Part shown: positions 1-64,000 of the stretch, piece after piece
How the letters are laid out: every line of letters starts with the position of its first letter
Numbering within the stretch: the stretch's first letter is position 1
Assembly: GCF_021502675.1 (NCBI RefSeq)
Contig: NZ_JAKFHA010000037.1
Coordinates: 1-64,000 of the forward strand
Source: Yinghuangia soli
GTDB lineage: Bacteria > Actinomycetota > Actinomycetes > Streptomycetales > Streptomycetaceae
Direction: 5' to 3'
DNA: 64,000 nt
Position numbers and translations under genes: made by a program
Notes under the pieces: generated by a model
The model's database searches: none
The model's input: only the letters and a program-made list of their open reading frames with translations
Told to the model about the DNA's origin: nothing

Positions 1-39
1 GCGCCCCGCGCCGTGGTGCGGACTACTGCGGCCGGCCGC

Positions 40-2388
40 TCAGCTGAGCGTGAGGGTCAGCGTCGCGGTGTACGTGCCGGCCAGCTGGAATCCCGGGACG
101 GTGACCGCGAGGTCGGCGTCCGCGGCGAAGACCCCGCCGGTCGGCTTGCCCGGCGTGGTGCTGTTGGCCGCGCTGCACAGCGCCGCGCCGCCGCCCACCG
201 GCCCGGTTCCGCCGGTGAGCACCGGGCTCGGCGAATCCGGGTTGGTCACCGCGCACTTGGGGGTCCAGGTGAGGGTGCCGGGCAGCACGCCGCCGGTCTC
301 CGAGCGGAAGTCGGTGATCCGGCCGGTCAGCGACCAGCCGAGCTGGCTGCCCCGGAAGTCCTCCACGGTGACCGTGTTGAGCTTGCCGGTCATCTGCTGC
401 GACTTGCCGTTGAGCACGACCGGGTTCAGGGTGACCCCCGCCGCGTTCTGCTTCATGGCCAGCGGGCCCGGGTTGATGACGCCGCCGTCCCCGCCGCCTT
501 CCACGGTGAACGGTGCGGCGGCCGCCTTGGCCTGGTCCACGCCCTCCGCCGCGGCGATCTGCGCGGTGTTGGCCTTGGTGACGGTGATCTGCCCGACGAA
601 GGTGCCGTCCGGGCCCGACTTCAGGAACGCGAGGTCCATGGTCGGCGCCTGCGCCGCGGTGATGCCGGCGATCGAGATGTCGGTGTTCGGCGCGTAGCCG
701 GTGCCGGTCACCGTCACGACGGTGCCCAGCGGCCCGTGGTTCGGGGTCAGCACGACCTGGCGCATGTTGGGCGGTGCCGGTTCCACGACCAGCGGCGCGA
801 TCGCGCTCGCCGTGCCCGCCGTCACCTTGACCGTGCGGGCCCCCGGCACCGCGGCCGAACTCACCGTGGCGGTACCGGTGAGCTTGCCGTCGGCCGCGAT
901 GGCCAGCGTGTTGTCCAGGAAGTCGGCCACGCTGCAGCCGCTGCCGTCCGCCGCGCACAGCTGGATCGAAGGCGCGGTGTTCGGCGTCCAGTTGCCGCCG
1001 CCGAGGGTGATCGGGTCGCCGGCCTTGACGGTGCCCGGCGTCGCGGTCAGCGTCGGCGCGGGCGGCACCGGGATGCCGACCTGTGCGGACGACGAGACGG
1101 CCGGCGTACCGGTCGCGGTGCACGGCGTGGTCTGCGCGATGAGCTTGAGCGAGTAGTCGCCCGGCGCCACCTCGATGCGGCCGTTCGCGGTGACCGGGAA
1201 GGTCCCGGTCATGTCCGACACCTGCACGACGGCCGGCGGCGCACCCGCACCCGGGTTCTTCTTCGGCCCGTTGACCGCGATGGTGCCGGTCTGCGCACCG
1301 GTCAGCTTGACCGTGCCGGACGGCGTGACCGTGTCGGCGAGCAGGATGACGCCCGGCATCTGCGGGTTGCGCGGGTAGTCCTTCCAGCGCCACGTCACGG
1401 TGACCTGGTCGCCCACGCTGTAGTACGGCTTCTCCGGGGAGAGTTCGAGCACGACCTTGGGCTTCCAGGCGAACGTCGCGCCGTTGGTCGCCTGCTTGCA
1501 GGACACGTCGTACGCGACCGGCTCGGCCCACGCGGGTGCGTTGTTGCGCACCTTGAGCGGGACCGCGACCGCGGTCGCACCGGACGTGATCCGGACCCGG
1601 TAGTCGCCCTCGGACAGCGTGGCCGGCACGCTTGCCCGGCCGGTCAGGTTGCCGTTGGCGTCCACCGCGAGGCCGGTGCCGGTGATCTTGGCGGGATCGC
1701 AGGCACTGCCGTCCGCGGCGCACAGTGCGGCGGACGGGGCGGCGCCGGACGGCCAGTTCGCGCCGAGCACCTGGAACGGCGCGCTGCCGGGCCGGACTTC
1801 GGAGCGGCTGAGGCCCAGCGAGGCGGGCTGGATCGAGCCGTCCACGGTCAGCGACGTGGAGACGCCGGGGGTGCCCGTGGTGTTGCACGGGGTCTCCCAC
1901 GTGCCCAGCTGGCTCGCCACGTTCTTGTAGCTGCCGGGCGCCAGGTTGATCACGCCGGGCTTGTTGACGGTGAAGGTGCCGGTCATGTTCGACAGCCACA
2001 GCTTCTGGCCGCTGGGCGTCGAGGCGTTCTTCTTGGGACCGGACACGCTCACCGTGCCGCCCTGCGCACCGGAGACGTTGACGGTGCCGAAGGGCTGGAC
2101 GGAGTCGGCGTTGACGGTGACGCTCGACGGGTTGGTGGCCGCGTCCTTCCACGTCCACGTGACGGTGACCTGGTCGCCCACCGCGTAGGTCGGCTTGCTC
2201 GGGCTGACCGTCAGGTCCACCTGAGCCAAGAAGTCGAACGGACTGCCGCCGACGCTCGGGGGCGTGCAGTGCACGTTGTACGCCACGGTCTGGGCCTGTG
2301 CGGCCGTCGTGCCCACCGTGACCACGGCCCCGACGGCCATGACGGCGGTGCCGAGTACCGCCGTCAGGGTCTTCGCGGGTTTGCGCAT
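40..2388 (-). CDS. Secreted modular surface protein with C-terminal WxL-like domain (782 aa)
   Basis: A secreted multidomain wall protein with no enzymatic motif. A signal peptide covers about residues 1-34. Two copies of a disulfide-type module follow (about 35-180 and 290-435, each with one early and one late Cys), alternating with two Ig-like modules (about 185-282 and 443-537) that share an LCAADGS-x-C stretch. An IPT/TIG-like module spans about 543-630. The last 140 residues resemble WxL domains, with the W-S-L motif at 685-687 and a second aromatic motif LTWTP near 706. WxL domains of Firmicutes bind peptidoglycan non-covalently; this function is inferred here. The ATG start was chosen because a GGAGGGACAG-type ribosome site precedes it and the signal peptide begins there; an upstream in-frame extension looks non-coding. 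It lies downstream of the related gene at 2666-3874. Confidence 0.85.
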   Translation of the reverse strand: MRKPAKTLTAVLGTAVMAVGAVVTVGTTAAQAQTVAYNVHCTPPSVGGSPFDFLAQVDLTVSPSKPTYAVGDQVTVTWTWKDAATNPSSVTVNADSVQPFGTVNVSGAQGGTVSVSGPKKNASTPSGQKLWLSNMTGTFTVNKPGVINLAPGSYKNVASQLGTWETPCNTTGTPGVSTSLTVDGSIQPASLGLSRSEVRPGSAPFQVLGANWPSGAAPSAALCAADGSACDPAKITGTGLAVDANGNLTGRASVPATLSEGDYRVRITSGATAVAVPLKVRNNAPAWAEPVAYDVSCKQATNGATFAWKPKVVLELSPEKPYYSVGDQVTVTWRWKDYPRNPQMPGVILLADTVTPSGTVKLTGAQTGTIAVNGPKKNPGAGAPPAVVQVSDMTGTFPVTANGRIEVAPGDYSLKLIAQTTPCTATGTPAVSSSAQVGIPVPPAPTLTATPGTVKAGDPITLGGGNWTPNTAPSIQLCAADGSGCSVADFLDNTLAIAADGKLTGTATVSSAAVPGARTVKVTAGTASAIAPLVVEPAPPNMRQVVLTPNHGPLGTVVTVTGTGYAPNTDISIAGITAAQAPTMDLAFLKSGPDGTFVGQITVTKANTAQIAAAEGVDQAKAAAAPFTVEGGGDGGVINPGPLAMKQNAAGVTLNPVVLNGKSQQMTGKLNTVTVEDFRGSQLGWSLTGRITDFRSETGGVLPGTLTWTPKCAVTNPDSPSPVLTGGTGPVGGGAALCSAANSTTPGKPTGGVFAADADLAVTVPGFQLAGTYTATLTLTLS

Positions 2389-2587
2389 AGAGAGCTGTCC
2401 CTCCTCGGGATCCGTGCCCGTCCCGCTCCTGGGTGAGCGGTCCGTGGAACACCGCAGGGAGTCCGCCGCGGAGACGCGGCGCCGGGATACCCCCCACGGC
2501 AGACGGCGGAGGACTCGTCCGGGGCACCGGTCGAGCAGAGGTCTGGCCGTCACCTCGGACCCGGTGCCCCACGCGCCGGGTCCGTGA

Positions 2588-2603
2588 CTGAAACACGTTT
2601 CAG
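2588..2603. promoter_or_regulatory. Inverted repeat CTGAAAC-AC-GTTTCAG upstream of the first WxL gene
   Basis: Perfect 7-bp arms separated by 2 bp, in an AT-rich patch about 200 bp upstream of the start at 2388. The central 14 bp match 12 of 14 positions of a site at 5640-5653, similarly placed upstream of another WxL-like gene. It is probably an operator; the regulator is unknown. Confidence 0.45.
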
Positions 2604-2665
2604 AAATGAGCTCCCCTATTGAGCGACGCGGGCGCCCGGAAGTCAAGATCTGGCGCGCGCCGGGC

Positions 2666-3874
2666 TCAGGTCAGGCTCAGCGTCAGGACGTACTCGCCGG
2701 CGCTGCCCGGCGGAAGCTGGAACGTCATTGCGGTGCCTGCCTGGTACTCGCCCCCGGTGACCTCCCCGGTGCTCGGGTTCTGCAGGCACAGCAGCACGGG
2801 CGAGGCGAGGGCGCCGTCGAACGGGCTGCCCGGCACGGCCCCGCTGCCCGGGGCCGCCGGGGCGCCGGTCCGGTCGCAGCTGGGCGTCCACTGCACGTGC
2901 CCGGGGCCAGGCTGCGCGGTGCTGCCGGCCGGCAGGCCCAACTGCCCGGTGAGCGACCAGCCGAGGGTGCTGCCGCGCTGGTCGAACACCGTCACCGGGT
3001 TGATGCGGCCGACCACGGTCCGGCTGCCGTTCTGCGCGGTGGCGGCGCCGATGTTCACGCCCTGGAGGCTCTGCGTCATGTACAGCGGCCCGGCCGGTGC
3101 CTCGGCGGGCAGTGGCGGCGGCAGGTCGAGGCTGCCGGGCCCGGCCGCGAGGTCGTCGCCCGTGGTTGCCGAGGCCGACGGAGAAGTCCCGCTGGGGGAG
3201 GGGGACTTGGAGCCCGCGGTCGCGCCGGGCGAGGCCGAGTTGCCCGGAGAGCTCGGGCCGGTCGTACTCGGCCCGGTGCCGCCCGGGCCGCCGGTGCTTC
3301 CACCGGTCCCGCCGCCCGGCGGCGGCGTCGCGGTGCCGGCCTGAAGGCTCGCCGACACGTTCAGCACACCCTTGGGGGTGCAGGTGGAGGCCTTGGTGGA
3401 GAGCGACGTCAGCAGCGAATAGGCGCCCGGCGCCAGGTCGATGCGGCCTTCCTTCTCCACGGTGAAGGTGCCGGTCATGTCCGCCACGTTCAGCGGCTGC
3501 GAGCCCCACGACGTCGGGTTGCCCTTGGGGCCGGCCACCGCGATGTCCTGGTTCTGCGCGCCCATCGCCTTGACCACGCCGGTCGGCGTGCTGCTGTTCA
3601 CGGCGACCACGACCCAGTTGGACGGGTTGCGCGGCGGCGTCTTCCAGCGCCACGTCACCGTCACCTTGTCGCCGATCGCGTACACCGCCTTCTGCGGTGC
3701 CACGACCAGGTCGATCTGCGGCTGCCAGTCGAAGTCCGGGCCGTTCCAGGGCGGCGGTACGCAGGTGACCGCATCGGTCACGACCGCGGCGCCGGCCGGC
3801 TGCGGCCCGGGGCCGATGCCGGCGGCGAGGACGGCCAGTGCGGCCGCGGCGAATCCGGTGCGCCGTGAAGCCAT
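2666..3874 (-). CDS. Secreted WxL-like surface protein, shorter paralogue (402 aa)
   Basis: A paralogue of the 782-residue protein downstream, with a simpler layout. It has a signal peptide (about 1-30) and one disulfide-type module (about 31-178, Cys38 and Cys165, sharing the GDKVTVTWRWK and DMTGTFTV stretches). A Gly/Pro/Ser/Thr-rich linker (about 180-260) leads to a WxL-like domain whose W-S-L motif is at 306-308. Location is expected to be extracellular and wall-bound. The second ATG was chosen because AGGGAG sits 10 bp before it; an upstream ATG at 3896-3898 has no such site. A 277-bp gap separates it from the next gene downstream, so the two could be one transcript or separate units. 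Its binding partner is unknown. Confidence 0.85.
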   Translation of the reverse strand: MASRRTGFAAAALAVLAAGIGPGPQPAGAAVVTDAVTCVPPPWNGPDFDWQPQIDLVVAPQKAVYAIGDKVTVTWRWKTPPRNPSNWVVVAVNSSTPTGVVKAMGAQNQDIAVAGPKGNPTSWGSQPLNVADMTGTFTVEKEGRIDLAPGAYSLLTSLSTKASTCTPKGVLNVSASLQAGTATPPPGGGTGGSTGGPGGTGPSTTGPSSPGNSASPGATAGSKSPSPSGTSPSASATTGDDLAAGPGSLDLPPPLPAEAPAGPLYMTQSLQGVNIGAATAQNGSRTVVGRINPVTVFDQRGSTLGWSLTGQLGLPAGSTAQPGPGHVQWTPSCDRTGAPAAPGSGAVPGSPFDGALASPVLLCLQNPSTGEVTGGEYQAGTAMTFQLPPGSAGEYVLTLSLT

Positions 3875-4643
3875 GCTGCAGACGCTCCCTTTCTGCATTG
3901 CCTTGTTGCCGTGCGCGTGCGGTCCGCAGTGCGGCGGCGGACGGGCCGGCCGCGGTGCGGTCGAATCCGGGCAGCCCTACTGACCCGGAGTCAAACAGCA
4001 ATTCACCCGGGTCCGCTGACGACGTGTCAAGCCCCTGCGGGGTGCGACCGGAACGGGACTTCGACCGGGGCAAAGTCATCGAACGCGGACACCGCGGGGC
4101 GGACGCAAGGCCGGATCGCGCCGGATCCGGGCCCCCGTCCGCGGCCTGTCTCCGGCCCCCTGTCCGATTCGCGTTGGTGACACGTGTCGATCGGCTCCAG
4201 GTCGCGGAACGGCTTTCAAACGCCTTGTCGATACACCGATTTCCCAGGTGGCGCGCGATGCCGAACCGTTTCCCGACACCGGTGTTTTTTCTGTCGATGA
4301 CTGTTGTTCGCTGATGTGACTTGTCGTACCGTCACCCCATGATCTGACATGCCATCAATGACTGGCACAGTCTTGATGTCTCTCGGGGTGCGGTGCCGAC
4401 GGGGTCTTCCAATATCAGAAGCCCAGGTCAGCGCGCCCAGGGCCTGTGCATTTGTGCGGGCCGTCGAGTCCGCTCCGGCTCCCGTGCGACCAGGCCGGCG
4501 CGGGTGGACGATCACGAACTCCGGTGCCCCGGAGCCGTGAACGGTCCGTGCAGGACGAGAAGGCCGGTGCGCAAAGGTCGAGCCACGCGCATGCCGCATC
4601 GGCCGTCGACTTACGACAGGCAAGTCCCCGAAGGGAGCACCAC
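3875..4643. other. 769-bp divergent intergenic region with several palindromes
   Basis: No gene is supported here. It separates a leftward and a rightward surface-protein gene and is clearly richer in A/T than the genes. It contains TGACGACGTGTCA (4017-4029), a perfect palindrome GACACGTGTC (4179-4188) and an inverted repeat at 4353-4378. Promoters for both genes must lie here, but no single -35/-10 pair is convincing. Confidence 0.6.
4353..4378. promoter_or_regulatory. Inverted repeat CATCAATGACT-GGCAC-AGTCTTGATG
   Basis: The ten-base arms pair fully except for one bulged T. It lies about 265-290 bp upstream of the LPKTG gene. The left half, CATCAATG, recurs at 5618-5625 about 255 bp upstream of the next gene, in both cases a few bases after CTGAC. 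This is a candidate operator or promoter element shared by the surface genes. Confidence 0.4.
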
Positions 4644-5447
4644 ATGGGCAAGTCCATCAAGCGGAGCGCGGGAGCGTTCGCGTCGCTCGCGGTGGCGTCC
4701 GGAGCCGTTCTGGCGATGGCCCCGCAGGCGTCCGCGGGCACCATCACCCCGACGCTGAAGTGCGTCGTGCCGGCGCTCGGCGAGGCCAACGGCCCGCAGT
4801 CCATCCAGGTCGACGTCACGCCGGCCTCCGCGGCCGCGGGTGCCAAGGTCAAGGTCAAGGTCACCACCGGCAACTCGCCGATCAAGGCGCCGATCGACGT
4901 CGGCCCCTCCAAGGTGACCCCGTCCATCACCTTCAAGCTCTCGAGCGGCGGCACCGCCACGGTGACCGGTGCCGAGCAGACCATCGACGTCAAGAAGGAC
5001 GTCCCGCAGAAGCTGGCGCCCTTCGAGGGCGACCTGACGATTCCGGCCGGCGCCTCCGGCAAGGTGGACCTGACGCCGGAGAAGATGGTCACCAAGACCA
5101 GCTTCGGCGACACGGTCTGCACGATCACCGGCGGCGGCGGCGTGGTCGCCAGCGTCACCGTCTCGGGCGGCGCCACGACCACCACCGGTGCGAACACGGC
5201 CGGCACCACGAGCCAGACGTCGAGCGGCACCACGAGCCAGACCTCGAGCGGCACCACCAGCCAGACGTCGGCCGGCACCACGAGCCAGAGCACGGCCGGC
5301 ACCACCGGCAGCAGCCTGCCCAAGACCGGCCCGCTCGACGACGCGCTCTCCATGGGCCTCGTCGGCGGCACGGTCGGCCTGCTGGGCATCGGCGCGGTCC
5401 TGATCGCCACCCGCAAGGTGCGCGCCTCGCGGAACAACGCCGTCTGA
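4644..5447 (+). CDS. Small LPXTG-type sortase-anchored surface protein (267 aa)
   Basis: A wall-anchored protein. The signal peptide (about 1-31) is followed by one disulfide-type module (32-175, Cys40 and Cys159) that resembles the N-terminal module of the next gene. A threonine/serine-rich stalk (about 176-223) is built from eight-residue GTTSQTSS-like repeats. The C-terminus is a textbook sorting signal: LPKTG at 225-229, a hydrophobic segment at about 237-256 and a basic tail (RKVRASR). A sortase should cleave between T and G and attach the protein to the wall; no sortase gene is in the window. The start has GAAGGGAG six bases upstream. Its position between WxL-like genes recalls Firmicutes surface clusters, in which a small LPXTG protein anchors WxL proteins. 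Confidence 0.9.
   Translation: MGKSIKRSAGAFASLAVASGAVLAMAPQASAGTITPTLKCVVPALGEANGPQSIQVDVTPASAAAGAKVKVKVTTGNSPIKAPIDVGPSKVTPSITFKLSSGGTATVTGAEQTIDVKKDVPQKLAPFEGDLTIPAGASGKVDLTPEKMVTKTSFGDTVCTITGGGGVVASVTVSGGATTTTGANTAGTTSQTSSGTTSQTSSGTTSQTSAGTTSQSTAGTTGSSLPKTGPLDDALSMGLVGGTVGLLGIGAVLIATRKVRASRNNAV
5202..5297 (+). repeat. Four tandem 24-bp units encoding the Thr/Ser stalk
   Basis: Units start at 5202, 5226, 5250 and 5274, and each encodes GTTSQ plus three residues. A degenerate fifth unit follows. The copies are near-identical in DNA, so copy number may vary between strains and change stalk length. Confidence 0.85.
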
Positions 5448-5466
5448 TCCACGCGGACTTCGAACA

Positions 5467-5503
5467 GTGCCGTCGGGCCCCTCGAGGGTGGGCCCGGCGG
5501 CAC
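5467..5503 (+). terminator. Hairpin terminator after the LPKTG gene
   Basis: Fourteen-base arms (5467-5480 and 5490-5503) with one G-U pair and a 9-base loop, 19 bp after the stop codon and followed by CGTTTCC. Confidence 0.75.
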
Positions 5504-5639
5504 CGTTTCCGCCTGTGCGAACCCGGTTTCCAAGATCGGACTTGTCCGGCCCGTCGGTGTATTACGCAACTGTTAACACAAGGCAGCTAAAGCCTTGACA
5601 TCTGCGGCACCTGACGGCATCAATGGCTCGCCTGGTTTT

Positions 5640-5653
5640 TGAAACAGGTTCCA
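5640..5653. promoter_or_regulatory. TGAAACAGGTTCCA, second copy of the operator-like element
   Basis: Matches the element inside 2588-2603 at 12 of 14 positions. It lies about 227-240 bp upstream of a WxL-like gene, much as the first copy does. Confidence 0.4.
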
Positions 5654-5879
5654 CCCGCACGTCGGTCCCGCGCACCTCTACCGGAAATACCCCCGGGGGC
5701 GCGAGGACCGCGAGACGGCCGCCTCGGCCGTGTGCGACGGAATTACGAGGCGACCGTCCCAGGACGGCACCGGAGCACCTGAGCCCATGGTAGTGCGCTC
5801 TCGATGCGACTCCGGTGTGGTGTTCGACTGCCCCGCCCCCCGGCGGCGGCAGCAGCCCCTGGAAGGGAGTAGCACCTCA

Positions 5880-7193
5880 ATGTTCAACTCCAGCAAGAAG
5901 GTCGCGGCAGTCGCCGGGGCCGTGGCGATCGGGTCGTTCGGCCTGGTCGCGCTGGCGCCCACCGCGTCGGCCGGCACCGTGACGCCGTCGGTCACCTGTG
6001 TGGCCCCGGCGCCGATCGGCACCAAGACCGCGCCGATGTCGATGACGGTCACCGACCTGACGAACGCGGGCCCCTACGCCCCGGGCGCCACCGTGCGTCT
6101 GAAGGTCGACCCGGGCCTGAGCCCGATCGGCAGCCCGTTCCCGCTGCCCAAGGTCGACCTGACCAGCACCTTCAAGTTCGGCCTCTCGGGTGCCTACACG
6201 GGCAACCAGGAGTGGGTCGTCCAGAAGTACATGGACCCGCTGCCGACCGGCCAGATCGACGCCGACCCGTTCGAGGTCGACTACGTGATCCCGGTCAGCG
6301 CCACCCCCGGTGGTCAGCTGGACCTGACGTGGCTGGACCTGAACAACAAGACCATCTCGGACGGTACCGACTTCGGCACCGTGCCGTGCACCCCGGGTGC
6401 GAACAACGGCGTGGTCCTGAGCCTCGCCGTCAAGAACGTCCCGCCGCCGGCGCAGGTCGAGAGCCTCTCCCCGAACAAGGGCGAGCTGCCGGTCAACGTC
6501 ACGGTGTCGGCGAAGAACTACACCCCGGGTGCCACCGTGACGATCCTGGGCCTCGCGGGCCAGGCGCCGACCGGTGACGCGATCCAGGCGACGGTGGGTG
6601 CCGACGGCAAGGTCTCCGGCGTCCTGACCGTCACCAAGGACAACACCACGATGATCGCGGTGTCCGAGGGCCTCCCGCCCGCGAACAACGCAGGTCTGCC
6701 CTTCACGGTCATCCCGTCGAGCAAGCCGGGCGACCTGGACCAGACCCCGGGCGGTGACGTTCTCCCGGGTCCGCTGGCGATGCAGCAGGCCAGTGCGGGT
6801 GTGACGCTGTCGCCGATCACGATCAACGGTAAGCCCCAGACGATGACCGGTGTGCTGAACACCGTCGCGATCCAGGACTTCCGTGGTTCGACCAAGGGCT
6901 GGTCGCTGACCGCCAAGACGTCCGACTTCACCTCGGACACCGGCGGCACCATCTCGAAGTCGTCGTTCAAGTGGACCCCGAACTGCACCGTGACCAACCC
7001 GGACTCGCCGTCCGCGGTGAAGTCGGGTGCGAACGCGGTGGTCGACAACTCCACGCTGTGCTCGCAGGACGCCAAGGGCGCCGGCCAGGTCACCGGTGGC
7101 GAGTTCGCCGGCAACGCGGCCTTCACCCTTGCTGTTCCCTCGTTCCAGCTGGCCGGTACCTACACCGCCAAGGTGACCCTCTCGCTCTCCTGA
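5880..7193 (+). CDS. Secreted WxL-like surface protein (437 aa)
   Basis: Third WxL-like protein of the cluster. The signal peptide is about 1-31. Next is the disulfide-type module (about 32-185, Cys40 and Cys170) related to that of the LPKTG protein. An IPT/TIG-like module (about 192-278, VESLSPNKGELP onward) is followed by a WxL-like domain (about 297-437). The W-S-L motif is at 341-343 and the second motif, FKWTPNC, near 363. The C-terminal 140 residues align closely with those of the 782-residue protein at the left end, including TNPDSPS and FQLAGTYTA. The start has GGAAGGGAG about 10 bp upstream. Function is probably in the wall layer; no catalytic residues are seen. Codon bias is typical of the host, so there is no sign of recent transfer. 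Confidence 0.88.
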   Translation: MFNSSKKVAAVAGAVAIGSFGLVALAPTASAGTVTPSVTCVAPAPIGTKTAPMSMTVTDLTNAGPYAPGATVRLKVDPGLSPIGSPFPLPKVDLTSTFKFGLSGAYTGNQEWVVQKYMDPLPTGQIDADPFEVDYVIPVSATPGGQLDLTWLDLNNKTISDGTDFGTVPCTPGANNGVVLSLAVKNVPPPAQVESLSPNKGELPVNVTVSAKNYTPGATVTILGLAGQAPTGDAIQATVGADGKVSGVLTVTKDNTTMIAVSEGLPPANNAGLPFTVIPSSKPGDLDQTPGGDVLPGPLAMQQASAGVTLSPITINGKPQTMTGVLNTVAIQDFRGSTKGWSLTAKTSDFTSDTGGTISKSSFKWTPNCTVTNPDSPSAVKSGANAVVDNSTLCSQDAKGAGQVTGGEFAGNAAFTLAVPSFQLAGTYTAKVTLSLS

Positions 7194-7215
7194 GCGGAAC
7201 CGGGAACGGCCCGTC

Positions 7216-7240
7216 GTCCCATGCCTTTTGGGAATGGGAC
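7216..7240 (+). terminator. Hairpin terminator after the third WxL-like gene
   Basis: GTCCCAT and ATGGGAC arms (7216-7222, 7234-7240) enclose an 11-base loop that contains TTTT, 22 bp after the stop. Confidence 0.6.
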
Positions 7241-7285
7241 GCGGGCGTCCCTTGACTTCTCCGGTGCCGGCTGGCCAACTATGAC

Positions 7286-7309
7286 GAACTCGTTGGTTAG
7301 AACGAGTTC
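7286..7309. promoter_or_regulatory. Perfect 9-bp inverted repeat GAACTCGTT-N6-AACGAGTTC
   Basis: The arms at 7286-7294 and 7301-7309 are separated by GGTTAG, about 150 bp before the small secreted protein gene. The AT-rich symmetric layout suggests an operator for a dimeric regulator rather than a terminator, since no gene end is adjacent. Confidence 0.45.
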
Positions 7310-7460
7310 TACTGTGCCAGTCGGTATCGGGGGAGCCGGAACGCATGGCAGTTCATTCGGCATGGGCGCATTCGGCCCGGCCTCCCGATTTTCGGCGCGC
7401 AGGCAATTCCTGCACTTCGTGTTCCATGTCCGAGAACCGCGAGACTGCCAGGGAGAATCC

Positions 7461-7937
7461 ATGCGTATGCGAAAGCTAGTGGCGTCGTTGGCCGTTGCCG
7501 GGGGAACTGTCGCCGCGTTGGGGATGGCCGCACCGTCGGCGTCCGCGACCGTCTACAGCTGCGCCACTCCGAGTGCGACGTCGATCGACCCGAACACGAC
7601 GGGCAACGCCTGCCTGATCGTGGGCAACAGCAACGAGCTCATCGGCAGCAGCTGGCTGTCCTTCAAGAGTGCGACGCCCTCCGCGTGGTCGTTCTGCGGC
7701 TGGTACCAGATCATCGTCAAGGTCAACCCGAACGGGTCGGAGGAGACGGTGTCGGAGATGCCGGCCGCAGGCTGCCTGACCGCGGCCCAGACGAGCGGCA
7801 GCGTCGGCGGGTACACCCCGCAGGCCGCCTCCGTCCCCGGCGGCTCGTACCGGGTCAAGCTCGGTATCTGGGCCACGTACGGGAGCGCGAGCACCCTGGA
7901 GATCGTTTCGGTGAGCCCCACGCTGACCGTCAGCTGA
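7461..7937 (+). CDS. Small secreted four-cysteine protein of unknown function (158 aa)
   Basis: Not recognised as a known family. A clear signal peptide (basic MRMRK, hydrophobic core, cleavage near residue 29 after ASA) leads a mature domain of about 128 residues. It contains four cysteines (34, 51, 79, 105), probably two disulfides, in a small beta-rich fold suggested by alternating hydrophobic residues. There is no transmembrane or sorting signal, so the protein should be released or loosely wall-associated. CAGGGAG lies 6 bp before the ATG. It closes the surface-protein cluster and may function with the WxL-like proteins, but this rests only on position. Confidence 0.85.
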   Translation: MRMRKLVASLAVAGGTVAALGMAAPSASATVYSCATPSATSIDPNTTGNACLIVGNSNELIGSSWLSFKSATPSAWSFCGWYQIIVKVNPNGSEETVSEMPAAGCLTAAQTSGSVGGYTPQAASVPGGSYRVKLGIWATYGSASTLEIVSVSPTLTVS

Positions 7938-7952
7938 GCAACCTGCACGGAG

Positions 7953-7984
7953 CGGGCGGGCTCCGCGGTGCCGGAGCCCGCCCG
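7953..7984 (+). terminator. Hairpin terminator after the small secreted protein gene
   Basis: Thirteen-base perfect arms (7953-7965 and 7972-7984) with a 6-base loop, beginning 15 bp after the stop codon. Confidence 0.75.
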
Positions 7985-8165
7985 GCGTGCGTCCGGAGCG
8001 GGTGACGGAGCGGGTGACGGAGCGTGAGGGGAGATCATCCGGCTGTCCGGCATTTGCGGAAGTTGTCACGAGATCTTGCGGTATTTCCGTTCCTGACAGG
8101 CGTTCCGCGCGCATTCCGGGCGCACGGGTACGGGGCAGGTGCGGGACCCGCGTGCCGAAGAGTTC

Positions 8166-8171
8166 TACGAT
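8166..8171 (+). promoter_or_regulatory. Putative -10 box TACGAT giving a leaderless transcript
   Basis: TACGAT ends 6 bp before the ATG of the response regulator and no ribosome site is present. Transcription would therefore start at or next to the A of the start codon. No clear -35 box is seen. Confidence 0.5.
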
Positions 8172-8177
8172 CGGGCC

Positions 8178-8849
<672 letters not shown>

Positions 8850-8888
8850 CCGAAGCGCCTCGGAAGGACACCAGGAACGGCTGCATCC

Positions 8889-10151
8889 GTGCGTCGCAGG
8901 CTCATCAACACCACCCTCGGCGTGGTGCTCGTCGTGGTGGCCGTGCTCGGCATCCCGCTGGCATTCGTCGAGACCAACGCGATCGAGACCACCGCTCGCG
9001 ACAATCTCAAGGCGGAGGCCGCGCGGCTCCTGGAGACCGTCGAGCTGCGCCTCGCCGCGGGCGAGGAGCCGGACGTCGCGCTGCTGGCCCGCCAGGTCAC
9101 CGGCCCCCGGTACGCCACCATCGCGCTGCCCGGCCGCCCCCCGCTGGAGTTCGGCGCCAAGCCGGAGGGCAAGTCCTTCGACGTGACGATGACGGGCGAA
9201 TTCGGCGAGACGGTGACCGTCTCGGAGTCCCGGGACCGCGTCACCCGCCAGGTCCGCGAGTCGCTCCTGCTGATCCTCGGCGTCGCACTGCTTGCGGTGG
9301 CCGCCGCGACCGCCCTCGCGGTCTGGCAGGCCCGCCGCCTGGCCCGCCCGCTCACCGACCTCGCGGAGACCGCCGAGCGGCTCGGCTCCGGCGACCCGCG
9401 CCCGCGGCAGCGCCGCTACGACGTGCCCGAGCTGGACCGGGTCGCCGAGGTGCTGGACCAGAGCGCCGAGCGCATCGCCCGCATGCTGACCGCCGAGCGG
9501 CGGCTGGCCGCGGACGCCTCGCACCAGCTCCGCACCCCGCTCACCGCGCTGTCGATGCGGCTCGAGGAGATCATCGCCACCGAGGACCCGGCCATCGTCA
9601 AGGAGGAGGCGGCCATCGCCCTCTCCCAGGTGGAGCGGCTGACCGATGTGGTGGAGCGGCTGCTGACGAGCAGCCGCCGCGGCCCGGCCGGCCGCGACCC
9701 GCGGACCGCGTCCGCAGTGACCGTCCGGGTCGACGACGTGGTCCGCCAGCAGGTCGACGAGTGGCGGCCCGCGGTGGCCGGCGCGCACCGGGCCATCCGG
9801 GTGGCCGGCGAACCGGGCCTGGAGGCGGTCGCCACCCCGGGCGCGCTCGCGCAGGTGCTGGCCACGCTGCTGGAGAACGCGCTCATGCACGGCGACGGCA
9901 CGGTGACCATCCGGACCCGCCGTACCGGCACCTCGGTGGTCGTGGAGGTCGAGGACGAGGGCACCGGCGTCTCCGACGTGCTCGGCGCCCGGGTCTTCGA
10001 GCGCGCGGTCAGCGGCCGGAACTCCACGGGTCTCGGCCTCGCGGTGGCCCGGGACCTGGCCGAGGCGGACGGCGGCCGCCTGGAGCTGCTGCAGCTGCGG
10101 CCGCCGGTGTTCGCGGTCTTCCTGGGCGCCAAGCCGCGCGACCCGGAGTAG
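8889..10151 (+). CDS. Membrane sensor histidine kinase (420 aa)
   Basis: Partner kinase of the regulator just upstream. TM1 spans about 8-27. An extracytoplasmic sensor loop of about 95 residues follows, then TM2 (about 124-148), a HAMP linker (about 150-200) and a HisKA domain with His212 in DASHQLRTPL. The HATPase_c domain has an N-box (LENALMHGDG), a G1 box (VEDEGTGV) and a G2 box (STGLGLAVA). The GTG start is the first one giving a short basic N-terminus before TM1. The sensor loop is too small for a known ligand-binding fold, so the stimulus is unclear. The gene ends 21 bp before a converging gene. Confidence 0.95.
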   Translation: MRRRLINTTLGVVLVVVAVLGIPLAFVETNAIETTARDNLKAEAARLLETVELRLAAGEEPDVALLARQVTGPRYATIALPGRPPLEFGAKPEGKSFDVTMTGEFGETVTVSESRDRVTRQVRESLLLILGVALLAVAAATALAVWQARRLARPLTDLAETAERLGSGDPRPRQRRYDVPELDRVAEVLDQSAERIARMLTAERRLAADASHQLRTPLTALSMRLEEIIATEDPAIVKEEAAIALSQVERLTDVVERLLTSSRRGPAGRDPRTASAVTVRVDDVVRQQVDEWRPAVAGAHRAIRVAGEPGLEAVATPGALAQVLATLLENALMHGDGTVTIRTRRTGTSVVVEVEDEGTGVSDVLGARVFERAVSGRNSTGLGLAVARDLAEADGGRLELLQLRPPVFAVFLGAKPRDPE

Positions 10152-10172
10152 GCACGGGCCGCGTTGCGGGCC

Positions 10173-10673
10173 TCAGCGGCCGGTTGGCGTGGACTCTTCC
10201 TCGACCAGCCGGGCCGCCTCGGAGTCCAGCTGCGCGGCGTGCGTGCCGGTGAAGACCCAGGTGCGGTACGACCAGAACCGGAACAGCGTGCCCAGCGGCA
10301 GGCCGATCGCGTACTTGGCGATGTTGTCGGCCTTGGTGCTGGTGAAGTCCAGCAGGTAGTGCGAGATCGCCACGGCACCGGCCTCGATCGCCATGCCCAC
10401 CCCGCTGAACAGCAGGAACAGCACGAGCTCGCGGCGCTGGTCGGCGGACTTGCGGTGCCGGAACGCCCAGAAGCGGTTGCCGAGGTAGTTGACCCCGATC
10501 GCGACCGCCGTGGAGATGATCGACGAGCGCACCGGCGCCAGGTCGAGCTGGTAGAGGCAGACGTTGAACACCAGGATGTTCACGATCACGCCGAAGCCGC
10601 CCACCGCGCCGAACTTCAGCGTTTCGTGGACCAGGTGTTCGAACCGCCCGTACAAGGCGCGCAGAGCCTTCAC
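10173..10673 (-). CDS. GtrA-family membrane protein (166 aa)
   Basis: A four-helix GtrA-type protein. Hydrophobic helices start near residues 16, 41, 78 and 107, with the family signature VNYLGNRFWAFRHRKS and a C-terminal RFWSYRTWVF. GtrA proteins act in membrane transfer or flipping of polyprenyl-linked sugars and in arabinogalactan-type wall synthesis. The GTG start overlaps the TGA of the upstream gene (GTGA), so translation is probably coupled. The protein is the same length as that neighbour and clearly paralogous. Substrate is unknown; surface glycan building is the likely context given the glycan genes nearby. Confidence 0.9.
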   Translation of the reverse strand: MKALRALYGRFEHLVHETLKFGAVGGFGVIVNILVFNVCLYQLDLAPVRSSIISTAVAIGVNYLGNRFWAFRHRKSADQRRELVLFLLFSGVGMAIEAGAVAISHYLLDFTSTKADNIAKYAIGLPLGTLFRFWSYRTWVFTGTHAAQLDSEAARLVEEESTPTGR

Positions 10674-11170
10674 TGGGCGCCGCCGGCGCCGGACAACGCG
10701 GGATCCACGGTGGGCGATGCCTCCGGACTCTTGTGCTTGAACACGAAGGTACGGAACGCCCAGAAGCGGAACAGGGTTCCCAAGGCCATACCCACGATGT
10801 TGCCCGAGATGTTGTCGGCGAGCGGGGAGGTGAAGCCCATCAGGTGATGCGAGACGAACACGCATCCGGCCTGGATCGCCGCGGCGATCGCACTGAAGAC
10901 GAAGAACTTCGTGTACTCGCGTCCCACGCCGGTGCGCTCGCGGTGCCGGTACGTCCAGTACCGGTTGCCGATGTACGCCACGATGGTGGCCGGCACCGAC
11001 GAGACGACCTTCGAGGTCACCGCGTCCAGCCCGAGGAACAGGCACAGATTGAACACCGCGACGTCGACTGCGTAGGCCAGGCCGCCGGCGAGCAGGAACT
11101 GCGTCACCTCGGTCCGGAACCGGCCTCGGCGCCCCGCCTGGGCATGGGGATCCGCGGGGGCGGCACTCAC
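10670..11170 (-). CDS. GtrA-family membrane protein, upstream paralogue (166 aa)
   Basis: Second GtrA-like protein with four predicted helices and the signature [16 protein letters not shown], followed by a C-terminal [10 protein letters not shown]. The GTG at 11168-11170 was preferred because GGAG lies 5 bp before it; another GTG six codons upstream lacks such a site. It is translated into the downstream GtrA gene through a 4-bp overlap. The pair might form a heteromer, and tandem duplication followed by divergence is the simplest origin. It is transcribed away from purK across a 264-bp divergent region. Confidence 0.9.
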
Positions 11171-11420
11171 CGGTTCTCCTGACTGCACAGACGACTCACC
11201 TGACGAGGGTAGCCGCTACCTGTCCCGGCCCCGGCGCGCAGGTGACGGGCTTGTTGCACAGTCTTTACACGCCCCGCACACACCGCGCGGGCGCCCGGCG
11301 CCCGCCTCCCGGGCGCCGCACGCCCTGCCCCGCGGGGCTTTCCGCCCGCCTGCTGCCCGCCCCAGGACCGCGCCGGGACGGCCCGGGGACCGCGCGGTCG
11401 GCGGGTCCGGAACGGCCGGA

Positions 11421-11426
11421 TACCCT
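11421..11426 (+). promoter_or_regulatory. Putative -10 box TACCCT, leaderless purK transcript
   Basis: TACCCT ends 8 bp before the GTG of purK and no ribosome site is visible, as expected for a leaderless actinobacterial message. Confidence 0.5.
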
Positions 11427-11434
11427 TGGTCCCT

Positions 11435-12574
11435 GTGACATACCCGATCGTCGGCATGGTCGGCGGCGGCCAGCTCGCCCGCATGACCCAACAGGCCGCA
11501 ATCCCGCTCGGTGTCCGTCTGCGCGTCCTCGCCGCCGCGCCCGAGGAGTCCGCGGCCCAGGTGGTCGGCGACGTCTTCCTGGGCGACGAGGCGGACCTGG
11601 AGGACCTGCGCGCCTTCGCGCGCGGCTGCGACGTCCTCACCTTCGACCACGAGCACGTCCCCACCGGCCACCTGCGGGCCCTGGAGGCGGACGGCACCAA
11701 GGTGCGCCCCGGCCCGGACGCGCTCGTGCACGCCCAGGACAAGGGCGTCATGCGCGAGAAGCTGGCCGCCATCGGCGTGCCGTGCCCGCGCAACCGGATC
11801 GTGGCCGACCCGGCCGACGTGGCCGCGTTCGCCGACGAGGTGGGCGGCTGGCCGGTCGTGCTGAAGACCGTGCGCGGCGGCTACGACGGCAAGGGCGTGT
11901 GGGTTGTCCGCGACGCCGCGCAGGCCGAGGTGCCGTTCCAGGCCGGCGTCCCGGTCCTCGCCGAGGAGAAGGTCGACTTCGCCCGCGAGCTGGCCGCCTG
12001 CGTGGTGCGCTCGCCGCACGGCCAGGCGGTGGCGTACCCGGTCGTCGAGTCGGTCCAGGTGGACGGCATCTGCCACGAGGTCATCGCGCCCGCCCCGGAC
12101 CTGTCCGAGGAGCGCGCCACCGAGGCCCAGCGCATCGCGCTGACCATCGCCGGCGAGCTGGGCGTGACCGGGCACCTCGCGGTCGAGCTGTTCGAGACCC
12201 GGGACGGGCGGATCCTGGTCAACGAGCTGGCCATGCGGCCGCACAACTCCGGCCACTGGACCATCGACGGCGCGGTGACCTCGCAGTTCGAGAACCACCT
12301 GCGGGCCGTCCTGGACTTGCCGCTCGGCGACCCGCGGGCCCGCGCCAAGTGGACCGTGATGGTCAACGTCCTGGGCGGCGACTACCCGGACATGTACCAC
12401 GCGTACCTGCACGTCATGGCCCGCGACCCGGGCGTGAAGGTGCACATGTACGGCAAGGACGTGAAGCCGGGCCGCAAGGTCGGGCACGTCACCGTCTGCG
12501 GCGACGACCTGGACGACGTACGCGAGCGTGCCGGGCACGCCGCGGCCTATCTGCGAGGGAGCATCACCGAATGA
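11435..12574 (+). CDS. purK: 5-(carboxyamino)imidazole ribonucleotide synthase PurK (379 aa)
   Basis: Cytoplasmic purine-synthesis enzyme. It carboxylates AIR with ATP and bicarbonate to N5-CAIR, which PurE then rearranges. The N-terminal Rossmann-like region carries [11 protein letters not shown]. The ATP-grasp region is shown by [17 protein letters not shown] and [31 protein letters not shown]. Length is normal for the family. The GTG at 11435 begins the conserved MTYPIVGMV sequence; an upstream TTG would add only three residues. Its last codons overlap the purE ATG by 4 bp, so the two are translated together. Confidence 0.97.
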
Positions 12575-13101
12575 CCGCCGACACGACCGCCGCTGCTACG
12601 GACGGCCGCCCGGTCGTCGGCATCGTCATGGGCTCGGACTCCGACTGGCCGGTCATGAAGGCCGCCGCCGAGGTCATGGACGAGTTCGGCATCGCCTACG
12701 AAGCCGACGTGGTCTCCGCGCACCGCATGCCGCAGGAGATGATCGCGTACGGCCAGGAGGCGGCCGGGCGGGGCCTGAAGGCGATCATCGCGGGCGCCGG
12801 CGGCGCCGCGCACCTGCCGGGCATGCTGGCCTCGGTGACCCCGCTGCCGGTCATCGGCGTGCCGGTGCCGCTCAAGTACCTCGACGGCATGGACTCGCTG
12901 CTGTCCATCGTGCAGATGCCGGCCGGGGTCCCGGTCGCCACGGTCTCCATCGCGGGCGCCCGCAACGCGGGCCTGCTCGCGGTGCGCATGCTGGCCGCGC
13001 ACGACCCCGCACTGCTGGCCCGGATGACCGACTTCCAGGCCGAGCTCAAGGCGCAGGCCACCGAGAAGGGCCGCAAGCTCCGCGAGCGCGTCGCCGACTG
13101 A
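12571..13101 (+). CDS. purE: N5-CAIR mutase PurE, class I (176 aa)
   Basis: Converts N5-CAIR to CAIR, the step after PurK. Diagnostic motifs are [10 protein letters not shown] (phosphate and substrate binding), SAHRMPQEM (with the catalytic His) and [16 protein letters not shown]. The presence of purK makes the class I mutase assignment secure. The ATG overlaps the purK stop (ATGA). The stop codon lies at the start of a 16-bp tandem duplication (13099-13130), followed by a hairpin that ends the operon. Confidence 0.97.
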
Positions 13102-13130
13102 CCCGGTGCCCGATTGACCCGGTGCCCGGT
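13099..13130 (+). repeat. 16-bp tandem duplication spanning the purE stop
   Basis: Two copies differing at one base (TGACCCGGTGCCCGAT and TGACCCGGTGCCCGGT), the first beginning at the stop codon. Confidence 0.8.
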
Positions 13131-13158
13131 CCGGTCCGGCTCGACCGGGCCGGACCGG
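13131..13158. terminator. Hairpin between convergent purE and CoA-binding gene
   Basis: Perfect 10-base arms CCGGTCCGGC and GCCGGACCGG around an 8-base loop. It could serve both strands. Confidence 0.65.
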
Positions 13159-13163
13159 TCGGC

Positions 13164-13583
13164 TCAGACGGCGCTGGTCATGCCGATGCGCTGCAGCGTG
13201 ACCGCGGCGCACCGGTCCATCGCCATGTCGAGGCCGGCCGCCGTGGTGCGCGCGTACGCGGCCCGGTCGACCACGTCGAGCTGGAACCACACCGCCTTGG
13301 CGCCGATCCGGACCGCCTGGTCGGCGATGTCCCCGGCGAGGTCGGAGTTCACGAAGACCTCGACCACGTCGACCGGGAACGGGATGTCGGCCAGCGACGC
13401 GTAGCCGCGCTCGCCGTGCACCGTCTCCGCCTTGGGGTGCACCGGAACGATGCGCTTGCCCCATTGCTGGAGGTGGGCGGCGACCCCGAACGCCGCCCGG
13501 TGCGAGTTGGTGCTGAGGCCGACGACCGCCCACGTGCGGTGGGAGAGGATGCGCCGGATCGTCGCGTCGTCGCCGTACGGCAT
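13164..13583 (-). CDS. CoA-binding domain protein, YccU-like (139 aa)
   Basis: A single Rossmann-type CoA-binding domain with no catalytic extension. Family stretches are TWAVVGLSTN near residue 21, IVPVHPKAETVHGERGYASL, and the C-terminal IGAKAVWFQLDVV. Its role is not established; proteins of this family bind CoA or nucleotides. The ATG was chosen because GAGGGG precedes it and the conserved MPYGDD opening starts there; upstream in-frame codons look non-coding. It is a close paralogue of the gene at 13749-14180 on the same strand, 165 bp upstream. Confidence 0.88.
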   Translation of the reverse strand: MPYGDDATIRRILSHRTWAVVGLSTNSHRAAFGVAAHLQQWGKRIVPVHPKAETVHGERGYASLADIPFPVDVVEVFVNSDLAGDIADQAVRIGAKAVWFQLDVVDRAAYARTTAAGLDMAMDRCAAVTLQRIGMTSAV

Positions 13584-13748
13584 GCTGTGCCCCTCGCGGT
13601 CTTGGGGATCCTGGGGATCTCGGTGAATCTCGGGATCGGGGTGGTACTGCTGGAGCCGCCTGGTACGCCTGTCCATCGTGCGCCTCGGCGGCGGTCCGGG
13701 CGAGAGCGGTTCCCGGCCCATTCCCGGCCTGTTCCGGTCAGGCGCCGA

Positions 13749-14180
13749 TCAGGCGCCGATCAGCCGCGGCCATTCGATGGCCGGGCAGCGGTCCACGACG
13801 ACCTGGAGGCCGGCCTCGACGGCCAGCTTGATGGCGTCCTCGTTGACGACGCCGAGCTGGTACCAGATGGCCTTGGCGCCGATCGCGATCGCCTGCGCGG
13901 TGACCGGCCCGGCCAGATCGGCGTTGACGAACACGTCGACGACGTCGACCGGGAACGGGATTTCTTCGAGCATGCCGTAGCCGCGCTCGCCGTGCACGCT
14001 CTCGGCCCGGGGGTGCACCGGCACGATCGTCTTGTCATGGCCCTTGAGGAAGCCGGCCACGCCCCATGCCGGGCGGGCCATGTTCGAGCTCAGGCCGACG
14101 ACCGCCCAGGTCTTGTTGGTGATGAGCAGGTCCCGGATCGCGGTGTCGTCGGTGACGACCCCGTCTGCGACATATGCCAT
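13749..14180 (-). CDS. CoA-binding domain protein, second copy (143 aa)
   Basis: Paralogue of the adjacent 139-residue protein, with the same motifs in the same order: TWAVVGLSSN, IVPVHPRAESVHGERGYGML, PFPVDVVDVFVN and IGAKAIWYQLGVV. The start is placed at the ATG of MAYVADG, where homology begins. The residues that differ between the copies sit in the first 20 positions and in helix surfaces, so the fold is conserved and ligand preference may differ. The pair is head-to-tail and probably arose by tandem duplication. No direct functional link to the neighbouring UDP-glucose dehydrogenase is visible. Confidence 0.88.
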   Translation of the reverse strand: MAYVADGVVTDDTAIRDLLITNKTWAVVGLSSNMARPAWGVAGFLKGHDKTIVPVHPRAESVHGERGYGMLEEIPFPVDVVDVFVNADLAGPVTAQAIAIGAKAIWYQLGVVNEDAIKLAVEAGLQVVVDRCPAIEWPRLIGA

Positions 14181-14230
14181 GCGGTCATCGTGCCTTGAGG
14201 AGTGCCGTCCCACCACAGGACGGCACGCGG

Positions 14231-15553
14231 TCAGGGCCGTCCGAGTGCGCGGAAAGTCCACCCTGCGGCCCGCCACACGGCCGGATCGAGGGCGTTGCGG
14301 CCGTCGATGATGTGGCGCTCGGCGACCACGGCGCCCAGCTCGGCTGGGTCGATGGCGCGGAATTCGCGCCACTCGGTCAGGTGCAGCACCACATGGGCGC
14401 CGCGGGCCGCGTCGAACGCGCTGTCGGCGTAGCCCAGGCCGGGGTACATCTTGCGCGCGTTGTCGGTCGCCTTGGGGTCGTAGACGGTCACCTCGCCGCC
14501 CTGCAGCTGCACCTGGGCGGCGACGTTGAGCGCGGGCGAGTCGCGGATGTCGTCGGACTCCGGCTTGAAGGCCGCGCCCAGCACCGCCACGCGGCGGCCC
14601 AGGAAGCCGCCGCCGCACGCCTCGCGGGCCACGTCGACCAGCTTGAAGCGGCGCCGCATGTTGATCGCGTCGACCTCGCGCAGGAAGGTCAGCGCCTGGT
14701 CGACGCCGAGCTCGCCGGCCCGGGCCATGAAGGCCCGGATGTCCTTGGGCAGGCAGCCGCCGCCGAAGCCGAGCCCGGCATTGAGGAAGAGCCCGCCGAT
14801 CCGGGGGTCGAACGACAGCGCCTTGGCGAGCTGGGTGACGTCGGCACCGGAGGCCTCGCAGACCTCGGCCATCGCGTTGATGAACGAGATCTTGGTGGCC
14901 AGGAAGGCGTTCGCGGACACCTTGACCAGCTCGCTGGTCGCGAAGTCGGTGGTCAGGAACGGCACGCCCGCGTCGATGAGCGGGGCGTACACCTCGCGCA
15001 GCTTCGCCTCGGCGGCCGCCGAGCGGATCCCGACCACCAGGCGGTCCGGGCGCAAGGTGTCCTCGATGGCGTGGCCCTCGCGCAGGAACTCCGGGTTCCA
15101 GGCCAGCTCGGCGGCCTCGCCGACCGGGGCGCGCTCGGCCAGGCGGGTGGCCAGCCGGGATGCGGTGCCGACCGGCACGGTGGACTTGCCCACCACCAGG
15201 CAGGGCTTCGTCAGGTGCGGGGCGAGCGCGTCGATCGCCGCATCGAGGTAGCTCGTGTCGGCCGCGAACTCGCCCTTGCGCTGCGGGGTGCCGACGCAGA
15301 CGAAGTGCACGTCGCCGAACTCGGCGGCCTCCTGCGCGGAGGTGGTGAAGCGCAGGCGCCCGGACGCGATGTGCGGGGCCAGCAGATCGTCGAGGCCGGG
15401 CTCGTAGAAGGGTGCGCGGCCGGCCTGCAGGGTGGCCGCCTTGTCGGGGTCGGCATCGACGCCGATCACCTCGTAGCCCAGCTCGGCCATGCACGCCGCG
15501 TGCGTCGCACCGAGGTAGCCGGTGCCGATCACGGTGACGCGAAGTGCTGCCAC
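14231..15553 (-). CDS. ugd: UDP-glucose 6-dehydrogenase (440 aa)
   Basis: Cytoplasmic enzyme oxidising UDP-glucose to UDP-glucuronate with two NAD+. The N-terminal NAD domain begins VTVIGTGYLGATHA. The catalytic cysteine lies in GFGGGCLPKD, with the conserved Lys in ELVKVSANAFLATKISF. The C-terminal UDP-binding domain contains GAAFKPESDDIRDSPAL. The GTG start has GGAGGG 5 bp upstream; an earlier in-frame extension has no support. A TACGAT -10-like box lies at 15598-15603 on this strand. The product would feed the glycan genes further right, where a second, different nucleotide-sugar dehydrogenase occurs. Confidence 0.93.
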   Translation of the reverse strand: MAALRVTVIGTGYLGATHAACMAELGYEVIGVDADPDKAATLQAGRAPFYEPGLDDLLAPHIASGRLRFTTSAQEAAEFGDVHFVCVGTPQRKGEFAADTSYLDAAIDALAPHLTKPCLVVGKSTVPVGTASRLATRLAERAPVGEAAELAWNPEFLREGHAIEDTLRPDRLVVGIRSAAAEAKLREVYAPLIDAGVPFLTTDFATSELVKVSANAFLATKISFINAMAEVCEASGADVTQLAKALSFDPRIGGLFLNAGLGFGGGCLPKDIRAFMARAGELGVDQALTFLREVDAINMRRRFKLVDVAREACGGGFLGRRVAVLGAAFKPESDDIRDSPALNVAAQVQLQGGEVTVYDPKATDNARKMYPGLGYADSAFDAARGAHVVLHLTEWREFRAIDPAELGAVVAERHIIDGRNALDPAVWRAAGWTFRALGRP

Positions 15554-15728
15554 GCTGCCCTCCAGGCATTGTCGAACCGGCCGTTCTGCTACCCGGAATC
15601 GTAGCCGCGCCGGGCCCGCCGCACTGACGGACGAGATACTCCGGGGGATGGTCCAAAGGTCGGTAATACCGGGCGCACCTTCCGGCGGTTTCCGGCCAAA
15701 GGGATGAATCACCGGGCTCGGGTCCGGG

Positions 15729-16139
15729 TCACCACTGCCATCGGCGCCCCGCCTCGGCCCGCCACCAGCCCGGCGCGGACCCGTGCGGCGGGGGCGGCTG
15801 CTCGCGAAGCAGCCCGAGGTGCGCGAGTGCCGCAGCCCGGATCCGGACCGTGCAGTGCGCGGCCGGCGGGGAGACGGGCCCGCCCTCGCTGTTCAGCCGT
15901 CGGTGGACGGACAGGCGGATATCGCGCGGATCGAAGGGGTTCCAGTCGATCCCGCGGTCCGCGAGTCAATCCACCAGCAGGCGGACCGGCTGCGGGCCGA
16001 CCCCGATCACGACCCAGGCGTCGGGGGCGGCGGACGGTCCATGGGTGCGCAGCACCTCGGCGCGCGCCCGGCGCCAGCCGGCCAGGCCGGCACCGTGCAG
16101 CAGGTGGGCATCGGGGTCGAACGGAATCCGCTTGAGCAT
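15729..16139 (-). pseudogene. Small conserved-looking gene interrupted by an in-frame TGA
   Basis: Reading from the ATG at 16139 gives a coherent protein-like sequence (MLKRIPFDPDAHLLHGAGL..., then PDAWVVIGVGPQPVRLLVD). It meets TGA at 15966-15968, then continues in the same frame with LADRGIDWNPFDPRDIRLSVH and AAHCTVRIRAAAL to a second TGA at 15729-15731. The full length would be 136 residues counting the interrupted codon. Third-position G/C bias is the same on both sides of the stop. A TGG-to-TGA change (VDWLADRG) is the simplest explanation. The function is unknown. It could also be a sequencing error, or a truncated 57-residue product may be made. Confidence 0.6.
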
Positions 16140-16217
16140 GAGTCCATGGTCCCGGGCTGCGGAGTCTGCCGCCCGGGACCGGGCCCGAATCAGGGCGGAC
16201 CCTGAGCAGGCGGGCGC

Positions 16218-19184
16218 CTAGCCCTCCGCGTCCGGAGCCGGAGGCAGTTGCGCCCGCACCGCCCGGAGGCGTTCGGCCGGGGCGGGGCAGCCGACCGCGG
16301 AGAGGGATGCGGCCGCTGCGTCCAGCCGTGCCCGGGCCGCGTGCGGGCGGTCCAGGCCGTAGGCCTCCACCGGGGCGGCCAGGCTCGCCATCTCGGCGTA
16401 TTCCTCGGCATGCCGCGGCAGCCCTGCGGCCAGCCGCTCGGCCTCGCTGCCCGCCGCCTCGACCGCCTCCGGGTACCGGCCCAGCCGGGTCAGGGCGTCG
16501 GCGGTCTGGGTGCGCGTGTACATCAGCTCCTGGCCGCGGTCGAACTCGCCGGTGTCGCCCGGGGCCGCCGCGACCACCTGGTCCGCCTCGGCGAACCGGG
16601 CCAGGACGGCGTCCGCGGTGGCCTCCGGGACCTCCCGACCCGCGCCCTCCAGGAGGTTCCACGCGGACGCCCGCAGCATCCGGACCAGGCCGCCGGTCAG
16701 GCCCAGCTCCCGCAGCAGCTCCATGCCGCGGCCGAAGGCCAGTTCGGCCTCCGTGTGCGCGCCCGCCTGGGCCAGCGCGTGCGCGGCCTCGGAGGTGAGC
16801 TGCATGCGGGTCTCGGTGTCGGCGCTCCGGTCGGCGTACCCGGCGGCCCGGGCGAAGGCGTGCGCGGCACCGGCCGCCTCGCCGATCTGCTGGAGGCAGC
16901 TGCCCAGCAGCCAGTAGCTCTCCATCAGCGGTGCCGGGTCGTCCGGCCCGACGAGCCGCTCGACCTCCGGCAGGGTCTCCTCCGCGACGGCCGCAGCATC
17001 CGCGGGGCGGCCCAGCCGGAGCAGTGCGTGCGCCATGCCCATCCGGCAGTTCGCGGCCAGGTCGGGGGCGTCGTGCGCATCGCACCAGTCCGCCGCCCGG
17101 CTCGCCTGCTCCACGGACTCCTCGAACCTGCCCTGCCCGGCGAGCGCCTTGGCGAGGTCCGCACGCAGCGGCCCGGACGGGATGCCGACGGAGGGGTACG
17201 TGTCGGCGAGGTCGGCGGCGCTGCGCAGGTCCGGTTCGGCTTCCTCGGCGGACCGGAACGCCAACAGCAACTGGCCGCGGATGCCCCGGGCATGGAGCGC
17301 ATCCCAGGGGCGCCCCGCCTTGTCCGCAAGCTCGACCGCGGTGCCGAAAGCGGCGAGGGCGGTGTCGTGGTCCCCGCGCTGCAGCGCCACTTGGCCCTGG
17401 AGTTCGTACGCGGTGATCCGGTGCTGCGCGAGACCGCTGCGGTCCGCTGCGTCTGCCACCGCGTCCACCGCTTCGGCCAGCCGGGCCCCGGCGGTCGGCT
17501 GCTCCTCCTCGGCGCTGCTCAGCGAGGCCAACTGCACCACCGCGGAGCAGCGCAGCACCCGGAAGTGGCTGCGCAGGTGCGCGGGGTCGTCCGCGGCGAG
17601 TGCGGCGGTGCGGGCGGCAAGGTCGGAGAAGTCCGGCAGCGGCACCACGGTCGCGGGCTGCGGACCGGCCGCGTCGGTGCCGCTGTGCCCGGCGCGGTCG
17701 TGCTGCGCTCCCAGGAACAGCGAGAGCCGGCTCATGGCCTGCGAGGCGGCGGCCTCCGCGGGCGAACCCGCGGCGTCGAACATCTCCGCCGCTTGGTCCT
17801 CCCAGGCGGCGGACTCGCGGTAGTCGTCGCGCAGCCGCGCCTGGTACGCGCTGTCGACGTGCACCATGGCGGCGTCGTGGAGCGGGAGTTCCTTGCCTGC
17901 GGCGTTCGCCGCCTCGGCGTACTGCCGCCACGCCTCGCTCATGTCCGGGTGGGCCTGGTCGTACAAGTCCTTGGCTCGGGCGGCCAGTTCTTCGAGGCCG
18001 AGGGCCGCGGGGGGTGCCGCGGCGGGTGCCGCGGGCGCGGGCGGAGCCGTCCGCGGTGCGGGCAGCACCGAACGCACGCCCAGCACCAGCCGCTCGGCCA
18101 GCGGCTCCTGACCGATCCGCTCGTGCATGCGGCGGGTGACCGCGTCCGTGCCGTTGCGCGTGTCGAACCGGGCGGTCAGCGACTCCATTTCGGAGCGGCA
18201 CAAGGCGAGCAGGTCGGCCGCCGTGCCGTCGGTGCCGGGTACGTCCGCGACCGGCATGCGGCCGTGCCCGGTCGCGGTCAGCCGGTTCAGCAGTACCGCG
18301 GCGCCTTCCAGGAAGCCCAGGTGGTCCAGGAGGTCGCTGGCGGGCCGGGCGAGCCAGCCGCGGTGCTCGGCGAGGATCTCCGCGCCGCGGCCTTCGTTGC
18401 CGGTCAGCGCGCAGAACTCGATGTGCTCGGCCACCGTGCTGTAGGTGCTGACCTTGCCGCGCACCTTGCGGTAGCCGCGCAGGTGGTGGCCGCGGGCCTC
18501 GTCGGCCCGGCCGAGCCGGACCAGCGGGAGCAGCGAAGCGCCCAGCGTGTACTGGGGTTCCTCGGCGCACGACAGCGCACCGGCCAGCGTGGGGGCGAAC
18601 AGGTCCAGGGCGCCCGCGTCGTCGCCCCTGCCCATGAGCCAGCGGCCCTGGGTGCGCCGCTCGCACGCGTCGCAGTCCGCGAGTTCCTCGCGGTCCGCGG
18701 CCAGCCACGCGGTGAAGGCCTGCTGTGCGGCGTCGTCGTCGCCGACGTGCCGGGCCAGGTAGAAGGCGTTCTGGTGCACCGGCCGCATGCTGTGCCCGGC
18801 GGTGCGGTAGCGGCGCTCCATCTCGGCCTGGTAGCCGCGGATTGTGGCGAGCGGCACCTCGGGGACCGCGAGCAGCGAGCTGGTGATCCACTTCAGATAC
18901 CAGAACAGCAGGTGGGTGAGCCGCTCGTCGAACTCGCCGGGCTGCTCGTCGTACAGCCGCAGCAGCCGGGCCATCGCCACCGGGCTCTTCGGCGACTCGC
19001 CGCCGTAGTTGTAGGCCTTGATCGCGCCGACCAGGCTGTACGCCAGGAGCTGCGGGCGGTCCAGGCGCGCGGCCGCGTCGACCAGGGCCTCGGCCCGTGC
19101 GGTGCGCGGTATGCCGTACGGCTGGTCGTCGTTCGCCGTGTAGGCGGCGAAGAAGGAGTCCTCGTCGGTGATTTCGTCGAACAT
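16218..19184 (-). CDS. Large tetratricopeptide-repeat protein (988 aa)
   Basis: A cytoplasmic, almost wholly helical protein without a signal peptide or membrane segment. The N-terminal half (about 1-330) is a helical region of unknown family. An Ala/Pro linker lies near 375-395. The second half is a run of TPR-like helical hairpins (for example QGQVALQRGDHDTALAAFGTAVELA, LAKALAGQGRFEESVEQASRAADW, LLRLGRPADAAAVAEETL). TPR arrays usually bind protein partners. It begins 11 bp after the stop of the Hsp90-family gene, with GGGGAG before the ATG; a GTG overlapping that stop is an alternative start. The tight pairing suggests a client adaptor or co-chaperone for that Hsp90. Confidence 0.88.
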   Translation of the reverse strand: MFDEITDEDSFFAAYTANDDQPYGIPRTARAEALVDAAARLDRPQLLAYSLVGAIKAYNYGGESPKSPVAMARLLRLYDEQPGEFDERLTHLLFWYLKWITSSLLAVPEVPLATIRGYQAEMERRYRTAGHSMRPVHQNAFYLARHVGDDDAAQQAFTAWLAADREELADCDACERRTQGRWLMGRGDDAGALDLFAPTLAGALSCAEEPQYTLGASLLPLVRLGRADEARGHHLRGYRKVRGKVSTYSTVAEHIEFCALTGNEGRGAEILAEHRGWLARPASDLLDHLGFLEGAAVLLNRLTATGHGRMPVADVPGTDGTAADLLALCRSEMESLTARFDTRNGTDAVTRRMHERIGQEPLAERLVLGVRSVLPAPRTAPPAPAAPAAAPPAALGLEELAARAKDLYDQAHPDMSEAWRQYAEAANAAGKELPLHDAAMVHVDSAYQARLRDDYRESAAWEDQAAEMFDAAGSPAEAAASQAMSRLSLFLGAQHDRAGHSGTDAAGPQPATVVPLPDFSDLAARTAALAADDPAHLRSHFRVLRCSAVVQLASLSSAEEEQPTAGARLAEAVDAVADAADRSGLAQHRITAYELQGQVALQRGDHDTALAAFGTAVELADKAGRPWDALHARGIRGQLLLAFRSAEEAEPDLRSAADLADTYPSVGIPSGPLRADLAKALAGQGRFEESVEQASRAADWCDAHDAPDLAANCRMGMAHALLRLGRPADAAAVAEETLPEVERLVGPDDPAPLMESYWLLGSCLQQIGEAAGAAHAFARAAGYADRSADTETRMQLTSEAAHALAQAGAHTEAELAFGRGMELLRELGLTGGLVRMLRASAWNLLEGAGREVPEATADAVLARFAEADQVVAAAPGDTGEFDRGQELMYTRTQTADALTRLGRYPEAVEAAGSEAERLAAGLPRHAEEYAEMASLAAPVEAYGLDRPHAARARLDAAAASLSAVGCPAPAERLRAVRAQLPPAPDAEG

Positions 19185-19195
19185 GCCGCTCCCCG

Positions 19196-21082
19196 TCACT
19201 TCTCGTCGGCCGGGCCGGCCGGGTCGGCTGCCGCCCCGCCTGCCGTGTTGTCCACCGCGCGCTCCAGCAGCCCCAGGAACGACCGGTTCAGCAGCGTGCT
19301 CTCCTGCGCGGAGAGCGGGCGGCGGCTGAGCAGCAGCGCCTGCCCGTACAGTCCCTCGACCGTGGTCCGGGCCAGTTCCTCGTCGGGCACCGTCAGGATG
19401 CGGCGCACCAGCGGGTTGAGGTGGTTGAGCACCAGGCGCGCCTGCGGGGCGTCGCCGCGCAGCGCGCCGAGGATGCCGGCCCACAGGTCGTCGCCCGCGC
19501 TCGCCGCGGCCGATTCGGCCTGCGCGCGGGTGCGTTCGTTGCGCTCGTCGCGGCCGTCCAGCAGCAGCGCGGGCACCGCGACCGGGTGGAACGTGCGCAG
19601 CGAGGGCTCGCACTCCAGCGGTGCGAGCACCGTGCGGGCCAGCGCCAGGAAGTCCCCGGCGGCCAGTTCCACGAACGGGTCGACCGGGTCGAGGTGCGCG
19701 GTGACGGTGTCGGGGTCGAGCCGGTCGACGACCGTCCCGGGGCGCAGCGCCGGCAGCCGGCCCACCAGGTCGGCGTCGTACGTGTAGCCGCCGTTGACCA
19801 CGCCGAGTCCGGCGGCCGCGGCGATCGGGGCGATCTGCCGGAACTCCTCGACGGTGTCGGTGATGTGCACGACCCGGTGCCGGCCGGCGAACTCGTCGAG
19901 GCTCACCCGGCCGTCGGTGGTCTCGAACGGCAGCCAGGGCAGCATGAGTTCGAGCAGCTCGTCGTCGTGCCGGGCCATCGCCTTCACGCCGAGGTGGTGC
20001 ACCGCGAGGAACCGGCCGAGCCGCTCGGGTTCGTGCGCGGCCAGCCCGGTCAGCCAGCTGCGGAGGCCCGCTCCGAGGGCGTCGCGCACCGCGGCCAGCG
20101 CCTCGTCGTCGTACAGGCTCTCGCGCGAGGCGGTCGGCCGCAGCGCCTCGGTGTCCACCGCGCAGCGCACGAAGAACGCCCAGTCCGGCAGCAGGGTGTC
20201 GGCCGACTCGGTGAGCAGCATGCCCTTGAGGTGCACGCGGTGCTTGCCGCGCATCGCGGGGCTGACCGCGGAGGGCAGGACGAAGGCGGCGCCGCGCACG
20301 CCCGCGAGCGGGACGGACAGGTCGATGACGTCCAGCGGGGCGAAGCCGAGCGTCTCGGTGCAGTAGCGGGCGAGCGCGGAGTGCCGGGACTCCGGGGTCG
20401 GGTACTCGCGGTCCCATACCGCCGGGGTGTCGGTGACCAGGCTGGTCCGGCCGGTCTCGTCGGCGACCGTGATGTCGTACGGCAGCAGGCCGCCGAAGTC
20501 CCGGGCCAGGTCGAGCACGCGGTCCGCGGCGAACCACTCCTCGCTGCCGCGACGCGGCGTGAGGAGCACCGTGGTGCCCGGCTCGGGGCGCGCGTCGGCG
20601 GGCAGTACGCGAACCGCGTAGCGGCCGTCGGCGCGGGCCCGCCACTCGACCGGCGGGGCGTCCGGGGTGCCCGCCGAGCGGGTCACCACGGTGATCTCGT
20701 CGGCGACCACGAAGCAGGCGAGCAGGCCGATGCCGAACTGGCCGAGGTAGTCGCGCCGGGCGGTCTCCAGCGCATCGCGCTTGGAGCTGCGGCCGATGGT
20801 GGCCAGGAACCGGTGGACGTCCTCTTCGGTGAGGCCGATGCCGGAGTCCTCGACGCGCAGCCCGCCGCCGGCCGCGGTGAGCCGGATCGCGGCCGGCGCG
20901 GCCGGGTCCGCGGCCCGCCGGGCGGTGATCGCGTCGATCCCGTTCTGCAGCAGTTCGCGCAGGTAGACGCGCGGGCTGGAGTACAGGTGGTGGGACAGCA
21001 GGTCGACGAGACCGCGCAGGTCGACCTGGAACGTGTGGTCGGCGGCCGGGGGAGTCGCGCGGTCGGCGTCTGCGTTGCTCAT
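19196..21082 (-). CDS. Hsp90-family (HtpG-like) ATPase (628 aa)
   Basis: A GHKL-fold chaperone ATPase. The Bergerat site is present: the catalytic Glu and Asn/Asp in RELLQNGIDAI, the Asp-Gly pair in VEDSGIGLTEED, and GQFGIGLLACF in the lid region. The middle-domain arginine is suggested by RPTASRESLYDD. Length matches HtpG, but motif details diverge from the usual ELISNASDA and DNGIGM, which points to a separate subfamily. The C-terminus ends in acidic DEK and has no eukaryotic MEEVD tail. The ATG of MSNADADRA was chosen because upstream in-frame codons run into the repeat array. It is followed directly by a large TPR protein gene. Confidence 0.92.
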   Translation of the reverse strand: MSNADADRATPPAADHTFQVDLRGLVDLLSHHLYSSPRVYLRELLQNGIDAITARRAADPAAPAAIRLTAAGGGLRVEDSGIGLTEEDVHRFLATIGRSSKRDALETARRDYLGQFGIGLLACFVVADEITVVTRSAGTPDAPPVEWRARADGRYAVRVLPADARPEPGTTVLLTPRRGSEEWFAADRVLDLARDFGGLLPYDITVADETGRTSLVTDTPAVWDREYPTPESRHSALARYCTETLGFAPLDVIDLSVPLAGVRGAAFVLPSAVSPAMRGKHRVHLKGMLLTESADTLLPDWAFFVRCAVDTEALRPTASRESLYDDEALAAVRDALGAGLRSWLTGLAAHEPERLGRFLAVHHLGVKAMARHDDELLELMLPWLPFETTDGRVSLDEFAGRHRVVHITDTVEEFRQIAPIAAAAGLGVVNGGYTYDADLVGRLPALRPGTVVDRLDPDTVTAHLDPVDPFVELAAGDFLALARTVLAPLECEPSLRTFHPVAVPALLLDGRDERNERTRAQAESAAASAGDDLWAGILGALRGDAPQARLVLNHLNPLVRRILTVPDEELARTTVEGLYGQALLLSRRPLSAQESTLLNRSFLGLLERAVDNTAGGAAADPAGPADEK

Positions 21083-21133
21083 GGCTGTCGATGATGTCCT
21101 GTCCGGCCGACAGGAAGCCACCGGGATACGGGG

Positions 21134-21171
21134 TGGATCCACCCTGGATCCAAGAGGTGGATCCAGGGTGG
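21134..21171. promoter_or_regulatory. Three-copy TGGATCCA array with a 14-bp inverted repeat
   Basis: TGGATCCA occurs at 21134-21141, 21145-21152 and 21158-21165, spaced 11 and 13 bp, about one helical turn apart. The last two form perfect 14-base arms (21139-21152 and 21158-21171) around AGAGG. It lies 52-89 bp upstream of the Hsp90 gene and 15 bp after the LCP gene end. It could be a terminator hairpin for the LCP gene, an operator for the Hsp90 gene, or both. Confidence 0.6.
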
Positions 21172-21185
21172 TTCCCGGTGCGCGG

Positions 21186-22667
21186 TCAGCGCGGTGCGGG
21201 CTGCCCCGCGCGCAGGGCGTCGAACAGCGCCTTCGCCTTGGCGTCGTCCCACTGGACGGCGGATCCGACCGGGGACTTGAAGTCCGGGTTCTTGATCGGG
21301 ACGGTGATGGTGCCGCCGCTCCCGCCGGACAGCGAGCCCATGTCCTTGAAGAGCCCGTACAGGTCGAAGATCCCCGAGTCGTCGTCGACGATCACCGCAC
21401 CCAGGCTGGCGTCCGCCATCGGGAAGCCCTTGAACGGGTTGAGCAGCACCGACGGCGACTTGGCCTTGTGCGCCAGCGCGGCGAGGAACTGCTGCTGGCG
21501 CTGCATGCGGCCGAGGTCCGAGGTCGGGTCGAAGTAGCGGGCGCGCACGAACGACAGCGACTGCTGGCCGTTGAGCGTCTGGCAGCCGGCAGGCAGGTCG
21601 GCACCGGACTTCTCGTCCTTGATCGGCGTCTTGAGGCACATGTCCACGCCGTCGAGCGAGTCGACGATGCCCACGAAGCCGCCGAAGCCGACCTCGGCGT
21701 AGTGGTCCAGGCGCATCCCGGTGGCCATCTCGACGGTCTGCGCGAGCAGCGGCGCACCGCCGAGCGCGTAGGCCGCGTTCAGCTTGTTCTTCTGCGCCTT
21801 GACCGGGGTCTTGCCGCCGTCGTACGCCGGGATCTGCACGTACGAGTCGCGCGGCAGGCTGATGAGCGTGGTGCCGCCCTCACCCTTGTGCAGCAGCATC
21901 ATCGAGTCGGTGCGCTTGCCCGCGGCGTTGCCGGTCTTGAGGTCCTTCTTCTCCTCCTTGGACAGGCCTTCGCGGCTGTCCGAGCCGACGATCAGCCACG
22001 TGGTGCCCGCGGTCGCGGCCGGGCGGCCCTCGTAGTTCCGCAGCACGTCCTCGTGGCGGATCTTCGAGTCCAGCCAGAAGTAGGTGCCGGTCAGGAAGAG
22101 CAGGACGACGGCGAGGAACACCGTCACGCCGATCAGGATGCGCTTCTTCCAGTTCGGCGGGCCCGCGGCGCGGCGCCGCGGACCGCCCTCGCCGGGGCGG
22201 CGCGGGCCGCCGGGTCCGTCCGGACCGCCGGGGCCGTCGGGCCGGTCGGGACCGGCAGGACGGGTGGCAGGCCGCGGCGGCGGGGCCACGGGGTCGGACG
22301 CCGGTGCGGCGGGTGCCGCGGCCTGGTGCAGAGGCGGCTGCGGAGGGTATCCGGACTGGCCGCGTCCCGGCATGACCTGGGTGGGCTGCGCGTCCGGCGA
22401 ACCGGGCGCGGCCGCGGGGCGCGGCGGCACGCCGGGGCCGGACTGCTGCGCGCCCGGGCTGCCCGGTGCCGGGATGGTGCCGGCCGGGCGGTCCGGCAGC
22501 GTGCCGGGCGGGGCTATGGGGCGGCCGTAGCGGTCCCGGGGCAGCACCGCCGTCGGCTCGGCCTCGGGCGTGCCGGCCGGCCCGGACGGCGGGGTGTCCC
22601 GTCCGTCGCGGCGCGGGCCCCCGCGCAGCCCGTCATCCTCGGCCCATCCGGGCGGCCATGAGTTCAT
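21186..22667 (-). CDS. LytR-CpsA-Psr (LCP) glycopolymer ligase (493 aa)
   Basis: LCP enzymes move polyprenyl-diphosphate-linked glycopolymers onto peptidoglycan outside the membrane. A long Pro/Gly-rich cytoplasmic N-terminus (1-172) precedes one membrane helix (about 176-199). The LCP domain (about 215-395) includes LIVGSDSREG (first catalytic Asp/Arg set), SLPRDSYV, NAAYALGGAPLL and SFVRARYFDP. No LytR_C domain follows; the protein ends in a short domain and lacks the C-terminal cysteine found in the other five LCP proteins here. The ATG is used as first in frame. An imperfect 37-bp inverted repeat lies at 22710-22746 upstream. Confidence 0.93.
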   Translation of the reverse strand: MNSWPPGWAEDDGLRGGPRRDGRDTPPSGPAGTPEAEPTAVLPRDRYGRPIAPPGTLPDRPAGTIPAPGSPGAQQSGPGVPPRPAAAPGSPDAQPTQVMPGRGQSGYPPQPPLHQAAAPAAPASDPVAPPPRPATRPAGPDRPDGPGGPDGPGGPRRPGEGGPRRRAAGPPNWKKRILIGVTVFLAVVLLFLTGTYFWLDSKIRHEDVLRNYEGRPAATAGTTWLIVGSDSREGLSKEEKKDLKTGNAAGKRTDSMMLLHKGEGGTTLISLPRDSYVQIPAYDGGKTPVKAQKNKLNAAYALGGAPLLAQTVEMATGMRLDHYAEVGFGGFVGIVDSLDGVDMCLKTPIKDEKSGADLPAGCQTLNGQQSLSFVRARYFDPTSDLGRMQRQQQFLAALAHKAKSPSVLLNPFKGFPMADASLGAVIVDDDSGIFDLYGLFKDMGSLSGGSGGTITVPIKNPDFKSPVGSAVQWDDAKAKALFDALRAGQPAPR

Positions 22668-22709
22668 GGATACGAAACTGCCACCGCGCGGGCATGCCGG
22701 GCAAACCCC

Positions 22710-22746
22710 GTACCGGCCCAGGACACATCTGTGGCCTGGTTGGTAC
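22710..22746. repeat. Imperfect inverted repeat upstream of an LCP gene
   Basis: GTACC...GGTAC outer arms, CCAGG/CCTGG middle arms and CACA/TGTG inner arms pair with small internal mismatches, 43-79 bp before the start at 22667. This is a candidate operator or leader hairpin. Confidence 0.35.
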
Positions 22747-22811
22747 GGCTGTGTCCGCTTGTTGACCCTCTTTCTCTTCCGGTCTCCGGCTCGGCCCGGG
22801 CGGCCCGGGCC

Positions 22812-24350
22812 CTACTTGCAGACGACCTTGTCGCCGGTGGTCGCGCTGATCGCGGGGGACGGGCTGCCGGTCCCAGCCGCCCCCGGGGTGCGGTCCGGCC
22901 CGGAGCTGCTCGCGCCGGCGCCCGGCGAAGGCGGCGCGGCGACCGGGGTGACCCCGGTGTAGGACGCGCCGACCACGACCTCGATGGTGCGGCCGAGGCC
23001 CTCGACGGGCTGCAGGCGCGAACCGGGCAGCGCGGCCGCCACGGTCTGCACCGAGCGGTCCCAGCGCGGGTCGTACCGGATCAGCGTCTGCGCGGCGTCG
23101 GTGATGCCGAGCGCCTGGCCGCCGCGGGCCGCGGCGCTCATCTTGAACCCGGCCGCGGACAGGTCGGTGTGCGCCCGGCCGCCCAGCCCCTGGGTGCCGG
23201 TGCCGTTGTAGACCTGCAGCCAGATGTCGGCGGGGGCGACCTCGACCGCCACCGCGCCGGGCGACGCCGAGCCGGTCGGTTTGCCCTTGTCCGCCTTCGG
23301 CGGGGCCAGCACGTCGCGGTCGTCGCGGATGGCGTCGAAGAGCACGCGCGCACCCGGCTCGTCCCACAGCACCGTCGAACCCCAGTCCTTGACCGGGTGG
23401 TCCATGGTCTTGAGCGGGATCTGCGCGTACGTGACGCCGGAGTTCGACAGCCCCTTCATCTTGGTGCCCAGGTCGAGCAGGCCCTTGACGCTGAGCTTCT
23501 CGTCGACGGTGATCGAGCCGAACACCGCGTCCAGGACGCCCTGCAGCTTGACCGGATTGGTCAGCGTGCCGGTGCTGGTGGCCCGGGCCAGCACCTGGCT
23601 CATGAACTTCTGCTGGCGCTGGGTGCGGCCGATGTCGCCGGTCGGGTCGCTGGACAGGTAGCGGGCCCGGACGTACTGCAGCGACTTCACGCCGTCCAGG
23701 TGCGTGGTGCCGGCCGGCAGGTCCAGGCCGGACTTGGGGTCCTTGAGCGGGATGGGCGTGCACATGTCGACGCCCCCGAGCTTGTCCACGACGCCCACGA
23801 ACGCCAGGAAGTTGACCTCTATGTAGTGGTCGATCCGGATGTTGGTGGCGCGCTCGACGGTGGCGACCGTCAGGGCCGCGCCGCCCAGCGTGTAGGCCGC
23901 GTTGATCTTGCCCTTGGACTCGCCCGCGTCCTTGCCCGTGGTCTTGTCCTTGTGCGCGGGGAAGGTGACGTAGCTGTCCCGCGGGATGCTCACCACGGTC
24001 GCCTTGTCCCGCTTGGCGTTCAGGTGGACGATCATCATCGTGTCCGTGCAGTCGCAGCTTTCGCCGCCGGCATGCAGCTGGTTGAGCGTGCTGCGCGGCA
24101 CGCCTTCCCGGCTGTCGGTGCCCACGATGAGGAAGTTGAGGTCGCCGGACGCACCGGTGTCCGGCCGGTCGCCGGAACCGGAGAACGGGTCCACGCGGTT
24201 GAGCTTGCCGTCCATGTACTTGACCCAGGCCCAGCCGATGCCGCTGGTCAGCAGGACCAGGACGGCCAGGAAACCGGTCACCGACATGGCCCATCTGCGG
24301 ACCGGGGGGCCGGGGGGCTGCGTACGGCCTGCCGTGCTGCGCGTCGCCAT
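22812..24350 (-). CDS. LCP ligase with LytR_C domain (512 aa)
   Basis: The short cytoplasmic N-terminus is followed by a membrane helix (about 21-43). The LCP domain (about 70-290) carries LIVGTDSREG, VSIPRDSYV, NAAYTLGGAAL, IRIDHYIEVNF and YVRARYLSSDPTGDIGRTQRQQ. A C-terminal LytR_C-like domain (IWLQVYNGTGTQGLGG onward, about 365-455) and a Ser/Gly-rich tail end in DKVVCK. Upstream in-frame codons are basic and low-complexity, so the ATG of MATRST is preferred, with GGAGGGG about 11 bp before it. It should act on the outer membrane face. It is divergent from the glycosyltransferase operon at 24701, sharing a 350-bp region. Confidence 0.93.
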   Translation of the reverse strand: MATRSTAGRTQPPGPPVRRWAMSVTGFLAVLVLLTSGIGWAWVKYMDGKLNRVDPFSGSGDRPDTGASGDLNFLIVGTDSREGVPRSTLNQLHAGGESCDCTDTMMIVHLNAKRDKATVVSIPRDSYVTFPAHKDKTTGKDAGESKGKINAAYTLGGAALTVATVERATNIRIDHYIEVNFLAFVGVVDKLGGVDMCTPIPLKDPKSGLDLPAGTTHLDGVKSLQYVRARYLSSDPTGDIGRTQRQQKFMSQVLARATSTGTLTNPVKLQGVLDAVFGSITVDEKLSVKGLLDLGTKMKGLSNSGVTYAQIPLKTMDHPVKDWGSTVLWDEPGARVLFDAIRDDRDVLAPPKADKGKPTGSASPGAVAVEVAPADIWLQVYNGTGTQGLGGRAHTDLSAAGFKMSAAARGGQALGITDAAQTLIRYDPRWDRSVQTVAAALPGSRLQPVEGLGRTIEVVVGASYTGVTPVAAPPSPGAGASSSGPDRTPGAAGTGSPSPAISATTGDKVVCK

Positions 24351-24700
24351 GCCCTGCTCTTCCCCTCCTGCCGCCGGTCCGATCGCCCGCACCTGCGGCA
24401 GGCCCTCGAAAGAGGGACGTCGGCGCTGCGGCAACCGGTTGCGCCCCGGGGTGGCATTTGCCGGGAAAACACCGGAATTGCCGTGGTTGCCGTCCTTCGG
24501 CGGGCCCGGACGCGGATTACCCACCTTAGGGTGACGTTCGCGGGCGGTCGGAGCAGGCGCGCCGGGCTCCGGGACCCGGATCGGCGCCTCGCCTGCGGGC
24601 CTGCGCGGCCCGGCCGCGGGACGAACAGGAACCGGTCTCTCCGCTTTCTTCGGTGGACGGTGCCAACGTCCGGGGGCATCGGCAGTACGCTCGGGTTCCG
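24351..24700. other. 350-bp divergent promoter region, no gene
   Basis: Lies between an LCP gene (leftward) and the glycosyltransferase operon (rightward). The motif TACGCT (24686-24691), 9 bp before the ATG of the rightward gene, is a likely -10 box. A TCACCCTAAGG-type stretch on the minus strand near 24525-24535 may belong to the LCP promoter. No open frame with good codon bias is seen. Confidence 0.55.
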
Positions 24701-25837
24701 ATGAAGCCCATGTCCCACGAACCCACGTCGGCACCGGCTGCCGCCCTGCCCGAGGCCGCCCTGCCCGAGCCCGGCCGGCCGGGCGATCTGCCGCCGCTGC
24801 CGGACGCACCGCCGGTCTCGGTGGTCATGCCGGTCCTGAACGAGTCGCGCCACCTGGCCGAGGCGGTCCGCCGCGCGCTCTCCCAGGACTACCCCGGCGA
24901 ACTGGAAGTGGTCATCGCGCTCGGCCCCTCGACGGACGACACCGACGAGATCGCCGCGCGGCTGGCCGCCGAGGACCCGCGGGTGCGCACCGTGCCGAAC
25001 CCGAGCGGCCGCACGCCGTGCGCGCTCAATGCGGCCATCGGTGTGGCCCGGCACCCGGTCGTGGTCCGCGTCGACGGGCACGGCATCCTGCCGCCCGAGT
25101 ACGTCCGCACCGCGGTGCAGCTGCTCAGCGACACCGGTGCGGCCAACGTCGGCGGGATCATGGACGCCGAGGGCACCACGCCGTTCGAGCGCGCGGTGGC
25201 CCGCGCGATGACCTCCAAGCTGGGCGTCGGGAACTCCCGCTTCCACACCGGCGGCGAGGCCGGGCCCTCGGACACCGTCTACCTCGGCGTGTTCCGCCGC
25301 GAGGTCCTCGACCGGATGGGCGGCTACAACGAGGAGTTCGTCCGGGCCCAGGACTGGGAGCTGAACTACCGGATCCGGCAGGCCGGACACCTCGTGTGGT
25401 TCTCGCCGCAGCTGCGGGTCTCGTACCGGCCCCGGCCCACGGTCCGCTCGCTGGCCCGGCAGTACTTCGACTACGGCCGCTGGCGCCGCGTCGTCACCCG
25501 GCACCACAAGGGCTCGGTGAACCCGCGCTACCTGGCCGCCCCGGCTGCCCTGATCGCCGTCGTCGCGGGCACCGCGGCCGGTGCCGCGGGCTTCCTGCCC
25601 GCGCTGCTGCTGCCCGGCGGGTACGTAGCCGGCATCGTGGCCGGATCCCTCTGGGAAGGCCGGGGCATCGGGCCCGCCGCGCTGGTGCGGCTGCCGGTGG
25701 CCATGGCCACCATGCACGGCTCCTGGGCACTCGGCTTCCTCACCAGCCCGCGCAGCCTCGCCGACCGGGTGGGCGCCGTGCCCGCACCGGCCCCGCGGGA
25801 CCCGCGGGACGACGGCCGGGAGACCGGCCGGCAGTGA
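24701..25837 (+). CDS. Family 2 glycosyltransferase, ExoA-like (378 aa)
   Basis: A GT-A glycosyltransferase. The nucleotide-sugar domain (about 37-280) opens with VSVVMPVLNESRHLAEA. It has the acidic metal-site region VVVRVDGHGILPP and the acceptor-side motif AQDWELNYRI. Hydrophobic segments near 283-320 and 330-350 anchor it to the membrane. It probably adds one sugar to a polyprenyl-linked chain at the cytoplasmic face. The ATG follows a TACGCT -10 box by 9 bp, so the message may be almost leaderless. The stop overlaps the next gene's GTG by 3 bp, beginning a run of coupled glycosyltransferase genes. Confidence 0.92.
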   Translation: MKPMSHEPTSAPAAALPEAALPEPGRPGDLPPLPDAPPVSVVMPVLNESRHLAEAVRRALSQDYPGELEVVIALGPSTDDTDEIAARLAAEDPRVRTVPNPSGRTPCALNAAIGVARHPVVVRVDGHGILPPEYVRTAVQLLSDTGAANVGGIMDAEGTTPFERAVARAMTSKLGVGNSRFHTGGEAGPSDTVYLGVFRREVLDRMGGYNEEFVRAQDWELNYRIRQAGHLVWFSPQLRVSYRPRPTVRSLARQYFDYGRWRRVVTRHHKGSVNPRYLAAPAALIAVVAGTAAGAAGFLPALLLPGGYVAGIVAGSLWEGRGIGPAALVRLPVAMATMHGSWALGFLTSPRSLADRVGAVPAPAPRDPRDDGRETGRQ

Positions 25838-27000
25838 ACGTCCTGATGCTCGTCATCACCAGCGTCGCGACCGACACCCGCGTGGTGCGCGAAGCGGCGA
25901 CGCTGGCCGGTGCCGGGCACCACGTGCACGTGATCGGCCGCGGCGTGCCCGCGGACTGGACGCCGCCGCCCGGGGTCACCGTCTCGTCGGCGGGCGGCGC
26001 GTCCGTCTTCGCCCGGGCCGGCGCCCCGGTCGGCACCGGGCGCCCGCTGCCCCCGCACTTACGCGCGGCCCGCTGGGCGCTGCTGCCGCGGCACCGCGCC
26101 TCCGCATTCGCCGCCTGGGCCCGCGCCGCGCAACCGGACGCCGAGGCCCGCGACTTCGACGTCGTGCACGCGCACGACTTCAACACCCTGCGGCTGGCCG
26201 CCGACCTGGCCGACCGCCGCGGCGTACCGCTCGTGTACGACACCCACGAACTGTGGTCGGGCCGACCGCGCGTGGGCCGCCCCACCCCGGTGCTCGCCGC
26301 CCGCGAGGCCCGCCTCGAAGCCGAACTCGGCGGCCGCGCCGCCGCGGTGGTCACCGTCGGCGAGGGCGTCGCGGACGCGCTGCGCGACCGCTACGGCTGG
26401 CAGCACGTCACCGTCGTGCAGAACACCTTCCCGTCCGGCACCGCAGCCGCCTCCGTCCCGCTGCCCGAGCGCCCCTCCGGCGCGGTGTACGCGGGCCGCA
26501 TCGCGCCCTACCGCGAGATCGAGACGATCGTCGCGGCGGCCCGCGAACTGCCGGGCTTCGGGGTCACCTTGGTCGGCCCGTCCGACGACACCTACCTCGC
26601 CGCCCTCGACCGCGGCCCCGCCGAGATCCGCGCCGCGCTGCCCGTCGACGACGTGGACGCGCTGCTGCGCGGCACCGGCCTCGCGCTGGTCACGCATTCG
26701 GACCGCTGGGAGAACCACCGGCTCGCGATGCCCAACAAGCTCTTCCACGCGGTCCGCGCGGGAGTCCCGGTGATCGCCACCGATGTGCAGGAACTGGCGC
26801 GCGTGGTCCGCCGCCACGGCCTGGGCACGCTGTACCGGCCGGGCGACGCCGCGTCGCTGGCGGCCGCGATACGCGAGGCCCGCGACCGCTACCCGGAACT
26901 CGCCGGGAACGTGCGCAAGGCCGAACCGCTGCTCTCCTGGGAGCACGATGCGCGGGCCCTGCTCGGCGTGTACGCCGCACTTCCCGGCACCAGCCTCTGA
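25834..27000 (+). CDS. Family 4-type glycosyltransferase with TTA codon (388 aa)
   Basis: A GT-B enzyme. The N-terminal domain begins NVLMLVITSVATDTRVVREA and includes VVHAHDFNTLRLA and YDTHELW. The C-terminal domain has VYAGRIAPYREIETIVAAA and, near the end, MPNKLFHAVRAGVPVIATDV. The membrane-associated D-T/S-R-V motif is shared with three other glycosyltransferases in this locus. The GTG start overlaps the previous stop (GTGA). Codon 76 (26059-26061) is TTA, rare in this genome, so full translation should need the bldA tRNA if the host has that system. Sugar and linkage are unknown. Confidence 0.9.
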   Translation: MNVLMLVITSVATDTRVVREAATLAGAGHHVHVIGRGVPADWTPPPGVTVSSAGGASVFARAGAPVGTGRPLPPHLRAARWALLPRHRASAFAAWARAAQPDAEARDFDVVHAHDFNTLRLAADLADRRGVPLVYDTHELWSGRPRVGRPTPVLAAREARLEAELGGRAAAVVTVGEGVADALRDRYGWQHVTVVQNTFPSGTAAASVPLPERPSGAVYAGRIAPYREIETIVAAARELPGFGVTLVGPSDDTYLAALDRGPAEIRAALPVDDVDALLRGTGLALVTHSDRWENHRLAMPNKLFHAVRAGVPVIATDVQELARVVRRHGLGTLYRPGDAASLAAAIREARDRYPELAGNVRKAEPLLSWEHDARALLGVYAALPGTSL

Positions 27001-27017
27001 CCGGAAGACACGACGCC

Positions 27018-28286
27018 ATGACGGCACTTCGGGTGCTGTACGCCCCCCGCGACATCGCGGGGCAGCCCGGCACATGGGCCCGCGGCCTGCGCGCGCTCGG
27101 CGCGCACGCCGAGGTGTGGAGCTTCGGCGAGCCGGCCTTCGGGCTGGTCCCGGACCGGGTGTGGGACGCCGACCGGCTGCTGGCCGACCCGGCGTACCGC
27201 TGGGAGGTCCTGGACCGCGCGGTGCGCGGCTTCGACGTCTTCCACTTCCAGTACGGCCGCTCGCTGCTCAACGCGCACGAACCGCTGCTGCCCGCGCTGT
27301 GGGACCTGCCGCTGCTGCGCTCGCTGGGCAAGAAGGTCTTCATGCACTTCCACGGCTCGGACGTGCGGCTGCGCAGCGTGCACATGGAGCGCGAGCCGGA
27401 CTCGTACCTCAAGGACGCGGTCGTCGACGAGGTGCGCATCCACGCCATGGTGGAGATCGCCCGGCGGCACTGCGACCGGCTTTTCGTGTCCACCCCCGGA
27501 CTGCTCGACTACGTGCCGGACGCCGAACTCGTGCCGCTCGCGCTGGACGCCGCCGACTGGGCCGCCGAGCGCGGCCCCGAGCCGCGCGTCCCGGTGGTCG
27601 TGCACCTGCCGTCCAAGCGCGCCACCAAGGGCTCGCACCTGGTCGACGCGGCGCTGCGCCCGCTGCACGGCGAAGGCCTGGTCGAGTACCGGCCGCTGTC
27701 CGGGCTGAGCCACCGCGAGGTCAAGGCCGAATTCGCCCGCGCCGACCTGGTGGTCGACAGCCTGACCATCGGCGACCACGGCATGGTCGCGGTCGAGGCG
27801 ATGGCCTGCGGCGCGATCGCCGTCGCGCACGTGCACGAGCGCAACCGGGCGCGCGTACCCGGGTGCCCGGTGGTCGAGGCGGTCGGTGCGGACCTGGGCG
27901 AGGTCGTACGCCGGCTGGCCGCCGACCCCGACGAGCGGGCCCGGCTGCGCAAGGAGTCCGTGGCGTGGGTCGCCCGCCGCCACGATCTGGCGCAGGTCGC
28001 CCGGCAGTTGCGCGACGCCTACCGCGAACCGCCGGTCCCGGTGGTGGCCGGCCGGCCGGACTGGCCGGTGGTCGAAGGCCGCGGCCGCATCACCGCGCTG
28101 GAGGCCGAGACCTCCCGGCTCCGCCAGGCCCTGGGCCGCCAAGGCGGATTGACCGCGACCGTCCCGCCGCGGTCCGCCCGCGACCGGGTCGAGGCGAACC
28201 CGCGCGTGCACCTGCTGATCCGCCGCATAGACGCGGCCCGCAAGCGGGCCCGGGTGAAACTGGGCGCCCTCCGCAAGCGCGGCTGA
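27018..28286 (+). CDS. Glycosyltransferase of the HGSDVR/STPGLL group (422 aa)
   Basis: A GT-B-like protein. Shared with the C-terminal halves of the proteins encoded at 29991 and 33443 are the G-Q-x-x-x-W-A opening (GQPGTWARGLR), MHFHGSDVR, FVSTPGLLDYVPDAE, a HLPSKRATKG loop and LVVDSLTIGDHGMVAVEAMACG. The Glu/Gly-rich donor loop near the end fits a retaining transferase. A short coiled-coil-prone region (EAETSRLRQALGRQ) and a basic tail (residues about 365-422) are extra to the core. It starts 17 bp after the previous stop, with GGAAG about 10 bp upstream. Substrate is unknown. It sits second to third in a coupled glycan operon. Confidence 0.85.
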   Translation: MTALRVLYAPRDIAGQPGTWARGLRALGAHAEVWSFGEPAFGLVPDRVWDADRLLADPAYRWEVLDRAVRGFDVFHFQYGRSLLNAHEPLLPALWDLPLLRSLGKKVFMHFHGSDVRLRSVHMEREPDSYLKDAVVDEVRIHAMVEIARRHCDRLFVSTPGLLDYVPDAELVPLALDAADWAAERGPEPRVPVVVHLPSKRATKGSHLVDAALRPLHGEGLVEYRPLSGLSHREVKAEFARADLVVDSLTIGDHGMVAVEAMACGAIAVAHVHERNRARVPGCPVVEAVGADLGEVVRRLAADPDERARLRKESVAWVARRHDLAQVARQLRDAYREPPVPVVAGRPDWPVVEGRGRITALEAETSRLRQALGRQGGLTATVPPRSARDRVEANPRVHLLIRRIDAARKRARVKLGALRKRG

Positions 28287-28470
28287 CCGCTTCCCGCACT
28301 CTTCCCGCCCTCGTCCCGCAGTCCCCGGGCCTCCCGCGAGTCTTCTCGCGAGTCCGCGACACCCCGCCGCGCGACCCCGGGTCGGAGCCCTCCCGCGTGG
28401 CAAACTGGCCGCGTGTCCGGGGCCGGTTCCCGACCCCGGCCGCGCCCGCAGTGAGAGAGAGATCGCAGCA

Positions 28471-29991
28471 GTGAGTCAGGCGAGCCAGGCGGAAGCGCAC
28501 GACCGGCGTGCACCGCGGGCCGGTCGGGTCGCGGTGATGGTGGTCGGCAATTTCGTGGACGGCGACTCGCGGGTGCAGAAGACCGCGCGGTCCGTCGCCG
28601 CGGCCGGCTGGGACGTCGTGCTCCTGGGGCGGGCGCGGGGCAGCACCCGCGAGGAGTACCTGATCGGCGATGCCCGGGTGATCCGCGTCCCGCTGCGCAT
28701 GACGGCGCACACCTACCGCAAGGACCATCCGCCGCGCGGCGTCGCGGGCCGCTTCGGCTACCGCTCGGGCGAGCAGGCGCGCATGCGCGTCGACACGCGC
28801 CGCGCGCTGCGCGCCGATCTGGAGGTCGAACGCCGGCTGGCCGCACGGGACGGCGCCGACCTGGCGGCGAAGCTGCGGCTGACCGGCCTGACCGCCGCCG
28901 ACCGGGCCCGCGGCTACTGGATCGAGGCTCGCCGCAGGCTGTACGAGCGCGCCGCGGCCAAGGCCCGCAAGCCCGCGCTGCGGACCCGCCTGGCGGCCGG
29001 CTTCGGCCGGGACGGTGGCGCCTGGCTGACCCAGCCGCAACTGGTCGACTTCGACGCCGCGTTCACCCCGGTCATCACCGAGCTGCAGCCCGACCTGCTG
29101 CACGCGCACGACTTCGACACCATCGGCCTGGTGGTGCGCGCCGCCCTCAAACTGCGCGCCGCGGGGCACCCGGTGCAGGTCGTGTACGACGCGCACGAGT
29201 ACATCGCGGGCTGGGAGCGCGCCGGGGACCCCGCGTTCCGTCCGGCGATGGCCGCGCAGGAGCGCAAGTACATCAAGCTCGCCGACGGCGTCGTCACCGT
29301 CTCCGAGGCCATCGCCGACCTGCTGGCCGCCGACCACCGGCTCCCGGTGCGCCCCGCGGTCGTCCGCAACGCCCCGACGGTCGCCGAACTCGGCGCCGGG
29401 GACGGCCCGGACGTACCCGACGTGCGGGCCGCGGCCGGCCTCGGACCGGACGTGCCGCTCCTCGTCTACGCCGGGATGACCGCACCGGAACGCGGCCTGG
29501 ACACCGCGGTCGCGGCCCTGCCCGCACTGCCCGGCGTGCACCTGGCCGCGGTCACGGCGCGGAACTCGTACGTGATCGCGCTCGAACGGCGCGCCGAAGC
29601 GCTCGGCGTGGCCGACCGGCTGCATGTCCTGCCCTATGTCGAACCGCAGCAGGTCGTCCGGCACTTGGCCGCGGCGACCGCGGGCATCGTCCCGCTGCTG
29701 CACGCGCCCAACCATGAACTCTCGCTGCCGACCAAGTACTACGAGTACATGAACGCGCGGCTCCCGCTGGTGGTCTCCGACGTGCGCCAAGTGGCGGCCT
29801 TCACGCGCGAGCACGGCATCGGCGAGGTCTACCCGGCCGGCGACTCGGCCGCGTTCGCCGCCGCGGTGCGCAAGGTCCTCGACGACCGCGAGCAGTACTG
29901 CAAGCCGTACGACGGCGACCTGCTCGGCCGCCACACCTGGGAGGCCCAGGTGCCCGAACTCCTGGGGCTCTACGGGCGGCTGGTGGGCTGA
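28471..29991 (+). CDS. Family 4-type glycosyltransferase, DSRVQK group (506 aa)
   Basis: A GT-B transferase. The N-terminal domain opens with VMVVGNFVDGDSRVQKTARS and has LLHAHDFDTIGLV and VYDAHEYIAG. The C-terminal domain has VYAGMTAPERGLDTAV and LPTKYYEYMNARLPLVVSDV, which carries the donor-binding Glu. An insert of about 130 basic helical residues (about 75-190) may touch the membrane. The GTG start has GAGAGAGA about 9 bp before it. It follows a 184-bp gap that may hold a promoter (CAAACT at 28401-28406 is -10-like). The stop overlaps the next ATG by one base (TGATG). Confidence 0.9.
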   Translation: MSQASQAEAHDRRAPRAGRVAVMVVGNFVDGDSRVQKTARSVAAAGWDVVLLGRARGSTREEYLIGDARVIRVPLRMTAHTYRKDHPPRGVAGRFGYRSGEQARMRVDTRRALRADLEVERRLAARDGADLAAKLRLTGLTAADRARGYWIEARRRLYERAAAKARKPALRTRLAAGFGRDGGAWLTQPQLVDFDAAFTPVITELQPDLLHAHDFDTIGLVVRAALKLRAAGHPVQVVYDAHEYIAGWERAGDPAFRPAMAAQERKYIKLADGVVTVSEAIADLLAADHRLPVRPAVVRNAPTVAELGAGDGPDVPDVRAAAGLGPDVPLLVYAGMTAPERGLDTAVAALPALPGVHLAAVTARNSYVIALERRAEALGVADRLHVLPYVEPQQVVRHLAAATAGIVPLLHAPNHELSLPTKYYEYMNARLPLVVSDVRQVAAFTREHGIGEVYPAGDSAAFAAAVRKVLDDREQYCKPYDGDLLGRHTWEAQVPELLGLYGRLVG

Positions 29992-32900
29992 TGGGGACGC
30001 CTGCACCCCGGCCCGCCGCCCCGGCGCCCGCCGCGGACCCCGCACCGGCCGCCGTGCCGATCGCCGCGCCGAGGCTCGTGCTGCTGCGCATGAACTGGAT
30101 CACCGGCGACTCGCGCATCCAGAAGCTCGCCCTCGGCATGGCCGAACGCGGCTGGGACGTCGTGGTCCTCGGCCGCTCGCGTACCGGCACCCGCGAGACC
30201 ACCGTCCTCGGCGACCCGGCGCGCGGCGCGGCCACGGTGATCCGCGTGCCGGTGCCCGCCGAGGTCGCGCCGTACCGCCGGGCCCGGATCCGGCGCGGCC
30301 TGCTCGGCCGGATCGGCTTCGCGAGCCGCGAGGACGAGGTCGCGGACCGCGTGGCGGTCAACTTCCTGCGCCGCGAACAAGCCGCCGAGGGCGCCTATCT
30401 GGGGTCCTCGGGCGACCGGGTGCGCCACACGCTCAAGGGCGCCGCGGTCACCGCCGCCCGGGCCCGGCACATGCTGCGCCGCGAGGCCACCCGGCGGCAT
30501 GCCGCCCGGATCGCCGACGTGGCCCGGCCCGGTGCCCGTGTCCGGGCCGCCGCGTACAGCCGCTTCGCGCAAGGCGCCGGATGGCGCGAGACCCAGCCGC
30601 AACTGGTCGACTTCGAGGCCGCGTTCGGCCCGGAGATCGACGCGCTGGAACCGGCTGTCGTGCATGCGCAGGACATCACCGCGCTCGGCGTGGGTGCCCG
30701 TGCCGTCGACCGGGCGCGCCGGGCCGGCCGGAGTGCCGTGATGATCTACGACGCCCAGGAGTTCATCGCCGGAGCGGGATACCCGGACCCGGTGCAGAAG
30801 GCCGCGTACGTCGGCCTCGAACGCGAACTGATCACCCGGGTCGACGGGGTCGTCACCGTCTCCGACACGCTCGCCGACATGCTGCGCGAGCGCTATGCGC
30901 TGCGCGACCGGCCGACCATCGCGGCCAATGCGCCGCGCCTGGCCCGGCCGTCCGGAGCCGCGGGCCGCGGGGTGCGCGGGGCCGCCGGGCTGCCCGACGG
31001 CGTACCGGTGCTGGTCTACTCCGGCTGGCTGGCCCCGGAGCGCGGCGTCGACACGCTCGCCGAGGCCCTGGTCCACCTGCCCGACGCCCATGTCGTCGTG
31101 GTGGCCGGCGACCGGCGCCCGTACTTCGCCGAACTCGAGGCCCGGGTCGCCGAGTCGGGCGTCGCCGAGCGCTTCCACTTCGTGCCCTATGTGGATCCCG
31201 AGCAGGTCGTCGACCACCTGTCCACCGCGACGGTCGGGGTCATCCCGCTGCGGCACCTGCCCAACCACGAGATCTCGCTGATCACGAAGTACTACGAGTA
31301 CATGCACGCCGGGCTGCCCATCGTGGTGTCCGACGTGCGGACCATGGCGGCCTTCACGCGCGAACTGGGCTGCGGCGAGGTCTTCCCGGCGGGCGACGCC
31401 GCCGGCCTCGCGGCCGCGGTGCGCAAGGTGCTGGCCGACCCGGACCGGTACACGAAGCCGTACTCCGCCGCGGGATTCCTCGAAGAGCACTCCTGGGACC
31501 GGCAGACCGAGAACATCGCCGCGCTCTACACCCGCCTGACCGGCCTCGACCCGGAACCGCGGCGCACCGCCGCGGCGCCCCCCGCCCGCTTCGCCGCGAT
31601 CCCGCCCGCCGACGCCCCGGACCTCCCGGGGCTTCCGGAAAAGTTGTCCCCAGGCTGTGGACGGACCGCCGCGGGCATCGAGGACGGCGCCGACCTGCCC
31701 GCACCCGTACGCCGCGCGGTCGTCCTCGTCGGCACCCCCGCCGGCGCGCAGCGCCCCGAGGTCGCCGCACTCGCCGCGGCCCTGCGCGCGGACGGCCACG
31801 ACACCGTCGTCCTCGCCCCCGACCCGGACGGCCCCGGTGGCGGCACCCGGCATCCGGCCGCCGCCTTGGACGCCGTCGAGACCCTGCTCGTCCCGGCCCC
31901 GCGCACGGTGGCGTCCGGCCGCGACCGGCGCCGCGGCACCGACCCGGCGCAGGCCCGCGCGGCCCGCACGTACGCCGAGTTCACCGGCCGGCCGAACCGC
32001 ACCGCGCACCCGGGCCAGCCGCTGCGCGGCATCCTCCCCGGCCTGCCCCGGCTCACGTGGCGGTCCGCACTGCCCCAGGCCGTGGACGCCGAAGTCGCCC
32101 TCGCCCCGGTCCTCGACGACCTGCGGCCGGACGTCGTGCACGCCTGCGACCCCGTCGCCCTGCTCATCGCCTCGCACACCGCGGCCGGCGGACACCGCGT
32201 CGAGTACCACCCGGCCCGCCCCGACGCAGCCGGCTTCCCCGCCGGCGCGGACGTCACCCGGGCCCTGCGCACCCTCGAACGCCTTGCCGCACCGCGGGCC
32301 GACCGCATCCACCCGCCGCAAGCGGCGGTCTCCGCACCGGTCGAGGCTCCGGTCACGAAGTCCGGTCGGCGGGCCACCGCGCTGGCCATCGGACCCGCGA
32401 ACATGGCCGGGCAGGCCTGGGCGTGGGCCCAGGCGGTCGAACGCCACCTGCCCGGCACCGCGACCGAGACCTTCGCCCTGCGCCGCGAAGGCCCGCTGCG
32501 GTTCCCCGCGGACCGCCTGCTGAGCAGCGCCGGATGGGAGTCCGCCGCCCTGCATCTCGCTTTGCGCCGCCACCTGGTGGCCACGGCGACACACGTCCTG
32601 CTGGAGTCCGGCCTGGCGCTCACCGGCCGGGCCGCGCGCAGCGGCCGCTTCTCGGGCGACGCGTATGCGCTGCGCGCCGCGGGGCTGGGCGTCGGCCTGG
32701 TCTTCCATGGCTCCGACGTGCGCGATCCCCGCAAGCACCGCGAGCTGTACGCCGATTCCCCGTTCGCGGACCCGAACAGCCCGCTCTGCCAGGACCTGCA
32801 GCCGCGCGTCGACGCCCGCATGGCGGACACCGCCGAATGGGACGGCCCGGTCTTCGTCTCGACGCCGGACCTCCTCGACTTCGTGCTCGACCGCTGGCCT

Positions 32901-33443
32901 CATGCGGTGTGGCTGCCGGTGGTCGTCGACCTGGACGCCTGGCGCCCCGGTCCGGAACCCCTGCAGCGGACCCGGCCCGTCATCCTGCACGCGCCGTCGC
33001 GGGGCACCTTGAAGAGCTCGCCGACGGTCGATGCCGTGGTGGGCGACCTGGCCGCCCGCGGCCTCGTCGAGTACCGCCGCGCGGAGGGCGTCCCGCCCGC
33101 CGACATGCCCGCGCTGGTCGCCGATGCGGACGTCGTGGTCGACCAGCTCGCGATCGGCAACATCGGCGTCCTGGCCGCCCAGGCGATGGCCGCCGGACGA
33201 GTGGTGGTCGGCCACGCGGCCCCGGAGGTCCGGGCCCGCTTTGCCGGTGGTGTCCCGCAACTCGACGCCACCGCGGCCACGTTGCGCACAGTGCTGGAGA
33301 ACATCCTCGACGACCGCACCTCGGCTGCCGAAATCGCAGCCCAGGGACCGGACTTCGCGGCCCGCCACCACGACGGTCGGAGATCTGCCGCCGCCCTCGC
33401 GCCCTTCCTCGCCACGCCTGCACCAGCCCAGGGAGACACCTGA
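29991..33443 (+). CDS. Giant fused glycosyltransferase with two active-type modules (1150 aa)
   Basis: Three parts are visible. Residues about 25-520 are a complete family 4-type transferase (MNWITGDSRIQKLALGM, VVHAQDITALGVG, YDAQEFIAG, VYSGWLAPERGVD, ITKYYEYMHAGLPIVVSDV). Residues about 570-780 look like only the N-terminal half of a second GT-B enzyme (AVVLVGTPAGAQRPEVAALA, PDVVHACDPVALL) with no donor half. Residues about 791-1150 are a transferase of the IGPxNMAGQ group (ALAIGPANMAGQAWAW, VFHGSDVRD, FVSTPDLLDF, LVADADVVVDQLAIGN). It may add two sugars in succession. The ATG overlaps the upstream stop and its own stop overlaps the next ATG. Confidence 0.9.
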   Translation: MGTPAPRPAAPAPAADPAPAAVPIAAPRLVLLRMNWITGDSRIQKLALGMAERGWDVVVLGRSRTGTRETTVLGDPARGAATVIRVPVPAEVAPYRRARIRRGLLGRIGFASREDEVADRVAVNFLRREQAAEGAYLGSSGDRVRHTLKGAAVTAARARHMLRREATRRHAARIADVARPGARVRAAAYSRFAQGAGWRETQPQLVDFEAAFGPEIDALEPAVVHAQDITALGVGARAVDRARRAGRSAVMIYDAQEFIAGAGYPDPVQKAAYVGLERELITRVDGVVTVSDTLADMLRERYALRDRPTIAANAPRLARPSGAAGRGVRGAAGLPDGVPVLVYSGWLAPERGVDTLAEALVHLPDAHVVVVAGDRRPYFAELEARVAESGVAERFHFVPYVDPEQVVDHLSTATVGVIPLRHLPNHEISLITKYYEYMHAGLPIVVSDVRTMAAFTRELGCGEVFPAGDAAGLAAAVRKVLADPDRYTKPYSAAGFLEEHSWDRQTENIAALYTRLTGLDPEPRRTAAAPPARFAAIPPADAPDLPGLPEKLSPGCGRTAAGIEDGADLPAPVRRAVVLVGTPAGAQRPEVAALAAALRADGHDTVVLAPDPDGPGGGTRHPAAALDAVETLLVPAPRTVASGRDRRRGTDPAQARAARTYAEFTGRPNRTAHPGQPLRGILPGLPRLTWRSALPQAVDAEVALAPVLDDLRPDVVHACDPVALLIASHTAAGGHRVEYHPARPDAAGFPAGADVTRALRTLERLAAPRADRIHPPQAAVSAPVEAPVTKSGRRATALAIGPANMAGQAWAWAQAVERHLPGTATETFALRREGPLRFPADRLLSSAGWESAALHLALRRHLVATATHVLLESGLALTGRAARSGRFSGDAYALRAAGLGVGLVFHGSDVRDPRKHRELYADSPFADPNSPLCQDLQPRVDARMADTAEWDGPVFVSTPDLLDFVLDRWPHAVWLPVVVDLDAWRPGPEPLQRTRPVILHAPSRGTLKSSPTVDAVVGDLAARGLVEYRRAEGVPPADMPALVADADVVVDQLAIGNIGVLAAQAMAAGRVVVGHAAPEVRARFAGGVPQLDATAATLRTVLENILDDRTSAAEIAAQGPDFAARHHDGRRSAAALAPFLATPAPAQGDT

Positions 33444-36304
33444 TGGCCGACACGGAATCCGTCACCACCGACGGCGAGCCCGCGACCGGCGAGCCCGCCG
33501 CCGACCCCGCGCACCTCCGGCCGGCCGGCCGACCCACCGACCAGGAGGCGGAGGCCCCGATGCCCAGCTCCGCAGCGAACGGCAACGACCACGCAGTGCC
33601 CGCGCAGGGCGTCGTCGACGGCGAGGCAGCCGAGGACCGCGAACCGGCCGGAAACGACGCCACGGCGACGGCCCCGGAGACGCAGGCGATGCGGGGGGCC
33701 GCCGACACGGCTTCCGAAGCACCCGGCGACCTGGAACTCGCCCTTGTCGGCGCAGGCCACGCAGAAGTGGAGACGGGGACGTCGGGAGCGACTGACTCGG
33801 CCACCCGGTCCGAGACCGCAGACAACCCGGAGACCGCCGAAACGCCCGCGGATCAGCCCGCGTCCTCGCGCCCCGTCGCGGGAAGCGACGGTGCCGCGGC
33901 GCAGGCGCAGCCGATCAGGGATGCGGGGGCAGTCGGCGTGGTCGGCGAGGACTCTGCGCAGGCCGGCGGCGGGCGGGGGAGCGGACCCGAACTCGGGCGG
34001 AGCGCCGGGCAGTCCGCAACCCCCGAGGCTTCCCTCGGAGCCCTGGTCGCCGCAGCCGCCGCCACGGCTGCGGGTAGCGACGCATTCGCACACAGCGCTT
34101 CCGCCGCGGAGGTTGTCGTCGGCCGCCCCACCGATGCCGCGCCGCCTGCCGACGACGAGGACGCAGTGCGCACCGACGGGATGGCAACGTCGGGTGACGA
34201 CACCGACGCGCCCGAACGCGGCACTTCCGCAGCAGGCGCCGCCACTTCAGGACTTGCTTCCACTGGTCTTGTTGCGGACCCGTCGGCCCCGACGCCGGAC
34301 GGCGGCGTTTCCGCGGAGCGCACCGAGCCTGTCGCCGACGCCGCTGCGGCCACGCCGCTTGGCGACGACGAAGGCGCAGCCCACACGGTCGATACCGCAT
34401 CGCCGGGCGACCACACCGACGAGCCCGCGTCCCCCGCAGCAGGGGCCCCCGGCGCTGAGGGGGTCGGCAGCGATTCCGCCGACACCGTGCCCGTACCCGT
34501 CACGGCGACCAAGGAGTTGCGCGCGGTCGGCGCCGATGGCGTCCCCACGGAAGACAGCGCGCCCGACGCCTCCGCCGCCACGCCACCCGCGGCTGAGTGC
34601 GGCGAGGCGTCTGCGCGCGGCGGTTCTGCGGCGGGCGCCCCCGCCGCCCAGGCGATCGGCGATCACGTTGCCGCCACGTCCGTGACTGCTTCCACCGATC
34701 CTGCCGCGGACCCGTCCGCTCCAACGCCGGACGGCGCCTCCGCGGAACCTGTTGCGGCCACCAAGGAACTCCAGGCGGTCGGCGCCCAAGGCGTCCCCTC
34801 GGACCGGCGCGGGCTCCCCCGCGTGGTGCTCACGGCCCGCGCGCCGCTCGCCAAAGACTCCGCCGAGATCGTCCAAGCCCGTGCTCTCGCGCAGGCCGGC
34901 CATTACGTCATGCTCGCCACGCCCGCCGAGACCGCCGAAGTGGCCACCTCTGTCTCGGTGGAGCGCGACGGCGTGCTGCGCGTGCTCGGGGTGCCGGTCG
35001 ACGCCGACGCGGCTGCCGAGATCTCCGTGGCCCGTTCCGAAGTCGCCGCGCTGGCCGGGCCCGGCCTCCTCACCGGGCTGCGCCGCAAGCTCGCGCGGCG
35101 GCGGTTGGCCGCGGTGCGCAAGGACGTCTGGGACGGCGCCGCCGCCGACCCCTCATGGCCGGACCGCTGCGACGCGGCCTACCGGCCCTACATCGACGCG
35201 TTCGCCCCCGCTGCACAGGCCCCCGTCGGCCAAGCCGGCAGCGTCGAGGCGACGGCTGCCGCGCCCGGCGGCATCGCCCTCGGCATCGGCCCCACCAACA
35301 TGGCGGGCCAGGCCCACGAGTGGGCGCGCGCGGCGCAGGCCAATCTCGACGGCGTGCGCGCCGAGACCTATGCCCTCAGTTCGGGGAACACCTTCGGCTT
35401 CGCGTCGGACCGCAGCATCTCGACCGACGATTGGCTGTCCCGCGCCTGGCAGTTGCGGCAGCTGGCGTACGTCCTGGACAACTTCACCCACGTGCTCGCC
35501 GAGAACGCGATGCCGCCGTTCGGCCGCCTCAACGGGCCGTGGGCCAACTTCGACCTCGCCGAACTGCAGGCCGCCGGCGTGGCCGTCGCCATGGCGTTCC
35601 ACGGTTCGGAGATCCGCAACCCGGCCGCGCACCGCGAGCGGGTGCGGTTCTCGCCGTTCGACCCGGACCACGAGCTCACCCGGGCGCTGCAGAGCAAGGT
35701 GGACCGGCTCGGCCCGGTGGTGCGGGCCATGGACGTCCCGAAGTTCGTCTCCACCCCCGACCTGCTCGCCGACGTCCCGGACGCGGTGTGGCTGCCGGTG
35801 GTGGTCGACCCCGGCTTGTGGGCCGCCGAGCGCGCGCCGCTGGAGCGGGACCGGCCGGTCGTGGTGCACGCGCCGTCCAGCCCGTTCACGAAGGGCACCG
35901 CGCTGATCGAACCGGTCGTGGAGGAGTTGCACGACGCCGGGCTCATCGAGTACCGCCGCATCAAGGGCGTCGGGCACGCCGAGATGCCCGCGCTGCTGGC
36001 CGACGCGGACATCGTGCTCGACCAGTTCGTGTTCGGCGCGTACGGCGTCATGTCGGCGCAGGCCATGGCGGCCGGCCGGGTGACCGTCGCCTACATCGAC
36101 GACGCAGTGGCCGCCCACCTGCCGGACGACCTGCCGATCGTCAACGCCGACCCGGAGACCCTGCACGACGAACTGCTGCGCATCCTCGACGAGCGCGACC
36201 AGGCCGCCGCGACCGCAGCCCGCGGTCCCGCGTACGTCCGCGCCAACCACGACGGCACCCGCAGCGCCCGGGTGCTGGCCGGGTTCCTCGGCGTCGCGCC
36301 GTGA
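33443..36304 (+). CDS. Glycosyltransferase with about 455-residue disordered acidic N-terminus (953 aa)
   Basis: Residues 1-455 are rich in Ala, Asp, Glu, Thr, Ser, Pro and Gly with almost no aromatic residues. They contain internal repeats (DPSAPTPDG twice, ATKEL-x-AVGA twice), so they are probably unstructured. Residues about 456-600 look like a degenerate GT-B N-terminal domain (LPRVVLTARAPLAKDSAEIVQA). Residues about 610-953 are an IGPxNMAGQ-group transferase (LGIGPTNMAGQAHEWAR, MAFHGSEIRN, FVSTPDLLADV, VHAPSSPFTKGTALIE, LLADADIVLDQFVFGAYG). The tail is not a signal peptide. It might tether or cluster the polymerising enzymes. The ATG overlaps the upstream stop, and the gene's own stop overlaps the next GTG. 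Confidence 0.87.
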   Translation: MADTESVTTDGEPATGEPAADPAHLRPAGRPTDQEAEAPMPSSAANGNDHAVPAQGVVDGEAAEDREPAGNDATATAPETQAMRGAADTASEAPGDLELALVGAGHAEVETGTSGATDSATRSETADNPETAETPADQPASSRPVAGSDGAAAQAQPIRDAGAVGVVGEDSAQAGGGRGSGPELGRSAGQSATPEASLGALVAAAAATAAGSDAFAHSASAAEVVVGRPTDAAPPADDEDAVRTDGMATSGDDTDAPERGTSAAGAATSGLASTGLVADPSAPTPDGGVSAERTEPVADAAAATPLGDDEGAAHTVDTASPGDHTDEPASPAAGAPGAEGVGSDSADTVPVPVTATKELRAVGADGVPTEDSAPDASAATPPAAECGEASARGGSAAGAPAAQAIGDHVAATSVTASTDPAADPSAPTPDGASAEPVAATKELQAVGAQGVPSDRRGLPRVVLTARAPLAKDSAEIVQARALAQAGHYVMLATPAETAEVATSVSVERDGVLRVLGVPVDADAAAEISVARSEVAALAGPGLLTGLRRKLARRRLAAVRKDVWDGAAADPSWPDRCDAAYRPYIDAFAPAAQAPVGQAGSVEATAAAPGGIALGIGPTNMAGQAHEWARAAQANLDGVRAETYALSSGNTFGFASDRSISTDDWLSRAWQLRQLAYVLDNFTHVLAENAMPPFGRLNGPWANFDLAELQAAGVAVAMAFHGSEIRNPAAHRERVRFSPFDPDHELTRALQSKVDRLGPVVRAMDVPKFVSTPDLLADVPDAVWLPVVVDPGLWAAERAPLERDRPVVVHAPSSPFTKGTALIEPVVEELHDAGLIEYRRIKGVGHAEMPALLADADIVLDQFVFGAYGVMSAQAMAAGRVTVAYIDDAVAAHLPDDLPIVNADPETLHDELLRILDERDQAAATAARGPAYVRANHDGTRSARVLAGFLGVAP

Positions 36305-37773
36305 CGCGCCCGCGCGTGGCGATGCTGGTCGCCAACGACATCACGCGGGACTCGCGCGTGCAGAAAGTCGCCTACTCGGCCGCCGAAGCCGGCTTCGAGG
36401 TGCTGCTCCTCGGCTACGACGCGAACGCCCCCGCACGACCCCGCAAGGCCACCCGGATCGGCGCCGCGCAGGTGATGCGGACCGGGCTGTCGAACCGCTT
36501 CAAGCTCAAGTCCGAGCAGTACGTGCACTCCGCGGCGCCCGTGGACCGGGCGCGCGCGGGCGTCTTACGCGCCGCCAGTTTCGCCGCGCGGGTGGACTAC
36601 AAGGTCCGCCGCCGCCTCATGAAGAGCGTCAAGGAGCCCGGCACGGGCGGCCCCGGCGTCAAGAGCAAGGCCAAAGAGACGCTGTGGAAGGTCTACATCC
36701 GCGACGGCGACTGGCGGCGCACCGCACGGCACCTGCTGCTCCTCGAAGACGCGTGGAGCGCGGTCGTCGAGGACTTCCGGCCGGACGTCGTCCACGCGCA
36801 CGACATGCACACGCCGGGGATCGGGGTGCGCATCGCGGACCGGATCGCGCGCTCCGGCGGCCGGCGCCCGAAGGTGGTCTACGACGCGCACGAGTACGTC
36901 GCGGGCGTGCACATGCCGACCCAGCGCAAGCTGGCGTACACCGGCCTGGAACGGGAGTTCGTGCGCCGCGCCGATGCGGTCGTCACGGTGTCGCCGACGC
37001 TGGCCGGCATGCTGGCGGAGCGGTACGCGCTGCGCACCCGGCCCACGGTGGTCGCGAACGCGCCGATGGTGGGCCCCGCGGCCGCCGGCCCCGAGGCCAA
37101 GCCCGTCGGGGTGCGCGAAGCCCTCGGACTGGCCGCCGGCGTACCGCTCCTGGTGTACAGCGGCGCCATCTCGCCGGCCCGCGGCGTGGACGTGATGATC
37201 GAGGCCATGCCGCTGCTCGGCGAGGCCCATGTGGTGATCGTGTGCGGCGACGCGGAGGACTCGTACGTGCGTTCACTCGTCGCACGTGCGGGTGAACTTG
37301 GAGCAGGCGCGCGGATCCACACCGCGCCCTATGTGGCGCCGCATCAGGTGCCTGCCTACCTCGCCTCGGCGACCGTCGGGGTGATCCCGATCCTGCACAC
37401 CGTGAACCACGAGATCGCCTTGATCACCAAGTACTACGAGTACATGCACGCCCGCCTGCCGATCGTGGTCTCGGACGTGCGGGCGATGGCCGAGCAGACC
37501 GCCGAGCTCGGCTGCGGCGAGGTGTTCGCGGTGCGCAGCACCGGCGAACTGGCCGACCGGGCCTTGCGGAAGCGCGATGCCGAGGCGTTCGCGGAGGCGG
37601 CCGGGAAGGTCCTCGCGGACCCCGCGCGCTACGCCGCGGCGTACACCGAAGAGCTGCTGGCGGAGAACTCCTGGGAGGGCCAGGCCCGCATTCTCGTGGA
37701 CCTGTACGCCCGCCTCGCGGGCCGCCGGCCGGAGCCTTTGGAGGGCTCGCGCCCGTTCGCCGAGACGGGGTGA
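36301..37773 (+). CDS. Family 4-type glycosyltransferase, DSRVQK group, with TTA codon (490 aa)
   Basis: A GT-B enzyme related to the proteins encoded at 28471 and 29991. The N-terminal domain has MLVANDITRDSRVQKVAYSA, VVHAHDMHTPGIG and YDAHEYVAG. The C-terminal domain has VYSGAISPARGVDVMIEAM and ITKYYEYMHARLPIVVSDV. An extra short helix (TGELADRALRKRDAEAF) lies near 415-430. Codon 89 (36565-36567) is TTA. The GTG start overlaps the previous stop (GTGA), showing translational coupling. The 143-bp gap after it separates the glycosyltransferase run from the exporter genes. Its sugar donor cannot be read from sequence. Confidence 0.9.
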   Translation: MTRPRVAMLVANDITRDSRVQKVAYSAAEAGFEVLLLGYDANAPARPRKATRIGAAQVMRTGLSNRFKLKSEQYVHSAAPVDRARAGVLRAASFAARVDYKVRRRLMKSVKEPGTGGPGVKSKAKETLWKVYIRDGDWRRTARHLLLLEDAWSAVVEDFRPDVVHAHDMHTPGIGVRIADRIARSGGRRPKVVYDAHEYVAGVHMPTQRKLAYTGLEREFVRRADAVVTVSPTLAGMLAERYALRTRPTVVANAPMVGPAAAGPEAKPVGVREALGLAAGVPLLVYSGAISPARGVDVMIEAMPLLGEAHVVIVCGDAEDSYVRSLVARAGELGAGARIHTAPYVAPHQVPAYLASATVGVIPILHTVNHEIALITKYYEYMHARLPIVVSDVRAMAEQTAELGCGEVFAVRSTGELADRALRKRDAEAFAEAAGKVLADPARYAAAYTEELLAENSWEGQARILVDLYARLAGRRPEPLEGSRPFAETG

Positions 37774-37916
37774 ACCGCACGCGCCGACCGGGTGGTGCGG
37801 ATCGGCGGCGAACCGGGTGAACCGGTTTCGCCGGTATCGTCGTTATCCACCCGTACGGAGCGTTTCGTGGTTGTCAGTTCCGAGGGGTGAGCCCCGCAAC
37901 CGAGGAGAAGCCGGTA

Positions 37917-38822
37917 GTGGCGGTCATGGATGCCGAGGCGCAGGTGGCGAACAAGGGCGGTGCGGCCGACAGCGTGCCCGTGCACGTGTACGAGCCGTAC
38001 GCCGCGCACCTGCCTCCGCTGAAGACGTACCTGCGCGACCTGTGGCAGCGCCGCAGGTTCGCGTACCGCATGGCGCACGCGACCCTGAAAGGGCGCAACT
38101 ACGAGACGGTGTTCGGGCAGTTATGGCTGGTGATCAACCCGCTGCTGCTGGCCGCCGTCTACTTCATGCTGGTGACCGTGCTCTCGGGTTCGCCCGAGGA
38201 CGGCGCCATGAAGGGCTTCACCGTCATCTTGTCGGGGCTCTTCTCCTACTACTACACCCGCAACATCATCCAGCTGTCGTCCACCTGCATCACCGGCGGC
38301 GGCAAGATGATCATGAACATGGCCTTCCCCAAGGCCCTGTTGCCGCTGTCCGCGCTGTTTTCCTCGTTCATGATGTACTGGCCCACTTTGGTGGTCTACG
38401 CGGTCGCGCACTTCGCCGCGGGCCGGGCGGTCGGCCTCGCGTTCGCGTGGCTGGTCCCGATCTTCGTGGTGCAGACCGTCTTCAGCTTCGGCTGCGGCCT
38501 CTTCTTCGCCGCCATGGCGGTGTACTTCCGCGACACCGCGAGCCTGCTGCCGTACGCGCTGCGCATCTGGATCTACCTGTCCCCGGTGCTGTTCACCGTC
38601 TCGCAGGCCAAGCAGAAGCTGGCCGGCAACGAGTGGCTGCTGTGGATCTTCAAGGCCAACCCGCTGTACCCGATCATCGGGTCCTGGAACCAGGTGATCC
38701 TGGAGAACCGGGCGCCCGACGGAATGCTCATGCTGTACGGCTCCGCGTGGGCGGTCGTGGCACTGCTCGGCGGAGCCTGGTTCTTCCTGTCCCGGGAGCG
38801 TGAATTTGCCTACCGCATCTGA
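37917..38822 (+). CDS. ABC-2 type polysaccharide exporter permease, Wzm/TagG-like, with TTA codon (301 aa)
   Basis: Membrane subunit of a glycan exporter. After a cytoplasmic amphipathic N-terminus (YLRDLWQRRRFAYRMAHATLKG), six hydrophobic segments follow. Typical motifs are FGQLWLVINPLLLAAVYFM, GLFSYYYTRNIIQLSS, AFPKALLPLSALF and WIYLSPVLFTV. Such permeases pass polyprenyl-linked teichoic-acid or O-antigen-like chains across the membrane. GTG 37917 was preferred because GGAG lies 9 bp upstream; a GTG at 37887 is in frame but has poor spacing. The Leu codon at 38121-38123 is TTA. The next gene, the ATPase subunit, starts 23 bp before this gene ends. Confidence 0.9.
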   Translation: MAVMDAEAQVANKGGAADSVPVHVYEPYAAHLPPLKTYLRDLWQRRRFAYRMAHATLKGRNYETVFGQLWLVINPLLLAAVYFMLVTVLSGSPEDGAMKGFTVILSGLFSYYYTRNIIQLSSTCITGGGKMIMNMAFPKALLPLSALFSSFMMYWPTLVVYAVAHFAAGRAVGLAFAWLVPIFVVQTVFSFGCGLFFAAMAVYFRDTASLLPYALRIWIYLSPVLFTVSQAKQKLAGNEWLLWIFKANPLYPIIGSWNQVILENRAPDGMLMLYGSAWAVVALLGGAWFFLSREREFAYRI

Positions 38823-39645
38823 CCCCGAGGTCCGGGCCCCCGCTGCGGAAGGCCCGCCGCGCCCCGACCCGCGCGACCAGCCGCTCGCGGTGCGCGTCGA
38901 CAATCTGTCCATCACCTACCGCACTTCGGTGGAGAAGGTCCCCACGCTGAAGAGCGCGATCAAGCGGGCCGGCCGGCGCGAGCGCACGATCCGCGAGATC
39001 GAGGCGGTCCGCGACGTGTCGTGGAGCATCAACCACGGCACGGTGCTCGGCGTGGTCGGCGCGAACGGCGCCGGCAAGTCGACCATGCTGCGCGCCATCG
39101 CGGGCATCCTGCCGCCCACCCGCGGCCGCATCGAGGTGCACGGCCGGGTCAGCACGCTGCTGGCCCTCGGCGTCGGCTTCAACAGCCAGCTGACCGGCCG
39201 CGAGAACGTCATCCTCGGCGGCCTCGCGCAGGGCAAGACCGAAGCCGAGGTGCAGGCCAAGTACGAGGAGATCGCCGACTTCGCGGAGCTCGGCGAGTTC
39301 ATGGACATGCCCATGAAGTCGTACTCCTCGGGCATGTACCAGCGCCTGGCCTTCTCGGTCGGCGTGCACATGGACCCGGACATCCTGCTGGTCGACGAGG
39401 CGCTGTCGGCCGGCGACGCGCGCTTCAAGCGCAAGGCCGCCGCCAAGATGGACGAACTGTGCCGCGCGGCCCGCACGATCATCCTGGTCAGCCACGGCAT
39501 GGCATCGGTCCGCGAGATGGCCAACCACTGCCTGTGGCTGCACAAGGGCAAGCTGATGGACCAGGGCGACCCGGAGGCGATCATCGGGGAGTACATGCGC
39601 TTCCTGGAGGTCGGCGAAGAAGCCTTCGCCATGGAAGACGTCTGA
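38800..39645 (+). CDS. ABC exporter ATPase, Wzt/TagH-like (281 aa)
   Basis: Nucleotide-binding subunit for the permease encoded just upstream. Walker A is GANGAGKST at 87-95. The signature YSSGMYQRLAF is followed directly by Walker B (ILLVDEALSAGD), the Wzt/TagH arrangement, and the switch His is in ILVSHGMASV. The protein stops soon after the ATPase fold, so it lacks the C-terminal carbohydrate-binding domain that some Wzt proteins use to recognise chain ends. The GTG start has GGGAG 4 bp upstream and overlaps the permease gene. It powers export of the finished glycan to the outer face, where LCP ligases act. Confidence 0.95.
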   Translation: MNLPTASDPEVRAPAAEGPPRPDPRDQPLAVRVDNLSITYRTSVEKVPTLKSAIKRAGRRERTIREIEAVRDVSWSINHGTVLGVVGANGAGKSTMLRAIAGILPPTRGRIEVHGRVSTLLALGVGFNSQLTGRENVILGGLAQGKTEAEVQAKYEEIADFAELGEFMDMPMKSYSSGMYQRLAFSVGVHMDPDILLVDEALSAGDARFKRKAAAKMDELCRAARTIILVSHGMASVREMANHCLWLHKGKLMDQGDPEAIIGEYMRFLEVGEEAFAMEDV

Positions 39646-39655
39646 CCGAACTGCC

Positions 39656-40873
39656 ATGACCATGACGCACGACAGCGGCACCGGAGGTACCGGCGACAAC
39701 CGGAAGGACGGCGTCCGCTCCGGCCTGCCGCGCACGGCACCCGCCCTGCCCGAAGCCCCCGTCCCCGCAGCGCCGCACGGCGTCGACGTCAGCATCATCA
39801 GCTCCGGGCACGACGTCGCCGACGCCCGCCTGCACCGCACCTCCGCGGCGCTGCTGCGGGCCGGGCTCACCGTCGAGGTCATCGGCCTCGGCGACCCGGC
39901 CGGCGGCCCGCCCGGCACGCTGGTCCGCTCGCTCGGGCTGCGCGGCGGCGCCGCGGCCCGGGCCCGGCGCGACCTCACCGTGCCGTTCCGGGCCCGCGGG
40001 CGCGTCCTGATGACCCTCGACCCCGACCTGGTGCCGGCCGCCGCCGCGGCCCGGCTGCTGCGCCGCAGACGCCTGGCGGTCGACGTGCACGAGGACTACC
40101 GGGCGCTGCTGCGCGACCGGGCGTGGGGCGCCTCCTGGAAAGGGCAGGGCGGGCGCCTGCTGGTCCGGATGTGCACCGCGGTCACCCGGCGTGCCGACCT
40201 CACCGTCGTCGCCGACGACCACGTGCCGCCGCTGGCCGCCCGTCGCCGCATGGTGGTCAAGAACCTGCCCGACACCGGCTACCTGCCGAAGGACACCGCA
40301 CCCGGCCCGGTGCCCCGTGCCGTCTATATCGGCGACGTGCGCAGATCGCGCGGCCTGGAGGCCATGCTGGCGGCCATCGAGGCCGCGCCGCCCTGGGAGT
40401 TGGACGTGGTCGGCCCGGTGGCCGCGGCCGACCAGGAGTGGCTGGCCCGCTGGCAGGCCGAGTCGCCCGCGGCCGCCCGCGTACGGCTGCACGGCCGCCT
40501 CGCCCCCGAGGCGGCCTGGCGGTTCGCCGCGGGCGCCTGGGCCGGATTCGCGCTGCTGGACGACACCCCGGCGTTTCGAGAGGCGGTGCCCACCAAACTC
40601 TACGAGTACCTGGCCTGCGGCCTGGCAGTTGTCGCCACGCCCCTGCCGCGAATGGCTAGGATCGTCCAGGAGTCAGGGGCGGGCCGGGTCGTCCGCGACG
40701 CCGAGGACGCGGGGCGGACCCTGCGCGCCTGGACCGACCACCCCGAGCAGCCAAGGGCGTTGCGCACCGCCGCTCTCGAGTGGACGGACCGCAATCTGGC
40801 GGGGGTCGCACCCTCCGACGAACTCGCCCGCATCATCAGTGATCTTGTCCGTGCCGCCGAGCGCAGACCCTGA
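39656..40873 (+). CDS. Family 4-type glycosyltransferase (405 aa)
   Basis: A GT-B transferase with a Gly/Pro-rich N-terminal extension (about 1-40). The N-terminal fold starts VDVSIISSGHDVADARLHRT, has VDVHEDYRALL and ends in MVVKNLPDTGYL. The donor half has AVYIGDVRRSRGLEAMLAA and VPTKLYEYLACGLAVVATPL, with the Glu that contacts the donor. It starts 10 bp after the ABC ATPase gene, without a strong ribosome site; a second ATG two codons later is an alternative. The next gene begins 19 bp downstream. It probably adds the last or a branching sugar in the exported polymer, but this is inferred from position only. Confidence 0.88.
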   Translation: MTMTHDSGTGGTGDNRKDGVRSGLPRTAPALPEAPVPAAPHGVDVSIISSGHDVADARLHRTSAALLRAGLTVEVIGLGDPAGGPPGTLVRSLGLRGGAAARARRDLTVPFRARGRVLMTLDPDLVPAAAAARLLRRRRLAVDVHEDYRALLRDRAWGASWKGQGGRLLVRMCTAVTRRADLTVVADDHVPPLAARRRMVVKNLPDTGYLPKDTAPGPVPRAVYIGDVRRSRGLEAMLAAIEAAPPWELDVVGPVAAADQEWLARWQAESPAAARVRLHGRLAPEAAWRFAAGAWAGFALLDDTPAFREAVPTKLYEYLACGLAVVATPLPRMARIVQESGAGRVVRDAEDAGRTLRAWTDHPEQPRALRTAALEWTDRNLAGVAPSDELARIISDLVRAAERRP

Positions 40874-40892
40874 CGAGACCGAGGAGCGCTGC

Positions 40893-41540
40893 GTGGAGTT
40901 CACGGGCGACGTTGACCCGTCCGGTGCCCGCATCATGCCGAGCGCCGATGTGGACCGTACCGCCGAGATCGGTTCCGGGAGCACGGTGTGGCACCTCGCG
41001 CAGGTCCGCGAAGGAGCGGTCCTCGGCACCGGCTGCATCATCGGCCGCGGCGCGTACGTCGGGCCCGACGTACGCCTGGGCGACAACGTCAAACTGCAGA
41101 ACTACGCGCTGGTCTACGAGCCCGCCCGGCTGGAGGACGGGGTCTTCATCGGCCCGGCCGCGGTGCTCACGAACGACATGTACCCGCGCTCGGTCGACCC
41201 GGGCGGCACGCTCAAGCGCGGCGGGGACTGGGAGGCGCAGGGCGTCCTGGTGCGCGAGGGCGCCGCGGTGGGCGCGCGCGCGGTCATCGTGGCCGGTGTG
41301 ACGGTCGGCCGGTGGTCGCTGATCGCCGCCGGTGCGGTTGTCACCCGTGACGTACCGGACTTCGCACTCGTTGCGGGTGTACCGGCACGGCGCGTGAAGT
41401 GGGTGGGCCGGGCGGGTGTGCCTCTTGTCGAGGACCCGGCCCAACGGTCCGTCGCGACGGGGAGTCGCCGGTGGGTGTGCCCGGATACCGGGGCGCGCTA
41501 TATCGAGACCGACGAGACCCTCGCGGAGGTAGTCCCCTGA
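40893..41540 (+). CDS. Left-handed beta-helix N-acetyltransferase, WbpD/WlbB-like (215 aa)
   Basis: Acetyl-CoA-dependent transferase expected to acetylate the 3-amino group of UDP-GlcNAc(3NH2)A. Hexapeptide repeats run from about 15 to 165 (IGSGSTVWHLAQV, IIGRGAYVGPDVRLG). The WbpD hallmark N-V-K-L-Q-N is followed by LEDGVFIGPAAVLTND and a C-terminal VTRDVPDFALVAGVPAR cap. A short C-terminal extension with WVCPDTGARY is extra. The GTG start has GGAG 6 bp upstream. Its stop overlaps the ATG of the aminotransferase gene (TGATG). With the next genes it makes up a diacetamido-uronic acid pathway. Confidence 0.9.
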   Translation: MEFTGDVDPSGARIMPSADVDRTAEIGSGSTVWHLAQVREGAVLGTGCIIGRGAYVGPDVRLGDNVKLQNYALVYEPARLEDGVFIGPAAVLTNDMYPRSVDPGGTLKRGGDWEAQGVLVREGAAVGARAVIVAGVTVGRWSLIAAGAVVTRDVPDFALVAGVPARRVKWVGRAGVPLVEDPAQRSVATGSRRWVCPDTGARYIETDETLAEVVP

Positions 41541-42622
41541 TGAGCATTCCCGCCGCAGCGCCGTTATTCGGCGCCGAGGAGCGCGAAGCCGTCGACCGCG
41601 TGCTGCGCAGCGGCATGGTCGCCCAGGGCCCCGAAGTGGCGGCCTTCGAGGAGGAGTTCTCGGCGATCGTCGCGGGCCGCACGGCAGTCGCGGTCAACTC
41701 CGGCACCTCGGGCCTGCACCTGGCCCTCCTGGCGATGGGCGTCGGACCCGGCGACGAGGTCATCGTCCCGTCCTTCAGCTTCGCGGCCACCGCCAACGTG
41801 GTGGCCCTGGCCGGCGCCACCCCGGTGTTCGTCGACATCGAGCCCGGCCACTACTGCCTGGACCCGGCCGCCGTCGAGGCGGCGGTCACGCCGCGCACCG
41901 CGGCGATCATGCCGGTGCACCTGTACGGCCACCCCGCCGACATGGCCGCCATCGGCGCCATCGCGCAGCGGCACGGCATTGCGGTGATCGAGGACGCCTG
42001 CCAGGCGCACGCCGCCGCGCTGGACGGCACCCCCGTCGGCGCGTTCGGCAAGACCGCGGTGTTCAGCCTCTACCCGACGAAGAACATGACGTCCGGCGAA
42101 GGCGGCATGGTCGTCACCGACGACCCGCAGATCGCCCGCACGCTGCGCCTGCTGCGCAACCAGGGCATGGAGAAGCGCTACGAGAACGAACTCGTCGGCT
42201 TCAACGTGCGCATGACCGACCTGCACGCCGCCATCGGCCGGGTCCAGCTGCGCAAGCTGGCCGGCTGGACCGAGCAGCGCCGCGCCAACGCCGCGTTCCT
42301 GGACGCCGGCCTGGCCGGATCCGCGGTCGGCACCCCGTCCGTGGCGCCCGGCGCCCGGCACGTCTACCACCAGTACACCGTCCGGGTGGAGCCGGACGCG
42401 GTGCCCGGCGGCCGTGACGGCCTCGCCGAGCGGCTGGCCGCGCGCGGCGTCGGCAGCGGCGTGTACTACCCGATCCCGATCCACCGGCTGCCGTCCTTCG
42501 GGCTGGCCCTGGACCTGCCGGAGACCGAGCGGGCGGCCCGCGAGGTGCTCTCGCTCCCGGTCCACCCGTCGCTGTCGGACGCGGACCTGAAGAGCATCGT
42601 CGAGGCGGTGGTGGCGAAGTGA
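41540..42622 (+). CDS. DegT/DnrJ/StrS-family sugar aminotransferase, WbpE-like, with TTA codon (360 aa)
   Basis: A PLP-dependent enzyme that would transfer an amino group to the 3-keto sugar made by the dehydrogenase encoded next. The fold is shown by NSGTSGLHLALLA (cofactor phosphate loop), PSFSFAATANVV, EDACQAHAA (Asp that pairs with PLP) and FSLYPTKNMTSGEGG, whose Lys forms the Schiff base. Length is normal. The ATG overlaps the preceding stop. Codon 9 (41564-41566) is TTA, very early in the gene, so the bldA tRNA would control it strongly. A 64-bp spacer with a small ATTCG/CGAAT hairpin separates it from the next gene. Confidence 0.92.
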   Translation: MSIPAAAPLFGAEEREAVDRVLRSGMVAQGPEVAAFEEEFSAIVAGRTAVAVNSGTSGLHLALLAMGVGPGDEVIVPSFSFAATANVVALAGATPVFVDIEPGHYCLDPAAVEAAVTPRTAAIMPVHLYGHPADMAAIGAIAQRHGIAVIEDACQAHAAALDGTPVGAFGKTAVFSLYPTKNMTSGEGGMVVTDDPQIARTLRLLRNQGMEKRYENELVGFNVRMTDLHAAIGRVQLRKLAGWTEQRRANAAFLDAGLAGSAVGTPSVAPGARHVYHQYTVRVEPDAVPGGRDGLAERLAARGVGSGVYYPIPIHRLPSFGLALDLPETERAAREVLSLPVHPSLSDADLKSIVEAVVAK

Positions 42623-42686
42623 GCGAGCGAACCAAGAAGAGGATTCGTTTCGCGAATGCGGCCGCCGAGCGCAGCGAGGTGGCGGC

Positions 42687-43694
42687 ATGAGCCCGCTGCC
42701 GGGTGCGCCGTTGCGCGCGGGACTCATCGGCCTGGGCATGATGGGCCGCCACCACGCCCGCGTGCTGCGCTCCCTCACCGGGGTGCAACTGGTCGGCGTC
42801 GCCGACCCCATGGGCGATCCGCACAACGCCGCCCAGGGCGTGCCGCTGTGCGGGACCGTCGAGGAACTCGTCGACCTGGGGCTGGACTACTGCGTGGTCG
42901 CGGCCCCGACCGCCTGCCACGAGAAGGTCGGCATGGCGCTCGCCGCCGCGGGCGTGCACGCGCTGGTGGAGAAGCCGCTCGCGCAGGACGTCGAGTCCTC
43001 GCGCCGCGTCGCCGAGGCCTTCGAGACGGCCGGCCTTGTCAACGCGGTCGGCCACATCGAGCGCTACAACCCGGCGCTGCAGCAGCTCCGGGCCCGCCTC
43101 GAAGAGGGCCAACTGGGCGCCGTCTACCAGGTCGTGACGCGCCGCCAGGGCCCGTTCCCGAACCGCATCTCGGACGTCGGCGTGGTCAAGGACCTGGCCA
43201 CCCACGACATCGACCTCACCGCCTGGGTGACCGGCCAGCCGTACCGCTCGGTGTCCGCGCGGACCGCCTACAAGAGCGGCCGCGACTTCGAGGACCTGGT
43301 CGCGGTGGTCGGGCAACTGGCCGACGGCACCGTCACGAACCACCTGGTGAACTGGCTCTCGCCGATAAAGGAACGCGTCACCGTGGTGACCGGCGAGCGC
43401 GGCTGCCTGATCGCGGACACCCTCAACGTGGACCTGACGTTCCACAACAACGCCGAGATGGCCACCCAGTGGGAGGCGCTGCGGAACTTCCGCGGGGTCT
43501 CCGAGGGCGACATGATCCGGTACGCGATCGCGAAGCCCGAGCCGCTGGTCACCGAGCACGAGGCGTTCCGCGACGCGGTGCTCGGCAAGGACTCGGACAT
43601 CGTCACGATGCACCAGGGCCTGGTGAACGTCGTGGTGGCGCAGGCGATGCTGGACTCCGCCACGGACGGCACCACGGTCGCCGTCGCCGGCTGA
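42687..43694 (+). CDS. Gfo/Idh/MocA-family sugar 3-dehydrogenase, WbpB/WlbA-like (335 aa)
   Basis: NAD-dependent oxidoreductase. The Rossmann domain begins GLIGLGMMGRHHARVL, the conserved E-K-P motif is in ALVEKPLAQDV, and the catalytic-side motif VVKDLATHDIDLTAWVTG has the usual Asp/His pair. In the Wbp pathway this enzyme oxidises C3 of UDP-GlcNAcA so that an aminotransferase can act; the adjacent aminotransferase and acetyltransferase support that role. GAGGTGG precedes the ATG. A strong hairpin terminator at 43706-43740 closes the operon 12 bp after the stop codon. A different sugar substrate cannot be excluded from sequence alone. Confidence 0.9.
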   Translation: MSPLPGAPLRAGLIGLGMMGRHHARVLRSLTGVQLVGVADPMGDPHNAAQGVPLCGTVEELVDLGLDYCVVAAPTACHEKVGMALAAAGVHALVEKPLAQDVESSRRVAEAFETAGLVNAVGHIERYNPALQQLRARLEEGQLGAVYQVVTRRQGPFPNRISDVGVVKDLATHDIDLTAWVTGQPYRSVSARTAYKSGRDFEDLVAVVGQLADGTVTNHLVNWLSPIKERVTVVTGERGCLIADTLNVDLTFHNNAEMATQWEALRNFRGVSEGDMIRYAIAKPEPLVTEHEAFRDAVLGKDSDIVTMHQGLVNVVVAQAMLDSATDGTTVAVAG

Positions 43695-43705
43695 CCCGCG
43701 GATTC

Positions 43706-43740
43706 CCCGGGAGGGCGGCCGCACCGGCCGCCCTCCCGGG
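43706..43740 (+). terminator. Strong hairpin terminator after the sugar dehydrogenase operon
   Basis: Perfect 16-base arms (43706-43721, 43725-43740) with a 3-base loop, 12 bp after the stop codon. Confidence 0.85.
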
Positions 43741-43977
43741 CTTGCGCGTGCGCGCATCCGCCCGGCAGCCCGCCTGGCGTCGGCCTGGCCGTTCGCCAGG
43801 TCGCCCGCCCGCCCTTCGTCGCTGCGGGTCACCGGTTCGGGTGGAATGTCCGGGGAACTCTCCCCGCCCGGCCGCGCGTACGCCACGCTGCGTAGCGCGA
43901 ACGGCCCGGGTCGGCGCCGGTCGCGCCGCTACGCTGGCGGCAACAGGATCATCCCGGACAAGCCTTTGCACGCCCGT

Positions 43978-44004
43978 ACAAGCCGAACAAGCCGTACAAG
44001 AAGG
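43978..44004 (+). repeat. Three tandem 9-bp units in a leader region
   Basis: ACAAGCCGA, ACAAGCCGT and ACAAGAAGG lie end to end, and another ACAAGCC occurs at 43958. They sit between a -10-like box and the start at 44016; the third unit supplies the AAGG of the ribosome site. Confidence 0.55.
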
Positions 44005-44015
44005 ATTCGCCCATC

Positions 44016-45326
44016 GTGAAGATCTGTGTCGTCGCGCTCGGGAAGATCGGCCTCCCGCTTGCCGTGCAGTTCGCCGGCAAGGGCCACGACGTGGTCGGCG
44101 CCGACGTCAATGCCGCCGTCGTCGAGCTGGTGAACAAGGGCGTCGAACCGTTCCCCGGCGAGGCCGAGCTCGGCGCGCGCCTGCGCGCAGCGGTGGACTC
44201 CGGGGCGCTGCAGGCCACCACCGACACCACCGCCGCGGTGGCCGCCGCGGACTACGTCGTGGTCGTCGTGCCCGTGGTGGTGGACGCCGAGGCCCGCCCC
44301 GACTTCCGCGCGATGGACGCCGCGACCGCCGCGATCGCGGCCGGCCTGCGGCCCGGCACGCTGGTCTCCTACGAGACGACCCTCCCGGTGCACACCACCC
44401 GGGAGCGCTTCCTGGTCCAGTTGGAGGCCGCGTCCGGCCTGTCCTGCGGTACCGACTTCTTCCTGTGCCACAGCCCCGAACGCGTCTTGACCGGGCGGGT
44501 CTTCGGCGACCTGCGGGCCTACCCGAAGCTGGTCGGCGGCGTCGACGAGATCAGCGCCAAGAAGGCCGTCGAGTTCTACCAGGCGGTGCTCGACTTCGAC
44601 GCCCGCCCCGACCTGCCGCGCGGCAACGGCGTGTGGGATATGGGCAGTGCGGAGGCCGCCGAGCTGGCCAAGCTCGCCGAGACCACGTACCGCGACGTCA
44701 ACATCGGCCTCGCCAACCAGTTCGCGCGCTTCGCCGACTCGGTCGGCATCGACATCTACGCGGTGATCGAGGCCTCCAACTCGCAGCCGTACAGCCACAT
44801 CCACCGCCCCGGCATCGCGGTCGGCGGGCACTGCATCCCGGTCTACCCGCGCTTCTACGCCTTCAACGACCCGGACGCCACCATCGTCAAGGCGGCCCGC
44901 ACCACCAACGCCGGCATGCCCGGCTACGCGGTCGGCCTGCTGGACGGCCTGCTGTCCCGGGAAGGCGGCACCGGACTGCGCGGCGCCCAGGTGGCGGTGC
45001 TGGGCGTCGCCTACCGCGGCGGGGTCAAGGAGACCGCGTTCTCCGGCACCTTCCCGGTTGTGCAGGCGCTGCGCGCCGCGGGTGCCGAGGCGCGCGTCGC
45101 CGACCCGATGTACGCCGACGACGAGATCACCGCACTCGGACTCACGCCGTACCATGTCGGCGAGCCCGTCGACGCGGTCATCGTGCAGACCGACCACGCC
45201 GAGTACCGCACCCTGTCCGCCGGGCAATTCCCGGGCGTCCGCGCTCTCGTGGACGGGCGCCGGGTCACCGACCCGGACCGCTGGGCGGGCGTGCTGCGCC
45301 GCACCATCGGCGGCGGGTCCGACTGA
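44016..45326 (+). CDS. UDP-N-acetylhexosamine 6-dehydrogenase, WbpA/WecC-like (436 aa)
   Basis: Oxidises C6 of a UDP-HexNAc to the uronic acid. It starts MKICVVALGKIGLPLA. The catalytic Cys lies in AVGGHCIPVYPRF, the H-C-I-P form typical of HexNAc dehydrogenases rather than the G-C-L-P form of UDP-glucose dehydrogenase. SPERVLTGRVFGDL and the Lys/Asn region ELAKLAETTYRDVNI agree, as does the C-terminal LGVAYRGGVKET. It is clearly different from the dehydrogenase at 14231. Together with the three enzymes encoded before it, it completes a WbpA-B-E-D set for a 2,3-diacetamido uronic acid. It has its own likely promoter. Confidence 0.92.
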   Translation: MKICVVALGKIGLPLAVQFAGKGHDVVGADVNAAVVELVNKGVEPFPGEAELGARLRAAVDSGALQATTDTTAAVAAADYVVVVVPVVVDAEARPDFRAMDAATAAIAAGLRPGTLVSYETTLPVHTTRERFLVQLEAASGLSCGTDFFLCHSPERVLTGRVFGDLRAYPKLVGGVDEISAKKAVEFYQAVLDFDARPDLPRGNGVWDMGSAEAAELAKLAETTYRDVNIGLANQFARFADSVGIDIYAVIEASNSQPYSHIHRPGIAVGGHCIPVYPRFYAFNDPDATIVKAARTTNAGMPGYAVGLLDGLLSREGGTGLRGAQVAVLGVAYRGGVKETAFSGTFPVVQALRAAGAEARVADPMYADDEITALGLTPYHVGEPVDAVIVQTDHAEYRTLSAGQFPGVRALVDGRRVTDPDRWAGVLRRTIGGGSD

Positions 45327-45408
45327 ACCGCGCGGCTGCGCGGGCCCGGCGGACCTCCGCGGGGCCCGCGCGGCACCGCCGTCCGCCGGTCCGATCCGAG
45401 GTGGGTGC

Positions 45409-46803
45409 ATGAAGGTCAACGTCGGCAAGCTGGTCGCGGGCGGCTGCGCCGCCGGGCTGCTGGCCGTACTGGGCGTGGTCGCCGTGCAGGCCCACGAAGT
45501 CTCCGCCTGCTGGGCCGACTTCGAACCGCTCGCGGACAACAAGGTGTTCCCGGCGGCCTACCCGGTGCCGGCCCTGGACACCTTCGACGACCCCGTGCTG
45601 CAGGCCGCGCGCACCGATGCCGGCTTCCGGGCCGGTACCGCGTTCACCGGCGATGCGGCGGTCGGCGCACCGGTCTGGACGATCGCCGCGCAGGGCCCCG
45701 GCCCCGTGCTCGCCGACCAGTTCGGCCTGCTCGCCGCCCGCGGCGGCGCGGCACCCGCCGACCTGGCAATGTACGAGGGCCGCAACGGCAAGCGGCACTG
45801 GATGCGCACCGCGAACAAGCCGGTTGCGTACTTCATGAAGAACCTGCGCGCGCTGACATTCGCGCCGCAGCCCGACGGGAGCACCCACGTGCTCGCCGCC
45901 GACGCCCGCTCCGGCTACCTGCAGTGGTGCCGCGCTGCGCCGCTCGCACCCGCGGCCGGTGCGGCCGCCGGGGGCGCGGACGAGGACGGCGGCTGGGCCA
46001 CCGACCGCACCGGAAACGCCCGTACGGTGCTCATGGTCGGCAAGGCCAAGGGCGGCAAGCCCGGCTGGTCGACGCTCGCGTTCCAGGACGTCGTCACCGG
46101 CGGCACAGCCCGCTCGTGGTCGGTGGAAGGCGCCTGGACCGACGCCGTCTCGGACGGCAAGCAGACCTACACCGCTGCCCCAGGGGCCGTCGCGGCCTAC
46201 AAGCCCGGCGTGGCGGCGCCGCTCTGGCGCGTCGAACTGCCCGCAGAGCCAGGCGAGTCCGCTGCCGTCGGCATCGCCGCGATCCAGGATGGGCGCCTGC
46301 TGGTCGGCGCCCGGCAGCCGGACGGCCGCGCCGGAGCCCTGGCCGCTTTCGACACCGCGACCGGACGCCTGGCGTGGACGCACGCCGGCGCCGACCCGGC
46401 AGACGTCGTCGTGGCGGGCGGGATGGTGCTGGTCCGCGAGGAGCGCACCGGCCGCGCGGGCGTCGCGGCGTACCGCATCGCCGACGGAACACCGGTGTGG
46501 TTCACCGAGGCCGGCGGTCTGCGGCGGCTCTCCGACGGAGGCGCGGACGGCATCGCACCGGACGGCTCCGATGCGGCGCTGCTCTACCTGCCCGGCGAAC
46601 GCGGCCCCCGCATCCTGCGCATCGCGGACGGCAGCACCGTGCCGACCACGCTCAGCACACCCGTCGACCGCATCTTCACCAGCGGCCAGCGCATCGTCGC
46701 CGAGCACACCGCATCCCCGGAACTCTCCTGGACCATCGCCTACTTGACCCCCAAGGCCCAGGCAGACAAGCCCGCAACGGACGCCGACCCCCGGCAGCGC
46801 TGA
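45409..46803 (+). CDS. Membrane-anchored PQQ-like beta-propeller protein (464 aa)
   Basis: An N-terminal hydrophobic segment (about 8-28) followed by an extracytoplasmic domain. Repeats with the PQQ/beta-propeller pattern appear in the second half, for example GALAAFDTATGRLAWTHAG and GVAAYRIADGTPVWFTEAG. No PQQ ligands or catalytic residues are evident, so a binding or scaffold role is more likely than dehydrogenase activity. The ATG has GAGGTGGG close upstream. It follows the nucleotide-sugar dehydrogenase by 82 bp and faces the LCP gene cluster convergently, so it may help polymer attachment or sensing. Confidence 0.82.
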   Translation: MKVNVGKLVAGGCAAGLLAVLGVVAVQAHEVSACWADFEPLADNKVFPAAYPVPALDTFDDPVLQAARTDAGFRAGTAFTGDAAVGAPVWTIAAQGPGPVLADQFGLLAARGGAAPADLAMYEGRNGKRHWMRTANKPVAYFMKNLRALTFAPQPDGSTHVLAADARSGYLQWCRAAPLAPAAGAAAGGADEDGGWATDRTGNARTVLMVGKAKGGKPGWSTLAFQDVVTGGTARSWSVEGAWTDAVSDGKQTYTAAPGAVAAYKPGVAAPLWRVELPAEPGESAAVGIAAIQDGRLLVGARQPDGRAGALAAFDTATGRLAWTHAGADPADVVVAGGMVLVREERTGRAGVAAYRIADGTPVWFTEAGGLRRLSDGGADGIAPDGSDAALLYLPGERGPRILRIADGSTVPTTLSTPVDRIFTSGQRIVAEHTASPELSWTIAYLTPKAQADKPATDADPRQR

Positions 46804-46847
46804 GGGCGCGTCCGGGGGCCGGCGGGTGTTCGTCTGCCGGGCTTGGG

Positions 46848-48716
46848 TCAGCCCACGCAGCTCTTGTCGTCCGCGGTGTTCTGCTGCAGTTCCTCAGCCG
46901 TGGGCGGCTTCGGGGCCTGCGACGCGGGAGGCTGCTGCGGGGGCTGCGAGGCAGGTGCCCCGGTCCCCGGTTTGCCGGACCTGGTCGGGGTCTTCGCCGG
47001 CGCCGGATCATTGAGGCCGGGGAAGTCGAGTCCGATGACGACTTCGAAGGTGGTGGCAGTGGCCGAGGCCGCCTCCTCCAATGCGGTCACCGGTATGCCG
47101 ACGGCAGCGGCGAGTTGCCGGGCCGCGTCCTGTTTGCCCTTGGGGTAGACCACCGAGCTGTTCGCCCGGACCGTTGCCGACTTCGCCTGATCGGGCTTGG
47201 CCTTGTAGCCCGCGGCGGACAATTGGGTCGCCACGGCTTGAGCCTTGGGCACGTTGGTCGTGTTGCGCACCGAGACCGTCATGGTGGCCGGGTCGACGGT
47301 GGGCGGCGGCGGTTCGGTCTGCGCCGGCGGCTCGTTCGAGGCGATCGGCTGGGCAGGGGCGGTGGGATCGCCCTTGGTGAACGCGACATCACCACGGATT
47401 GCCGCCCACAGGTTGTTGGCCTGAGGCTGCTTGGGCTGCACACGGTTCGTGTTCGCGGGGTAAGGCTCGTACGGCAGCGTGGTGAACGCCATCCGTTTCT
47501 CGGGCACCTTCTTGATCTCCTGGCCGAGGTCCACCAGCTTCTCCAGGCGGTTCAGCCCCTCGTCCACCTTGATGTTGCCGGTCGCGGCCTGCGCGATCTT
47601 GAAGAGCGCGGCCGGGTCCTTCCAGGTCGCGCTGGTCTTGATCTCCCGGGCGAGCGCCATCATGAACTTCTTCTGGCCTTCGATGCGGGCCAGGTCGCTC
47701 TCCGCCGGGTAGACGTGCCGGGCCCGCAGGAACTGCAGGGCCGATTCGCCTTCCAGAGTCGCCACCCCGGGACCGACGTCCAGTCCGGTGCCGCCCTCCT
47801 TGTCGACCGGATCGTGCATCCGGCGGCAGAAGTTCAACGGCACACCGCCGACGGCCTTGGTCATCTCCTTGACGCCGTTGAATTCGATCATCAGCCAGTG
47901 GTCGATCTGGACGCGGAGCATGCGCTCGACAGTGGCGACCGTGCAAGGCGGACCGCCGGGCTTGAGCAGGCTCTCGTTGAACATGACCAGTTCCCGGGCC
48001 GGCTGTGTCTTCTTGCCTCCGTCATACAGACAGGGCGGCTGGTAGACCATCGTGTCGCGCGGGATGCTGACCACCGTCGCATTGGAGCGGTCTGCCGACA
48101 GGTGCAAGAGCAGCGTGGTGTCGGCGTGGCCCTCCTGGCCCTTCAAGCCGTATTTGGTGTTGCCTTCGCCGATGCGGCTGTCCGAGCCGATGAGCAGGAT
48201 GTTCATCTGCTTCCGGCCCTTTTCGTCCTTCTCGGCCGGTGCCACGCGGTCCGGGTCGGCGCTGTGCTTGTCCGTCTGGATCCGGCTGTTGAGGTACTCG
48301 TAGTAGCCGTAGAGGGAACCGGCCAGCACCAGGAGGATCAGGCCGAGGGATATCGCCGTGCGTTTCAGGCGGCGTTTGGCCTTGCTCCGCGGCGGAGGTG
48401 CGGTCCGGGTGGCGCGGCGGCCAGGGGAGCGCACGGGCTCGGATTCCGGTTCCGGTTCGGAGGCGTACGCGGACTCGTCCTCGGGGTCGTCGTCGCCGTA
48501 GTAAGCGTCGCGGTCCGGCTCCTGGGCGGCAGCCCCGGCGGCGGTCTCGTCCGGGGTGCGCAGCCGGTAGGACCCGGTGTCCGGGTCCATGACCCACATG
48601 TCGGCGATGTCCGCGTCGTCCAGCGCCCCCAGCCCGCCGTCGCGCTGCTGCGGTACCCGCTGCTGGTCGTGCTGCGGATCGTACGGTCCCTGCGGACGTC
48701 GGTGCCCTGAAGCCAT
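46848..48716 (-). CDS. LCP ligase with LytR_C and C-terminal Cys tail (622 aa)
   Basis: A cytoplasmic N-terminus of about 115 residues contains the motif LDDADIADMWVMDPDTG, shared with the next LCP protein. One membrane helix follows (about 122-145). The LCP domain (about 170-400) has LLIGSDSRIGEG, VSIPRDTMVY, FNESLLKPGGPPCTVATVERM, FLRARHVYPAESDLARIEGQ and AREIKTSATW. A LytR_C-like domain (MTVSVRNTTNVPKA onward) and a Pro/Gln-rich linker end in ADDKSCVG. The ATG of MASGHR was chosen for spacing from GGAGGGG; another ATG three codons upstream is possible. It is last of four head-to-tail LCP genes. Confidence 0.93.
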   Translation of the reverse strand: MASGHRRPQGPYDPQHDQQRVPQQRDGGLGALDDADIADMWVMDPDTGSYRLRTPDETAAGAAAQEPDRDAYYGDDDPEDESAYASEPEPESEPVRSPGRRATRTAPPPRSKAKRRLKRTAISLGLILLVLAGSLYGYYEYLNSRIQTDKHSADPDRVAPAEKDEKGRKQMNILLIGSDSRIGEGNTKYGLKGQEGHADTTLLLHLSADRSNATVVSIPRDTMVYQPPCLYDGGKKTQPARELVMFNESLLKPGGPPCTVATVERMLRVQIDHWLMIEFNGVKEMTKAVGGVPLNFCRRMHDPVDKEGGTGLDVGPGVATLEGESALQFLRARHVYPAESDLARIEGQKKFMMALAREIKTSATWKDPAALFKIAQAATGNIKVDEGLNRLEKLVDLGQEIKKVPEKRMAFTTLPYEPYPANTNRVQPKQPQANNLWAAIRGDVAFTKGDPTAPAQPIASNEPPAQTEPPPPTVDPATMTVSVRNTTNVPKAQAVATQLSAAGYKAKPDQAKSATVRANSSVVYPKGKQDAARQLAAAVGIPVTALEEAASATATTFEVVIGLDFPGLNDPAPAKTPTRSGKPGTGAPASQPPQQPPASQAPKPPTAEELQQNTADDKSCVG

Positions 48717-48771
48717 GCCGTGCATCCCCTCCCCGGCGCTGTTCCTCGGCGGTCCGCGGGCGCAGGACCGG

Positions 48772-48780
48772 AAAGTGTCC
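48772..48780 (-). promoter_or_regulatory. GACACTTTC element upstream of LCP gene
   Basis: Read on the minus strand, GACACTTTC occurs about 56 bp upstream of the start at 48716. The same 9-mer occurs at 50738-50746 upstream of the next LCP gene, in both cases preceded by GG. This is a candidate shared promoter or regulator site. Confidence 0.35.
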
Positions 48781-48828
48781 CTTTCGACCCGCCCGCGGAC
48801 CGTCCATGAGCCAAAAGCGGTGCCCTGC

Positions 48829-50664
48829 CTACCTCTTCTTTCCGGTCGAGATGCAGGACGTGTTGTCCGCAGTGTTGAGCTTGAGCTCCTCGGCCGGCGG
48901 GACCGCGATCGGCGGTGCCGAGGCCGCGGTGGTGCCGGGGGCGCCCGCCGTTGTGCCCTTGGTGGGCGCGGCGCCGGTGAGCCCGGGGAAGTCCGAGCCG
49001 ATGACCAGCTCGAACGTGCTGCCCGCCGCGGTGCTTTCCTCGATCGCCAGCGGCGACATGCCGACCGCGGCGGCGATCTGCTTGGCCGTGTCGGCCTTGC
49101 CCTTCGGGTACTTGACGACGCTGTTGTCGCGCGGCGTACCGCTGTTCGCGGTGTCCGCCGTCGCCTTGTACTTCAGCTCGGTCAGCTGAGTGGCGACCGC
49201 CTTGGCCTTCGGGTACTTGGTGGTGTTGCGGACCGTGACCCGGACCGTGGACGGGTCGACGGTGGGCGGCGCCGGCGGGGCGGCGACCGGTGTCTCGGGA
49301 GCCGCGCCGGGCACGGGTGCGGCCGGATCGCCCTTGGTCACGGCGGTGTCGGTGCGCAGCGCTTCCCACAGCTTGTTGGCATCGGGCTGGCGCTGCTGGA
49401 CCCACGCCTCCGGGTTCCCCGGGTAGGGCTCGATCGGCAGCGTGGTGAAGGCCATCCGCTTCTCGGGGACCTTCTTGATCTCGTTGCCGAGCCCCACGAG
49501 CTTGTTGATGCTGCCGAGGCCCTTGTCGACCTGCAGGTTGCCGGTGGCCGCCTGGGCGATCCCGATCACCGCGGCCGGGTCCTTCCAGGTCGCGCTGGTC
49601 TTGATCTCGCGCGCGAGGGCCATCAGGAAGCTCTTCTGCGCCTCGATGCGGGCCAGGTCGCTGCCGTCGCCGAAGGCGTGCCGGGCGCGCAGGAACTGCA
49701 GCGCGTCGTTGCCTTCCAGGCGCTGCGGCCCGGCGGGCAGCTTCAGGCCGGTGCCGCCCTGCTTGTTCGGGCGTACGGGGTCGTTGATCGGCTCGCACAG
49801 ATTGATCGGGACGCCGTCGACCGCCTTGGTCATCTCCTTGACGCCCTTGAAGTCGATCATCAAGTAGTGGTCGACCTGGACGCCGAGCATGCGCTCGACC
49901 GTGGCGACGGTGCACGGGGCTCCGCCGGGTGCCCGGAGCGTGGTGTTGAACTGCACCTTGTTCGTGGACGCCGGCTGTACGCCCTTGTCGTACTTGCACG
50001 ACGGGCGGTCGACCATCGTGTCGCGCGGGATGCTGACCATCGTCGCGTTCGAGCGGTCCGCGGACAGGTGCATCAGGATCGTGGTGTCGGCCAGGCCCTC
50101 GTGGCCCTTGTCGCCGTACCCGGTGTTGCCTTCGCCGACCCGGGTGTCGGAGCCGATCAGCAGAATGTTGAGCGGTACCCGGCCGAACTCGTCGGCGGCC
50201 GCCTTGGGCACCTCGTTGGCGCCGCTTCGCTCGGTCTTCTTGATGCGGTTGTTGAGGTACCAGTAGTAGCCGTATGCGGCCCCGGCTATGACCACCAGGA
50301 CGACGGCCAGGCCTATCGCGGTCCACTTGAGCCGCTTCTTGGCCTTGCTCCGCGGCGGCGGCGCGGCGGCCGCGGCCGTCCGGCGCGAGGTCCGCGGTTC
50401 GACGTCCGGTTCGCTGCGCTGCGGCGCGACGGTACGCGCCCGCGAGCCGCCCGCGCTGCCCGCGGAGTCGCGGTAGAGCGAGGCGAACGGGTCGTCGTCG
50501 TCGGGTTCGCCGCGGCGCGGTGCCGGGGCGGCCGGGCCCGGCGAGCGGAGCTGGTAGTTGCCGGTGTCCGGGTCCATGACCCACAGGTCGGCGACGTCGG
50601 CGTCGTCGAGGCCGTCGAACTCGTTGTCCGACTGGCCGTGCCTGGGCGCGTTGCGTGCGTTCAC
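48829..50664 (-). CDS. LCP ligase with LytR_C and C-terminal Cys tail (611 aa)
   Basis: Close paralogue of the downstream LCP protein. The N-terminal motif is LDDADVADLWVMDPDTG and the membrane helix is about 116-137. The LCP domain has LLIGSDTRVGEG, VSIPRDTMVD, APCTVATVERMLGVQVDHYLMI and FLRARHAFGDGSDLARIEAQ, followed by a LytR_C domain (VRVTVRNTTKYPKA onward). The tail is ADNTSCIS plus a basic GKKR. The near-identical gene order and motifs show recent tandem duplication. The GTG start has GGAGGGG 9 bp upstream. A minus-strand GACACTTTC element lies about 75 bp upstream. Confidence 0.94.
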   Translation of the reverse strand: MNARNAPRHGQSDNEFDGLDDADVADLWVMDPDTGNYQLRSPGPAAPAPRRGEPDDDDPFASLYRDSAGSAGGSRARTVAPQRSEPDVEPRTSRRTAAAAAPPPRSKAKKRLKWTAIGLAVVLVVIAGAAYGYYWYLNNRIKKTERSGANEVPKAAADEFGRVPLNILLIGSDTRVGEGNTGYGDKGHEGLADTTILMHLSADRSNATMVSIPRDTMVDRPSCKYDKGVQPASTNKVQFNTTLRAPGGAPCTVATVERMLGVQVDHYLMIDFKGVKEMTKAVDGVPINLCEPINDPVRPNKQGGTGLKLPAGPQRLEGNDALQFLRARHAFGDGSDLARIEAQKSFLMALAREIKTSATWKDPAAVIGIAQAATGNLQVDKGLGSINKLVGLGNEIKKVPEKRMAFTTLPIEPYPGNPEAWVQQRQPDANKLWEALRTDTAVTKGDPAAPVPGAAPETPVAAPPAPPTVDPSTVRVTVRNTTKYPKAKAVATQLTELKYKATADTANSGTPRDNSVVKYPKGKADTAKQIAAAVGMSPLAIEESTAAGSTFELVIGSDFPGLTGAAPTKGTTAGAPGTTAASAPPIAVPPAEELKLNTADNTSCISTGKKR

Positions 50665-50737
50665 GACCCGCTTCCCCTCCCGGCTACCTGTGGTTCGGCA
50701 TGCGCAGCTCCCCGGTCGCGCGTTGCTCGTGCGTACG

Positions 50738-50746
50738 AAAGTGTCA
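50738..50746 (-). promoter_or_regulatory. GACACTTTC element upstream of the second tandem LCP gene
   Basis: Identical 9-mer to that at 48772-48780, about 74-82 bp before the start codon at 50664, within TAGGGTGACACTTTCG on the minus strand. Confidence 0.35.
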
Positions 50747-50768
50747 CCCTAGCGGCCGCTTCCCGGCT

Positions 50769-52553
50769 TCATGAGCACACGTCCTGGTCCACTGTGCGAC
50801 CGGTGACGGTGACTATCGGGCCGGTCGGGACCGGTACCGCGGTGGTCGCCCCGGAGCTGGGCGAACTGCCGTCGGTCGGCGCCGCGGTGGCGTCCGGCGA
50901 TGCGGACCCGGAGGGGTCGGCGGTGCCGGTCGGCGAACTGCTGCTGCCGTCGGTCTCGGCGGTCGGGGAAGTGCCGGCCCGGGGAGTGCGGGACGGTACG
51001 CCGGGCTGCGCCTTCCCGGTGGGCGTGCTGCCCGGCCGCAGGGTCGCCGGGCCATCGCCGTCGGGGTCCGCGGTGCCGGTGGACGTGCCGTCGCCGGGCG
51101 TGCCGCCCGGGGGCTCGTCGGGCAGCACCGGGTTCGGGTCGTCGATCCGGACCGAGCCGCTGTCCTCCACGCCGTCGCCGTCCGCGTCGACCCCGGGTTC
51201 GGGCTTGCCGACCGCGACGCGGTCGTAGCGGATCGCGGTGAACAGCGCGTCGGCCTCCGGTTGGACCAGCTCGTCGCGGTTGGTGTTGTACCGGTACTGC
51301 TGCCGCGGCACGGTCAGGAACGCGGACTTGTCGGACGGGATGCCCGAGACGCTCTTGGAGAGCTTGGTCAGCTCGTCGAGCGAGTCCAGCCCCGGGTCGG
51401 CGGTGATGGAGCGCGTGCCGGCGTCCAGCAGGCTGTACAGCTTGATCGGGTTGAACAGCACGCCGTTGGACTGCACCTTGTTGAACAGCGAAGCGAGGAA
51501 GCGCTGCTGGCGGACCATGCGCTGGGTGTCGCTGCCGTCGCCGAGGTTCTTGCGGGCCCGGACGTACGCGAGCGACTCCTCGCCGTCGAGCTCCTGGCGC
51601 CCGGCCGGCAGGTCGAGCTTCGCGGCCCGGTCGCGCAGCGGCTCGTCCAGGCACACCTCGACGCCGTCCACCGCGTCGACCATGCGCTTGAAGCCGGTGA
51701 AGTCGATGACGATGTGGTGGTCGATCTGCACCTGCGTCATCTGCTCCACGGTCTTGATCGTGCAGGCCGAGCCGCCGATCTCGAACGCGTGGTTGAACTG
51801 GTCCTTGTAGGCGCGCGAGGTGGTGCCGTCGTCGCGCACGCAGGACGGGATCTGGACCATCAGGTCGCGCGGGATGCTCACCGCGACCGAGCTCTTCCGG
51901 TCCGCGGAGAGGTGCAGCAGGATCGTGGTGTCGGAGCGCTTGGTGCCCTCGCCGATGTCGCCGTACTCGATGTTCTCGCCGGTCCGGTCGTCCGATCCCA
52001 TCAGCAGGATGTTGACCGCGCCGTAAGCCTCGGGCATCACCGGCGGCCGGGACGGGCCGATCTTCTCCGCCACGTACTCGGTGGTGATGTTGCCGTCGAG
52101 CTGCCGGTAGAGCACGAACGCGGTCACCCCGGCCGCGGTGGCCAGCACCGCCATCGCGACCGCCATGCTGATCAGCACACGCCGCCAGCGCCGCTTGCGG
52201 CGGGCCGGGTGCGCGATGAGCACGGGGGCGGCGGGCAGGACGGTCTCCTCCGGCGCGGCTGCGGCGGGCTCGGCCGCGGGCGCCGGTACGGGCTCGGACG
52301 CAGGGACCGCCTCGGCAGCGGGCTCGGGGGTGGCCTCGGCTGCGGGCTCGGCCGCGACTGCAGCCTCGGATGCCTCCGGTTCGGCCGCCGGCTCGGCGCT
52401 CGCTGCGGCCTCGTCGTTCTCCGCCGCATCCGCGGGCGGGACCTCGGGCACGGTCGGCTCCCCGGATGCGGCGGTCTCCGCCGGATCCGGACCTGCCGTA
52501 CTCGGGTCCTGCTCGCTGCTGGCCACCAGGTTCCGCTCCCTGCCGTGCGACAT
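50769..52553 (-). CDS. LCP ligase with long disordered tail and calcium-like loop (594 aa)
   Basis: An Ala/Glu/Pro-rich cytoplasmic N-terminus (about 1-115), a membrane helix (about 126-148) and an LCP domain (about 180-395). Key motifs are LLMGSDDRTGENIEYG, VSIPRDLMVQ, SACTIKTVEQMTQVQIDHH and YVRARKNLGDGSDTQRM. No LytR_C domain is present. Instead there is a DADGDGVED loop like those of EF-hand/TSP3 repeats, then about 100 Ser/Thr/Pro/Gly-rich residues ending VDQDVCS. The first ATG is used; a GTG ten codons later is better spaced from GGGAG. A perfect Crp-type site lies 103-118 bp upstream. Confidence 0.92.
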   Translation of the reverse strand: MSHGRERNLVASSEQDPSTAGPDPAETAASGEPTVPEVPPADAAENDEAAASAEPAAEPEASEAAVAAEPAAEATPEPAAEAVPASEPVPAPAAEPAAAAPEETVLPAAPVLIAHPARRKRRWRRVLISMAVAMAVLATAAGVTAFVLYRQLDGNITTEYVAEKIGPSRPPVMPEAYGAVNILLMGSDDRTGENIEYGDIGEGTKRSDTTILLHLSADRKSSVAVSIPRDLMVQIPSCVRDDGTTSRAYKDQFNHAFEIGGSACTIKTVEQMTQVQIDHHIVIDFTGFKRMVDAVDGVEVCLDEPLRDRAAKLDLPAGRQELDGEESLAYVRARKNLGDGSDTQRMVRQQRFLASLFNKVQSNGVLFNPIKLYSLLDAGTRSITADPGLDSLDELTKLSKSVSGIPSDKSAFLTVPRQQYRYNTNRDELVQPEADALFTAIRYDRVAVGKPEPGVDADGDGVEDSGSVRIDDPNPVLPDEPPGGTPGDGTSTGTADPDGDGPATLRPGSTPTGKAQPGVPSRTPRAGTSPTAETDGSSSSPTGTADPSGSASPDATAAPTDGSSPSSGATTAVPVPTGPIVTVTGRTVDQDVCS

Positions 52554-52655
52554 GAATCGGCCCCCGTGTCCGGAAGTGCGCAGGTGCGAACTCCGGGTGG
52601 CCGGTGTCCAGATAGACGTACCGACGGAAGGGTGAGTTGCATGTTGCGCGGCGCA

Positions 52656-52671
52656 TGTGACCTATGTCACA
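52656..52671. promoter_or_regulatory. Perfect Crp-type site TGTGA-N6-TCACA
   Basis: TGTGA at 52656-52660 and TCACA at 52667-52671, separated by CCTATG, in the intergenic space between two LCP genes. This matches the cAMP-receptor consensus used by actinobacterial Crp/GlxR proteins. It lies 103-118 bp upstream of the start at 52553. Confidence 0.65.
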
Positions 52672-52762
52672 TCACGATGGAGTGACGTGCCGCGTTGCAG
52701 CTGTCCGGCGGTAGGCAGGCACGGTACTTTGCGCTGTTCAGGTGAGGAAAGCCGGGGTGTGA

Positions 52763-54424
52763 TCAGGTGGCCTTGCAGATGTCCTGATCCCCGTCGCGCG
52801 TCGCGACCTTCAGCGGCGGTGCCGAGGTCGCCGGTGCGGCCACTCCCGCGGGCGCACCCGGCGGAGTGATCCCGGTGTACGAACTCCCGATGGTCAGGAC
52901 CACTTGCTGCGGCGCCCCGCTCTTGGGCGCCAGTTCGGAGTTCGGCACGGTGGCGGCCAGCGTACGCGCCTGGCTGGCGAGCCCCGGAGCGTGCTCGATC
53001 GTGGTGGCGGCGGCCTGCTGAGGCGCGTTGCCGGTCGACTCGACCACGAACCCGCGCCGCGTCAGCTCGTCGCCGACCTCGCGGGCCACCCCGGGCCGGC
53101 CGGTGCCGTTGAGCACCTTCACGTGCACCTGCGACGGCGGCACCGCGCCCGGTGGCAGCGCAGGCGGGGCGGCGGACGACGGGGGAGAGGTCTGGGCGCC
53201 GCCGGGGGCACCCGGGGTGCCCGGTGTCCCTGCCGTACCCGCAGTCCCGCTCGCCGCCGGCGTTCCCGGCTTGCCGACCGGTGCCGCGCCGGCCTGGACC
53301 GGGGCGGAAGCCGCGCCCGGCTTGCGGCCGCTGATCGGCTCGTCGGTGTTGATGGCCTGGAAGAGCCGCTTCGCGTCCGGCTGGATCAGCTCCAGCCGGT
53401 TCTTGTCGGTCGGCGAGTCGAACACCGGCACGGTGACGAAGGTGATCTCCGACGACTTGATGCCCTGCACGCTGCGCGCCAGGTCGACGAGCGCCTTGAC
53501 CGAGTCCAGGCCTTCGTCGGCGCGGATCGACTTGGTCATCGCGTCCGCGAGGTTGAAGAGCCGGGCCGGGTTGAGCAGCACCTTGCTGCTGGTGATCTGC
53601 TTGGCGAGCGAGGCGATGAAGGCCTGCTGGCGCTTGATGCGGCCCAGGTCGCTGCCGTTGCCGCCGATCGCCTCGTCGTGCCGCAGGCGGACGAAGTCGA
53701 GCGCCTCCTTGCCGCCGACCTTGCGCTGCCCGGCGGCCAGCGAGATCTTCCCGGTCTTGTCCTGGACGGCCTGCGGCAGGCAGATCTCCACGCCGCCGAC
53801 CGCGTCGACCATGCCCTTGAAGCCGGAGAAGTCCACGATGATGTGGTGGTCGATGCGCATACCGGTCATGCGTTCGAGGGTGTTGCGGGTACAGGCCGCG
53901 CCGCCCAACTCGTAGGCCGAGTTGAACATCTGGCGGGTGCGCTCTTCGGACTTCGAGCCGCTGCGCAGCACGCAGGGCGGCACGGTGACCAGGATGTCGC
54001 GCGGGATGCTCATGACCACCGCGCGCTTGCGGTCCGCGGACAGGTGCACGAGCAGCGTGGTGTCGGAGCGCTCGCCCTCGTCCTTGCCGCCGCCCAGCGC
54101 CTTGTTGGCGCCGGCCCGCGAGTCGGAGCCGATGACCACCAGGTTCAGCGCCCGGCCGTTGCCCGGCTCGGGGCGGTCCTGGCTCAGCTTGCCCTTGACC
54201 GCGTCGGTCTTGATGTTGCCGTTCAGGGTCCGGTAGGCGACGAACGCCCCCGCCACACCGGTCAGCAGGAGCAGCGAGCCGACGATCGCCAACGGCAGCA
54301 CCACCTTGCGGCGCCGGTTGCGCTTGCGCCGCGCACGGCGCTCCGCGGCTCGGCCGCCCCTCCCGTCCGCGGCCCGGCCGCCGTCTCCCGATGCGCTGCC
54401 GGACGGAGTACGCCTCTTGGCCAT
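52763..54424 (-). CDS. LCP ligase with LytR_C and C-terminal Cys tail (553 aa)
   Basis: A strongly basic N-terminus (RRARRKRNRRRK) precedes a membrane helix (about 42-64). The LCP domain (about 92-320) shows LVVIGSDSRAGAN, MSIPRDILVT, NSAYELGGAACTRNTLERM, IRIDHHIIVDF and FVRLRHDEAIGGNGSDLGRIKRQQ. A Pro/Gly/Ala linker and LytR_C-like domain (VHVKVLNGTGRPGVARE onward, about 425-520) follow. The tail ends GDQDICKAT. GGGGAGGTGA lies about 10 bp before the ATG. It is first of the four tandem LCP genes, so a promoter should lie in the 75-bp gap before it or further upstream. Confidence 0.94.
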   Translation of the reverse strand: MAKRRTPSGSASGDGGRAADGRGGRAAERRARRKRNRRRKVVLPLAIVGSLLLLTGVAGAFVAYRTLNGNIKTDAVKGKLSQDRPEPGNGRALNLVVIGSDSRAGANKALGGGKDEGERSDTTLLVHLSADRKRAVVMSIPRDILVTVPPCVLRSGSKSEERTRQMFNSAYELGGAACTRNTLERMTGMRIDHHIIVDFSGFKGMVDAVGGVEICLPQAVQDKTGKISLAAGQRKVGGKEALDFVRLRHDEAIGGNGSDLGRIKRQQAFIASLAKQITSSKVLLNPARLFNLADAMTKSIRADEGLDSVKALVDLARSVQGIKSSEITFVTVPVFDSPTDKNRLELIQPDAKRLFQAINTDEPISGRKPGAASAPVQAGAAPVGKPGTPAASGTAGTAGTPGTPGAPGGAQTSPPSSAAPPALPPGAVPPSQVHVKVLNGTGRPGVAREVGDELTRRGFVVESTGNAPQQAAATTIEHAPGLASQARTLAATVPNSELAPKSGAPQQVVLTIGSSYTGITPPGAPAGVAAPATSAPPLKVATRDGDQDICKAT

Positions 54425-54499
54425 GCCCCGTCGTCACCTCCCCGCACGCAGTTGCCCCGGTCGGTGTGACGGCGGACGCCCCAGGTGTCCGGCCGGGGT

Positions 54500-55255
54500 T
54501 CAGCCTTCGGAATCAGTGATCGTACGGGTGACGCGCTCGGTCGAAATCCGTCGTTCCAGGGCGGATTCGTCGATCTGTTCGAGGTTTCTGCACAAAACCA
54601 CAGGTACGGCCGCCGCGAGCGGGGCAAGGAGGCCCGCCCGCAAACCACCCTCACGAGTGAACGGCAATGCGCTCAAAAGGCGGTCCCCGGACGTCAGCCC
54701 CCACTCCGCGGCCGCATCGGCCCCCGCCTGGCCGACCTCCGCCGCGGTCCGCGTCCGGCCGTCCAGCTCCAGAGCCTCGGCATCGGCGCCCACCGGCACA
54801 TAGGGAACGAACCGGTCGCCATGCCCGGCCACTTCCGCCGCGTAGTCCAGGAACCCGGCCGGCACCTCGGTGAACCGCGCCCCCATGGGCCGCAGCGACA
54901 GCGCCACCCGCTCCCCGCCGCACGCGCGTGCCGCGTCCAGCGTGTCCGGCCCGCTCACCACCAGATCGGCCCCTGCCGGGTCGCCGTCCGGCACCACGAC
55001 CAGCCCCACCGCCCAGCTCGCCATCAGCCACACCTGCGCCTGCCAGTGCGCGGGCAGCAGCAGAGCCAACCGCTGCCCCGGCTCGGCCCCCAGGTCGTCC
55101 TGCAGCAGGTTCGCGGTCTTCGCCACCCAGTTGTCGAACGTCGCCACCGACAACTCGACCCGCTCCCCGGTCGCGTCGTCGTAGAACGTGGTGAACGGGC
55201 GCGTGGCATCGGCCGCCATCGCCGCACGCAGCAGCGACACAGGAGTCTCAGGCAT
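54500..55255 (-). CDS. TIGR03089-type protein, adenylate-forming enzyme remnant (251 aa)
   Basis: The sequence resembles the N-terminal part of acyl-CoA synthetases (TFYDDATGERVELSVATFDNWVAKTANLL, then GQRLALLLPAHWQAQVWLMASW). The A3 P-loop, the ATP-binding TGD motif and the C-terminal domain are absent, so it is unlikely to adenylate a substrate. Actinobacteria commonly encode this short family, whose role is unknown. There is no signal peptide. The ATG is the first in frame and homology begins there. It lies 75 bp upstream of the LCP gene cluster on the same strand, which may be co-transcribed. Confidence 0.82.
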   Translation of the reverse strand: MPETPVSLLRAAMAADATRPFTTFYDDATGERVELSVATFDNWVAKTANLLQDDLGAEPGQRLALLLPAHWQAQVWLMASWAVGLVVVPDGDPAGADLVVSGPDTLDAARACGGERVALSLRPMGARFTEVPAGFLDYAAEVAGHGDRFVPYVPVGADAEALELDGRTRTAAEVGQAGADAAAEWGLTSGDRLLSALPFTREGGLRAGLLAPLAAAVPVVLCRNLEQIDESALERRISTERVTRTITDSEG

Positions 55256-55620
55256 CCCGCCACTCTACGGACCCGCACCGCAGCCTTCGGACACCCCGCA
55301 CACCCACCCGCCACACCTCCGCCGGCCCGCACCCCTCGGCCACGTCTCGCCCTGCCCGCTCACTCCGCCCCGACCCGCCGCCGGACCGACTACCCGCCGC
55401 GCACGCCACCGTCGCTCGTCCCGCCCCTCTTCCCCGCGTCCCCTGCGTCTCCTCGTTCCCCTTGCCCCGTCCTCGTTGCCTCCGTCCCCGCAGCCGCGGG
55501 GATCTGCGCCATCCGGGTGGCGTTCCTCGGATCAGCACTACACGCACACCACGGAGGAACCAGACGTTGGTGTGCGAAAGCGCACCCCGTACGTGACCGC
55601 GAGTGAGTCGGAGAGCCTCC
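55256..55620. other. 365-bp divergent region with pyrimidine tract and hairpin
   Basis: No gene is supported. The plus strand from about 55390 to 55495 is almost all C and T. A 9-base perfect inverted repeat (55543-55551 and 55568-55576) follows, just before the amidase start. Confidence 0.5.
55543..55576 (+). repeat. Hairpin CGCACACCA/TGGTGTGCG with GGAGG in its loop
   Basis: Perfect 9-base arms around a 16-base loop that contains CGGAGGAACC. It lies 45-78 bp before the amidase start and would form in the leader RNA. It may be a regulatory fold. Confidence 0.5.
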
Positions 55621-56775
55621 TTGTCCGCCAGGAAAGCCTTGTGCGCCCCGCTGTTGGCCGCCGCTGTCGCGATCCCCTTGGCCATCCCGTCCGCTGCCGC
55701 GGCCCCTGTGCCGATGCCCGCGCCGGTCTCAGGTGCGACGCACACCACCGCACTGCGCGGCGTGGACGTCGTCGCCGCCCGCACCCCCGTCCCCGGGGCC
55801 GGCCGCACCATGGTCCTGACGCCGGCTCAGACCACCCGCAGCTTCTCGCTCGTCGGCGTCTCCTGGGACGACCCCGCCGCGAGCCCCCGGCTCGCGGTGA
55901 CCGTCCGTACCAGGACCGCCGGGACCTGGACCGACTGGCGCACCCTGCGCGTCGGCGGCGACGGCACCGGCATGTACGCCGAAGACGCACCCCGCCCGGC
56001 CACCGCCCGCGGCGCCACCGAGCCCCTGTGGGTGGGCCGTTCCGACGGCGCGCAAGTACGCGTCGGCCTCCTCGGCGGCGAACTCCCGCGCGGCCTGCGG
56101 CTCGACCTCGTCGACCCCGGCGTCTCCGCCGCGGACTCCCGCATCGGCCCCGCCGCGCAGTCCGCGCCCCGTACCGCCAGCCGGCCCGCGATCGTCGGCC
56201 GCGCCGAGTGGGGCGCCGACGAGACGCTGCGCGACCTGACCTTCAAGTACACGAACACCGTCAAGGCGATGTTCGTGCACCACACCGCCGACAGCAACGA
56301 CTTCACCTGCGCCGACTCGCCCGCCGTGCTGCGCTCGATCTACCGCTACCACGTGAAGACCAACGGCTGGGCGGACATCGGCTACAACTTCCTCGTCGAC
56401 CGCTGCGGCACCATCTACGAAGGCCGGGCCGGCGGCGTCGACAAGCCCGTCAAGGGCGCCCACACGCTCGGCTTCAACAACGACACCGCGGCGGTGGCCG
56501 CGATGGGCACGTACACCGGGACCGCCCCGCCCGCCGCCCTCGTCGACGGCCTCAGCCGCGTCCTGGCCTGGAAGCTCGGCCTGCACGGTGCCGACCCCCT
56601 CGGCAAGGCCGAACTTACCTCCGCCGACAGTGGCAGCAAGTTCCCGGCCGGCACCGGCGCGCGCTTCAACGTCATCGCGGGCCACCGCGACGCCTTCAAC
56701 ACCGAGTGCCCTGGCCAGAAGCTCTACGAGAACCTGTGGCGGCTGCGCCGCGGCGCCGAACGCCTCATGCAGTAG
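55621..56775 (+). CDS. Secreted PGRP/amidase_2-type N-acetylmuramoyl-L-alanine amidase (384 aa)
   Basis: Cleaves the amide between MurNAc and L-Ala in peptidoglycan, outside the cell. A signal peptide (about 1-28) is followed by a region of about 160 residues of unknown fold, then the zinc amidase domain (about 195-384). The zinc site is formed by the first His of MFVHHTADSN, the His in NVIAGHRDAFN and the Cys in TECPG. WADIGYNFLVDRCGTIYEGR is the PGRP core. TTG at 55621 was preferred since GGAGAG lies 5 bp upstream; GTG at 55603 in the same frame has no ribosome site. Confidence 0.9.
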   Translation: MSARKALCAPLLAAAVAIPLAIPSAAAAPVPMPAPVSGATHTTALRGVDVVAARTPVPGAGRTMVLTPAQTTRSFSLVGVSWDDPAASPRLAVTVRTRTAGTWTDWRTLRVGGDGTGMYAEDAPRPATARGATEPLWVGRSDGAQVRVGLLGGELPRGLRLDLVDPGVSAADSRIGPAAQSAPRTASRPAIVGRAEWGADETLRDLTFKYTNTVKAMFVHHTADSNDFTCADSPAVLRSIYRYHVKTNGWADIGYNFLVDRCGTIYEGRAGGVDKPVKGAHTLGFNNDTAAVAAMGTYTGTAPPAALVDGLSRVLAWKLGLHGADPLGKAELTSADSGSKFPAGTGARFNVIAGHRDAFNTECPGQKLYENLWRLRRGAERLMQ

Positions 56776-56829
56776 CCGACCGCCGCCGAGCCCCTCGGCG
56801 AGCTCCTCGACGAGCCCTCGTCCGACCGC

Positions 56830-57963
56830 TTACGAGCCCTTCCCGACCATCCGCTCCAGCCGCTCCACAAGAGGCTCGACCACCGCCTGCGGAGTGAACC
56901 GCTCGCGTGCCAACTCCACCGCCGCGGTACGCAGCCGCACCACCTCGGCCGGATGCCCGGCCAGCCGCCGCAGGGTGTCCGCGAGCGCGTCCGGGTTCCC
57001 GGCCGGCACGAACCGCGCGGCGCCGCCCAGCATCCGGTGCTGCGGCGCGGTGTCCGAGGTCACCACCGCGCAGCCGGCCGCCGCGCCCTGGAACACCTTG
57101 TTCGGCACCAGCCGCAACGCCTTGGCGCCCGTACCGAAAACCCCCAGGCACACATCGTGCCGGGCCACCAGGCGCGGGAGTTCGGAACCGGGCACCCAGG
57201 CGTGCCAGCGCACCCGCGGATCCTGCCCCACCAGGTCGCGAGTGCGCTGGAGCTGAAGGCCGCGGCCGACCAGGGTGACGGCGAGCGGGTAGCCGTCCAA
57301 CTGTCGCAGTGCCGCCCCGATCACCGTCGCCCCGTGCACGGGCGAGAACAACCCGTGCGCGACGATCCGCAACGGGCGCTCCCGGCTTGCCGGTTCGATC
57401 GGCGGCACGAGATCGCCGCCGATGTCCCGACCGGCATCGAACCAGTGCGGAGCGGCCCCGATCGGCACCACCACGGCACGTTCCCGATCCGCCGCGGCCA
57501 GCACCCGGCGGTGCTCCTCGGTGTCCACCAGGATCAGATCCGCGGCATGCAGCGCGGACGCCTCGACCCGCATCGCGACGCGCAGCCCCACCCGCGGGGG
57601 CCGCCCGGTCCGGTCGGCGACGTCGTCCACGCTCTCCAGGTGGTCCAGCACCAGCGGCACCCGCGGGAACAACCGCCGCGCGACCTGGATGTCCACCCGC
57701 CCCTGATAGCCGCACAGCACCACATCGGGCTTCGGCAACCGCCGCGCCCGAGCAGCCAGTTCGGCCAGCTTCCCGGCGTGCCGCATGCGCTTGCGGGGAG
57801 TCCCGGCCCGATGCCGCGGCGGTCTCGCCGGGCCCGCGTCGTCCTGCCCGAGCGCCGCGTTGCACACGACGACGTCGACCCCCTGACGCTGCAGGCCCTC
57901 GACGAGGATCCCGACCCGGGGGTGCACGGTCGTGTCATACGTGCCGAACACCATCACCCGCAT
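56830..57963 (-). CDS. Family 4-type glycosyltransferase (377 aa)
   Basis: A GT-B transferase. The N-terminal domain begins MRVMVFGTYDTTVHPRVGIL and includes VVLCGYQGRVDIQVA and VLDHLESVDD. The C-terminal domain has AHGLFSPVHGATVIGAAL and VPNKVFQGAAAGCAVVTSD, the usual donor-side loop. The ATG starts exactly at the conserved opening. A CACAAT box sits 6 bp before it and no ribosome site is seen, so the message may be leaderless. It is separated from the main glycan locus by the LCP genes and faces the amidase gene convergently. Its sugar and acceptor are unknown. Confidence 0.88.
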   Translation of the reverse strand: MRVMVFGTYDTTVHPRVGILVEGLQRQGVDVVVCNAALGQDDAGPARPPRHRAGTPRKRMRHAGKLAELAARARRLPKPDVVLCGYQGRVDIQVARRLFPRVPLVLDHLESVDDVADRTGRPPRVGLRVAMRVEASALHAADLILVDTEEHRRVLAAADRERAVVVPIGAAPHWFDAGRDIGGDLVPPIEPASRERPLRIVAHGLFSPVHGATVIGAALRQLDGYPLAVTLVGRGLQLQRTRDLVGQDPRVRWHAWVPGSELPRLVARHDVCLGVFGTGAKALRLVPNKVFQGAAAGCAVVTSDTAPQHRMLGGAARFVPAGNPDALADTLRRLAGHPAEVVRLRTAAVELARERFTPQAVVEPLVERLERMVGKGS

Positions 57964-58295
57964 AAGCCGATTGTGCGCAGCGTGACGGCCCGAAAACCAG
58001 ATGTAGGGGCAACTAGCTCGCGTCCCGCCTCCGCGCAGGTCCCCCCGCTTGCGTGGCCCGCGCCCCTCCGCAGCCCCCGGCCGCGTCGTCGTACCCCCAT
58101 TGCGTTCCGGCCCGGTCGGGTCCCACTCCACCCCACCCCGTTCCGGCCCTTCCCTTACGTTCCCGCCCGCCCTCCCTCGTCGCCGGCGCGGGACGCGCAA
58201 CCGCGCGGGTCTGTCCGAGCACGGTGTTACCGTTTTGCGGCCGCGCACGCAGCGCGTCAGTCCAGGTGAAGATCCGGTCGGCAGGAGGGGGCGCG
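57964..58295. other. 332-bp divergent region, no gene
   Basis: C/T-rich on the plus strand, between a leftward glycosyltransferase and the rightward DNA glycosylase. A CACAAT -10-like box (57970-57975, minus) and a TACCGT-like box near 58231 (plus) are the only candidate promoter elements seen. Confidence 0.45.
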
Positions 58296-59210
58296 GTGGA
58301 GCAGACCCGCACCTGGCGCCCGCCCTACGAACTCGACCTGCGCCTCACCCTCGGCCAACTGCAGCGCGGCAACAGCGACCCGACCTACCGCACCGCACCC
58401 GACGGCTCGGTCTGGCGCAGCGCCCGCACCCCCGACGGCCCCTGCGCCCTCCGCATCACCGCCTCACGCGCGACCGGCGAGGTCACCGGCCAGGCCTGGG
58501 GCCCGGGCGCAGCCTGGCAGCTCGACCGCCTCCCGGCCCTGCTCGGCGCCGACGACGACCCGGACGCCTTCCCGTCCCACCACCACCCGCTGCTCCACGA
58601 CGCGTTCCGGCAGCGCCGGGGCATGCGCATGCCCCGGACCGACCTGGTCCTGGCCGCGCTCATCCCGTCGATCCTCGAGCAAAAGGTGACCACCATCGAG
58701 GCCCGCAAGGCCTTCAAACTGCTGGTCCACTGGCACGGCGAACCCGCCCCGGGCCCCGTCCCCGACGGCCTCCGGGTCATCCCCGACGCCGCGACCTGGG
58801 CCCGCATCCCCACCTGGGACTGGCACCGCGCCGGCGTCGACCACAAGCGCTCCCGCACCATCATGGAAGCGGTACGCGTGGCCCCCGCCCTGGAACGCAC
58901 CGCCGCCGCTACCCGCCAGGAGGCCTCCCGCCTCCTCAAGCTGGTCCCCGGCATCGGCGTGTGGACCACCGCCGAGACCATGCAGCGCTCCCACGGCGAC
59001 CCCGACGCACTCTCGGTCGGCGACCTCCACCTGTGCAAGCAGGTCGGCTACGCCCTCACCGGCACCCCCGCCGACGACCCCCGCATGCTCGAACTCCTGG
59101 AGCCCTACCGCGGCCACCGCCACCGCGCGGCCCTGCTGATCCGCATGGCCGGCCCGAGGACACCCCGCAGAGCGCCCCGCTTCGCCCCGCGCGACTACTC
59201 CCGCATCTAG
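58296..59210 (+). CDS. HhH-GPD DNA glycosylase, 3-methyladenine/AlkA-like (304 aa)
   Basis: A base-excision repair enzyme removing alkylated purines. The helix-hairpin-helix (about 210-235, LLKLVPGIGVWTTAETM) is followed by the catalytic Asp243 in DALSVGD. The C-terminal RGHRHRAALLI helix is typical. No Fe-S cluster cysteines follow, so it is the AlkA type rather than EndoIII/MutY. The GTG start has GGAGGGG 5-6 bp upstream; a longer in-frame extension upstream is low-complexity. It ends in a convergent overlap of 4 bp with the Uma2 gene (a CTAG shared by both stops). Confidence 0.9.
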   Translation: MEQTRTWRPPYELDLRLTLGQLQRGNSDPTYRTAPDGSVWRSARTPDGPCALRITASRATGEVTGQAWGPGAAWQLDRLPALLGADDDPDAFPSHHHPLLHDAFRQRRGMRMPRTDLVLAALIPSILEQKVTTIEARKAFKLLVHWHGEPAPGPVPDGLRVIPDAATWARIPTWDWHRAGVDHKRSRTIMEAVRVAPALERTAAATRQEASRLLKLVPGIGVWTTAETMQRSHGDPDALSVGDLHLCKQVGYALTGTPADDPRMLELLEPYRGHRHRAALLIRMAGPRTPRRAPRFAPRDYSRI

Positions 59211-59746
59211 CGCGGCGGGTAGGTCGGGAACCTAGAGGTGTCCAGGTCCGCCCCGTACGGCATCGGCACGGGCTCGCCGAACTGATATCGCGAACGGTCC
59301 TGGTAGACCTTGCCGTTCGGGCGGGAGTAAACCGTGATGGTGCCGTCCCGCGGGTCCACGAGCACGTATGTCCCGACCCGTCCTTCGGCGTAGAGCTCGG
59401 CCTTCTCGAGCACATCGGTACGCCAATTGCTCGGGGAAACGATCTCGACGACAGCGAGTGTCAGTTCCGCCGGAATGTAGTTCGGGTTGCCCGTGATCGC
59501 ACCGTCTTCGGCGAACACCACATCAGGTTCGGGCAGGTCCGAGATGGTGCTGAACTCGATGCCTTGCGTCGCATAGGCCAGCACACCTTCGGGCGCTTGC
59601 TGTCCGATGAGCATGAGGATCCGGTTATGGATCGTCGAAGCCGACGACATCATGACGATCTGGCCGCGCAGGTACTCGGTGCGGTAGTCCCCGGGGTTGT
59701 CCATGGCGAGATACACATCCCTGAATGGATCGTGTGGTCTGGTCAC
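59207..59746 (-). CDS. Uma2-family putative PD-(D/E)XK protein (179 aa)
   Basis: A restriction-endonuclease-like fold with the expected acidic and lysine residues: Asp75 in EPDVVFAED, Glu101 in VVEIVSPSN and Lys116 in EKAELYAEG. Such genes are abundant in actinobacteria and their role is unclear; nuclease activity is suspected but rarely shown. The GTG at 59746 was chosen because GGAG lies 9 bp upstream and the length then matches the family. A longer version to 59908 is open but its extra N-terminus is low-complexity. It shares its last 4 bp with the DNA glycosylase gene on the opposite strand. Confidence 0.88.
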   Translation of the reverse strand: MTRPHDPFRDVYLAMDNPGDYRTEYLRGQIVMMSSASTIHNRILMLIGQQAPEGVLAYATQGIEFSTISDLPEPDVVFAEDGAITGNPNYIPAELTLAVVEIVSPSNWRTDVLEKAELYAEGRVGTYVLVDPRDGTITVYSRPNGKVYQDRSRYQFGEPVPMPYGADLDTSRFPTYPPR

Positions 59747-59923
59747 GTGATCACGCTCCGAAGCCCTGGGTTCTTCCTCGATGCTATCCGGCGCACTCGT
59801 GGTGCGAGCCCGGTCGACGGTGATGGTCACGCGGCGAGTCTGGACGCGTGTGGTCGTCGTCGCAGCGCGATCGGGCGAAGATCGCACCGGGGAAGGAATA
59901 TCTCGCAAATAGTCGTACTAATG

Positions 59924-59954
59924 CCGAAGTCCCGCTCAATGAGCGGGACTTCGG
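59924..59954. terminator. Near-perfect 15-bp hairpin after fbiB
   Basis: Arms at 59924-59938 and 59940-59954 are fully complementary around a single A. It lies 20 bp after the fbiB stop on the minus strand and is followed there by AT-rich sequence. Confidence 0.85.
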
Positions 59955-59974
59955 TCATTCCACACCAGTAGTCG

Positions 59975-61306
59975 TCAGCGGACCGCGATCACATCGTCCG
60001 CGGTCCGTGCCGGGCGCTCCCGCGGCGGCTCCGCAGCGTGCCCGATCGCGATCGCGCCCATCGGGTCCCACCCGGTCGGCAGGTCCAGGACCTCCCGCAC
60101 CGTGTCGCGGCAGAACATCGTGGACGACACCCACGCCGACCCCAGGCCCTCCGCGGCCAGCGCGATCAGCATGTTCTGGACCGCCGCGCCCGCCGAGACG
60201 ACGAACATCTCGCGCTCCGCCGCCGTCCGTACCGCGTCCGGGTAGCTGTGCGCGCCGTCGGTGACCAGGCAAGGCACCGCCAAGTAGGGGGCGTTGCGCA
60301 GCAGATCGCCGCGCGCCACACGCCGCGCGATCGCGTCCTCGTCGAGGCCGTCGGCCCGCAGGTCGCGCACCCACGCGTCGCGCATCGCGTCCAGCAGCCG
60401 GGTGCGGGACGCCTCCGACTCGAGCAGCACGAAGCGCCACGGAACCGTGTGGTGCGGTGCCGGTGCGGTGACCGCCGCGCCGACCGCGCGGCGTACCGCG
60501 GCCGGGTCGACCGGCTCGGGGGTGAACGCGCGGATGGTCCGCCGCGCCGCGATCGCGCCCCGAGCACCCTCCCGCAGGGCGTCGTCGGTGCCCAGCCGGA
60601 ACATGTCGTCCACCGAACTCCGCACGACCGCGCGGATGCCCGCGCCGTCGTCCGCGGTGACCAGGTGGTCGAGGCCGCGCACGACCGCGACCGGGACCGC
60701 ACCCGCCTTGCCCTTCACCAGCTCGGCCGCGGACGCCAGTTCGTCGACGACCGCGGTGACCGTCACGGCCAGCTCGTTGCCGTGCGTGTCGGTGCGCCCG
60801 CGGTGGTCGTCCAGCGCGTCGAGCCCCGCGACGCCGATCGCGACGTCGGTGAGTCCGGTACGCCACGGCCGGCCGAAGGTGTCGCTCACCACGACACCCA
60901 CCCGCCGCCCGGTCCGCGCCGCGAGTCCGGCGCGCAGCGCGCGGGCCGACACGTCGGAGTCTTCCGGGAGCAGCAGCAGCGTGCCCGGCTCGGTGTTGGA
61001 CGCGTCGACCCCCGCCGCGGCCATCACGAAGCCGTGCCGGGTCTCCACGATGCGCGTGTTGCCGCGCCGTGCGACGACCCGGACCGCCTCGGAGTCGATG
61101 ACCTTCTCGCGGTCCACGCCGCGCAGCAGCCGGCCCTCGGCCTTGCTGACGATCTTCGAGGTGACCACCAGGATGTCGCCGTCGAGCAAACCCGGCCCGG
61201 CCTCCGCAGAAGCCGCCTCCGCAATCAGCTCCGCAAGGTCGTCGCCCTCGCGCACCTCGGGGATCCCCGGCAGCCCGAGGACCTGGTAGCCGCGCGGCGG
61301 CGTCAC
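59975..61306 (-). CDS. fbiB: Coenzyme F420:L-glutamate ligase FbiB, two-domain (443 aa)
   Basis: Adds glutamate to F420-0 and further residues to make polyglutamylated F420. The N-terminal ligase domain (about 1-245) has [33 protein letters not shown] and [15 protein letters not shown]. The C-terminal nitroreductase-like FMN domain (about 260-443) has [28 protein letters not shown] and [19 protein letters not shown]. This fused form is the actinobacterial type and reduces dehydro-F420-0 before glutamylation. The GTG start overlaps the fbiA stop (GTGA), so the two are translationally coupled. A strong hairpin follows. Confidence 0.96.
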
Positions 61307-62280
61307 GCGCCGGCCTCGGCGCGGACCTCGGCGGCCAGGTCCAGTGCCGCCCGGGCCATCGCCGCGGTGGCCTCGACGTCGGTCATCATCAGCGGCACCG
61401 CGCGGCACGGGATGCCGGCCTCCTCGACCCCCGGGACGGACGCGGCGTCCGCGGTGTCGACCAGCCAGCCGTCGAGCAGCCCGGGGCCGTAGTGCTTGGC
61501 GACCGCGAGCGCGGAGGTCTCCACGCCGACCGCCTCCAGGACCTTGTCGGCCATGCCGCGCACCGGCGCGCCGCCCACGATCGGGGACAGTCCGACCACC
61601 GGTGCGGACGCCTCGACCAGGGCGTCCCTGATGCCCGGCACGCCGAGGATGGTCCCGATGCTCACCACCGGGTTCGACGGCGGGAACAGGATGACGTCGG
61701 CCTCGGCGATCGCGGCCAGCACACCCGGGGCCGGCTTGGCCTCCTCGATGCCCACCGCGACGATCGCGTGCGCGGTCGGTTCGGCGCGCAGCTTGACCCA
61801 GTACTCCTGGAAGTGGATGGCCTTGCGGGTGCCCGGCCGGTCCGGGTCGTCGACCACCACGTGGGTCTCGACGCGGTCGTCCGACATGGGGATGAGGCGG
61901 ACGCCCGGCTGCCACCGCGCGCACAGCGCCTCGGTGACCGCGCTGAGGCCGTAGCCCGCACTCATCATCTGGGTGCGCACGATGTGCGTCGCGTAATCAC
62001 GGTCGCCCAGCCCGAACCAGGTCGGTTCGACGCCGTACTTGCCCATCTCCTCGCGGATGCTCCACGTCTCCTCGCGGCGCCCCCAGCCCTGCTCCTCGTT
62101 GATGCCCTCGCCGAGGGTGTACATCACGGTGTCGAGGTCCGGGCAGACCTTGAGTCCGAAGAGGTGGATGTCGTCGCCGGTGTTGCCGACGACAGTGATG
62201 TCCGCCTGGGGTTCCGCTGCCTTGAGGCCCCGCAGGAACCGAGCTCCGCCGATCCCGCCGGCCAGTACCACGATGCGCAT
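61303..62280 (-). CDS. fbiA: 2-phospho-L-lactate-type transferase FbiA (325 aa)
   Basis: Joins the phosphoenolpyruvyl- or phospholactyl-guanosine donor to the deazaflavin Fo, giving (dehydro)F420-0. Family motifs are [38 protein letters not shown] (binding Fo and metal), [18 protein letters not shown] and [15 protein letters not shown]. The ATG starts the conserved MRIVVLAGG. It is first of a two-gene operon with fbiB; fbiC and fbiD are not in the window. F420 serves as a redox cofactor in actinobacteria. Confidence 0.96.
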
Positions 62281-62386
62281 GCCACCCAGTCTCGCAGGCC
62301 CGCCGCGGACTGCCGCCGACCGGGGCGCGACATGGGCGGGCGCCCCGCCCCACTGCGTCCGGCCCGCCTGCGCGGCGCCGCCGCGC

Positions 62387-62473
62387 TCAGCGGTTGCCGC
62401 GGCGCAGCGCCGAGACCGTGACGAAGAGGGCGATGGCGAGGAGGCAGCAGACGCCCGCAGCGGATAGGAACAC
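62387..62473 (-). CDS. Possible 28-residue membrane protein
   Basis: The GTG at 62473 opens a short frame encoding one hydrophobic helix (FLSAAGVCCLLAIALFVTVSAL) with a basic RRGNR end. Third-position G/C bias is normal and the size fits a single-helix membrane protein. There is only a weak ribosome site (CTCCGGG). It may be chance. Confidence 0.3.
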   Translation of the reverse strand: MFLSAAGVCCLLAIALFVTVSALRRGNR

Positions 62474-62512
62474 CCCGGAGCCGACCGCCGAATTCGACAG
62501 CCCCGCGCACGC

Positions 62513-62546
62513 GGCGGCGGCCGTACACCTATGTACGGCCGCCGCC
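62513..62546. terminator. Perfect 15-bp hairpin after the rhodanese gene
   Basis: Arms 62513-62527 and 62532-62546 with loop CCTA, 7 bp after the rhodanese stop on the minus strand. Confidence 0.85.
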
Positions 62547-62552
62547 CAGTAC

Positions 62553-62969
62553 TCACGCCTCGACGGGGAGCCCCTCGGCCTTCCAGGCCTGGAAGCCGCC
62601 GACGACATCCGTCGCACGGTGCAGGCCGAGGTCGAGCAGCGAGGCCGCGGCCAGGCTGGACGCGTAGCCCTCGTCGCACAGCACGATGACCCGGACGTCG
62701 AAGCCGGTGGCCGCCGGCAGCCGGGCGTCGCCCTCCGGGTCGAAGCGCCATTCGAGGTGGTTGCGCTCCACGATCAGCGCGCCGGGGACGACGCCGTCCG
62801 CAGCCCGCTGACCCGCGTTGCGGGTGTCCACCAGCACGGCGCCGGCCGCGGCTTCCTCGTACGCCTCGCGCGGCCCGATCCGGGTATAACGCGACCGGGC
62901 CGAAGCGAGCAGTGCGTCCACTCGCGTCGGCCCCGCAGCCTGCACACCCCCGGTGTGCACCGCGCTCAC
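62553..62969 (-). CDS. Single-domain rhodanese-like protein (138 aa)
   Basis: A thiosulfate/persulfide sulfurtransferase-type domain. The active-site loop CDEGYAS contains the catalytic Cys, and the upstream VLVDTRNAGQRAADGVVPGAL matches the CH2A region. It is cytoplasmic with no signal. The GTG start overlaps the stop of the cysteine dioxygenase gene (GTGA), so the two are made together. The pair probably handles cysteine-derived sulfur. The donor and acceptor are not evident from sequence. A strong hairpin follows. Confidence 0.9.
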   Translation of the reverse strand: MSAVHTGGVQAAGPTRVDALLASARSRYTRIGPREAYEEAAAGAVLVDTRNAGQRAADGVVPGALIVERNHLEWRFDPEGDARLPAATGFDVRVIVLCDEGYASSLAAASLLDLGLHRATDVVGGFQAWKAEGLPVEA

Positions 62970-63532
62970 CAGTGCTCTCCGGAGCGCTCCACGCGCAGCT
63001 GCGCGAGCGGCTCGGTGCCGGGCCTGCTGAGCACCTCGTGGTCGGCGTCGTACATGGTCATCGCGGTCAGGCGCGGCGCATACACGTGCACGCTCACCGC
63101 GGGCTCGGTGCCCATGTTGGTGACCTCGTGCACGTACGTCGGGCCGAACACCCGGCTGCCGCCCGGGCGCAGCACGCGCTCGCGGGCGCCGGCCCGGCGC
63201 AGCGGGGTGACCACCAGCGAGCGCTCGTGCAGCTCGCCGCTGACCACCGAGAAGACGCCGGACGAACCGCCGTGGTCGTGCAGGCCGGTGCCCTGGCCGG
63301 GCAGCCAGCTCAGCAGCCACACCTCGTGGTCGTCGGCGGCGTGCAGCAGGCGGTACCAGCGGGAGACCGGGTCGTACTCGACGGTGTCGAGCGCCTGGGC
63401 GACCTCGGCGGTGTACTTGGCGGCCAGCCCGGCGAGGCGGGCCACGGACGGGCGGACCGCGGGAGCGGTCGGCAGGGCGAGTCGGGCAGGTGCGGCGAGC
63501 GGGTCGCCGGCGACCGTGATGTCACTGGACAT
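62966..63532 (-). CDS. Cysteine dioxygenase-family protein (188 aa)
   Basis: A cupin enzyme oxidising L-cysteine to cysteine sulfinate with non-haem iron. The first two metal His residues are in GTGLHDHGGSSGVFSVV and the third in THEV-like YVHEVTNMG; the protein is about as long as bacterial CDO. A related thiol substrate cannot be excluded. The ATG of MSSDITV was chosen because GAGGA precedes it; upstream in-frame residues are basic and low-complexity. It is coupled to the rhodanese gene by a 4-bp overlap. Confidence 0.9.
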   Translation of the reverse strand: MSSDITVAGDPLAAPARLALPTAPAVRPSVARLAGLAAKYTAEVAQALDTVEYDPVSRWYRLLHAADDHEVWLLSWLPGQGTGLHDHGGSSGVFSVVSGELHERSLVVTPLRRAGARERVLRPGGSRVFGPTYVHEVTNMGTEPAVSVHVYAPRLTAMTMYDADHEVLSRPGTEPLAQLRVERSGEHW

Positions 63533-64000
63533 GCGCGGGAAGTCCTCGGGAGCGGTGGCGCGGCGGGGGCGGCCGTCGCGCGGGAGTCGGACTGGTGCCG
63601 GTGGCCGACGGGCGCCGCGTACTGCTGCAGGCGGCCCGGGCCGGGGGAGCTGAGCCGGGCGCAAGGCGGCCGAGGCGCCGGCGGGAGTCCGGCGGCCGGA
63701 CGCGGATGGCGTCGCGGGCCGCGGGTCGTCACCGCGGGTTCGAACCGGAAGGGGTGTGCCGGACGTACCTGGTCCTGGGCACCGCCTGCGCGGCGAGGGC
63801 GTACGGAAAGGTCGCCCTCAGCTCATACAGGTGCGACAACACAGCGCAGCGGACTCTCCACGGACGTCGGCCTGGCGACTCCGGAGGGGCATGCGGTGTG
63901 CGGACATGACGAAAAGGACACCTGCTCCAGGGGGCCGCTGTCAACTCGGCGTCCGCCTCGCGGGTGACCCGCGGGGGCGCGGATCGCCGATTCGGGTGAC
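63533..64000. other. Right-end region with no assigned gene
   Basis: No coding frame with convincing bias is complete here. From the ATG at 63906 a plus-strand frame is open to the window edge (MTKRTPAPGGRCQLG...). It might be a truncated gene, but it has no clear ribosome site and unusual composition. The GGTTCGAAC stretch near 63735 is not part of a tRNA, since its flanks do not pair. Confidence 0.4.

Follow-up and report, generated by a model that had tools for sequence, protein, structure and literature searches.

The WxL clusters described in the literature are mainly machinery of Bacillota gut commensals, known chiefly from gut and food bacteria. Their CscD proteins measure 90-140 aa (PMC1534035), the Trp pair of the WxL domain is reported to be buried and to make no ligand contact (PMC9772566), and for WxLIP a role in host-cell binding, with insertion of the helix into the membrane of the host, has been put forward (PMC10599100). 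Our literature search found no paper describing such clusters in Actinomycetota; Pfam already covers the domains. The window analysed here, a stretch of 64,000 nucleotides, comes from a Yinghuangia genome (Streptomycetaceae), where contig C31 begins with it at the left. We consider it likely that a single chromosomal surface-protein cluster of the Csc/WxL type has its left half here.

Secreted proteins and their common module

Five genes for secreted proteins lie at this contig end, and three of them (A, B and D) end in a domain with a W-S-L motif, exactly as the earlier note had described. All five products carry signal peptides; the coordinates given here use the likely starts, which are preceded by a clear Shine-Dalgarno sequence in A, C, D and E and perhaps by no clear one in B. 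The large WxL proteins A (40..2388, 782 aa) and B (2666..3874, 402 aa) are encoded on the minus strand, and the third, D (5880..7193, 437 aa), on the plus strand. Behind its signal peptide, A consists of a first module (MOD1), an Ig-like stretch, a second module (MOD2), Ig-like/TIG-like stretches and a C-terminal WxL domain (43..471); B joins a single MOD to its WxL domain (2669..3094) by a Pro/Ser/Gly linker, and D does so by a TIG/Ig-like stretch (WxL domain at 6765..7190). The orthologues in Y. seranimata are 74% identical for A, 44% for B and 68% for C.

Gene C (4644..5447, plus strand, 267 aa) encodes a secreted sortase substrate composed of a signal peptide, a MOD, a Thr/Ser stalk, an LPKTG sorting motif (5316..5330, read from the sequence, with the C terminus 38 residues downstream), a hydrophobic stretch and a basic tail. 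The LPKTG protein of the earlier note is present among the WxL genes, but it exceeds the size of CscD; in NCBIfam it shows only a weak EF0750_LPXTG match, far under the cut-off. Gene E (7461..7937, plus strand) encodes a small secreted protein of 158 aa with exactly four cysteines; two distant relatives lie on the WxLIP-bearing contig of an Embleya-group genome. It had been taken to close the set; the protein is as described, but the conserved cluster runs past position 7937 into a two-component system. Two overlapping reading frames were dismissed as shadow frames: a minus-strand frame of 166 aa across E (7553-8053) and a frame of 384 aa across C. The grounds were the signal peptides and Shine-Dalgarno sequences of the plus-strand genes and the existence of relatives of both C and E.

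The two-cysteine module shared by A-D is found at 1852..2289 (MOD1) and 1090..1521 (MOD2) in A, at 3347..3781 in B, at 4740..5153 in C and at 5976..6416 in D, in each case on the strand of its gene, and belongs to no Pfam or NCBIfam family. AlphaFold2 predicts an all-beta fold for the module of C (pLDDT 90.8, pTM 0.83), for which Foldseek returned nothing below E 0.001. The sporadic matches, to arrestin, CBM22 and xylanase, had TM-scores near 0.3, and no function was assigned from them.

The WxL domain and its altered distal motif

The C-terminal domains of A, B and D share the pattern D-x-R-G-S-x-x-G-W-S-L ... W-T-P-x-C. The profile search proposed earlier recovered two of the three: against the curated cut-off of 25 bits for PF13731 (WxL), D scores 30.7 bits (E 4.1e-7) and A 26.7 bits (E 6.5e-6), and B has no match in Pfam. 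Gene B does match a local WxL profile and aligns to A and D across the WxL domain, with every motif residue kept. PF13731 exceeds its cut-off at seven places in this genome; among 14 control genomes, Lactococcus lactis alone gives a match. Profile-profile comparison relates the domain to Bacillota WxL with 97.4-98.5% probability. The first motif, D-x-R-G...G-W-x-L, is invariant in A, B, D and seven loci of relatives, with Asp at W-8 and Arg at W-6, in agreement with PMC9772566. Structure prediction, likewise suggested beforehand, gave a confident all-beta fold for the WxL domain of D (AlphaFold2, pLDDT 94.6, pTM 0.85), consistent with the C-terminal all-beta domain that secreted WxL proteins have.

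Could these proteins simply be released, their resemblance to WxL reflecting a common beta-sandwich with no surface function? Bacillota WxL proteins do occur in the medium, not on the surface alone (PMC5817068), and secretion signals alone would fit such a reading. It is nevertheless very improbable, given the curated Pfam matches, the profile match to Bacillota WxL and the linkage to WxLIP and sortase substrates.

The earlier note was mistaken in taking W-T-P for the second WxL motif. Its real counterpart is the C-terminal YTAKVTLSLS or YTATLTLTLS: the distal YxxxxTWxL of Bacillota aligns with YTA(K/T)(V/L)TLxLS, in which Trp is replaced by Leu. Measured against the full pattern YXXX(L/I/V)TWXLXXXP, the sequences YTAKVTLSLS, YTATLTLTLS and YVLTLSLT all have Leu in place of Trp and end without the terminal P. 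The distal Trp is also missing from other Actinomycetota and from one Bacillaceae sequence. Its loss, together with the position of B below Pfam detection, suggests that the binding surface may have changed.

A PDB sequence search with D returned no meaningful relative. The Foldseek neighbours of the WxL model include the pilins CfaB, FimG and CsuA/B, at weak TM-scores of 0.4-0.5 and rmsd above 5; the top matches, GH123 hydrolases, were rejected as a guide to function on account of rmsd above 8 and small TM-scores.

The WxLIP-bearing block and the linked two-component system

No DUF916 gene occurs within positions 1-12,000 of the window, which bears out the earlier observation for this contig; the genome itself, however, encodes the protein on contigs C72 and C17 (PF06030 scores of 38.0 and 30.4 bits, respectively, where the cut-off is 27.3), and the orthologous cluster of relatives contains it. 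A DUF916 profile was built from these two proteins. Contig C72 carries genes for WxLIP, a small WxL protein, an LAPTG protein, an LAKTG protein, a MOD-TM protein and a further WxL gene, D'. The small WxL protein, of CscB type and about 261 aa, is present also in three other genomes (G198, G201 and G214) and absent from the window. The contig ends inside D', and its last 227 nt are identical to window positions 6753..6979, within D (no strand assigned), a likely point of assembly break or collapse; its left end has no sequence in common with the window. D and D' also share a leader. An Rfam search of the first 12 kb of the window and of four cluster loci gave no match, so no riboswitch was found behind this leader.

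Downstream of E, on the plus strand, lie a response regulator (8139..8849) and its partner, a sensor histidine kinase (8889..10151), which are 84-98% and 64-91% identical, respectively, to their orthologues in seven other genomes. In these (Y. seranimata, G214, Embleya-group G201, G199, G224, G292 and G219) the pair ends a WxL-WxLIP cluster. In G214, a Yinghuangia genome assembled as one contig, B, C, WxLIP, the small WxL protein, the LAKTG protein, a MOD protein, the regulator and the kinase are contiguous.

Taken alone, the window holds three WxL genes and no WxLIP, and C72 holds one WxLIP and two WxL genes, enough to make up a Csc/WxL cluster by itself. We infer that the two join into one cluster. 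Its complete gene order is probably A-B-(divergent)-C-D-[WxLIP, small WxL, LAPTG, LAKTG, MOD-TM, D']-E-RR-HK, and the WxLIP-bearing block is most likely split from the window by an assembly gap, its present place on C72 being due to the identical WxL stretch shared by D and D'. C72 could be a locus separate from C31. The window cluster would then be a genuine WxLIP-less satellite, with no assembly gap, served in trans by the WxLIP of C72 or C17. In keeping with this, the contig runs smoothly from D into E and the two-component system, and solitary WxL genes on C1, C9, C21, C30 and C88 indicate that this genus does possess WxL genes with no WxLIP gene beside them. Yet C72 breaks exactly within the stretch identical to D, its gene order equals the block adjoining the two-component genes in Y. 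seranimata and G214, and the Y. seranimata contigs are broken at the same two places, which makes the satellite reading improbable.

Among 200 sampled Streptomycetaceae, WxL and WxLIP occur together in 73 genomes, WxLIP alone in six and WxL alone in three (Fisher p about 3e-43, genome relatedness being ignored), and in 42 adjacent pairs listed by hand the two genes lie a median of 228 nt apart. The streptomycete WxLIPs have DUF916 and a C-terminal helix, with about 150 residues between PGBD and helix, in which Pfam recognizes no DUF3324 (HBD) at E 0.1. A net charge of +2 or more directly follows the helix in 66 of 71 distinct WxLIPs, and this basic tail argues for insertion into the bacterium's own membrane.

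Another role of the domain has to be weighed: the streptomycete WxL-like domain may serve only to dock on WxLIP, having ceased to bind peptidoglycan, in which case the large proteins would be tethered to the membrane through WxLIP and not to the wall. The near-obligate pairing with WxLIP, the basic stop-transfer tail, the lost distal Trp and the proposal of strand complementation (PMC10599100), together with the pilin-like fold, are all compatible with this. The first motif, D-x-R-G...GWSL, is strongly conserved all the same; Bacillota WxL domains bind walls in trans according to a passage of PMC5817068 that cites Brinster 2007; and with the Trp pair reported as buried (PMC9772566), loss of its distal member need not alter wall binding. 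On balance, we regard docking alone as unlikely, if less so than the satellite reading.

A probable actinobacterial variant of the Csc/WxL system

How might such a surface complex be assembled? Our preferred reading is a variant of the Csc-type WxL-WxLIP-sortase complex in which the C-terminal helix of WxLIP, with its basic tail, would fix the protein in the membrane of the bacterium itself, and peptidoglycan would be held both by the PGBD of WxLIP and by the WxL domains. The WxL domain would take a strand from WxLIP to complete its beta-sandwich, so that the large WxL proteins would be held non-covalently at the wall surface, and sortases would link the LPXTG and LAXTG proteins covalently. 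The same two-cysteine module would face outward on most of these arms, where it probably serves in adhesion or in binding glycans, either from hypha to hypha or to substrates, and the adjacent two-component system may tune expression to envelope or surface conditions.

More tentatively, this may be a widespread, undescribed envelope system of Streptomycetaceae, which under a dedicated two-component system would display one beta-rich two-cysteine module by three simultaneous modes of attachment: through WxL domains into which membrane-bound WxLIP donates the missing strand (a pilin-like strand-complementation joint, here in a Gram-positive envelope), through sortases acting on LPXTG and LAXTG signals, and through membrane helices directly. 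That over a third of the sampled genomes in a family of mostly soil bacteria contain WxL-WxLIP pairs makes the host-binding proposal testable; together with the basic tails, it favours an own-membrane anchor and an ancestral role in envelope architecture. If such an envelope system exists, its occurrence in hyphal bacteria of the soil would imply an origin of WxL-WxLIP other than the binding of animal hosts.

The parallel to chaperone-usher pilins (CfaB, FimG, CsuA/B) lies in an incomplete Ig-like fold with a proposed completion by a partner strand, and in the Foldseek neighbourhood. With no sequence similarity, weak TM-scores and neither chaperone nor usher, it is an analogy and not a family assignment. 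The described WxLIPs (DUF916-DUF3324-TM; PMC10599100) are matched by the PF06030 PGBD on C72, on C17 and in relatives, by the C-terminal helix and by the adjacent WxL gene; they differ in the HBD, which Pfam does not detect here, and in belonging to gut symbionts and not to a mostly soil-dwelling family. The short CscD protein, frequent but not obligatory in Bacillota, has no match here; C has the LPKTG signal but is longer and carries a folded module. With the Bacillota Csc/WxL clusters (CscA-D; PMC1534035, PMC9772566) the locus shares large proteins with a C-terminal WxL domain, a small WxL protein, a WxLIP that has a signal peptide and a C-terminal helix, sortase substrates, their clustering and the D-x-R-G ahead of the first W-x-L. 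It departs from them in the replacement of the distal Trp by Leu, the common two-cysteine N-terminal module, sorting-signal proteins that measure about 230-650 aa, where those of Bacillota measure 90-140, and include both LPXTG and LAXTG types, an unrecognised DUF3324 and an adjacent two-component system. The Pfam and profile matches, the predicted fold and the linkage to WxLIP uphold the proposal of an actinobacterial relative of the Bacillota Csc/WxL clusters with a module order of its own, a variant marked by the two-cysteine module, the distal Trp loss, the LPXTG and LAXTG partners and the linked two-component system.

Genes and domains of the cluster

All five secreted-protein genes that an earlier note had claimed are borne out, with likely starts at 2388 (gene A) and 3874 (gene B) on the minus strand and at 4644 (C), 5880 (D) and 7461 (E) on the plus strand. 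Signal peptides and sorting signals were assigned by pattern rather than by a trained predictor, and gene calls beyond the window come from a simple GC-frame script. Gene C encodes the small sorting-signal protein described there, its C-terminal end consisting of LPKTG, a hydrophobic stretch and a basic tail, and gene E the four-cysteine protein. Two tandem four-cysteine secreted proteins with a distant likeness to E occur in another genome, G231 of the putative Embleya group (L173, L174), on a contig that bears a gene for WxLIP, the DUF916 protein discussed below. Strong negative AT skew (-0.30 and -0.24) is seen at 48001-52000 of the window.

The C-terminal domain likened to WxL is confirmed by profile search in A (26.7 bits) and D (30.7 bits), which exceed the curated Pfam cut-off of 25; B falls under the curated score, and its domain is recognized by alignment with A and D, which extends across the entire domain with the conserved residues retained. 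Profile-profile comparison with a Bacillota WxL set gave a probability of 97.4%, or 98.5% once other actinobacterial sequences join that set. The structure prediction suggested as a check returned an all-beta model for D (AlphaFold2, pLDDT 94.6, pTM 0.85). Ten sequences share the first motif, D-x-R-G...G-W-S-L, without variation, its Asp and Arg lying at W-8 and W-6 as in the Bacillota description (PMC9772566). W-T-P, previously taken for the second motif, loses that role: in an alignment with Bacillota WxL proteins from plasmids (Pontibacillus, Terribacillus), the distal motif YXXX(L/I/V)TWXLXXXP (PMC5817068) falls instead on YTAKVTLSLS in D and YTATLTLTLS in A, Trp giving way to Leu. This group has added W-T-P-x-C, together with a second conserved cysteine at LC.

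Genes A (twice), B, C and D encode at the N terminus a module, MOD, which spans roughly 145 residues and has two conserved cysteines; relatives have it there too, in their WxL, sortase and membrane proteins. Among the distinct WxL reading frames longer than 200 aa in the loci, 61 of 99 contain MOD (a rough count, some loci being cut), as do 20 sortase-type proteins (also rough, one of the 20 sorting signals being doubtful). MOD has no family match in Pfam or NCBIfam; its model is all-beta (AlphaFold2, pLDDT 90.8), and Foldseek found no convincing structural relative for it.

WxLIP genes and the order of contigs

The window covers bases 1-64,000 of draft contig C31 in a 9.7-Mb genome of 91 contigs. 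The cluster thus lies at the extreme end of the contig, a position which bears on its apparently missing parts. The reported absence of DUF916 stands for this contig and fails for the genome, where two WxLIP (DUF916, PF06030) genes are found, on contigs C72 (38.0 bits) and C17 (30.4 bits; cut-off 27.3). The 8.9-kb C72 encodes, in order, WxLIP, a small WxL protein, an LAPTG protein, an LAKTG protein, a MOD protein with a TM segment (MOD-TM) and D', a WxL gene that runs past the contig end. C72 and D share 227 identical nt, at the very end of C72 and at window positions 6753-6979, while D and D' (75% overall) clearly differ upstream of this stretch, the pattern usually left where the assembly of a contig stops at a repeat. 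In Yinghuangia seranimata (Streptomycetaceae), the closest named relative among the genomes compared, one contig ends with A, B, LPKTG and a cut D-like WxL gene, and another opens with WxLIP and continues through small WxL, LAHTG, LAKTG, MOD-TM, response regulator and histidine kinase. The one-contig Yinghuangia genome G214 carries B, C, WxLIP, small WxL, LAKTG, a MOD protein and both regulators in a single stretch, and in G201 (putative Embleya group) a WxL gene lies immediately upstream of WxLIP. From these orders and the shared 227 nt, C72 very probably belongs between D and E, and the joint in D may mix D and D'.

About 12 places in the genome encode WxL domains. Contig C17 holds a second set (L023 6065-11327) of WxL, LPKTG-MOD, WxLIP and MOD-TM, and contigs C9, C21, C30 and C88 carry further WxL genes with no WxLIP nearby. 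On contig C1 (L018 8219-10105), one protein joins an Abhydrolase_10 enzyme domain (E 8e-138) to a WxL domain slightly under the cut-off (24.6 bits), which apparently serves as the anchor that displays the enzyme. Sortase is encoded at thirteen places, none inside the window. The leader DNA upstream of D (window 5820-5880) and D' (L021 about 7770-7825) is near-identical and has no match in Rfam.

Conservation of the locus

In seven other genomes, drawn from Yinghuangia, the putative Embleya group and further genera of the family, the WxL-WxLIP cluster ends with orthologues of the two-component pair at 8139-10151 (84-98% identity for the response regulator, 64-91% for the histidine kinase). The pair is part of the conserved locus, and from this linkage we infer that it may regulate the cluster. 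Among 200 sampled Streptomycetaceae genomes, with our own left out, 73 have both WxL and WxLIP, 6 WxLIP alone, 3 WxL alone and 118 neither (Fisher p about 3e-43, overstated given that the genomes are related). Members of this family are mostly soil bacteria. In 42 hand-listed pairs, picked for adjacency, 108-439 nt (median 228) separate the WxL domain from the PGBD domain (PF06030) of WxLIP. Family members often show the order MOD-LPXTG, MOD-WxL, WxLIP and MOD-LAXTG, with the two regulators in some genera. Across the phylum, PF06030 occurs in 28 of 296 genomes, in several of which a WxL gene adjoins it.

A possible membrane-to-wall complex

How might these proteins be arranged at the cell surface? 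PDB neighbours of the WxL model include the chaperone-usher pilins CfaB, FimG and CsuA/B, and other pilins, at weak scores that make the likeness a lead and not a demonstration. In pilins, an incomplete fold is completed by a strand from a partner (strand complementation). In Bacillota, the binding of WxL domains to peptidoglycan is non-covalent (PMC5817068); insertion of a WxLIP strand to complete the WxL sandwich has been proposed (PMC10599100). Insertion of the WxLIP helix into the host membrane has also been suggested (PMC10599100); a net charge of +2 or more directly after this C-terminal helix in 66 of 71 distinct WxLIPs would, by the positive-inside rule, favour the bacterium's own membrane. 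Wall binding in Bacillota, the strand proposal, the pilin-like neighbours and the basic tails lead us to propose a membrane-to-wall complex, which would display MOD modules via non-covalent, covalent and membrane anchors.

The WxL and WxLIP domain families are already known and covered by Pfam, with Bacillota accounting for 91% of known WxL sequences in one survey (PMC9772566). The literature searched, most subscription journals lying outside it, yielded no description of WxL-WxLIP clusters in Actinomycetota; one paper mentions in passing that DUF916 genes lie close to members of another actinobacterial family (PMC12537917). Compared with the Bacillota domains, those described here have the D-x-R-G first motif in common, differ in the Leu at the place of the distal Trp, and carry W-T-P-x-C as an extra element.
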